Source: Bacteroidales bacterium (GTDB taxonomy: Bacteria; Bacteroidota; Bacteroidia; Bacteroidales; WCHB1-69). Taken from it: DNA of 38,944 bases. The notes beneath the pieces were generated by a model that was not told where the DNA came from, made no database searches, and saw only the letters and a program-made list of their open reading frames with translations. Shown here piece after piece: positions 1-38,944 of the stretch (positions are counted from its first letter, which is position 1; each line of letters begins with the position of its first letter). The translations under genes were made by a program, and so were the position numbers. Where the stretch lies: assembly GCA_024682995.1 (NCBI GenBank), contig JAIKYR010000106.1:1-38944 (forward strand), written 5' to 3'.

Positions 1-545
1 GGCCGACTGGTACAGCGAAAGCATCAGGACTGCGGTGTCCGTGCAGGTGTTGGCATTGGTGCTATAATGGTAGTACGTACCCGACTGGTTGATCGTGCTA
101 TCGGCCAACGCCCAGTAGTATCCGGTGCCGCAGGTGTCCACTGTAGTTTCCGTGTAATTGCCGTGGTTGACGGTGAGGTGCAGGACTACCGTGCTGTCGC
201 ATCCGTGCGTCGTCTGCAGGTTCAGATAGTGGTCACCCGCCGTGCTAACATTGAAGCCGTTCTGGACATAGACCTCGCCCGCGCAAATTTGAGCCGAGAG
301 TTCCGTCATAGCCGACTGGTACAGGGCAAGTCTCAGGACGGTAGTGTCGGTGCAGGTGTTGGCATTGGTGCTGTAATAGTAGTACGTGCCAGAATTGGTA
401 ATCGTGCTATCAGCCAGAGCCCAGTAGTATTGGGTGCCGCAAGTGTCCACTGTGGTTTCCGTGTACATGCCGTGGTTGACGGTAAGGCGGAGAATAACCG
501 TGCTGTCGCAACCGTGGATAGTGGAGAGTTTAAAGTTGAGAGTTG
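1..545 (-). repeat. 309-bp (103-aa) direct tandem repeat encoding Cys-pair GCDS-type repeats, continuing off the window
   Basis: gccgactggtacag at 2 and at 311 (offset 309 nt) with extended similarity; protein …THGCDSTVVLHLTVNHGNYTETTVDTCGTGYYWALADSTI.QSGTYY.YSTNANTCTDT.VL.L.LYQSA. Confidence 0.8.
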
Positions 546-3500
546 AGAGGGAGGGTGTCTCGAGGCTGAATGTAGTGTCAATTTGCCCGTTGACGTAGTG
601 GTAGGGGAGCTCGTTTTCGCAAATAGAAAGATTCAACGAATTATAAACCGGTACACAGGTCATAATATTCTGAATCCAAGTCGCCTGCTTTCCATAGTAT
701 CCGTTATATCCATTCTCATCCGTAACATTCAGGGTTTGGATATTCAAAACATAATAACCGGTTTGATTCGTGTAGGGTGCCAAATGCAATTTATACGTCT
801 TGGAATCTATACGTTCCACTTGGAGGTTAGCATCCAACAAATTCGCACCATTGTTGCATTTCAAGCTCATATCCAGATAGTTGAATGTTGAATCCACAAT
901 GGGTTTGTTGAACACGACCGTCACTTCCGCCAACGGCGTGGTTACAATAGAGTCTGGCACATTCAAAATCGTATCCACCTCCAATGTCATTTCCCGCAGA
1001 CTGAACACTAAGGTATAAGTAGTAGGAAGGTCATTGCTGAGCGTATCCACAATATGTAGTCTGTTCTCGTAGATAGGATCCGCGCCAACAGGGAGGGTGA
1101 CGAAGCTCTGCCATACGTTGCTGAGCGGAATCGCCTGCTGGTCTCTATTACGGGTACAGCTGATGAGCTTGTACTGGCCGCGACCGGGATCCCAAGTCTG
1201 TTCGTAGTTCCAACCTATGCGAGACGGGTCCAGCGTAAGTTGCACAATCGTATCCACCGGAGTCACATAATGGTCAAAACCGATGCTGTCGGCGATAGCT
1301 ACGCCTGTGCGGCTGCCATTGGAGAAATACAAGCTATCCGGATAATTCCGAATATCAGCCACATCATCCACGAGGAAATCATTGATACCATCATCCAGAT
1401 TGCCGTAGGCATAGACGGTATGGATGAGCGGATGGATAGCGAGACTGCTTACCAAACTAAGGTCTGGATTACCAAAGCTATTATTGTGAATTACATGAGC
1501 ATCATAGGAGACAAAATGACCGAGCAACGTGCTGGTGAACCACCACTCTCCAACTCCCGTGCGTCCAGGCTCAATATTGCCAAACGGAATCTCCTTCAGA
1601 CCAAGTTGACGTTCATTACCGTTAAATGCAGCCCCGTACATGGCGAAATCGACGGCCAAACCCTTTTCATTGTCGATAATTTTCGGTTCAGCGGTTTCCA
1701 AAAGAACATTCTTGGCCGTTCCCGCCCCACGATTATGGATGATGACACCCAATTCCGCCGGAACGATGGGTTCTATGCGGTCTTCCGTGAGCGGGTCATC
1801 ACCAAGGATATCGCGTTGCATGAAGTAGTTGACGTAGAGGTCTGGACTCGGGTGCACCATGATGTCCACTGGATAGAGATTATACGTCATGAATTCGCCC
1901 GTGAACGGGTCGATAAAGCTGAAGGAGCCGCCGAAGGAATAGACTTTGGAGATTTCGGGAGCGGCCTGCTTGGTGGGGATGAACTGCACCACGATGCTTC
2001 CTGCATTTTGTGCGGCCAAAGCAGCGCTACCGTTTGTACCTGACATATTATTGTAAGACAGGAAATTGATTTGGAAAAGATTGGTGCAATCCACGCCGTT
2101 TTCATCTTTAATCACAAAGTTCACATCAATATCCTGCATCGGCTGGCTCTCGTGCCCGTTGTTAATGGTGAGCGTCCCCTCGAACGCCTCACGGGTCATG
2201 GTCATCTTCTGCGAGAATTGAACGGTGACGGAGGCGCAAACCGACGATGAACTCATTCCAGCAACAATTTGGTCTATTGTGGATTTTGCTTCGAAAAATA
2301 TTTCATCAAGACTATTATATCCTAAATTATGAATAATTTGATTTAAGCTATCCGATTGGGATAATAAGCTATCCATATATGTAATATTAATTGGCGATAA
2401 CGTCAAAGAAGAAATATCATCTATATAATAAACCGTCGAATCATTAGACACAATTGTATCAACTACATCCAAATACTTATTCCATCTATGGGCAAAATTT
2501 CGCACATCACTCTCTGATATTTCATATGCTGACATATCACGAACAAGATTATTAACATCGATACTTGTGAAATGACGCAAATTACCGATAATCGAATCAC
2601 TATGATCTAAAAGTTTCGGCGCATCCTCATATGTATTATATATTTCATCTGAAATGAGATGCATAAGAATACTCACATACGTATCCAAGACATCGCCAAC
2701 CAACTGAAGATGCTCGATTTCACTCTGTCCCACAAAACTATCTCGTGTTCTACTAATATCACGCGATGATCCATCAGAGTTCCTCAACCTGCACTTTAAA
2801 TATTTGCCAATTGATGCCAAACAAGTTTTATCCTCACGTGTATTTTTCATATACTTCATCCTAGAAGCATATTTGACAATCCTATACTTTTTCAATGGTC
2901 CGAGAGCCTTATTTGTGAGATATGTTGCAGAGGCTCCACCTTCTACAGTATAATTTGGATTCTCAGCAGCACCGATAATATCTCCAATTATTGGCAAACA
3001 TCGTTCATCTACTTCTATAAGTATTTCATCACATTTCACACAGGGTATATCATTACGAATCCGTATAGGATCGACAATCTTAGTATTTTCATTGCATACA
3101 TTTTCATGTTCATGTTTCCGAGGGGGGTCGAAACTCCCTGAAAAATTAGCTAAGCTAACTAAAGCACAAACATTTACCTTATATATTTTCTTTGTATTTG
3201 TTTTTTGCCATTTTTTATCTGGGCCACAAATATATGAGTATTTCATCCCAATTACTTTCCAACAAGCATCCGAATCTGTTTCTAAAGGATTATCAACATT
3301 CACCCATCGCATAGGTGGATTATGACGAACTTCCACTGGAATTACGAAAGTAGATAATGCTGGTATTGAATCCATCGTACTTATCAGTGGAGTAAGCGTA
3401 TGATTTGGTATCGTCGGAAAGAAGATTTCCACATCATTTGCTGTAATAAGTCCATAATTTGTAACAATCAAATCAAACACCATAGTTTCACCAACTTCCA

Positions 3501-6500
3501 ACTCTGGAATAATACGAGAGGTTTCCAATATCACCACCGGTTTCGGCACATGCGTCTCGAACACCACGTTCAAATCGTAGGTGTATTCGTCTTGGATTTC
3601 GGTGGGGACCACATCCCATGAGTAGGTGATGGCCTGGAATTGGATGAAGATATCCTGACGATTGGTGTCGCCCGCCGTGATGAGCAGGTTGCCCTGGTAT
3701 TCCTCGTGGCGCTCGGCACGGACAATAAGCTTATAATATCCTTCCGGCAGGTTATTCACCACAAAATGTCCGTTAGCATCCGTTACACCCGTAGCAACCG
3801 TCTCCAAAGAGTAATAGCCCTTCACCATGATATTAGCACCAGCCAAGTGCGGTCCATGCCCTCCATTGGTGTTCCATGTATATTCGTCTGTAACATCCAC
3901 CAACAAAGTGCCCGTGGAATCTGAAATGCCCGTAATGTCATACGGAATACTCACACCCTCGCCACGCTCGCAGTTAATCGCCAAATGCCCTGTATAACGA
4001 ACAAGCTCAGCACTATCTGCCGAAAGACGGATGGAGACGTAGGCGGAATCATGCACCGCCAACGATGGCAGCGTATCATTACCCACCACCGACATCCAAG
4101 GCACATCAGGTAGCGAGACGTAGATATTGCCCGTCGGGCCAGTGCCATTGTTATAAATCTTGAGATCCACCACCTTGCTCCTTCCACGGGTCATCGTGGT
4201 GATGAGTGAAGTAGGCGTAACATCCAAATCGGCACGCTGCGGCATACAGTAGTACCAAGCCATGAAATTCATGGCTGCACCCTCATCGCTGGCAGCGTTC
4301 AGAGGTACCTCCTCGTAATTGACACCCGTTGAGACTTGAGATCCGCTGACCACATACTGAAGATAGCCCGTTGCCATGCCCGCAATATTCAGCGGTTCAA
4401 ACTGCACCGAGCAGCCGTTGGGCAATGACACTGGCGTAACCCTTATATTGGTAAGCGGAATCTGACTGCGGTTTCGAACGGCAATCCTACCGGAATCCGG
4501 CTGGTCGATGGTCGGTTCCCACAATATCCAGTCCGAAGAGACTAACATCATACCCGGAATATTAAAGTCATCATGCACTTCCGTGCTATTACCACCTGCC
4601 CGACGTGAACCAACCGTATAATAGCCCGCCTCGGAATGTTGCGGGGTAAACATTACTGTAAACTGTCCATTGGCATCTGAGACGGCAGGGATGGTGCGGA
4701 CATAATCCATCACGCTCACATACACCTCCACCGCCAAACCTGCGACCGGTTCGTGGAGCGGATTGGTCACCCTTCCATGGATTGGAATCTGACTATCCAT
4801 CGCATACACATTGGAGTCCACGTATGTGGTAAAAGTAAGATAATCTGCAAGATGACCTTTTATCGTAAAGGTTCTCGCCAACGTGTCGCTATAGAAAGTC
4901 ATTTGTGCCGTGTACTCTCCCTGCGCCACAACAGGATGGAACGAGAGCTGCATCCGTCCGCCGTGCAGACTATCCCAAACAGTTGTGGAAACAAGCGTGA
5001 AAGCGGTAGAATCTGCACCCGTCAGCTGGTAGCTGATGGCGCTGTCCAAGGCATTGCCATTCACTTGGAAAAAGATGCTTCGTGCGGCATTAAGCTGCAC
5101 TTCTCCAAAATCTACTGGGTTGCTTGTATTGACCGTCAGGGTGGGTGTTACATTCAGTGTGAAGTGACGTGTTGTGCTAACGGAGGTGTCGCAATCGTTG
5201 TAAGCTGTCATAAACCACTGATATGCACCTCGGTTGGCCAAGGACGACAAGGAATAGGACGTACCACGAATACGGGAAGCCGTGGGCTGTTGCGGCTGGG
5301 ATTCTCCCGCCGGCCACACATAAAGGTCATAGTGGGAGGCGTTCTCCACCGCATCCCATGTGAAGCGCACCGGGTAATTGGTAATCGGATAGTTTTCCGT
5401 AGGTGTCATAACCGTAAAATCGCCCACCGTGGAAGGCAGAACCGTAAGGAACAGCGTGACTATGGAATCACACCCGTTTACCGTGGACAATGTAAAGGTC
5501 GTTGTGGACAGTGCCGGGGTTTCCAAACCAAAGACTGTATCTCCATACGTAAATGGCAGGTCATTTTCACAGATAGTAAGATATTCATTGGCTGTAACCG
5601 AATAATTAACTGTCAGATGCAGTGTAACTATAGAGTCGCAGCCATTTGCCAATGCAAACGATTGGGAATAATCGCCGCTTCGGGTGTAAGACTGGTCATT
5701 CCACGTGTAGCTATCGCAGGTCGTATCGGAAAACTCACCATATACGGTAGTGCAATACAGCACCGGCACGCTGTAGAAATCCGACTCGTAGCAACCCATA
5801 TCCACCGTGTCACGCTTGATACGCGCCGTACCGTCCAAGTCGAGGCTGTCGGTCACAAGGGCATTGTCGCCATGGTTCACACACACGGAGCCGTCCAGCA
5901 GATGCCAATCCACGTTAGCGGTCGTATCGCCTGCACCAGCCGTAAGAGATGGATTCACAAACATCGGCGGGTTGATGTCATTGAGAACAATAACGCTATC
6001 GCCTTCATGACCACCCTCGATAGCGGAGAAGGAACAGATGATGTCATTGGAAAGATTGTCAGCTGCGCCGTTCCTCTCGTTGCCCCATACGATAGAATTT
6101 TTAAGATATGTATAATTGTTGCCATTCACGCCCGATCCTCCGTTATTGGAAACATTGCGAACAACAGTCGTTTCAAAAACATGTCCACTGCCCGATATGC
6201 CTCCACCTGCCATGTTGGATGTGTTATTCGACACCAGAGAGTTTTTCACCTTGTCATTTCCATAACCCATACAGATTCCCCCACCGCTGTTGGACGAATA
6301 GTTTCCTATAATCTTGCATCGAATAACATTGGTGGGATCTACATCAAAAGCTACACCTGCCCGATAATAGCAGTACACACCACCACCATATCTGCCTGCT
6401 TCATTTCCTGATATAGAACAATCCATGATTGTGGAATTATAGGAAAAAACACCGCCACCAGATCCCGTCGCACTGTTACTTGTTATTTTACAGGACAAAA

Positions 6501-9500
6501 TTACGGCTTTATATGTGCAGTTCACGCCACCTCCATTGCCAGCCGTACAACCTGTAATAAGGCACTCTGATATTGTTCCCGCTGAAACATATACTCCTCC
6601 TCCTCCATTGGCATTGCAGCCCATTATTTCGCATTGGCTCAACACACCATTTTTCTGAAGATACACACCACCGCCGTTAGCGGATGTTTGACCATTTCGG
6701 ATTGTAAATCCGTCCCATTTCGTTTGTATATTAAATACACCTGGTTGGTTCAAAACACGCCGTGCATTCATACCATCCAAAATCGTAACATTGGCATCAA
6801 AATCACGCAACGACAAATCGAAATTCGTAGGCTCATTACCCGCAAAGCCGCCATACACATTCACGTCCTCAATCATTGTAAAGGCATTGGCTGCTGTCGT
6901 GTCCCCATAGTAGGTACCGGCAGCCACCCATACCATAGCTCCATACGACTGCGCCAATACTTGTGCCTCCTCAATGGAGGATATGGCATTCGCCCAGCTG
7001 TTACCCGAATGGGTACCCGCACCCGTAACCGTTACATAGATGATGCTGTCATACACCGTCATCGGCACACTGTAATAGTCCGACTCGTAGCAGCCCAAAT
7101 CCACCGTATCGCGCTTGATGCGCGTCGTGCCATCCAAGTCGAGGCTGTCCGTTACCAAGGTGTTGTTTCCGACATTAATACAAGGGGATCCTTGTTGCAA
7201 ATGCCAATCCACATTGACGGTAGAATCGTTTGCCCCAGCAGTGAGAGAGGGATTCACGAACAGAGGCTGGTTGATGTCATTGAGAACAATAACGCTATCG
7301 CCCTCGGATCCGTCCTCGATGGCGGAGTGCGAACAGGTAAGATTATAGTCGGAAAGATTGCTTGGAGTGCCATCTCCCGTCTGGTTGCCCCAGACAATGG
7401 AGTTAGTGAGCGTGACAGGTCCCCATGGAAGCAATCCACCAACACCATTTCCAGATCGGTTGTTTACAATTGTGGAATTGATTATGTTCCCACTCCCATG
7501 GACTCCGCCTCCCGCGTTATTTGAGGAATTATTTGCCAACAAACAGTTCCTGACTTGGGAAGATGTCATATTAACGGCACCGCCCTCCCTAACTGTAGAG
7601 TTGTTCGAGATTTCACAGGAAACTATAGTGGCTCCTTCCGCATATATTCCGCCGCCACCATAGTAATAATATACATTATTTGTGGTGGAATTTCCGGAAA
7701 TGACACAGTTCACCACAGTCGAATAAGTCATCGCCTGAATGCCGCCGCCCTTATACACGGCCGAGTTGTCTGAAACCCTGCAATCTCTGATTACAGAACC
7801 ATATCCCGCCACATAGGCACCGCCACCATAACTGGCGTGGTTGTTCACCAATTTGCAATGTGACAGATAGGATCTTGAGCGAAGGTAAGCACCGCCACCA
7901 TAACTGGAAATATTCCCGTTTTGGATGGTGAATCCATCCCAAGTCGTCTGGACTGTGAAAGCGGAAGATTGTAATAGCACACGCCGGCTGTGCTGCCCAT
8001 CCAAAACCGTTGCATTGGTTTCAACATCGCGGAGTGACACATCATAGTCGGAAGGCTCGTTACCAACAAAGCCTCCATAGACATTGACACCCTGCACCAT
8101 AGTAAAGGCATTTGTCGAAGCCGTATCGCCATAATAGGTTCCCGCAGCCACCCAGATGTCAGGAGTATGTCCAAAGACGGAAGCTATCCGGGATGCCGTA
8201 CTCAACGCATAGTTGAGATCATTGCAGGCGGTCGCCCAGCTATTTCCCTCACCCTGTCCTATCGTCGTAACATAAATGCGGGCAAAATCCTTGACCTCCG
8301 TGGTGAAATAGCGGTATGTCCATAAGCTGCTTGTGTCACCGCACACGGACCGCGCCCGAACGACATAGTCCGTGTTCTGCCTCAATCCCGTCAGCTGGCA
8401 CATCAACGAGTCAACAGGAATTGTCAGATATTCATCGGACGCTCTTTCCTTGTATTGCACCTCGACGCCATCGGCATTGGTTCCAGCTTGGACAAGGAGA
8501 GTGGCCGTGTTTTCCGTCACCCCCATTAGCGACAGCCCCGACAGGTCGCAGCCGCCGTTCTCACAAACACCCGGCAGAATGAGATTCATACGGTAAGTGG
8601 AAAGCGTTCCTGCAGTAGGATTCGCAGGGTCTATATCGCCGTTATAGGAATAAGTATGCAAGCTGCTTGACTGTTGCGTCCGATGAGTGCATAATCGCCT
8701 ACTAGTTCCGCCATCGGTTCCTGTATTATCATCGAAAGCGATGATAAGATTATCCACGCCGTTGTAGCGGAACGGCTTGTCCAACGGTACTGAAATCACT
8801 GGATTGTCAGAGGCGTATTTCAGGGTCAGATCCCCTGAATACAATAAGGTAAGGGAATCTGATGTAACAAATCCTGCATTGTCATCGAATGATGGTCTGT
8901 CTGTATGGCCCAAATAGATATCCACATTCCGCGTGAGAGTTGAACCGGAAGACATGCACCGATAGCGCAATTTCAAGGTGTCCAATATCCGTTCGCCCGC
9001 AATTTCAGAGGCCTGATAAATCTGCTGCGAATACGAATATGAAGATTGGAAACGGATTGGTATAATATGTCCGTTGGTTGTTGTTGACGTGTTGCCTATT
9101 GTGTCGGATGTTGTGGTTTCGCCCGTGCATTTGGTGGAAAAGAAGACCTCGGAGGTGTATTCGGTCGGGGTGACATCATCGCAGAGCGTCCGCATCCTGA
9201 TGGTATATATCGTCTGAGCCTGTAGCCCTGTGAGCACATAGTATTCTGGCTCATAGACCAGCACGGAAGTCCATTGATTTTCATCTTCCGACTTGTATGA
9301 GAACTCGTAGGCGTAAGGGGAATCGGGGTTGGGGTTCTGCCAGGTCAGCAAGGCGGAAGTGCCAGAGATGTCGCTCACAGCGAGATTTTGGGGCGTTGCG
9401 CAGAATGCTTCCCCATGAAACTCATAACATCCGATGTCTATCGTGTCGGCAAAGACACGCGGCATATCCGACAGATCCGTTTCCTGGATTTGAATGCCAT

Positions 9501-12500
9501 TGACACCCGCATTCACGAGAGCGGAATACTTGCAAAGACGATAATCCCCTGTTTGCGGCGAAACGAAGAAGGGATAGTTCACCCCGGCATCCAAACCACT
9601 GTTCTCCCCTGAGAGAACCATCACGCTGTCGTTTCCGCTTATGCCGCCCTCCACGGCGGAATGGATGGTCTGGCACGCTCCGTAGGATACATACAAATTG
9701 CTGGCATTCCCATTTGTGCGACGATTACCCCATAGAACGCTGTTAACCATCCTATAATCGCCATCCTGCATCCAAACACCCGCATAGTTATCCGCATTGT
9801 TGGACACCACCGTCGTGTTGAACAAGTCACCGTAACCACACACACCACCGCCATAATAAGCGCTGTTCTCTGCAATCAGGCTGTTTACAACCGTAGCATC
9901 AGACAAATATATACCGCCACCGTATGAATGATTATAATAACCGTCGCTTATTTCTTGGGCCGTATTATGCACAATTGTACAGTTCAACACGTTGGTAAAT
10001 GACGCATATACACCGCCGCCAGATCGGGAAGAAGACGTATTCGTCCTATTATCCACAATATCCGAATGATGGATAACCGCATGAGAGGCCCATACACCTC
10101 CCCCGCTGCCATACTTTTGGGTTTCATTATTTCGAATACGGCAAAAGGCAATTTCCGAACTGTCCGAAGAACTCCTCACGCAAACACCGCCGCCCCCATA
10201 GATTGTTCCTTGGTTGTTATACGGAACCGATGCGACATTATCCTGAACAAGGCAGTTGGCCAACCGGGCATTCGACAGCATATACACACCGCCGCCGGGC
10301 CCGTTTGCATAACCGTTCTGGATTGTAAACCCGTCCCAAGATGTCCTTGTGTTGAAATTTTCAGGCTGATACAGCACCCTTCTTGCATTCTGGCCGTCCA
10401 AGATGGTAGCATTCGTCTCAAAATCACGCAAGGAAAGGTCATAATTCGCCGGTTCATTTCCCGCAAAGCCACCGTACACATTCACACCATCATACATAGT
10501 AAAGGCATTCTCAGTATCAGATGCCGTATCGCCATAGTAGGTGCCTGCGGCCACCCACACCACCGCGTCATAAACGGAGGACAGCAGCTGTGCACCATTA
10601 ATGGACGACTTCGCGTTCTCCCAGCTGTTACCAGAAAAGTCACCTGCTCCTGTTTGTGTCACATAAACAATACCGGAATATTCTGTCAACGGAGTACTGA
10701 AGTAGTCTGATTCATAACATCCCAAATCCACAGTATCGCGTTTTATGCGCACCATTTCATCCAAATCCACACTATCCAGAACTGCTGCGTTATCACCCCG
10801 ATTGATACAAATAGAACCTTGCTGCAAATGCCAGTCCACATTTTCAGTACTGTCAGTCCAGCCGGCCGTGAGAGACGGATTGGCAAATTGAGGATGCTGG
10901 TTGTTATGCTCACTTAATAATATAACATCCTCTCTCTCAAAATCATCTTCAACGGCTGTATTTGAGTATAAGATATAATTTCCTTGGATATTGCTTATTG
11001 TCCCATCCTGTTTTCTATTTCCCCATACGATGCAATTCGTCATTGTATTTTTATACGATGAAGAGGAGGAAGAGAAATTCACACCAGCTCCCTCATACCC
11101 CGATGCATTGCGGACAATGGTTGAATTAACAATTTCAGAGCCCATATTGATGTTAACGCCACCGCCATAACTATTAGAAGTATTATTGGCTATCAAACAA
11201 TTGTTTACAAAACACTGACTATTCAAAAACAATCCACCACCAGAACCTTGAGTCATATTGTAAACCACCTCTGAATTTTCGATATTTATACAGGAAGCAT
11301 AAACACCCGCTCCGTGACAAGAATTGTAACTGTATGAATTATTGTTCTCCACCTTGTTGTTCTTTATTCTACACCGACGAATAACAGGTCTTGTTATAGG
11401 ATTAGTATTGGTAGAGCCTACGGCATAAATGCCACCCCCATATCTGACTTCAGTATTCCTCCAATCATCGCTATAAGGTGTTGTAGAAATGTTATTTTGG
11501 ACAAGGCAGTGGCATAGAACGGCATTATTACGCATAAACACACCTCCACCATTCCCGTTCACATAACCATTTTGAATCACAAATCCATCCCAAGTTGTTT
11601 TTGTGTTGAAATCACTCGGCTGGTACAGCACTCTCTTTCTATTCTGACCATCTAAAATAGTAGCGTTTGCTTCAAAATCACGCATCGACAAATCAAAGTT
11701 TGCAGATTCGTTACCTATGAAACCGCCATAGACATTTATGCCATCCATCATCGTGAAAGCATTTTCCGATGTTGAATCAACATCCCCGTAATATGTGCCA
11801 GAAGCCACCCATACCATAAGATTGTATGACTTCGCCAATGTCATAGCCATTCGCACTGACGACATGGCATTAGACCAACTGTTACCGGAACGATTGCCAG
11901 CTCCAGACTCCGTCACATAGACAACGCCATTATATTCCGTCAATGGAATGCTATAGTAGTCTGATTCATAACACCCCAAGTCCACCGTATCGCACTTGAT
12001 TCGTGCCGTTCCATCCAAATCAAGACTGTCAGACAAGGCTGTATTTAAGCCTCTGTTAATACAAACAGAATTTGACATCAGATGCCAATCCACATTTGCA
12101 GTAGTGTCAAACGCCCCCGCCGTAAGGGATGGGCGAACAAAATGAGGATACTGATTGTTGTATTCGCTTAAAAGAACAATATTATCCCTTTCATAATCGT
12201 CCTCTATGGCTGAATATAAACATTGTACATTGTCTCCTTGCACATTATTTGACAATCCGCTATTATCCTGGTTCCCCCATACAATGCAATTTACCAACTT
12301 GCCGGTTATACAAACACCTGCACCATTGCTGGCCGAAGCGTTTCGAACAATGGTTGTATTCGTCACATTACCATTCCCGGAGATACCGCTTCCTTCATTG
12401 TTTTTTGATGAATTGTTGGCAACCAAACAATTCTTCACCTGACTGCGTTCGTTTATGAGGATTCCACCACCATAAGCATTTGATCTATTTTTAAAGACCT

Positions 12501-15500
12501 CCGTATTTTTCACTTCACTGCCATATGCGTATATGCCTCCGCCCCCACCATAATAGTCCTCACTATAATAGTTGTATGCTACCACACAATGTTCAATATC
12601 CGTATAATAAGCATATATACCGGCCCCATTAGAAGATGACGTGTTGTTTTCAACCGTACAATATCGGATTTTAGCCTTTCGATTAGATGAACCCGATGCT
12701 GTAATTCCACCACCTTCATTATACCGAACAAGGCAGTTGCTCAATATTGTATTATCAGACATGGAAACCCCACCTCCAAATCCATTTTGAATAGTAAACC
12801 CATCCCAGATCGTCTCTCTAACTACTGTGTTATAATCATTTGGGCGATTTAAAACTTTGCGTTTGTTTTGTCCATCCAAAATAGTAGCGTTTACTTCACA
12901 ATCCCGCAAAGTCAAATCATATTCTGGAGATTCGTTACCGACGAAGCCGCCATAAACTTTTACTCCTTCAACCATGGAAAATGCATTTTCAGAATTGAGT
13001 GTCGTATCACCATAATAGGTGCCGGCGGCCACCCATACCACAGCATTATATGTCTGTGCAATAAGCTGCGCATGCGAAAAGGAAGCTGTGGCATTGGCCC
13101 AACAATTACCCGACCGTGTGCCAGCACCCGTCTGTGTCACATAGACGATGCCATTATATTCTGTCATCGGCACACTATAATAGTCCGACTCATAGCAACC
13201 CAAGTCCACCGTGTCACGTTTGATTCGCGCTATGCCAGCCAAATCCACACTATCAGTCACAAAAGAATTGTCTCCTCTATTTATAAAAATAGATGTGGGC
13301 GCCAAATGCCAATCCACATTTGCAGTACTATCAAAAACACCCGCACTCAGAGATGGATTCACAAAATTCACAACATTAGAACCATTTTCCAATAAAACCA
13401 TGTTTTCTCCTGAGAGACCTCCCTCAATGGCACAATGAGAACAAACAACCCTGTCTCCACTGCCTCTCAAATTATTGGATACACCATCTGTTTCATTGCC
13501 CCACACTATACAATTAGACATTCTGGCATATCCGGACAATCCCGCTCCCACATCCCTATATGCGGAAGAATTGCGGACTATGGTCGTATTGATAATTGTA
13601 TCATTATTGGCTTCAATCCCCCCTGCCGCTGCCTCGGTTGATGTATTATTTGCAATCTGACAATTTATAATCTTACAGTTGCTCGTACTCATTCCTCCAC
13701 CATAATATATTGACTTATTATGAGTCACTCTTGAAGATTCAATCAAAGCATAATGAGCACATATTCCAGCTCCGTTATATGATATATTATTTGAAACCGA
13801 ACACTGAACAATTTTTGCCTTATGGGAAGACGACCCATACGCATAAATTCCTCCACCACAATTCGACCCTTCTATTTCATTATTCCGAACAAGACAGTGT
13901 TTCAAGATAGAATTTCCACATAGGTAAACACCCCCACCGGCTTCATTTCTCACAAGACCGTTCTGGATTGTGAAACCGTCCCATACGGTTTCCACGCCAA
14001 AATCACTTTTCTGATACAAAACCCTACGTGTATTCTGCCCATCCAAAATTGTGGAATTCGTTTCAAAATCACGTAAAGACAAGTCATAGTTTTCAGGCTC
14101 ATTACCTGCAAAACCTCCATAAACATTTACGCCATTTATCATTGTGAATGCATTCAATGCTGCCGAATCTGTATTCCCAAAATAGGTACCCGCAGCTACC
14201 CAAACAACACATGATCGGGATTGGGCTAATGTAATGGCATCCTGCAATGAAGACATTGCATTATTCCAACTATCTCCCGAGCCCGTCCCCGAGCCTGTTG
14301 GCGTAACATATACGATTCCCTCAAAAGGATACGATTGAGTATTGGTGTATCCAGATTCATAACACCCCATATCTACAGTATCCACTTGTATTCTTGGCAT
14401 ATTATCCAAGTCTTTCAATCTACTGACAAGCATATTCTCACCCCTATTCACGCAAGGAGACCATTGCGTCAAATGCCAATCAACATTTGAAGTGGTATCC
14501 TCATACCCTGATATATTGGACGGATTCACAAAACAAGGATAGGTATTGTCATTGTTTATCACTATTGCATGAACCCCAACACTTTCTCCATCCATTGCAC
14601 AAGCATAACATTGTAGTCCGTTCCCATAAAAATTATCCAAGGAATCCCCTCGCATATTTCCCCATACAATACTATTTGAAATATTACTCGAACCATATTC
14701 ACCCACAGAAATACCAGCACCATTGCTTATAGCAGTATTCCGAACAATTGTGGTATTTATAATTTCAGATTCACGGCTAACGATTCCTCCTCCAGATTGT
14801 CCAGATGTGTTATTATTGATAAGACAGTTGCTCACTTTATCATGTGAAGAAGAAAAACCTCCTCCATCGTAAGAGGACGAATTATTACATATTACACAAT
14901 TTGATACATCTGTTAAATATGAGCTAATCCCCCCCCCATATCTTCCATGGTTATAACAAATTTTGCAATTCAGAATTTCATTTGCATCATAACAATACAC
15001 CCCACCACCGCTATTATTAGATGTGTTATACTGGATAATGCAATTACTTAAAGTTACTTTCCCATGCATTTCTGCACCACCTCCTTGATCTGCTACTCCA
15101 TTCTGCAGTGTAAAACCGTCAAAAACCATAGGATAATCTGGATTGTAAGAAGACACGTACAACACCTGCCTATTATGTAAACCATCTAAAACAGTGGCAT
15201 TTGTCTCGAAATCACGCAAAGACAAATCATAATTAGCAGGCTCATCCCCAGCAAAACCACCAAAAATATTGACAATCATGCTTTTACTCACCTTAAAGGC
15301 TGATGTTTTTGTTGTATCCCCAAAATAAGTGCCCGCAGCCACCCAAATACTCAAAGAATCCAACCCATATACCTGGTTAATAGCTTCTTGTAAATCCGTG
15401 AAGGCATTATTCCATGATGTGCCGTCATTACTTCCTGTTGCACCACTTTTGACATATACGACGCGCTCTGGCGATACAGGGATTTCTTTGATTTGAAGAT

Positions 15501-16836
15501 TACAAAATACAACCTGGCACAATCTCCCCTCATAAGAGAACTTGAATCTTATATTTGATTCACCCGTCAAACCACTTATATCTACGATAGCCGTTGTCGT
15601 TGTCCAGGAGTTGAAAGACCCATAAGAGCTCAATGTCCAAATGGGCGTACTCTCATACGTGGATCCGCCATCTTTACTCACATAAATCTTCAAATCCACA
15701 TAATTATAAGTAACATAATAGTCATTAGACTGGAAGTCAAAAGACATAAGTAAATTATTGCTGACTTGGCTGAAATCAAAAACGCAAGTTTCCAATTGTT
15801 CTATTTTATTATCATTACTCCCCAAACATGAAGCCCATTTACTAATTTTCGTCCATGTCTTATCCTGTTGTGAAATGAGATTCCAACAAACCGGCGGGAA
15901 CCAATCACCTTCAAACTGTTCCGAATATGGTACTACTTTGCGTTGGCTACAATCCACCCCACTACCCTTAACTGTAATGGTTTCTAACACTGTATCACTT
16001 GCCAGTGAAATCATGCTATTTGCATTGCTTACTGACGTAGGGACATATTTCACAAACAAGACACCATTTTCTCTTATGGTTACAGTATTTACAAAAGACA
16101 CACTATCAACAGAAACATAGAATGGCGCAGTAGTAGAAACTGTGATTGGAGATCTTAAATTATAACCTTTTACCATGATAGGCACTGTTCTTTCCCGAAA
16201 TAATGGCACTTGCCCGAAATCCAACATCTCAGAACTAACAGAAATGGACGGTTTCCTCACTTCCACATCATCCAATCCAAGCCAATATATGTTTGTGGCA
16301 CCTAAGTGTCGGAACGCAATGTAAACCGTTTGGCCTGCAAAGCTGCTTAAATCCACCACTTGCTCTTCCCAATCATTAAAAGCGGATTTTGTTAGCAACG
16401 GAGTAGTCGCTTCTAATTCTGTTACGTTATTTGAAGAGGCCACATAAACACTATAATTTTCTGCATAATAACTACTGGATTCTTGTCCTTTTATCCAAAA
16501 AGTGAGTACTGCTCCATCGGGAATATTTATCGCCGGGCTAATAAGCCAATTGTCGGGAGTAATCGTACCCACTCCATATACATAGGAGGACATGGAGGCA
16601 ATCATACCATCACCCGAATGAGCTGCAGAGGGGTTTTGCTGATAGCGAAAGGAGGCATCCCAATTATATCCATCATTGTTCGCATCCACAATAGTCCAAC
16701 CGGTAGGCAGGACACCGCTATCAAAACTCTCATGAAACAGCACCGCCTGCGCCTTCACACCCAACATCACACACCATACGAGAGCTACAGCCATTGCCAG
16801 TCGTTTCACACTTGTATTTACCATTACATTCTTCAT
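1..16836 (-). CDS. Giant secreted multidomain surface protein (beta-helix / choice-of-anchor Q-like modules, FN3, Ig/CARDB-like, Cys-pair GCDS repeats); 3' end truncated by window edge
   Basis: Minus-strand frame opens at ATG 16836 (MKNVMVNTSVKRLAMAVALVWCVMLGVKAQA, signal peptide) and reads in frame to position 1 (…LYQSA). 16836/3 = 5612 codons. Triplets read in register along the + lines show no tta/cta/tca in the stretches I checked and the translation stays coherent. Confidence 0.93.
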   Translation of the reverse strand, partial: MKNVMVNTSVKRLAMAVALVWCVMLGVKAQAVLFHESFDSGVLPTGWTIVDANNDGYNWDASFRYQQNPSAAHSGDGMIASMSSYVYGVGTITPDNWLISPAINIPDGAVLTFWIKGQESSSYYAENYSVYVASSNNVTELEATTPLLTKSAFNDWEEQVVDLSSFAGQTVYIAFRHLGATNIYWLGLDDVEVRKPSISVSSEMLDFGQVPLFRERTVPIMVKGYNLRSPITVSTTAPFYVSVDSVSFVNTVTIRENGVLFVKYVPTSVSNANSMISLASDTVLETITVKGSGVDCSQRKVVPYSEQFEGDWFPPVCWNLISQQDKTWTKISKWASCLGSNDNKIEQLETCVFDFSQVSNNLLMSFDFQSNDYYVTYNYVDLKIYVSKDGGSTYESTPIWTLSSYGSFNSWTTTTAIVDISGLTGESNIRFKFSYEGRLCQVVFCNLQIKEIPVSPERVVYVKSGATGSNDGTSWNNAFTDLQEAINQVYGLDSLSIWVAAGTYFGDTTKTSAFKVSKSMIVNIFGGFAGDEPANYDLSLRDFETNATVLDGLHNRQVLYVSSYNPDYPMVFDGFTLQNGVADQGGGAEMHGKVTLSNCIIQYNTSNNSGGGVYCYDANEILNCKICYNHGRYGGGISSYLTDVSNCVICNNSSSYDGGGFSSSHDKVSNCLINNNTSGQSGGGIVSRESEIINTTIVRNTAISNGAGISVGEYGSSNISNSIVWGNMRGDSLDNFYGNGLQCYACAMDGESVGVHAIVINNDNTYPCFVNPSNISGYEDTTSNVDWHLTQWSPCVNRGENMLVSRLKDLDNMPRIQVDTVDMGCYESGYTNTQSYPFEGIVYVTPTGSGTGSGDSWNNAMSSLQDAITLAQSRSCVVWVAAGTYFGNTDSAALNAFTMINGVNVYGGFAGNEPENYDLSLRDFETNSTILDGQNTRRVLYQKSDFGVETVWDGFTIQNGLVRNEAGGGVYLCGNSILKHCLVRNNEIEGSNCGGGIYAYGSSSHKAKIVQCSVSNNISYNGAGICAHYALIESSRVTHNKSIYYGGGMSTSNCKIINCQIANNTSTEAAAGGIEANNDTIINTTIVRNSSAYRDVGAGLSGYARMSNCIVWGNETDGVSNNLRGSGDRVVCSHCAIEGGLSGENMVLLENGSNVVNFVNPSLSAGVFDSTANVDWHLAPTSIFINRGDNSFVTDSVDLAGIARIKRDTVDLGCYESDYYSVPMTEYNGIVYVTQTGAGTRSGNCWANATASFSHAQLIAQTYNAVVWVAAGTYYGDTTLNSENAFSMVEGVKVYGGFVGNESPEYDLTLRDCEVNATILDGQNKRKVLNRPNDYNTVVRETIWDGFTIQNGFGGGVSMSDNTILSNCLVRYNEGGGITASGSSNRKAKIRYCTVENNTSSSNGAGIYAYYTDIEHCVVAYNYYSEDYYGGGGGIYAYGSEVKNTEVFKNRSNAYGGGILINERSQVKNCLVANNSSKNNEGSGISGNGNVTNTTIVRNASASNGAGVCITGKLVNCIVWGNQDNSGLSNNVQGDNVQCLYSAIEDDYERDNIVLLSEYNNQYPHFVRPSLTAGAFDTTANVDWHLMSNSVCINRGLNTALSDSLDLDGTARIKCDTVDLGCYESDYYSIPLTEYNGVVYVTESGAGNRSGNSWSNAMSSVRMAMTLAKSYNLMVWVASGTYYGDVDSTSENAFTMMDGINVYGGFIGNESANFDLSMRDFEANATILDGQNRKRVLYQPSDFNTKTTWDGFVIQNGYVNGNGGGVFMRNNAVLCHCLVQNNISTTPYSDDWRNTEVRYGGGIYAVGSTNTNPITRPVIRRCRIKNNKVENNNSYSYNSCHGAGVYASCINIENSEVVYNMTQGSGGGLFLNSQCFVNNCLIANNTSNSYGGGVNINMGSEIVNSTIVRNASGYEGAGVNFSSSSSSYKNTMTNCIVWGNRKQDGTISNIQGNYILYSNTAVEDDFEREDVILLSEHNNQHPQFANPSLTAGWTDSTENVDWHLQQGSICINRGDNAAVLDSVDLDEMVRIKRDTVDLGCYESDYFSTPLTEYSGIVYVTQTGAGDFSGNSWENAKSSINGAQLLSSVYDAVVWVAAGTYYGDTASDTENAFTMYDGVNVYGGFAGNEPANYDLSLRDFETNATILDGQNARRVLYQPENFNTRTSWDGFTIQNGYANGPGGGVYMLSNARLANCLVQDNVASVPYNNQGTIYGGGGVCVRSSSDSSEIAFCRIRNNETQKYGSGGGVWASHAVIHHSDIVDNRTNTSSSRSGGGVYASFTNVLNCTIVHNTAQEISDGYYNHSYGGGIYLSDATVVNSLIAENSAYYGGGVCGYGDLFNTTVVSNNADNYAGVWMQDGDYRMVNSVLWGNRRTNGNASNLYVSYGACQTIHSAVEGGISGNDSVMVLSGENSGLDAGVNYPFFVSPQTGDYRLCKYSALVNAGVNGIQIQETDLSDMPRVFADTIDIGCYEFHGEAFCATPQNLAVSDISGTSALLTWQNPNPDSPYAYEFSYKSEDENQWTSVLVYEPEYYVLTGLQAQTIYTIRMRTLCDDVTPTEYTSEVFFSTKCTGETTTSDTIGNTSTTTNGHIIPIRFQSSYSYSQQIYQASEIAGERILDTLKLRYRCMSSGSTLTRNVDIYLGHTDRPSFDDNAGFVTSDSLTLLYSGDLTLKYASDNPVISVPLDKPFRYNGVDNLIIAFDDNTGTDGGTSRRLCTHRTQQSSSLHTYSYNGDIDPANPTAGTLSTYRMNLILPGVCENGGCDLSGLSLMGVTENTATLLVQAGTNADGVEVQYKERASDEYLTIPVDSLMCQLTGLRQNTDYVVRARSVCGDTSSLWTYRYFTTEVKDFARIYVTTIGQGEGNSWATACNDLNYALSTASRIASVFGHTPDIWVAAGTYYGDTASTNAFTMVQGVNVYGGFVGNEPSDYDVSLRDVETNATVLDGQHSRRVLLQSSAFTVQTTWDGFTIQNGNISSYGGGAYLRSRSYLSHCKLVNNHASYGGGAYVAGYGSVIRDCRVSDNSAVYKGGGIQAMTYSTVVNCVISGNSTTNNVYYYYGGGGIYAEGATIVSCEISNNSTVREGGAVNMTSSQVRNCLLANNSSNNAGGGVHGSGNIINSTIVNNRSGNGVGGLLPWGPVTLTNSIVWGNQTGDGTPSNLSDYNLTCSHSAIEDGSEGDSVIVLNDINQPLFVNPSLTAGANDSTVNVDWHLQQGSPCINVGNNTLVTDSLDLDGTTRIKRDTVDLGCYESDYYSVPMTVYDSIIYVTVTGAGTHSGNSWANAISSIEEAQVLAQSYGAMVWVAAGTYYGDTTAANAFTMIEDVNVYGGFAGNEPTNFDLSLRDFDANVTILDGMNARRVLNQPGVFNIQTKWDGFTIRNGQTSANGGGVYLQKNGVLSQCEIMGCNANGGGGVYVSAGTISECLITGCTAGNGGGVNCTYKAVILSCKITSNSATGSGGGVFSYNSTIMDCSISGNEAGRYGGGVYCYYRAGVAFDVDPTNVIRCKIIGNYSSNSGGGICMGYGNDKVKNSLVSNNTSNMAGGGISGSGHVFETTVVRNVSNNGGSGVNGNNYTYLKNSIVWGNERNGAADNLSNDIICSFSAIEGGHEGDSVIVLNDINPPMFVNPSLTAGAGDTTANVDWHLLDGSVCVNHGDNALVTDSLDLDGTARIKRDTVDMGCYESDFYSVPVLYCTTVYGEFSDTTCDSYTWNDQSYTRSGDYSQSFALANGCDSIVTLHLTVNYSVTANEYLTICENDLPFTYGDTVFGLETPALSTTTFTLSTVNGCDSIVTLFLTVLPSTVGDFTVMTPTENYPITNYPVRFTWDAVENASHYDLYVWPAGESQPQQPTASRIRGTSYSLSSLANRGAYQWFMTAYNDCDTSVSTTRHFTLNVTPTLTVNTSNPVDFGEVQLNAARSIFFQVNGNALDSAISYQLTGADSTAFTLVSTTVWDSLHGGRMQLSFHPVVAQGEYTAQMTFYSDTLARTFTIKGHLADYLTFTTYVDSNVYAMDSQIPIHGRVTNPLHEPVAGLAVEVYVSVMDYVRTIPAVSDANGQFTVMFTPQHSEAGYYTVGSRRAGGNSTEVHDDFNIPGMMLVSSDWILWEPTIDQPDSGRIAVRNRSQIPLTNIRVTPVSLPNGCSVQFEPLNIAGMATGYLQYVVSGSQVSTGVNYEEVPLNAASDEGAAMNFMAWYYCMPQRADLDVTPTSLITTMTRGRSKVVDLKIYNNGTGPTGNIYVSLPDVPWMSVVGNDTLPSLAVHDSAYVSIRLSADSAELVRYTGHLAINCERGEGVSIPYDITGISDSTGTLLVDVTDEYTWNTNGGHGPHLAGANIMVKGYYSLETVATGVTDANGHFVVNNLPEGYYKLIVRAERHEEYQGNLLITAGDTNRQDIFIQFQAITYSWDVVPTEIQDEYTYDLNVVFETHVPKPVVILETSRIIPELEVGETMVFDLIVTNYGLITANDVEIFFPTIPNHTLTPLISTMDSIPALSTFVIPVEVRHNPPMRWVNVDNPLETDSDACWKVIGMKYSYICGPDKKWQKTNTKKIYKVNVCALVSLANFSGSFDPPRKHEHENVCNENTKIVDPIRIRNDIPCVKCDEILIEVDERCLPIIGDIIGAAENPNYTVEGGASATYLTNKALGPLKKYRIVKYASRMKYMKNTREDKTCLASIGKYLKCRLRNSDGSSRDISRTRDSFVGQSEIEHLQLVGDVLDTYVSILMHLISDEIYNTYEDAPKLLDHSDSIIGNLRHFTSIDVNNLVRDMSAYEISESDVRNFAHRWNKYLDVVDTIVSNDSTVYYIDDISSLTLSPINITYMDSLLSQSDSLNQIIHNLGYNSLDEIFFEAKSTIDQIVAGMSSSSVCASVTVQFSQKMTMTREAFEGTLTINNGHESQPMQDIDVNFVIKDENGVDCTNLFQINFLSYNNMSGTNGSAALAAQNAGSIVVQFIPTKQAAPEISKVYSFGGSFSFIDPFTGEFMTYNLYPVDIMVHPSPDLYVNYFMQRDILGDDPLTEDRIEPIVPAELGVIIHNRGAGTAKNVLLETAEPKIIDNEKGLAVDFAMYGAAFNGNERQLGLKEIPFGNIEPGRTGVGEWWFTSTLLGHFVSYDAHVIHNNSFGNPDLSLVSSLAIHPLIHTVYAYGNLDDGINDFLVDDVADIRNYPDSLYFSNGSRTGVAIADSIGFDHYVTPVDTIVQLTLDPSRIGWNYEQTWDPGRGQYKLISCTRNRDQQAIPLSNVWQSFVTLPVGADPIYENRLHIVDTLSNDLPTTYTLVFSLREMTLEVDTILNVPDSIVTTPLAEVTVVFNKPIVDSTFNYLDMSLKCNNGANLLDANLQVERIDSKTYKLHLAPYTNQTGYYVLNIQTLNVTDENGYNGYYGKQATWIQNIMTCVPVYNSLNLSICENELPYHYVNGQIDTTFSLETPSLSTLNFKLSTIHGCDSTVILRLTVNHGMYTETTVDTCGTQYYWALADSTITNSGTYYYYSTNANTCTDTTVLRLALYQSAMTELSAQICAGEVYVQNGFNVSTAGDHYLNLQTTHGCDSTVVLHLTVNHGNYTETTVDTCGTGYYWALADSTINQSGTYYHYSTNANTCTDTAVLMLSLYQSA
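5460..5780 (-). other. Cys-pair GCDS surface repeats (internal copies)
   Basis: DTTCDSYTWNDQSYTRSGDYSQSFALANGCDSIVTLHLTV … TLSTVNGCDSIVTLFLTV. Confidence 0.65.
5785..7053 (-). repeat. Beta-helix module G
   Basis: SIIYVTVTGAGTHSGNSWANAISSIEEAQ … VWVAAGTYYGDT … GGGV rungs … DMGCYES. Confidence 0.8.
7055..8283 (-). repeat. Beta-helix module F
   Basis: ARIYVTTIGQGEGNSWATACNDLNYAL … DIWVAAGTYYGD … GGGAY/GGGI rungs … DLGCYES. Confidence 0.8.
8300..9420 (-). other. Two FN3-like domains flanking a jelly-roll-like domain, interposed between beta-helix modules E and F
   Basis: CATPQNLAVSDISGTSALLTWQNPNPDSPYAYEFSYKSEDENQW…LTGLQAQTIYTIRMRTLC; SYSYSQQIYQASEIAGERILDTLKLRYRC…RNVDIYLGHTDRPSF…DNLIIAFDDNTG; LSLMGVTENTATLLVQAGTNADGVEVQYKE…LTGLRQNTDYVVRARSVC. 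Confidence 0.7.
9425..10677 (-). repeat. Beta-helix module E
   Basis: GIVYVTQTGAGDFSGNSWENAKSSINGAQLL … NATILDGQNARRVLYQ … GGGV rungs … DIGCYEF. Confidence 0.8.
10680..11934 (-). repeat. Beta-helix module D
   Basis: Same module architecture (GVVYVTESGAG…NSW, VWVASGTYYGD, YGGFIGNES, NATILDGQNRK, GGG rungs, CYES). Confidence 0.8.
11940..13155 (-). repeat. Beta-helix module C
   Basis: GIVYVTQTGAGTRSGNCWANATASF … VVWVAAGTYYGDT … GGFVGNESPEYDLTLRDCEVNATILDGQNKRKVL … rungs … CYES. Confidence 0.8.
13160..14326 (-). repeat. Beta-helix module B
   Basis: GIVYVTPTGSGTGSGDSWNNAMSSLQDAI … VWVAAGTYFG … VYGGFAGNEP … GGG rungs … CYES. Confidence 0.8.
14330..15468 (-). repeat. Beta-helix module A
   Basis: Starts VVYVKSGATGSNDGTSWNNAFTDLQEAINQ, contains repeated SNC.I..N.S...GGG rungs and SIVWGN, ends VDMGCYES. 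Confidence 0.8.
16240..16765 (-). other. N-terminal choice-of-anchor J / cleaved-adhesin-like domain
   Basis: Translation FHESFDSGVLPTGWTIVDANNDGYNWDASF…NWLISPAINIPDGAVLTFWIKGQ…VYIAFRHLGATNIYWLGLDDVEV is typical of this domain. Confidence 0.75.
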
Positions 16837-16907
16837 ATTCCTGTTATTTTGTTACTATATTTATTTTTCAAATCTTCTGTAAAATGCCAGAAAGGGATTC
16901 CTGGACC

Positions 16908-17312
16908 TTAATTTGCCCCGCACTGCGCGGTGTAGGTGAGTACCACTCCATCCTTTATTTTCTTGTTTTTCACCTTCTCGAAAAGCACATTGGCATCCGG
17001 ATCAAAAATGATGAACCAGCTACTGTGATGGGCCTTGTCGGGTTCGTGCCACACAAAACGCAACGTCATACCCTCCGTCACAGAGAGATGAACCGTCTCA
17101 CTATACACATTACCTTTATCCCTGTAAAACCGATAAAACGGTTCCTCCGCATCATCGGCATACACCTCCAACCAAACCGGATTCTCCACCTTATCCAATG
17201 CGGAACTGGCCCCGATGGCCAACATGATATCGCACTGCGGACGCATCGAAGACTGCGCCCACATCACCATACCCATCAAACATAAGAAAAACGAGAATAA
17301 AACCTTCCTCAT
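16908..17312 (-). CDS. Small secreted hypothetical protein
   Basis: 134 aa, signal peptide MRKVLFSFFLCLMGMVMWAQS; Bacteroidota-type promoter upstream; same strand and 71 nt upstream of the giant ORF. Confidence 0.8.
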   Translation of the reverse strand: MRKVLFSFFLCLMGMVMWAQSSMRPQCDIMLAIGASSALDKVENPVWLEVYADDAEEPFYRFYRDKGNVYSETVHLSVTEGMTLRFVWHEPDKAHHSSWFIIFDPDANVLFEKVKNKKIKDGVVLTYTAQCGAN

Positions 17313-17376
17313 GCGCCAGTTTTTTTTTCGTTAAACCCTCTCCCCTCCTTATAAACCCTCACTTTTAAACAGGGGA

Positions 17377-17384
17377 CAAAGATA
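17377..17384 (-). promoter_or_regulatory. Bacteroidota -7 box TATCTTTG for the 134-aa gene (and possibly the giant gene)
   Basis: + strand caaagata; matches consensus TAnnTTTG about 65 nt upstream of ATG 17312. Confidence 0.55.
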
Positions 17385-17428
17385 CTGAAAATATTCTTAT
17401 GAAAAAAGGCAATAAACCGAATCTTGCA

Positions 17429-18169
17429 TCAGACTTTCGGGGTGAGCAGCAAATAGGGCTTCACCAACGCCAGATACTCGTCTGTATAGTAATTCCGCTC
17501 ATCGCGGATGGTCAACGTATGTTCCTTGCACTCTGACATTTGCCACCCGTATTCCTGCACCACCCGATGGGCGGGCTTCTTGGCGGTGGGCCGCACGAAC
17601 GTGCGTGCGCTGCAACACAATCCTGCCGCACGCGCCACCGCATCAAACGCCTCGCCCTCCACCGTGGGAAGAATCAACGTGAAACGTCCCGTTTCGCACA
17701 GCAGTTCCCGCACGCACGCCACCAACTCCTCAAACGAGAGCTGACCGTCACCATGACGGCTCTTCAATCGGGAGGGCTCCGTTGGTTTCAGATCCCGATG
17801 GTAAAAGGGCGGATTGCTGACAATCAAATCGAATTTCGGAGCAACATCCATCCGGGCGAAATCCTGGATGCGGCCATGCACAAACTGGAAACTGCCGGCA
17901 GGAAGCAACGGATAGAGGTTCGCATTATGCTGCGCTTCCGCCACAGAGCCGGCATCGGCATCCACGCCGCAGATATGCGCCGATACGCCCTGCCGGGCCA
18001 TCTTTTGGGCCACACAGAAGGCCACCACCCCGCATCCACAGCCGATGTCAAGCAACGACCGCGCATCCCGCACATCGGTTAGGGCCGCCAATAACACTGC
18101 ATCCGTGCCGATTTTCATCGTGCTGCGGTCGTGTTCCAACACAAATTTCCTGAACTGAAAAGAGGCCAT
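17429..18169 (-). CDS. trmN6: tRNA1(Val) (adenine(37)-N6)-methyltransferase, TrmN6/YfiC-like
   Basis: FRKFVLEHDRSTMKIGTDAVLLAAL, LLDIGCGCGVVAF, SNPPFY N6-adenine MTase motif. Confidence 0.85.
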   Translation of the reverse strand: MASFQFRKFVLEHDRSTMKIGTDAVLLAALTDVRDARSLLDIGCGCGVVAFCVAQKMARQGVSAHICGVDADAGSVAEAQHNANLYPLLPAGSFQFVHGRIQDFARMDVAPKFDLIVSNPPFYHRDLKPTEPSRLKSRHGDGQLSFEELVACVRELLCETGRFTLILPTVEGEAFDAVARAAGLCCSARTFVRPTAKKPAHRVVQEYGWQMSECKEHTLTIRDERNYYTDEYLALVKPYLLLTPKV

Positions 18170-19153
18170 TTAACAGTAAATTTCCAACAGGCTTGCCGTC
18201 GGAGCCGGCACCAGCGTGATTTCCTGCATGTCGGCGGGCACTAACAGCACATCGCCTTTGTTCATTGTTTCTTCACCGCCGTCAAAGCGCATCCCGGCCT
18301 TGCCATCGATGCACATGTAGATCACGAAAGAGTCCAACGTCACCAGATTCTTCGTCCACGGCTGATCCAAATCCAGTCGGCCCACATTAAAATACTGGGA
18401 GCGCACGAGGCTGACCAGCGCATTTTTCTTGGGCTCGTACGGCATCTTGAACTCGCCGAGGTTCTCCTCCAAGCGGATGGCCTTCAGCGCCTCCTCCACG
18501 TGAAGCTCGCGCGAGCGACCCTCCTCGTCCACCCGGTTCCAGTCGAAGAGGCGGAAGGTGATGTCGGAGGGCTGCTGGATTTCCGCGAGGAGCACGCCTT
18601 TGCCGATGGCGTGGACCGTGCCTGCCGGAATCATGAACGTGTCGCCGGGGCTTACCGGGTAGAAGCGCAGCAGCTCGGCTAACGCGCCACTGTTGACAGC
18701 GTTTTCAATCTGCTCTAATGTCAGCTTCTCCTTGAATCCAATATAGAGGCCGCTGCCGGGTTCGGCATCCAACACGTGCCACATCTCCGTCTTGCCGTTC
18801 TGCCCATACTCCTTCTGCGCCAACTCGTCATCGGGATGCACCTGCACCGAGAGATTATCCTGCGCATCTATGTATTTGATCAACAACGGAAATCCCAAAC
18901 CATATTTTTCATAATTCTCCTCTCCCACCAGATCCGTAAGGTAAATTTCCAAAAGTTCGTTGAGGTTGTTTTCCGCCAAGAAACCGTTCGTCACCACCGA
19001 TTCATCATCCACAAGGCCGGACACCTCCCAGCTCTCGCCACAGCGCGACATGGAGCTGGTGTCACGGCCCAGCAGGCGGGTAATGCGGGTACCACCCCAG
19101 ATTTTCTCTTTTACAATAGGTTGGAAACGGAAAGGATAGAGCGAGGAGTGCAT
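18170..19153 (-). CDS. manA: Class I mannose-6-phosphate isomerase
   Basis: PIVKEKIWGGTRI, QVHPDDELA, KTEMWHVLDAEPG, DTFMIPAGTVHAIGKGVLLAEIQQPSDITFRLFDW. Confidence 0.9.
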   Translation of the reverse strand: MHSSLYPFRFQPIVKEKIWGGTRITRLLGRDTSSMSRCGESWEVSGLVDDESVVTNGFLAENNLNELLEIYLTDLVGEENYEKYGLGFPLLIKYIDAQDNLSVQVHPDDELAQKEYGQNGKTEMWHVLDAEPGSGLYIGFKEKLTLEQIENAVNSGALAELLRFYPVSPGDTFMIPAGTVHAIGKGVLLAEIQQPSDITFRLFDWNRVDEEGRSRELHVEEALKAIRLEENLGEFKMPYEPKKNALVSLVRSQYFNVGRLDLDQPWTKNLVTLDSFVIYMCIDGKAGMRFDGGEETMNKGDVLLVPADMQEITLVPAPTASLLEIYC

Positions 19154-19165
19154 ATTTTTCTGATT

Positions 19166-20119
19166 TTAACGTTTTTGCGGGTTATAAATCTGCCGAGGCG
19201 AATAATGGTAGTCGGGCTTCACCTTGTCGGGGTTGGTGCCGCGCACGCTCTTCATGAAGACCCAGCGGCCCGACTCCTCCACAAAACCTTGGCTCAAGCT
19301 GGACTCGGGCACCAGGAAGGCAGCACTGGATAGGCCCTCCTCCATCGGGATCAGCTCATCGAAGATGATCATCGGCGCATTCACCGCCTTGTAGTCCATC
19401 TCTTTGGTTTTGGGGTTGTATTTCCCCGTACTCACCAGATACTGCTGCTGCTCGTAATTGAGGTGCAGCGTGGCGTTTTTGGAATACTCGAAGATGACGC
19501 GGCTGACCTTTTCAGGGTAGTTCTTGAAAATACGTCCTCCGAAAATCGGCACCTTTTCCTTGTTGAAATGCAGAATCTCGATAATTTTCTGATTGGTGAG
19601 CAGATTATTGCCATTCCATCCCAACAGTGTATAATAGGTGAAATCCTTTCCCTTCACTGGAATTATCTTGTAATAAACCGCGCCATACCAACGGTTATGG
19701 TTGCCGATCATCGTTTTAGGATAATCGATGGCGTTGCGTTTGTCATACAGGGGGAAAAGCAGGAATTTTTTTCTGGATTCATTATATATTTGGACAAATC
19801 CGAAATTCTCGACGGAATAATCCTGTTTCATCACATACCAGGTGAAAATGCGGAACACATTATCAGGGGAGGTGAGCACGGCGAAGTTCTTGACGGAATC
19901 CCATTTGTGCTCAAACGAGTGCGGGCGTTGCAGGACCTCTTCCAGTAAGGTCATGAAATCCTCGTTCAAGGCCAGACGTGCGGTTTCGTCGGGCTCGTTC
20001 ATCACCTGGTCGCGCAGGGTGATCAGCGAATCCTCCCACAGGCGGAAGCCGTAGTCCTTCTGGGCGGCAATAGGGAGGCCGCAGCAGATCAGGATGATAT
20101 AGGTGAAGATTCGTTTCAT
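19166..20119 (-). CDS. Secreted hypothetical protein (start corrected from 20140 to 20119)
   Basis: MKRIFTYIILICCGLPIAAQKDYG signal peptide; -7 box TATTTTTG (20130..20137) lies inside the longer track ORF, so the internal Met is preferred. Confidence 0.8.
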   Translation of the reverse strand: MKRIFTYIILICCGLPIAAQKDYGFRLWEDSLITLRDQVMNEPDETARLALNEDFMTLLEEVLQRPHSFEHKWDSVKNFAVLTSPDNVFRIFTWYVMKQDYSVENFGFVQIYNESRKKFLLFPLYDKRNAIDYPKTMIGNHNRWYGAVYYKIIPVKGKDFTYYTLLGWNGNNLLTNQKIIEILHFNKEKVPIFGGRIFKNYPEKVSRVIFEYSKNATLHLNYEQQQYLVSTGKYNPKTKEMDYKAVNAPMIIFDELIPMEEGLSSAAFLVPESSLSQGFVEESGRWVFMKSVRGTNPDKVKPDYHYSPRQIYNPQKR

Positions 20120-20129
20120 AAAAGGGTGG

Positions 20130-20137
20130 CAAAAATA
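20130..20137 (-). promoter_or_regulatory. Putative -7 box TATTTTTG
   Basis: caaaaata on + strand, about 11 nt upstream of ATG 20119. Confidence 0.5.
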
Positions 20138-20184
20138 CAAAAACTTAGGGGAATATCAAAAACGTTCCGTTTCCGTATTTTCTT

Positions 20185-20192
20185 TATCTTTG
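20185..20192 (+). promoter_or_regulatory. Putative -7 box TATCTTTG
   Basis: Matches TAnnTTTG, 37 nt upstream of ATG 20230. Confidence 0.55.
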
Positions 20193-20229
20193 CGGCTCAT
20201 TATGAAATAACCCAAATAAAACAACGAAT

Positions 20230-21435
20230 ATGGCAAAAGTTCTCATCATCGGGGCCGGCGGCGTAGGTGCCGTGGTAGCCCACAAATGCGCTTCCGTACC
20301 GGAAGTCTTCACGGAAATCATGCTCGCCTCCCGCACCAAATCCAAATGCGACAAGATCGCAGCCGAAATCGGAGGCAACCGCATCCAGACCGCACAGGTG
20401 GATGCCGACAATGTGGAGGAAACCATCCGCCTGATTGAAAGCTATAAACCCGACCTGCTGATCAACGTGGCCCTGCCCTATCAGGACCTTCCGCTCATGG
20501 ATGCCTGTCTGGCCACCAAGACCAACTACATGGACACGGCCAACTACGAGCCCCGCGACAAAGCCAAATTCGAGTACAGCTGGCAGTGGGCCTATCAGGA
20601 CCGCTTCAAAGAGGCCGGCATCATGGCCCTCCTCGGCTGCGGCTTCGACCCGGGCGTGACCAGCATCTACACCGCATACGCCGCCAAGCACTATTTCGAT
20701 GAGATCCACTACCTCGACATCGTGGACTGCAACGCCGGCGACCACGGCAAGGCCTTCGCCACCAACTTCAATCCCGAAATCAACATCCGCGAGATCACCC
20801 AGCGCGGCAAGTACTGGGAGAACGGCCAATGGGTGGAAATCGACCCAATGTCCATCCACCGTCCCGTGGATTACCCCAACATCGGCGAACGCGAATCCTA
20901 CCTGCTCTACCACGAGGAGCTGGAATCGCTGGTGCGCAGCTACCCATCCATCAAGCGTGCCCGCTTCTGGATGACCTTCGGACAGAAATACATCACCGTG
21001 CTCAATGTGCTGCAGGAAATCGGCATGACCAGCATCAAGCCCATCAACTACCAGGGTATGGACATCGTGCCGCTGCAGTTCCTGAAGGCCGTGCTGCCGG
21101 AGCCTTCTTCCTTGGGCGAAGGCTACCACGGACAGACCTCCATCGGCTGTCAGATTAAGGGTATTAAAGATGGCAAAGAGCGCACCTACTATGTCTATAA
21201 CAACTGCGACCATGCCGAATGCTTCAAAGAGATTGGCGCACAAGCCGTTTCATACACCACGGGTGTGCCCGCCATGCTCTGCGCCAAAATGATCCTCACC
21301 GGCACTTGGAAAGGTACGGGCGTGTTCAACGTGGAACAGTTCGATCCCGACCCGTTCATGAAGGAGATTGGCGGATACGGCCTGCCCTGGCACGAGGTCA
21401 TCGATCAGCCGCTACCCGTCTATAAGCACGAATAA
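20230..21435 (+). CDS. Saccharopine dehydrogenase family protein (carboxynorspermidine dehydrogenase-like)
   Basis: MAKVLIIGAGGVGAVVAHKCA Rossmann start, QVDADNVEETIRLI, NVALPYQDLPLMDACLATKTNYMDTANYEP, GCGFDPGVTSIYTAYA. Confidence 0.88.
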   Translation: MAKVLIIGAGGVGAVVAHKCASVPEVFTEIMLASRTKSKCDKIAAEIGGNRIQTAQVDADNVEETIRLIESYKPDLLINVALPYQDLPLMDACLATKTNYMDTANYEPRDKAKFEYSWQWAYQDRFKEAGIMALLGCGFDPGVTSIYTAYAAKHYFDEIHYLDIVDCNAGDHGKAFATNFNPEINIREITQRGKYWENGQWVEIDPMSIHRPVDYPNIGERESYLLYHEELESLVRSYPSIKRARFWMTFGQKYITVLNVLQEIGMTSIKPINYQGMDIVPLQFLKAVLPEPSSLGEGYHGQTSIGCQIKGIKDGKERTYYVYNNCDHAECFKEIGAQAVSYTTGVPAMLCAKMILTGTWKGTGVFNVEQFDPDPFMKEIGGYGLPWHEVIDQPLPVYKHE

Positions 21436-21469
21436 CGGACATCTTTGTCGAAAAAACAAAAAGAGAACA

Positions 21470-21553
21470 ATGAATCTGATTCAAAAAATCAAAGAAACAA
21501 CAACAACAACAGCTAATCCGGTTCTTGTTCGACTCATTTTCCTATCCAGATGA
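21470..21553 (+). CDS. Possible 27-aa small ORF (MNLIQKIKETTTTTANPVLVRLIFLSR) upstream of and in frame with the radical SAM gene
   Basis: ATG 21470 to TGA 21551..21553; 15 nt before ATG 21569; no homology evidence. Confidence 0.25.
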   Translation: MNLIQKIKETTTTTANPVLVRLIFLSR

Positions 21554-21568
21554 CAGTTAACCGGGTTC

Positions 21569-22627
21569 ATGATGACGAATAGGCGAAACCCTTTCAAGCG
21601 TTGGCTGTTCCGTATTTTCCGAAAAAACGAAACGGCTATTCATGAGCTGAACTATCTGTTTTGGGAATGTACCTGGCGGTGCAATCTGTCGTGCCGGCAT
21701 TGCGGCAGCGACTGCAAGGCTGAAGCGTGCGTCCAGGACATGCCCTTTGACGATTTCCTGAACGCCATTAAGCCCTTGGAAAAACGCTATCCGCGCAACA
21801 CCACCGTCATTGCCATCACGGGCGGTGAGCCGCTGTTACGAAAGGACTTGTCCGACTGCGGGCGAGCCCTGCGCCAGCACGGCTTCCAATGGGGAATCGT
21901 CACTAACGGCATGTTATACGACGAAGCCCGCCATAAAGAGCTTTTGGCGGCGGGTATGGGTTCTGTAACGGTAAGTCTGGATGGTCTGGAGGAGACACAC
22001 AACTGGCTCCGTCAGCATCCTGAGAGTTTCCGGCAGGCCTTGCGGGCTTTGAAACTCATTGCCAGCGCACCGCAACTCAACTATGACGTGGTGACCTGCG
22101 TGCACCAACGCAATCTGGCAGAACTTCCAGCCCTAAAAGAGACTCTCATCGCCAACGACATCCAGCACTGGCGACTTTTCACCATCGCCCCCATCGGACG
22201 TGCCGCCCATGACAAGGAGCTACAACTCACCCGTGCGCAAGTGGAATCTGTGTTCCAGTTCATCGCCGACACGCGCCGCGAGGGCCGCATCGACCTCAAG
22301 TTCAGCTGCGAGGCCTACACCGGAAAGTATGAGGAGATCGTACGCGACAGCTACTTCTTCTGCCGCGCCGGCATCAATATCGGCTCCGTGCTCATCAACG
22401 GTGATATCTCAGCGTGTCCCAACATCAACCGTTCTTTCGTCCAAGGCAACATTTATCATGACAGCCTTATGGATGTGTGGGACAATCGTTTCCAAGTCAT
22501 GCGCGAACGGAACTGGATGAAATGCGGTCCCTGCGCAAAATGCAACGATTACAGGCAGTGTCTGGGCGGAGCCATGCACTTGCGGGAAGGCAAAGACCAA
22601 AACATCATGCGATGCTGGAAGTTTTAA
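21569..22627 (+). CDS. Radical SAM/SPASM domain protein (resembles TIGR04133-type Bacteroidota enzymes)
   Basis: LFWECTWRCNLSCRHCGSDC (CX3CX2C), AITGGEPLLRKDL, SPASM-like Cys cluster CPNIN…CGPCAKCNDYRQCLGG…C. Confidence 0.9.
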   Translation: MMTNRRNPFKRWLFRIFRKNETAIHELNYLFWECTWRCNLSCRHCGSDCKAEACVQDMPFDDFLNAIKPLEKRYPRNTTVIAITGGEPLLRKDLSDCGRALRQHGFQWGIVTNGMLYDEARHKELLAAGMGSVTVSLDGLEETHNWLRQHPESFRQALRALKLIASAPQLNYDVVTCVHQRNLAELPALKETLIANDIQHWRLFTIAPIGRAAHDKELQLTRAQVESVFQFIADTRREGRIDLKFSCEAYTGKYEEIVRDSYFFCRAGINIGSVLINGDISACPNINRSFVQGNIYHDSLMDVWDNRFQVMRERNWMKCGPCAKCNDYRQCLGGAMHLREGKDQNIMRCWKF

Positions 22628-22657
22628 AAATCATCCTACGGATTCCCTGTTTTTTCG

Positions 22658-22665
22658 TATTTTTG
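22658..22665 (+). promoter_or_regulatory. Putative -7 box TATTTTTG
   Basis: Matches TAnnTTTG, 41 nt upstream of ATG 22707. Confidence 0.5.
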
Positions 22666-22706
22666 CCACGAATTTATTTTAGCATAAAAGAGTAAAACAT
22701 TTTTAT

Positions 22707-23759
22707 ATGAAAAAAATCCTGATCACTGGCGGCGCTGGCTTCATCGGTTCCCATGTTGTAAGACTTTTCGTCAACAAATATCCCGGTTACGACATCTATA
22801 ACTTAGACAACCTCACATACGCCGGAAACCTTGAAAATTTGGCGGACGTGGAAGGCAAGGCCAACTACCATTTCATCAAGGGTGACATTGCCGACCAGGA
22901 TTTCATCATGAAACTGTTTCAGGAGCATCAGTTTGACGGAGTCATCCATCTGGCCGCCGAGTCACACGTGGACCGATCCATCACCGACCCGATGACCTTC
23001 GTACACACCAACGTGCTGGGCACTGTGCATCTATTGAATGCCGCCCGCACCATCTGGAACGGCAATTGGGAAGGTAAAAAATATTACCAAATCTCCACTG
23101 ATGAGGTTTACGGAGCGTTAGGTGCCACGGGTGCGTTCCAAGAGACCACCCCATACAATCCGCACAGTCCCTACTCTGCCGCCAAGGCCAGCGCCGACCA
23201 TTTCGTACGCGCTTACCACGACACCTATGGGATGCCGACCGTCATCAGCAACTGCTCTAACAATTATGGTCCGTATCAGTTTCCGGAGAAGCTTATTCCT
23301 CTGTTCATCAACAACATAAAACACAACAAGCCGCTGCCCGTCTATGGTCAGGGCATCAACGTACGCGACTGGCTCTACGTGGAGGACCATGCTGAGGCCA
23401 TCGACCTCATCTTCCACAAGGCCGCTCCAGGCAGCACCTACAATATCGGCGGCAACAATGAGTGGCGTAACATCGACCTTATCAAAAAGCTGATTGAAAT
23501 CATGGACCGCAAGCTGGGCCGTCCGGAAGGGACTTCTATGGCCTTGATCACCTACGTCACCGACCGCGCCGGCCACGACCTGCGTTACGCCATCGATCCC
23601 ACCAAGATCAAGAACGAATTGGGCTGGCAGCCGAAAGTGAAATTCGATGAGGGTTTTGAGAAAACCGTGGACTGGTATTTGGCCAACGAAGAATGGTTCA
23701 ACCACGTCACTTCCGGAGCCTATGTGGACTACTACAAGAAAATGTACGAAGGACGATAG
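22707..23759 (+). CDS. rfbB: dTDP-glucose 4,6-dehydratase
   Basis: ILITGGAGFIGSHVVRLF, HLAAESHVDRSI, STDEVYGALG, YSAAKASADHFVRAYHDTYG, SNCSNNYGPYQFPEKLIPLFI. Confidence 0.93.
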   Translation: MKKILITGGAGFIGSHVVRLFVNKYPGYDIYNLDNLTYAGNLENLADVEGKANYHFIKGDIADQDFIMKLFQEHQFDGVIHLAAESHVDRSITDPMTFVHTNVLGTVHLLNAARTIWNGNWEGKKYYQISTDEVYGALGATGAFQETTPYNPHSPYSAAKASADHFVRAYHDTYGMPTVISNCSNNYGPYQFPEKLIPLFINNIKHNKPLPVYGQGINVRDWLYVEDHAEAIDLIFHKAAPGSTYNIGGNNEWRNIDLIKKLIEIMDRKLGRPEGTSMALITYVTDRAGHDLRYAIDPTKIKNELGWQPKVKFDEGFEKTVDWYLANEEWFNHVTSGAYVDYYKKMYEGR

Positions 23760-23789
23760 TCGGCGATGATTCCATAACCTTGCAGGAAC

Positions 23790-25223
23790 ATGATTTTCAG
23801 CTCGCTGACCTTCTTATTCCTATTTCTCCCCATTGTCATATGCTTGTTGGCACTTTGCCGGCGGGTGTCCTATCAGAATACACTCCTGTTCGTCGCCAGC
23901 ATCCTCTTTTATGCTTGGGGCGGTGTCAGCTACACGCTGATTCTTCTTGTATCCATATTCGTAAACTATATTTGTGGCCTGCTCATCGCCCGACGACGGT
24001 GGCGGACTTTCTGGCTGGCATTATCTGTCATCTTAGATTTGTCCGCACTGGCATTCTTCAAATACGCCAACTTTATAGTGGACAATTTCAATATTCTGGG
24101 CGGCGTGTTCGGCATCTCGCATATAACCCTTCGTAACATAGTGCTGCCCATCGGCATCTCTTTCTACACCTTCCAGGGCATCTCCTACCTTGTGGACGTA
24201 TATCGGGGTCAAGTGCAGGCGCAGACCAACATCATCAAGCTGGGCACTTATATCGCCCTTTTTCCGCAACTGATAGCCGGCCCCATCATCCGCTACCATG
24301 AAATCGAGCCTCAACTCTCGAACAGGGATTTCAGCTTCGGGAACATGTACGCGGGTATCTGTCGCTTCTGCATCGGACTAGCACGCAAAGTGTTCATTGC
24401 AAACCAGCTGGCAATCATTGCCGATGACATCTTCGCCCGCACACCGGGAACCATGCCCTGGTGGGCACTCTGGATTGGAGCCCTCTGCTACTCGCTGCAA
24501 ATATACCACGATTTTGCCGGATACTCCGACATGGCCATCGGGTTAGGCCGGATGTTCGGGTTCCGATTCCCCGAGAACTTCCACTTCCCCTATCTTGCCA
24601 CTTCCATCCGTGAGTTCTGGCGACGTTGGCACCTCACCCTCTCGGCCTGGTTCAAAGACTATCTTTACATTCCGTTAGGTGGGAACCGCAAAGGTGAAAA
24701 GCGCACCTTCCTCAATCTCTACATCGTATTCTTCCTCACAGGCCTCTGGCATGGCGCCAGTTGGACCTTCGTTGTCTGGGGTCTTTTGCACGGTTCTTTC
24801 ATGGTGTTGGAGCGCATCGGTTTCGACCGTCTTTTGGGCAAGGTATTCAAACCCTTGCAACACCTGTACGCACTATTGGTGGTAATTATCGCTTGGGTCT
24901 TTTTCCGTGCCGACGGAATCACATACGCCTTGCACTATGTGCGGCAGATGTTCGCCTTCGCCGGCAGCTCCGGCAGTGGCCTCTTCCTGCAACAATACCT
25001 CCAACCCTCTTTCATCCTGTTCGCCATCGTGGGCGTGGCCGGATGCACCCCGCTGTTCGCCCGCTGCCACGAGGCCCTTCAGACGGCCATCGCCAAAGGG
25101 AACAAACCGCTTTGGCACCTGCAGCACATCGGCACCATCGCTGCCATCACCATCCTGTTGCTGACGGTGAGCAGCTTTTTAGTTGCAGGCAGTTACAATC
25201 CGTTCATCTATTTCCGATTCTAA
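23790..25223 (+). CDS. MBOAT family O-acyltransferase (AlgI-like)
   Basis: Polytopic; FFKYANFIVDN, LPIGISFYTFQGISYLVDVYRG, FPQLIAGPIIRY, DFAGYSDMAIGLGRMFGFRFPENF, SIREFWRRWHLTLSAWFKDYLYIPLGGNR, LTGLWHGASWTFVVWGLLHG. Confidence 0.95.
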   Translation: MIFSSLTFLFLFLPIVICLLALCRRVSYQNTLLFVASILFYAWGGVSYTLILLVSIFVNYICGLLIARRRWRTFWLALSVILDLSALAFFKYANFIVDNFNILGGVFGISHITLRNIVLPIGISFYTFQGISYLVDVYRGQVQAQTNIIKLGTYIALFPQLIAGPIIRYHEIEPQLSNRDFSFGNMYAGICRFCIGLARKVFIANQLAIIADDIFARTPGTMPWWALWIGALCYSLQIYHDFAGYSDMAIGLGRMFGFRFPENFHFPYLATSIREFWRRWHLTLSAWFKDYLYIPLGGNRKGEKRTFLNLYIVFFLTGLWHGASWTFVVWGLLHGSFMVLERIGFDRLLGKVFKPLQHLYALLVVIIAWVFFRADGITYALHYVRQMFAFAGSSGSGLFLQQYLQPSFILFAIVGVAGCTPLFARCHEALQTAIAKGNKPLWHLQHIGTIAAITILLLTVSSFLVAGSYNPFIYFRF

Positions 25224-25225
25224 CC

Positions 25226-26377
25226 ATGAAAGAGCGCCAGAACCCCTATATTATCCTCACAGTCATCCTGTTCGTGTGCATGTTGGCTTTCCCCGCCTTC
25301 CACCTGGTGAGCCATCGCAACCAGGCGTCTGAAAGCCAACGGGAAAATAGGACCTTGGCTTCTTTTCCATCATTGAATCCGGCACGTTTGGACAAATTCC
25401 CAGCCCAGTTCGATTACTATTTCAACGACCATTTCCCTTTTCGGGATCAATTTTTGGATGCTTATTTCCTGTATTCCCTGTTCAATGACCAATCTCCCAC
25501 GCCGTCCGTTGTTATCGGTAAAGAGGATTTCCTTTTTTGTGGCAAAGAAGAGAAAGAGCTCTATGAAGGGACACTTGAGTTTACGGAGGAGCAGATGCGT
25601 ATGATAGCGGATGAGCTGGCACGACGTTATGACACTCTCCAGCGAATGGGCATCCGCTACTATGTGTTCCTGGCCCCCACCTCGTATGAAATCCATCCTG
25701 AATTTCTGCCACCCTATTTGCTGCGGGCTTCTGAAACGGCCACCGAAAAATTCTGTCGGGTGATGCGCGAGCGTGCGCCGAAAGTCCCACTCACCTACCT
25801 CAAGACCACACTCCTGAGCTATAAGGGAGACACGTTGCTATATCGCAAAAATGACAATCATTGGAATTTGCTTGGAGCAGAATATGGCGCGGAAAAAATC
25901 ATGGAGACGCTTTCTAAAGACAATCCGAAGCTGCCATCTTCCATCCGGCAGGATTTCATCATCACCCCATACGAACATGAAGGTGGCAATCTGTACTCCT
26001 GGATATCCATACGGGGAAATTCTCCCACATATCAGAAAGATCGGGAATATCACACGGTATATGCCGACACTGCAGATTTTTTCCTCACCGAGGATACTGT
26101 ACAGGACTTCACTCCTACTGAAGGATTTGCCTATCCATACGAATACGAAAAACAGTTCCGTACAAATCGCACTAATCATCCTAAAATTCTATTCATCCGT
26201 GACTCCTATTGCAACAACATCATACCTTTCGTCAGCCCTTATTTCCGCGAATCGCTTTTCATATTCGATGCTTGGCAGTACGGAGCCAATTGGGATATCA
26301 TCCGACAGGAAAAGCCCGATATCGTGGTGCTGATGATTTACGAACCACACATTCGAAACATTTTCAAGACGTTATAA
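25226..26377 (+). CDS. AlgJ/AlgX-like SGNH-hydrolase-type membrane-anchored protein (start corrected from track ORF 24761)
   Basis: ATG 25226 MKERQNPYIILTVILFVCMLAFPAF; ENRTLASFPSLNP, YFNDHFPFRDQFL, YRKNDNHWNLLGAEYGAEKIM, KILFIRDSYCNNIIPF. Follows the MBOAT gene by 2 nt. Confidence 0.85.
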   Translation: MKERQNPYIILTVILFVCMLAFPAFHLVSHRNQASESQRENRTLASFPSLNPARLDKFPAQFDYYFNDHFPFRDQFLDAYFLYSLFNDQSPTPSVVIGKEDFLFCGKEEKELYEGTLEFTEEQMRMIADELARRYDTLQRMGIRYYVFLAPTSYEIHPEFLPPYLLRASETATEKFCRVMRERAPKVPLTYLKTTLLSYKGDTLLYRKNDNHWNLLGAEYGAEKIMETLSKDNPKLPSSIRQDFIITPYEHEGGNLYSWISIRGNSPTYQKDREYHTVYADTADFFLTEDTVQDFTPTEGFAYPYEYEKQFRTNRTNHPKILFIRDSYCNNIIPFVSPYFRESLFIFDAWQYGANWDIIRQEKPDIVVLMIYEPHIRNIFKTL

Positions 26378-26382
26378 TTCTC

Positions 26383-27948
26383 ATGCAAATAAAACTCTCG
26401 AACATACGGATTCCCGTCGGCAGTAAAGACGGATTGGAGGCTGCGATAGACCGGCAGTTCGGCATACGCCCAGAAGACCTGCAGAACCTTCGGGTCGTGC
26501 GCCAAGCCATCGATGCCCGAAAGCGGAATAATGTGGTGTTCGACTATCAGGTTCTGGTTTCGTTACCCGAACAGTATCAGCACCTTATGAGTCAAGCTGG
26601 TGTATCGGCTTGGCAACCGCCCATGGAGGTGGACTATCCCCGTTGGCGTGGCACGCACAGACCCGTCGTGGTCGGTTTTGGGCCCTCGGGTATGTTTGCA
26701 GCCCTTTATCTGGCGCGTTGTCAGGCACGTCCCATCATCCTTGAGCGGGGTGAGAAGATTGAAGAACGTAAAAAGTCCGTAACGGATTTCATGAACAACA
26801 AGACGCTGAAAGCCCATTCCAACGTGCAGTTCGGCGAGGGCGGGGCCGGCACCTTCTCCGACGGCAAGCTTAACACCAACGTTCACAGCGAATACAACAC
26901 ATTTATTCTCAACGAGTTCCACAAACATGGAGCCAACGAGGATGTCACCTACATGCAGAACCCTCATGTGGGCACCGATTATCTGGAGAGGGTGGTCCGC
27001 AACATCCGTCTGGAAATCGAATCTCTTGGCGGGGAGTTTCATTTCAACACCATGTTTGTAGATTTCCGTCAGGAGGGCAGCCTATTGCATCTGCAGTGCA
27101 ACCCTGACATCAACCTCGACACTGAACATCTTCTGTTAGGGTTGGGCCATTCAGCGCGAGACACCATTCGTCAACTGCACGCCCATGGACTGCAGATGGA
27201 GCCCAAGCCTTTCTCCATGGGAGTGCGCATCGAGCATCTCCAGCAACGTGTCAACAGGATGCAGTACGGTGCCACCGCCAAATTGTTGCCTCCGGCCTCC
27301 TACAAGGGCGTGGTACATCTGAAAGAACGGAGCGTATATACCTTCTGCATGTGCCCCGGCGGTACTGTAATGGCCTCCGCCAGCGAACCCAACAGTATCG
27401 TCACCAATGGTATGAGTGAACGCAGCCGCGACAAGGCCAATGCCAACAGCGCCCTATTAGTCAACGTGACTCCTGAGGATTATTTCCACAACAGCCCGCT
27501 GGACGGACTGGCCTATCAGGAAAAATACGAGCGGATGGCCTTCGAGGTGGCTGGCGACTATCGGGCACCAGGCAATCTGATGGGCGAGTTTTTGCAAAAC
27601 AGGATAGCCCGGCAACACCGGAGTGTCACTCCCTCCTATCCGCACGGCATCGTCTATTGCGACCTCAACCGTTGCCTCCCCAACTATGTGGTTGAATCCC
27701 TGCGGGAGGCCATCCCATTGATGGGCCGTAAGATGCAGGGCTTTGCCGACCCGGATGCAGTGATGACTGGTGTGGAGACACGCTCTTCGTCGCCCGTGCG
27801 CATCCTGCGTGGCGACGACCGCCAGTGCGTCATCAAGGGCATATACCCGATGGGCGAGGGTGCCGGCTATGCAGGCGGCATCATGAGTGCCGCCATTGAC
27901 GGCCTCAAAACCGCAATAATCGCCACCAAAAGTTTTCCAGACGAATAA
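26383..27948 (+). CDS. NAD(P)/FAD-dependent oxidoreductase (start corrected to 26383)
   Basis: PVVVGFGPSGMFAALYLARCQARPIILERG, FGEGGAGTFSDGKLNT, GVRIEHLQ, FCMCPGGTVMASASEPNSIVTNGMS, MGEGAGYAGGIMSAAIDGLK. Confidence 0.9.
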   Translation: MQIKLSNIRIPVGSKDGLEAAIDRQFGIRPEDLQNLRVVRQAIDARKRNNVVFDYQVLVSLPEQYQHLMSQAGVSAWQPPMEVDYPRWRGTHRPVVVGFGPSGMFAALYLARCQARPIILERGEKIEERKKSVTDFMNNKTLKAHSNVQFGEGGAGTFSDGKLNTNVHSEYNTFILNEFHKHGANEDVTYMQNPHVGTDYLERVVRNIRLEIESLGGEFHFNTMFVDFRQEGSLLHLQCNPDINLDTEHLLLGLGHSARDTIRQLHAHGLQMEPKPFSMGVRIEHLQQRVNRMQYGATAKLLPPASYKGVVHLKERSVYTFCMCPGGTVMASASEPNSIVTNGMSERSRDKANANSALLVNVTPEDYFHNSPLDGLAYQEKYERMAFEVAGDYRAPGNLMGEFLQNRIARQHRSVTPSYPHGIVYCDLNRCLPNYVVESLREAIPLMGRKMQGFADPDAVMTGVETRSSSPVRILRGDDRQCVIKGIYPMGEGAGYAGGIMSAAIDGLKTAIIATKSFPDE

Positions 27949-27972
27949 GAATCATCCCAACTACACTATCCC

Positions 27973-28974
27973 TTATACCTTCATAGTCAATATTTTTTCT
28001 TCATCTATCCCTACGATTTTGGCGACCACAGCTGGCTTCATGCCGTTAATCAGCATATTCCGTATAAGCAAGCTACGCTCCTCAATTCGACCTTCTTCCT
28101 TTCCTTTTTCCATTCCCTTTTCCATTCCCTTTTCCATGCCCTTTTCTATCCCTTTCTCCATCCCTTTTTCCAGCCCCTCTTTCAATCCCATTTTCATCCC
28201 CATTTTCATCCCCATTTTCATCCCCATTTCCTTTCCTTCTTCCATTCCTTGCTTCAAGCCTACTTTTATCCATGTGGCCTCCACGCTGACAGCATCCCAA
28301 TATTTGTCATAGATGTAACGTTCTGCATCGCTGTAGTTGATAACCTCCAATAGATCGATGGCCTTGGCAATGTCGCAATCGGCAAGCAAATCAGAAGGCG
28401 GAAAGCGAGTTTCTTCCTGCATCTCTGTGAAAAATCGCATCCATAATTCCCTTTTGGAGGTTCCTTTGTTCTGTATCTTTTGGAACTTCTCCATCTCAAC
28501 AAATACAATTTTAAGCCCTTCAAGTACCCTGTCAGTATGATATTCATGGACGATGCGATAAGGATGATACCATTCCTCAATATCTGGATGGCTATTTCCA
28601 TTGACGAAATTCAAAGAATATACAGGTTGTAATAAATCATACGTGCCACCCTTCTGAAGTTGATTCACATAAGCTTTTGAGGTGTTGAAAAGAACCCGCT
28701 GGTAAAAGCTTTCCGCCCAATTGAGCTGCATCTCCACAAGAAACTGGGAACCGGAAGAATCCTCGCAACAGACATCCACAATACTATTCTTGCGAGCAGG
28801 TGTCTCGGGCATGAGCTCGGCTGAGATGTAGTGTAGGGAGGTTATGGTTCGTCCGCCTTCTAACGGTAGAAAAGCATTGAGAAGACTCGTAGCCAAGTCA
28901 ATGTGTTGTCCAAAGATTTTACGAAACGTAACATCGGTGATGGGACTATAATATTTAATAGGACCTCTGATCAT
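27973..28974 (-). CDS. Rpn family recombination-promoting nuclease / PD-(D/E)XK nuclease family putative transposase
   Basis: SPITDVTFRKIFGQ, IVDVCCEDSSGSQFLVEMQL, YVNQLQKGGTYDLLQPVYSLNFVN; C-terminal GMEKG repeats. Confidence 0.88.
   Translation of the reverse strand: MIRGPIKYYSPITDVTFRKIFGQHIDLATSLLNAFLPLEGGRTITSLHYISAELMPETPARKNSIVDVCCEDSSGSQFLVEMQLNWAESFYQRVLFNTSKAYVNQLQKGGTYDLLQPVYSLNFVNGNSHPDIEEWYHPYRIVHEYHTDRVLEGLKIVFVEMEKFQKIQNKGTSKRELWMRFFTEMQEETRFPPSDLLADCDIAKAIDLLEVINYSDAERYIYDKYWDAVSVEATWIKVGLKQGMEEGKEMGMKMGMKMGMKMGLKEGLEKGMEKGIEKGMEKGMEKGMEKGKEEGRIEERSLLIRNMLINGMKPAVVAKIVGIDEEKILTMKV
28088..28240 (-). repeat. Degenerate 12-bp tandem repeat coding MGMK/GMEKG tracts
   Basis: Repeating cccttttccatt and cccattttcatc units on + strand; protein MGMKMGMKMGMKMGLKEGLEKGMEKGIEKGMEKGMEKGMEKGKEEG. 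Confidence 0.9.
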
Positions 28975-29160
28975 TTAATTTATCTTTAAAATTCAACACA
29001 GCAAAAATACAATATAATCTACCGCTTGTCAAGTACCAGAACAAAATTTTTCACCTTTGATTATTAGACATTTAATAATCAGTATAAATATTTTAACAAC
29101 TATTTGTTAAAATCAAAAACCGAATTTCGGAGAAAAAAGGAACCCCGCGAAAAAAAACTA

Positions 29161-30804
29161 CTATTTGTCATCTAGTATCCGCACCCTTCGTAAGTCCAGC
29201 ATATTTACAGGATTGGTGCCAAGGCCGGTGATATTGGCCTGCGTGAAGCGGATCACCTTGTCGTAGTAGAGCACCACCACGGGCGCGTCTGCCATAAGCA
29301 ACGCATCCATGCGGGTATAATATTCGTTGCGTTTGGCCTCATCGGCGCAACGCTGTGAGGCCTCGTACAGCTTGTCAAAGGCAGGGTTCACATAGTGCGT
29401 GTAGTTGGAGCCGGCAGGCTGCAGGTTCTTGGAATAGAACAGGGCCATATAGTTTTCCGCATCGGGATAATCGCAAATCCAGGAGCCGCGGAAGAAGGGA
29501 AGCTGGTAGCTGCGCATCATCTCGCGCTGCTGCGCGCCCTGCATCACATCCAACCGCAGGTCAATACCCAGCTGTGACAGTTCGTGCTGCATGTACTGCA
29601 CCAGGTCGGCGTAGGAGGCGGACACGGCCACGGAGATTGGCGGGAGACCCTTGCCGCCGGGATAACCGGCCTCCACCAGCAATTGCGCCGCCTTGGCCGG
29701 ATTGTACGTGTAGCCGCCCGTGCGCGCAGGGTCGTGCGAAGGCATACCCCGCGGCACAAAACCACCCGTACCTGGATAGCCCACATTGTTGCGCAAGTAT
29801 TTCATCATCTTCTCACGATCGAAACCATAGTTGATAGCCTGCCGTACCCGCTTGTCCAACAACGGGTTGTCCTTATCACCAGACTTCAACATGAAGCCTA
29901 AATACTCCGTGTTGAGGTACGGACCCGTCAACATTTTGATTTTATCCTTGTAGTCAGGATTGAGCCGCCCATCCTTCGTAAGCAGTGCGTCCTTATAGCA
30001 GGCCTCCACACCCGACATGAAGTCGAGCGAACCCTTCATAAACTCCATAAACACCGACTGTTTGTCCACGATGAATGAAATGGCCACCGCATCGATATAC
30101 GGCAGACGGTTACCTTGCTCGTCGCGTTCAAAATAATCGGGATTCTTGCGCAACACAAGCTTCACACCCTCCTGCCATAGCTGGAACTGGAAGGGGCCCG
30201 TACCCACAGGATGCTTGCGGAAATCCTTACCGTAACGCTCCACCACCTCCTTTGGGACCACGGAGCAGTATTTCATCGTCAGGATACCGAGAAACGGCGG
30301 GAAAGCCTCCGACAATTCTATTTGGAATGTAGTGTCATTCAAAGCCTTGAACAAAGGTTTACCCTCTTTGTCGCGTTTCACCTTCTGGAAAATCCACGCA
30401 CCGGGTGAGGCCACGTCAGGATCCAGAATACGTGAAAAACTATACACAAAATCCTGAGCTGTCACCTTGCGGGATTTCTCAAACGGATACTCTTTCGTAT
30501 TATGAAACGTCACATCATCGCGCAGGAAAAACGTATAGATGCGACCATCGGGGGAAACAGTCCAGCTTTTGGCAATAGAGGGTACGATATTCAGCGAATC
30601 GTCCATATCAACAAGCCCGTTATAGAGCTGGTTACAGGGCCAAAGCGTAGCCTGCCCTGAGGAATAAGCCGGGTCAAGCGACGCGATGCCGTTGGATTCG
30701 TTATAATGAAAAATCTTCTTGTCCGAATGGTCATACTTAGGCCGACAGCCCGTCAGCACCACCATCATCAACACCAAACAGAACCACAATCTCCTCATTA
30801 TCAA
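29161..30804 (-). CDS. Peptide ABC transporter substrate-binding lipoprotein (DppA/OppA family)
   Basis: Lipobox VVLTGC; GIASLDPAYSSGQATLWPCNQLYNGLV, SWTVSPDGRIYTFFLRDDVTFHN, VTAQDFVYSFSRILDP, PVGTGPFQF. Confidence 0.92.
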   Translation of the reverse strand: MIMRRLWFCLVLMMVVLTGCRPKYDHSDKKIFHYNESNGIASLDPAYSSGQATLWPCNQLYNGLVDMDDSLNIVPSIAKSWTVSPDGRIYTFFLRDDVTFHNTKEYPFEKSRKVTAQDFVYSFSRILDPDVASPGAWIFQKVKRDKEGKPLFKALNDTTFQIELSEAFPPFLGILTMKYCSVVPKEVVERYGKDFRKHPVGTGPFQFQLWQEGVKLVLRKNPDYFERDEQGNRLPYIDAVAISFIVDKQSVFMEFMKGSLDFMSGVEACYKDALLTKDGRLNPDYKDKIKMLTGPYLNTEYLGFMLKSGDKDNPLLDKRVRQAINYGFDREKMMKYLRNNVGYPGTGGFVPRGMPSHDPARTGGYTYNPAKAAQLLVEAGYPGGKGLPPISVAVSASYADLVQYMQHELSQLGIDLRLDVMQGAQQREMMRSYQLPFFRGSWICDYPDAENYMALFYSKNLQPAGSNYTHYVNPAFDKLYEASQRCADEAKRNEYYTRMDALLMADAPVVVLYYDKVIRFTQANITGLGTNPVNMLDLRRVRILDDK

Positions 30805-30836
30805 CTATTATTTATGAATTGTAAATTATAAATTCA

Positions 30837-31799
30837 CTACGACAGTGCCTGATTGACCTTCTTGGAGGATTCCAAAATAGAGTTGTATTCTTCCGGAGTG
30901 ATATCAGCATTGAAATAATAGACCGGATTCACAGGGGTACCGTTCTTAATCACCTCATAATGGAGATGCGATCCCGACGACATACCCGTAGAGCCCACAT
31001 ACCCGATAAGTTGTCCTCGTTTCACCTTTTGTCCGGGTTTCACCGCTTTTTTTGAAAGATGAGCATAGAGTGTTTGATAGGAATATCCATGGTTGATGAG
31101 TACCGCGATGCCGTAGCCGCTGCCCGGATTCTCCCCAGACACCGTGCCGTCGGCGGTCGCATACACAGGCGTGCCTTTAGGCGCGGTGATGTCCACCCCC
31201 GTATGGGCGCGCAAGGTCTTCAAGATGGGATGATAGCGCCGCCCGAAGCCTGAAGTGATCGTGTGCATATTCTTCAGCGGACGGATGGCCGGGATGGATT
31301 TCAGCATGTCGGATTTCTTGCTGGCAATCTGTTCCAGCTCTGACAGCGAGCGTGACTGTGCCGCTAACCGCACCACCAACTGGTCGGCCTTCATATTAGC
31401 TTCCTTCAGCTCTGCGTACGCCTCCGAACGGGACAGGCTGTCGAACCGCGGGTCGGCCAACAAAAGCGGATAACGCTCGGATGCCGGCACCGGATCAGCC
31501 TCAAAGACTGTCCGGTAAACGTTGTCGTCGCGGTCCTCAATATCCAACAGCACATCCGACATGATATCAATACGCTGCGACAGATATTCCACCTCGCTGC
31601 GCAACTCGTTGTTCTCCCGCTCCAGAATCTTCACCTTTGGGGAATCTATCGTATAAAAAGCAATCCAAACGAAAACCACTGCAAACGCCACCCCGCTGAA
31701 GAAGACCCACACCAACCGCTTGAAGATGTGCTTGAAGCTCACCTTCACCTTCTCAAACGAGAGTGTCTTTGGGTTAAAATGATAAAACGAGTTTGGCAT
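30837..31799 (-). CDS. M23 family metallopeptidase
   Basis: One TM helix plus coiled coil; TSGFGRRYHPILKTLRAHTGVDITAPKGTPVYATADGTV, YAHLSK, HLHYEVIKNGTPVNPVYYF. Confidence 0.94.
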   Translation of the reverse strand: MPNSFYHFNPKTLSFEKVKVSFKHIFKRLVWVFFSGVAFAVVFVWIAFYTIDSPKVKILERENNELRSEVEYLSQRIDIMSDVLLDIEDRDDNVYRTVFEADPVPASERYPLLLADPRFDSLSRSEAYAELKEANMKADQLVVRLAAQSRSLSELEQIASKKSDMLKSIPAIRPLKNMHTITSGFGRRYHPILKTLRAHTGVDITAPKGTPVYATADGTVSGENPGSGYGIAVLINHGYSYQTLYAHLSKKAVKPGQKVKRGQLIGYVGSTGMSSGSHLHYEVIKNGTPVNPVYYFNADITPEEYNSILESSKKVNQALS

Positions 31800-31832
31800 T
31801 CGCTTGATTAATACGCTTTTATAAAAACATCT

Positions 31833-33134
31833 TTATTTACAACCGATGCAGATGCGGTCACCAATGCCATAGCTGCTGATGGCACCACTGTTCCGCTTGA
31901 TGATGATTTTCAACTGCACACCGTATTTCTGCGCGATATAACGATACGTGTCGCCCTTCTGTAACGTGTGGTACTCTTCCGGCGACTTAGTGCTCTTCAT
32001 TTCCAAATAAATAACCTCATCTTCAATCGGTTCCGAATCATCATAAACATCATTGTACAAACGCAGGTTTTTTTCGGACAACTGCATGGAAGTAGCTAAC
32101 GACTTATAGGTGTCACCCTTACGGGCAATGAGGAACTTGGTTTTATTGTTCTCATACACAGGACGACTCGTATAAGGATAATATGCCGATTTATAGGGCA
32201 CGGCATAGGGATTGAGGACGAACACATTCTTGCCTTGCACCTTCTCCGGTTCCGGTTCCGAAACCTTCTGCACGATAGTATCCATCTTAGGTTGCTTGGG
32301 TTTCTCCGACTTGTTGACGATGACCTGTATTCCGTTCACCTCCATCGTGTCGGCTTTTGGCTTGGCAGCAGGTTCCGACTTGGTTTCAGGCTTCGACGGT
32401 TTGGTCTCCACCAGTTCCGTTTGTACAGGCTTCGCCGGCTGGGTTTCCACCGGTTTCACAGGAACAGTGGCCACTGTTTCAGGTTGGGCGGGCTTGGGCT
32501 CCGCTTTCTCCACAGGCTTTGTAACCGGACTTTGAGAGGCGCTGTTAGACGTAATAGGACTGGTTTTGGGTATCGCGGCGGATGCCAACGCCGACGTATC
32601 GCCCATCCGTTGGGCTACCTTGCGGTCATAATGCATCAAATAGTATTTCTCGATGATGGAAATCAGCGTGTCGGCATAGTGCGGATTGCCGGAATAGCCG
32701 GCCTCCTTCAGCCCGTTTGCCCAGGATTTGTAGTCGGTGATGGGCAGATAGAAGAGCCTGATGTAGCGACTGCGCTGCGACAAGAACAGCGAATGGTCAC
32801 GGTAGGATTCCTCTACTGTGGCATATTTGCGGAAGCAGTACTCGCTGCTGTGGTTCTCCGTCTCGTAAAAGGTGGGGCCGGTCCACTCTTTCGTGTGGCA
32901 CATGATGCCGAAATGGTTATTGGCCTCCTTGGCAATACGGTTAGTACCGCATTTGGAAGCATAAATAGCCTGGGCCAATGTGATGCTGGCGGGCACCTTA
33001 TACTGTTCCATCTCACTCATAGCCAAATCCTTATACTCATCGATATAATCGTAAATCTGGTCTTCCAACGTGTATTGGGCATAGCTGGAGGCCATGCCGA
33101 ACAGGAGGATACTCAAAAACAGAATTCGTTTCAT
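31833..33134 (-). CDS. Glucosaminidase domain protein with LysM repeats and Pro/Lys/Glu linker
   Basis: ASITLAQAIYASKCGTNRIAKEANNHFGIMCH, YCFRKYATVEESYRDHSLFL, C-terminal LysM-like HTLQKGDTYRYIAQKYGVQLKIIIKRN. Confidence 0.9.
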   Translation of the reverse strand: MKRILFLSILLFGMASSYAQYTLEDQIYDYIDEYKDLAMSEMEQYKVPASITLAQAIYASKCGTNRIAKEANNHFGIMCHTKEWTGPTFYETENHSSEYCFRKYATVEESYRDHSLFLSQRSRYIRLFYLPITDYKSWANGLKEAGYSGNPHYADTLISIIEKYYLMHYDRKVAQRMGDTSALASAAIPKTSPITSNSASQSPVTKPVEKAEPKPAQPETVATVPVKPVETQPAKPVQTELVETKPSKPETKSEPAAKPKADTMEVNGIQVIVNKSEKPKQPKMDTIVQKVSEPEPEKVQGKNVFVLNPYAVPYKSAYYPYTSRPVYENNKTKFLIARKGDTYKSLATSMQLSEKNLRLYNDVYDDSEPIEDEVIYLEMKSTKSPEEYHTLQKGDTYRYIAQKYGVQLKIIIKRNSGAISSYGIGDRICIGCK

Positions 33135-33147
33135 AATCGGATTATAT

Positions 33148-34233
33148 TTAATGTTTTAACAATATCTGGTCGCCGGGATGAATGATGGAATTCTCATCCA
33201 GTGAATTATACTTGAAGATGTAGTGCAGCTGCACGCCGTAACGTTGTGCGATATAGCGCAGCGTCTCACCCGCCTGCACAATATGTACCTTGTTGTTGTG
33301 CGTCTTCGCCTTGGACTCTATATAGACAATCTCGTTCTCCACCGGCTGCGAGTTGGGGTCAAGCACATCGTTGAACTTGCGGAGACTCACCGCAGCCACC
33401 TGCACGTCGCCGGCGATCTTCTCGTAGGTGTCACCCTTCTGGGCGATGATGAAATAGGTGTGGTTGTTCTCGAATACCTTGCGGTAACTGAAAGGACTGG
33501 CTCCGGCGGGATACTCGCTGCCGATGGCCGTGAACACCTTGATCGCCGTTTTGGCAGGCTGCACCACGACGGGCTTGTCCGGCGTGGTAGGTTTCACCGG
33601 CTGATTGGGTTTAGTGGGGGTAACTGACGGATTCGTACTGCTGTTATCCACTGGTTTCCCGCCATTCCCGTATGGGTTTTCCGCCACCTCCTGTCCAGCC
33701 TCCTTTTTCATGCATAGCGTGTCCAAACGGGCGATGCTGAAGCGTTCAATCAGGCTGATCAGACGGTCGGCGTACTGCGGATTGGTGGCGTAGCCGTCGG
33801 CCTTGAGCGTGCGGGCCCAGGCACGGTAATCCAGAATGTCGAGCTGGAAAAGGTTGGCATAGCGCTTACGGGTAGTCAGGAATTTCGAATGGTCGTTGTA
33901 GGAACCGGCCACATCCTCGTATTTGCGGAAGCACTCCTGAAGCTCATCGTCGTCTATGAGGATGGTGTCACCCATCCAGTCCTCGTGGCACTTGATGCCG
34001 AAGTGGTTGTTGCCCTCCGTGGCCAGCCGACTCATGCCGCAAGCACTCTCAAAGATTCCTTGCGCCAGCGTGATGCTAGCCGGAATGCGGTACTCATGCA
34101 TCTTATCCATGGCCACATGCTGGTATTTCACAATATAATCCCGAATGTCCGCCTCAGTATATTGGGCAAGCACATGATTGGAAACCAGCCCTGCCATCAC
34201 AAGCAGACATCCGATACAGAATATTTTTTTCAC
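33148..34233 (-). CDS. Glucosaminidase domain protein with LysM repeats (paralog of neighbour)
   Basis: ASITLAQGIFESACGMSRLATEGNNHFGIKCHEDW, KVHIVQAGETLRYIAQRYGVQLHYIFKYNSL. Confidence 0.92.
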   Translation of the reverse strand: MKKIFCIGCLLVMAGLVSNHVLAQYTEADIRDYIVKYQHVAMDKMHEYRIPASITLAQGIFESACGMSRLATEGNNHFGIKCHEDWMGDTILIDDDELQECFRKYEDVAGSYNDHSKFLTTRKRYANLFQLDILDYRAWARTLKADGYATNPQYADRLISLIERFSIARLDTLCMKKEAGQEVAENPYGNGGKPVDNSSTNPSVTPTKPNQPVKPTTPDKPVVVQPAKTAIKVFTAIGSEYPAGASPFSYRKVFENNHTYFIIAQKGDTYEKIAGDVQVAAVSLRKFNDVLDPNSQPVENEIVYIESKAKTHNNKVHIVQAGETLRYIAQRYGVQLHYIFKYNSLDENSIIHPGDQILLKH

Positions 34234-34266
34234 TAAATCTATTAATTATTAACTGTAAACTATTAA

Positions 34267-35280
34267 TTATTTTCTCCCCATTCCCAAATGCAATTTCCTA
34301 AGTTCAAACGCCTCCATCACCATCTTCGTATAAAACTCCTTAATATCCAATTTATTGTATTCCACCTGACCGGGTACAATGCTCATCGCCGTCTGACCGG
34401 GGATGGTGTTCACCTCCAGGAAGTAGGGAATGCCGTCGGTTTCGGAGAGGATGAAGTCCACGCGCACCACGCCGTGGCAGTCGAGGTTGCGGAAGATGCG
34501 GGCGGCGTAGTCGCTCATGAGGGCGGTCTTGTCGTCGTCGATGACAGCGGGAGTGATGAGTTTGTGGCCCACGGCCGTGTATTTGGCGTTATAATCATAG
34601 AATTCGTTGCTGGCCACCACTTCGGTGACGGCGAGCACCTTGACGCCACCATAGACGGAGGTCACGCCGCAGGTGAACTCACGCCCGCGCACGAACTTCT
34701 CCACCATCAGCTGGTTGTCGTACTTGAACGCCTCCGCGAACGCGCCCGTCAGTTCCTCACGGTTGTGCACTTTCGTCACGCCGACGCTGGAGCCCGAATT
34801 GCAGGCTTTCACAAAGCACGGGTAGCCGCACACCTCTTCGATGCGCTCAAAATCTATCGGGTCGTTCACGTAGAAATGAAGCGACGGTGAGATGGAGATG
34901 CCGAGGTCGGCCACCGCTAAATTGCAGTAGTACTTGTTGAACGTCAAGGCGGAGCAGAAGACGCCACAGCCGGTGTAGGGCAGTCCCACCAGCTCGAAAT
35001 AGGCTTGCAACCGTCCGTTCTCGCCAGGCGTGCCATGGATGGCGATGAAGGCTGCATCAAAGGTAACCTTCCCGTCGGGGAGGGCCAGCGTGAAGTCGTT
35101 CTTGTCCACCTGCCACACCTGTCCGTCGGCATCGGTGTAGTGCCAGTCCGCCCCCTTGAAATGGATCAGATAGGGGTTGAACAGGTTCCTGTCTAACTGG
35201 TTGAAAATGTTATCAGCCGTCTTGAGGGATATTTCATATTCGCCGGAATCCCCGCCGGCAATAAGGGCTATATTATACAT
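34267..35280 (-). CDS. ddl: D-alanine--D-alanine ligase
   Basis: AIHGTPGENGRLQAYFELVGLPYTG, CFVKACNSGSSVGVTKV, VEKFVRGREFTCGV, VVRVDFILSETDGIPYFLEVNTIPGQT. Confidence 0.94.
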   Translation of the reverse strand: MYNIALIAGGDSGEYEISLKTADNIFNQLDRNLFNPYLIHFKGADWHYTDADGQVWQVDKNDFTLALPDGKVTFDAAFIAIHGTPGENGRLQAYFELVGLPYTGCGVFCSALTFNKYYCNLAVADLGISISPSLHFYVNDPIDFERIEEVCGYPCFVKACNSGSSVGVTKVHNREELTGAFAEAFKYDNQLMVEKFVRGREFTCGVTSVYGGVKVLAVTEVVASNEFYDYNAKYTAVGHKLITPAVIDDDKTALMSDYAARIFRNLDCHGVVRVDFILSETDGIPYFLEVNTIPGQTAMSIVPGQVEYNKLDIKEFYTKMVMEAFELRKLHLGMGRK

Positions 35281-35305
35281 AATAATACAATAATTTCAAA
35301 TTGGG

Positions 35306-35313
35306 CAAAGATA
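35306..35313 (-). promoter_or_regulatory. Putative -7 box TATCTTTG
   Basis: caaagata on + strand, 25 nt upstream of ddl ATG (35280). Confidence 0.5.
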
Positions 35314-35354
35314 TAGGTTTTCCGCGGGGATACGGCAGGGTGCCCAACCGTTTT

Positions 35355-36374
35355 TCAAACAGCGGAATGTGCATAATACCCGCCCGCCTTGTTGGAGCCT
35401 TCATGTTCGATGAGGCCCTCCTCCTTCAGCAGGCGGATGTAGCGGTAAACGCTGCTCGGGGCCAGCCCGGTCTGTTTCTGGATATCCTGTGCCGAACAGC
35501 GCGGATGAGAGGCAATGTAGTCGTAAATGGCCTTGTAGGTCTTCTCGTTTCGCGGCTGTTCCCATTCCCCCTGTTTGGTTTTCCCCTGCAGCAAAGGGAT
35601 TGCACTTTCACGGTAAGCATCCGAAATGGGCAGTTGCACACGCCATCCGCCATCCCCTCGCAAATCGACATCCTTTTTGCTAAAACCCGTCACAGCGTAG
35701 TCCATCACAAAGCAATTGCGGGATATGGGCACGATGCCTGCCGTGGTGAACATATTCTGCAACTGGGAAAGAGACCCGTAACGGTGACACTTCTTTCCAT
35801 CCCTAAGGTACACATTCGTAAAGTTGCCATTCTGCTGGCAGTATATTATATCCGCAACCTGGACCAGCAGATGTTGGCCATTTTCATCTATCACCTCTAT
35901 CTGCATATTCTCCTTATACAGCAGCGTTTCGGATATCTTCTTGAGGCGGTGTGTCTCGCGAAGCGCACAAATGGTAAAGGATAAGAGCACAAAGCCTGCA
36001 TCCCGCAGAAAGACACAGATAGAGCTGTCTATAAAGAACAACTCTGCTCCCGACACCTTCAACCGCAACAGATTCGCATGCGATTGCGGGTACACAAGGG
36101 CTATTTCGCCCAATGCCGCCAACAAAGTGGTTAGCAGGCTGGCAATCACATATTTCCAAGTCTTATTTTGGGCGTACAGCAGAGGGAACCAGAGTTTCTC
36201 ATTCACAAGCATGGCTGCCAGCACTATGATGGCGCACAGGTACTCCTTGTACAGGCACGGGTAGGCCACCGGACGCAATAGGGAAACGTGGTGAAAGGCG
36301 AATAGCACTATACCACAAAAAACAAGTTGTATCACTACCCCAAGTGAAATCCGGATTGCTTCTTTTTTCTTCAT
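35355..36374 (-). CDS. Membrane-anchored LytTR DNA-binding domain protein with C-terminal winged-helix HTH
   Basis: Four predicted N-terminal TM segments; LytTR-like ADIIYCQQNGNFTNVYLRDGKKCHRYGSLSQLQNMF…RNCFVMDYAV; C-terminal IYDYIASHPRCSAQDIQKQTGLAPSSVYRYIRLLKEEGLIEHEG. Confidence 0.85.
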   Translation of the reverse strand: MKKKEAIRISLGVVIQLVFCGIVLFAFHHVSLLRPVAYPCLYKEYLCAIIVLAAMLVNEKLWFPLLYAQNKTWKYVIASLLTTLLAALGEIALVYPQSHANLLRLKVSGAELFFIDSSICVFLRDAGFVLLSFTICALRETHRLKKISETLLYKENMQIEVIDENGQHLLVQVADIIYCQQNGNFTNVYLRDGKKCHRYGSLSQLQNMFTTAGIVPISRNCFVMDYAVTGFSKKDVDLRGDGGWRVQLPISDAYRESAIPLLQGKTKQGEWEQPRNEKTYKAIYDYIASHPRCSAQDIQKQTGLAPSSVYRYIRLLKEEGLIEHEGSNKAGGYYAHSAV

Positions 36375-36394
36375 TTTTTCCTGTTTTTCGCCCG

Positions 36395-36402
36395 CAAAAA
36401 TA
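36395..36402 (-). promoter_or_regulatory. Putative -7 box TATTTTTG for LytTR regulator
   Basis: caaaaata on + strand, 20 nt upstream of ATG 36374. Confidence 0.5.
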
Positions 36403-36409
36403 CGATTTT

Positions 36410-36436
36410 ATTCTCTCATTTTGGGCCGTTTCGTCA
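36410..36436 (+). promoter_or_regulatory. 27-bp direct repeat copy 1, putative regulator site
   Basis: ATTCTCTCATTTTGGGCCGTTTCGTCA, identical to 36548..36574; lies 8-34 bp upstream of the regulator -7 box. Confidence 0.6.
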
Positions 36437-36523
36437 TAATGTGACGAAATCGGTTTTGGGGAAATTCTTGAAATTTAAAAAAGACAGTAAAACGGTGGTT
36501 TACAATCATATACAACATAATTT

Positions 36524-36559
36524 ATTCTCTCATTTATCCTCTCATTTATTCTCTCATTT
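36524..36559 (+). repeat. Three tandem 12-bp repeats ATYCTCTCATTT
   Basis: attctctcattt / atcctctcattt / attctctcattt. Confidence 0.9.
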
Positions 36560-36574
36560 TGGGCCGTTTCGTCA
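36548..36574 (+). promoter_or_regulatory. 27-bp direct repeat copy 2, putative regulator site
   Basis: Identical to 36410..36436; 51 bp upstream of -7 box TATCTTTG (36626..36633). Confidence 0.6.
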
Positions 36575-36625
36575 CATTTTCGCCCCTTCGGCCTTTAGCG
36601 TTGGAATTTTTGTGTGGGAATGTGT

Positions 36626-36633
36626 TATCTTTG
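36626..36633 (+). promoter_or_regulatory. Putative -7 box TATCTTTG for rightward transcription
   Basis: Matches TAnnTTTG. Confidence 0.5.
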
Positions 36634-36840
36634 GGGCGGAAAAACACAACATTAGCACCCAATGATCAATTTGAGTTTAGATAAAAAAACAAAGCCAACG
36701 GCCAATAGCTAACAGCCAACACCTTTAACTCCTTAGTTCCTTAACTTCTTAACTATAAAGCCAACGGCCAATAGCTAATGGCTAAATTCCAACCCCCAAA
36801 TCCCAACACCCTCACATCAACAACCAAACCCCAAAAAAAC

Positions 36841-37872
36841 ATGAAAAAGCAAACCCTTTTCCTCGCCCTCCTCCTCGCCTTTGCCCTTGCCGGACGGGGA
36901 CAATATGAATCTTTCTTCGGGAATTCCTATCATCCAATAACAGACGGTTGCTCGTGGTCCGTGAGCAATGACAAGTACATGGCAGCAGGTGACACATTGC
37001 TTGGCTCAAAGACGTACCTGAAAATTTACAGACAAAGCGACAACCAGTCTTTCGACTTCAACCTCTCTCAAGCTCAATATTTTGCAGCCATTCGCAATGA
37101 CTCGGATGGTATGAAAACATTCGGGTTCTTGCCCGCAGGAAGTACGATAAAAGACCTGAACACCAGTATCGTGTATCAGCTCGACACGGCTCAAGAAATA
37201 CTTTTGTATGATTTTTCCTTGGAGAAAGGAGATACGGTGACCTATTATGCTTTGGGGAACAACAATCATGCGGTTAAATGCACTGCCATCCGAGTGGAGT
37301 CGGCGGATATCCCCGTGGGATGGAATCAGTATTCTCCTGTTTTTCACCACTATAGTAGTGATGATACGATTGTGTATTTGACAGACAACACACCTCTACG
37401 ACAAATCCTTTTAACGAGTGTTGAGTACCCTGTTCCAAATAATGTTTGGATAGAAGGAATTGGGAGCATTCATGGTTTTGCCGAGGGGGATCCGTTGTGG
37501 TTCGAAGATGTTAGCAGGCAGGTGCTCCTCTGTTTCTCTGACAATTCCGAAGCCACATACCAGACAGGATTCGATTTTGACAACACCCCTGAGGATTGTT
37601 TCAGTAATGGATTTGGAGGAGATGTGACGGACAAGCCGCCTATGGTGGTCTCGCTCTACCCCAACCCCGTGTCGGATGTTATGCACATATCCTCTTCTTC
37701 GGATGAGCTTCAATACGCCCTCTACTCCATTCTTGGCAAACCCCTCCAACAAGGGATACTTCCTCCATACCAGTCTATTACAATCAACATGTCAGGCCTA
37801 CCATGCGGGATTTATATGCTTCACTATACCTCTAATGGTGTTGAAAGAACAAGAAAAATAATCAAATATTAA
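36841..37872 (+). CDS. Secreted protein with C-terminal type A T9SS sorting domain (start corrected from 36778)
   Basis: Signal peptide MKKQTLFLALLLAFALAGRGQ; C-terminus VVSLYPNPVSDVMHIS…YSILGKPLQQG…INMSGLPCGIYMLHYTSNGVERTRKIIKY. Confidence 0.88.
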   Translation: MKKQTLFLALLLAFALAGRGQYESFFGNSYHPITDGCSWSVSNDKYMAAGDTLLGSKTYLKIYRQSDNQSFDFNLSQAQYFAAIRNDSDGMKTFGFLPAGSTIKDLNTSIVYQLDTAQEILLYDFSLEKGDTVTYYALGNNNHAVKCTAIRVESADIPVGWNQYSPVFHHYSSDDTIVYLTDNTPLRQILLTSVEYPVPNNVWIEGIGSIHGFAEGDPLWFEDVSRQVLLCFSDNSEATYQTGFDFDNTPEDCFSNGFGGDVTDKPPMVVSLYPNPVSDVMHISSSSDELQYALYSILGKPLQQGILPPYQSITINMSGLPCGIYMLHYTSNGVERTRKIIKY

Positions 37873-37983
37873 CATATACAACTTCTTAACTCCAAACCCA
37901 AAAGCCAACGGCTAATAGCTAACGGCTAAATCCCAAAGCCCAATTCCCAACCCCCTCACATCAACAACCAAACACCCAAACAC

Positions 37984-38736
37984 ATGAAAAAGCAAACCCT
38001 TTTCCTCGCCCTCCTGTTTTTTTTGTTGTCGTTCGGAAATTCATTGTACGGACAAAAAGAGAACAAACATAGATCAAGTGTGTCCTGCCTTCTATCGGCA
38101 CAGAGTTACACACAAATATTCAGCGATGAGTTCCAGCATGTGACACTGAACGGGGAGAAAGCTGTAAATTTTGTTAAACATTCGATAAGGACTGATAGTA
38201 CGGATAAATACACATTTAGTGCGGGCTTAATTTATTCTTTTGTCGGAGGTGGACCAACTATCAAATACGCCATTGCCCAAAATTGTGTTTTTCAAACGGA
38301 TTTAGTAGGAAAGTTCTTCATAAATCAAATGTCATTCGGGAATGGTTTCATTGTTTATATACATGAAATCTCCCAAAATTTCATGTATCAGCGAAAATTT
38401 TCAGAAAAAAACGATGTGGCATATTATTATATGATTGGAGGAGGTCTTTCCGGAGGGGTGTCTCTATTCCGACCTCTTCTTTGGAAAATCGGGACTTATC
38501 CGTTTTTTGGAGTGGAATTCGCCTTGAAAAACAAAAAACTATCATTTCAAATTGATGTTAGACCGGGGTATGGTTTGTTGTTGAAATCCGGAAAAGCGAA
38601 ACCATCTCGTATTTACGGCGACACTTTTCAGTTTCTCTATAAATTTCTTTTCTACGTAAACCCTCCTGAACAATTCCCCTATCATGGGTATGACATAAGT
38701 GTGAATTTTGCAGTCAGATTTTGTAAAATTAAATAA
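37984..38736 (+). CDS. Secreted / outer-membrane beta-barrel-like hypothetical protein
   Basis: Signal peptide MKKQTLFLALLFFLLSFGNSLYGQ; alternating aromatic/Gly segments (FSAGLIYSFVGGGPTIKYAIAQNCVFQTDLVGKFFINQ); ends SVNFAVRFCKIK. Confidence 0.7.
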   Translation: MKKQTLFLALLFFLLSFGNSLYGQKENKHRSSVSCLLSAQSYTQIFSDEFQHVTLNGEKAVNFVKHSIRTDSTDKYTFSAGLIYSFVGGGPTIKYAIAQNCVFQTDLVGKFFINQMSFGNGFIVYIHEISQNFMYQRKFSEKNDVAYYYMIGGGLSGGVSLFRPLLWKIGTYPFFGVEFALKNKKLSFQIDVRPGYGLLLKSGKAKPSRIYGDTFQFLYKFLFYVNPPEQFPYHGYDISVNFAVRFCKIK

Positions 38737-38743
38737 ACAAAAC

Positions 38744-38944
38744 ATGAAAAAAAACATTGTTATACAAATTTCAGTTTTATTTTTGGTACTCACTAGTACC
38801 TCTGCGCAGACCTACACTCAGGCTTTTGACAGCGTCTTTGCCAATGTGAGCAGGGCTGGGGCAAATACAGGAATACTCTATGAACGTGTTCTGCCATTTG
38901 CCAATCTAACCAATTTCAACTCCTTGTTATCCAATCCAGACACC
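38744..38944 (+). CDS. Secreted hypothetical protein, truncated by window edge
   Basis: ATG 38744 MKKNIVIQISVLFLVLTSTSAQTYTQAFDSVFANVSRAGANTGILYERVLPFANLTNFNSLLSNPDT, open to window end. Confidence 0.7.
   Translation, partial: MKKNIVIQISVLFLVLTSTSAQTYTQAFDSVFANVSRAGANTGILYERVLPFANLTNFNSLLSNPDT

What the first reader, a model, noticed from the sequence alone, without database searches (positions are those of the whole stretch)
1..16836. Giant (at least 5,612 aa) secreted modular protein absent from the ORF track
The minus frame starting at ATG 16836 stays open to base 1. The track appears to list only ORFs with a stop inside the window, so it shows dozens of short antisense/out-of-frame ORFs here instead. 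The real product is a very large signal-peptide-bearing protein with beta-helix, FN3-like, Ig/CARDB-like and GCDS-repeat regions, consistent with a surface adhesin or T9SS cargo. Its C-terminus, including any sorting domain, lies outside the window.
Basis: partly seen in the sequence, partly recalled or inferred. Interest (0 to 1): 0.7.

Follow-up and report, generated by a model that had tools for sequence, protein, structure and literature searches.

The report
Giant surface protein with exchangeable cassette
A gut-type Bacteroidales bacterium encodes a secreted surface protein of about 6,025 amino acids whose middle holds an unnamed two-part module, found in several bacterial phyla, around a segment that relatives differ in completely and sometimes swap, and that in distant relatives is occupied by toxin-system parts.

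Summary
The minus frame from ATG 16836 runs 5,612 codons to base 1 without a stop. The window is a whole contig. Its first 97 bases are identical to the end of contig C157 of the same genome, inside a 103-aa tandem repeat. Joining them gives a 6,025-aa (656 kDa) protein ending in a T9SS type A sorting domain; the T9SS translocon gene sprA is present.

The surprise lies at aa 3990-5279: an Ig-like module (A, 512 aa), a 360-aa segment, and a 418-aa module (B). B has no usable Pfam, NCBIfam or PDB match, yet at least 159 relatives were found, mostly Bacteroidota, plus about 9% of a Verrucomicrobiota sample and plasmids of Nostoc, Methylomonas and Eleftheria. A and B are conserved; the segment between them is hypervariable. 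In Flavobacterium it has been exchanged between species (flanks 93-94% identical, segment 15-42%; AU p about 1e-29). In distant relatives A and B are separate genes, with RHS repeats or Hint domains after A. I read it as a surface scaffold with an internal exchangeable cassette. Whether the cassette binds or harms targets is open; no immunity gene was found.

The parts
16747..16836 (-). N-terminal signal peptide (aa 1-30), MKNVMVNTSVKRLAMAVALVWCVMLGVKAQ
   Evidence: by sequence form; no SignalP available
16258..16737 (-). Cleaved_Adhesin / choice-of-anchor J domain (aa 34-193)
   Evidence: PF07675 5.7e-27, NF038128 2e-29
9418..15462 (-). Beta-helix units 1-5 (aa 459-828, 840-1217, 1230-1625, 1638-2043, 2056-2473), each ending in a choice-of-anchor Q segment GCYES/F
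   Evidence: PF13229 and NF041518; unit borders; units 66-75% identical in DNA over aligned stretches
9175..9396 (-). FN3 domain (aa 2481-2554); a second FN3 lies near aa 2770-2845
   Evidence: PF00041 2.7e-13, two stretches; the second one's position is approximate
5782..8283 (-). Beta-helix units 6-7 (aa 2852-3252, 3265-3685)
   Evidence: NF041518, two stretches
5437..5754 (-). First two GCDS repeats (aa 3695-3800)
3334..4869 (-). Module A (aa 3990-4501): string of Ig-like sandwiches including a CarboxypepD_reg domain (about 3649-3852)
   Evidence: conserved in the sister genomes and in other phyla; AF2 pLDDT 88; PF13620
2254..3333 (-). Variable cassette (aa 4502-4861): Cys-containing start, then a helical region
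   Evidence: no Pfam hit; no relative in 61 near genomes; helices in AF2; differs between relatives
1000..2253 (-). Module B (aa 4862-5279): unnamed beta-sandwich module, signature SVCASVT..MTREAFEGTL..YFMQRDILGDD..WWFTSTLLGHF
   Evidence: no Pfam, only noise-level NCBIfam hits, no PDB relative; 159 relatives; AF2 pLDDT above 90 over most of it
1..654 (-). C-terminal GCDS tandem repeat (103-aa period) running off the contig; bases 1-97 are shared with contig C157
   Evidence: continues on C157 12005-13246 to a TIGR04183 sorting domain

Best explanation
The gene encodes a giant T9SS type A cargo protein of about 6,025 aa that is exported by Sec and T9SS and displayed on the cell surface. Shown by sequence: signal peptide form, T9SS sorting domain, T9SS translocon gene in the genome. 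The N-terminal two thirds (Cleaved_Adhesin, seven beta-helix units, FN3) form a long stalk or binding array (inferred). Near the C-terminus sits a conserved scaffold of two modules, A and B, that bracket a variable cassette. In relatives the cassette is exchanged as a unit between otherwise closely similar proteins (shown in Flavobacterium), replaced by an alpha/beta-hydrolase, or lost. Because a T9SS cargo needs its C-terminus for the sorting signal, the variable part lies inside the chain instead of at its end, and A and B hold it in a constant frame (inferred). The cassette is most likely the specificity-bearing or effector-bearing head of a contact-dependent surface protein, diversified by recombination; what it binds or does is not known.
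For: Open frame and join. T9SS. A and B conserved, segment not: same-genus pair window/G028 A 82%, cassette 24-33%, B 92%. Cassette exchange: F. tistrianum/F. anhuiense A 94%, cassette 42% overall and 15-17% in its core, B 93%, with fourfold-site identity 74/40/79%. The flank tree and the cassette tree reject each other's grouping (AU p 1e-76 and 3e-29). In L080/L082 the cassette is younger than the flanks (fourfold 81% against 62%). Hydrolase cassette PGAP1 2.6e-11 and 2.6e-13 in two sister genomes; cassette all but lost in L044/L046. The window's cassette has no relative in 61 near genomes. Split relatives carry RHS repeats or Hint domains between A and B.
Against: For the window/G028 pair itself fourfold sites are only 52% identical in the flanks, so rapid divergence of the segment cannot be told from replacement there; exchange is shown in Flavobacterium only. 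No immunity gene follows the fused genes, and the usual helical cassette keeps common motifs (Cys pairs, RWNxT) in most members, which may point to a structural role. The clades tested were chosen after seeing the alignments. Nothing tests surface display or binding.
Confidence: 0.55

Rival explanations
1. The A-cassette-B unit is a polymorphic effector system: the cassette is a toxin or effector delivered on contact, with A and B as its presenting shell. The fused T9SS form and the split RHS/Hint form are two versions of one system.
For: RHS repeats directly after A in Methylomonas and in two Verrucomicrobiota-sample loci, an RHS gene plus an ankyrin gene between A and B in Eleftheria; Hint domains after A in six loci; hydrolase cassettes; cassette exchange.
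Against: No immunity gene next to fused genes; the helical cassettes match no toxin family; the Hint-type genes end 20-30 aa after the Hint domain, with no toxin behind it.
Confidence: 0.25
2. An ordinary giant adhesin. The middle segment is a fast-evolving, possibly antigenic loop of a structural domain, without a function of its own.
For: Beta-helix, Cleaved_Adhesin and FN3 content; common motifs in most helical cassettes; most pairs show graded divergence.
Against: Wholesale replacement with sharp edges at conserved flanks, tree conflict, a complete enzyme domain in the same place, and the domain-free 86-87-aa version.
Confidence: 0.3
3. A polysaccharide-binding or degrading surface protein of a gut Bacteroidales, with the beta-helix units as carbohydrate-active modules.
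For: Seven right-handed beta-helix units with choice-of-anchor Q ends.
Against: No carbohydrate-active catalytic family at Pfam or NCBIfam cut-off.
Confidence: 0.15

Closest known systems
T9SS type A cargo proteins (TIGR04183)
   Same: Signal peptide form, C-terminal sorting domain, T9SS present
   Different: Far larger than most; carries the A/B module pair
TANFOR polymorphic toxins of Bacteroidetes (PMC7073777)
   Same: Large secreted Bacteroidota proteins with a variable part, proposed T9SS link, FN3 domains
   Different: No TIGR02542 match here; in TANFOR proteins the variable domain is C-terminal, here it is internal
RHS and HINT polymorphic toxins (PMC3482391)
   Same: RHS, Hint, transglutaminase, ankyrin and GHSxG-hydrolase parts occur at the cassette position in relatives
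   Different: The window protein has none of them; the cassette is flanked on both sides; no immunity gene seen
SprB gliding adhesin of Flavobacterium johnsoniae
   Same: Giant repetitive T9SS surface protein (size from general knowledge)
   Different: [quoted passage not shown] this one has a type A CTD; SprB was not compared by sequence here
Giant CASH/RHS protein of Ca. Menyafoubacter (PMC12057145)
   Same: About 6,000 aa, signal peptide, beta-helix repeats and RHS-like parts, in a PVC-superphylum lineage
   Different: Not compared by sequence here; may be a relative of the split form

Membership tests
T9SS type A cargo | C-terminal TIGR04183 sorting domain | tested here: met
   32.5 bits, cut-off 23, on the joined C157 piece; PF18962 17.0 bits, below its cut-off of 27
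T9SS type A cargo | N-terminal Sec signal peptide | tested here: met
   sequence form only
T9SS type A cargo | T9SS machinery in the genome | tested here: met
   SprA 2,457 bits on C97; 112 sorting-domain hits
T9SS type A cargo | Secretion abolished without CTD or T9SS | not testable with these tools
   needs genetics
Polymorphic toxins | Variable toxin domain at the C-terminus | tested here: not met
   the variable segment is internal, aa 4502-4861 of 6,025
Polymorphic toxins | Exchange of the variable domain by recombination | tested here: inconclusive
   met in Flavobacterium relatives; near saturation in the window's own pairs
Polymorphic toxins | Cognate immunity gene downstream | tested here: not met
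   downstream genes of fused members are mostly unrelated to each other or on the other strand; here an OMP barrel follows
Polymorphic toxins | Toxic activity of the variable domain | not testable with these tools
   no known toxin family matched
TANFOR toxins | N-terminal TIGR02542 domain | tested here: not met
   not among NCBIfam matches
RHS toxins | RHS repeats | tested here: not met
   none in the window protein; present in split relatives
SprB-like gliding adhesins | Type B CTD | tested here: not met
   the CTD matches the type A model TIGR04183
Choice-of-anchor Q beta-helix proteins | NF041518 domain at the ends of beta-helix units | tested here: met
   above cut-off in three protein pieces covering seven units

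The most novel reading that the evidence does not exclude
A cross-phylum class of contact-dependent effector proteins in which the payload is internal and bracketed by two conserved modules: fused into one T9SS cargo in Bacteroidota, where the C-terminus must stay free for sorting, and split into an A gene with RHS or Hint payload plus a B gene with its own signal peptide elsewhere.
Probability: 0.25. Interest if true: 0.8.

Novelty: new variant of a known kind. Interest (0 to 1): 0.6.

Why it matters
Modules A and B define an uncatalogued family in at least four phyla, in open frames of up to 9,641 codons, that general domain libraries miss. It links giant T9SS surface proteins with RHS/Hint toxin loci through shared flanks, and shows an exchangeable segment inside a chain instead of at its end. 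If the cassette proves to be an effector or a specificity domain, it would bear directly on the open question of whether T9SS takes part in competition between bacteria (raised for TANFOR proteins in PMC7073777).

Tried and rejected
Flank B in viral contigs and phages: none, so not a phage module. Sequence search of A and B in PDB: nothing. Foldseek of insert+B: only generic Ig-like strings, query TM at most 0.13; A: generic Ig strings such as ciliary ASH, titin, alpha-2-macroglobulin, TM about 0.2 with rmsd above 15 A, not taken as homology. First idea that every genome carries its own unrelated insert: rejected, since most inserts are variants of one Cys-containing helical type. Immunity gene next to fused genes: looked for, not found. 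Literature searches for a published name of the module: none found. L064, titled Verrucomicrobia, is a short Bacteroidota-like contig, probably misbinned; the same MAG's C466 copy and the genomes carry the Verrucomicrobiota claim.

Full report
OBSERVATION. The minus frame from ATG 16836 to base 1 is open for 5,612 codons. The other frames of the same stretch have 129-430 stops. The window is the complete contig C57 of a 2.59-Mb, 181-contig genome. Contig C157 ends in 97 bases identical to window bases 1-97, the kind of overlap that an assembly graph leaves at a repeat; here it is a 103-aa GCDS repeat. Across this overlap the frame continues for 413 aa to a stop, giving 6,025 aa and 656 kDa. 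The C157 piece is 48% identical to the C-terminus of a complete sister gene in G032, and both are followed by homologous outer-membrane-barrel genes (weak barrel matches). The number of GCDS repeats may be larger than assembled.

DOMAINS. Signal peptide form, Cleaved_Adhesin, seven beta-helix units with choice-of-anchor Q ends, two FN3, GCDS repeats, Ig-like string with a CarboxypepD_reg domain, GCDS repeats, T9SS type A sorting domain. SprA is present, and 112 sorting-domain hits show that this genome exports many such proteins, several of them from open frames above 3,000 codons.

THE UNUSUAL PART. Residues 3990-5279 match almost no library. In the genus the region occurs in 4 of 37 genomes, and in the relatives the match breaks in two: A and B are 70-85% identical there while the middle does not align. 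The middle is a 360-aa segment in the window, a different 373-aa one in G028, and about 825 aa with a PGAP1-like alpha/beta-hydrolase (motif GHSMGG) in G032 and G020. Only G000 itself carries the window's segment among 61 near genomes.

SPREAD. Module B in genome contigs: 159 relatives, the best 79 loci almost all Bacteroidota, including rumen Bacteroidales, Prolixibacteraceae, Flavobacterium, Saprospiraceae and Prevotella. An even draw of 396 genomes of the phylum had only two besides the window (narrow four-row profile), so it is patchy. In 291 genomes of the phylum of a MAG titled Verrucomicrobia, 25 have it, with frames of up to 9,641 codons. Plasmids: Nostoc, two Methylomonas, Eleftheria. 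Viral contigs and phages: none. None of 61 insert+B members hits Pfam at E 0.01, and NCBIfam gives only noise.

VARIABILITY. Among 169 pairs with B at least 80% identical, cassette identity ranges from 13 to 100%. Clear cases of replacement: F. tistrianum against F. anhuiense, flanks 93-94%, cassette core 15-17% with sharp edges; L114/L115, A 98%, B 97%, cassette 61%. Trees of flanks and cassettes conflict strongly in Flavobacterium (AU p 1e-76 and 3e-29). Those clades were named after inspection, and long branches are present, but the F. tistrianum cassette groups with F. hydatis and strain ALJ2 at full support. For the window's own pairs synonymous sites are near saturation (52%), so exchange there is inferred by analogy.

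SPLIT RELATIVES. In Methylomonas module A is followed in the same chain by 15 RHS repeats, then rhodanese and transglutaminase genes, then a gene that starts with B. In Eleftheria: A gene, RHS gene, ankyrin gene, B gene. In the Verrucomicrobiota sample: six loci with a Hint domain after A (weak but consistent Hint-clan matches, mostly below cut-off) and two with RHS after A; the B gene follows with its own signal-peptide-like start. Fused forms there keep 343-549-aa segments; the ten scanned have no Pfam match, nor has the Nostoc one.

STRUCTURE. AF2 of insert+B: pLDDT 78 overall, above 90 over most of B; the insert has a low-confidence start and then helices. A: pLDDT 88, a string of beta-sandwiches. 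No informative PDB match.

INTERPRETATION. A giant T9SS-exported surface protein with an internal exchangeable cassette held between two conserved modules. Shown: the frame, the sorting domain, conservation and spread of A and B, variability, exchange in Flavobacterium, RHS/Hint parts at the same place in split relatives. Inferred: surface display, stalk role of the beta-helices, cassette as specificity or effector head, and the argument that the T9SS signal forces the variable part inside the chain. It is not filed as a polymorphic toxin: the C-terminal toxin and immunity-gene features were tested and not met.

Noticed in passing
window 36757-36872 and 37901-38015: Two stretches of about 116 bp, 90.5% identical, carry the leader and signal peptide start (MKKQTLFLALL...) of two otherwise different secreted proteins (36778-37872, a T9SS cargo, and 37984-38736): a duplicated signal-peptide module.
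   Followed up: no
window 27973-28974: A 333-aa protein whose C-terminal part is a run of MGMKMGMKMGLKEGLEKGMEKG-type repeats, resembling PD-(D/E)XK transposase-family proteins (by eye).
   Followed up: no
window 31833-34233: Two adjacent related secreted glucosaminidase/LysM-type genes in tandem (by eye).
   Followed up: no
G540:C1:4681447-4742531: Three B-module giant genes close together (open frames 9,446, 9,641 and 5,476 codons) and a fourth elsewhere on the same 5.7-Mb contig in one Verrucomicrobiota-sample genome.
   Followed up: partly
L067, L071, L073, L077, L079, L080, L070, L098, L107, L108: A large same-strand gene upstream of the chassis gene, LRR or BspA-like by eye in Flavobacteriia and Prevotella, suggesting a two-gene unit; the window has a small 134-aa secreted protein there instead (16908-17312).
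   Followed up: partly
L163:5401-6630 and L094: Further cassette kinds: a beta-rich looking segment (L163) and an array of CNYNPSANCDD-type Cys repeats before the helical part (L094).
   Followed up: no
L150:9351-14237: The tip behind the RHS core contains YYLEFQSGKIYIGKG, which looks like a GIY-YIG/URI nuclease motif (by eye).
   Followed up: no
G000, many contigs: 112 T9SS sorting-domain hits, open frames up to 5,494 codons besides this one: heavy investment in giant exported proteins.
   Followed up: partly
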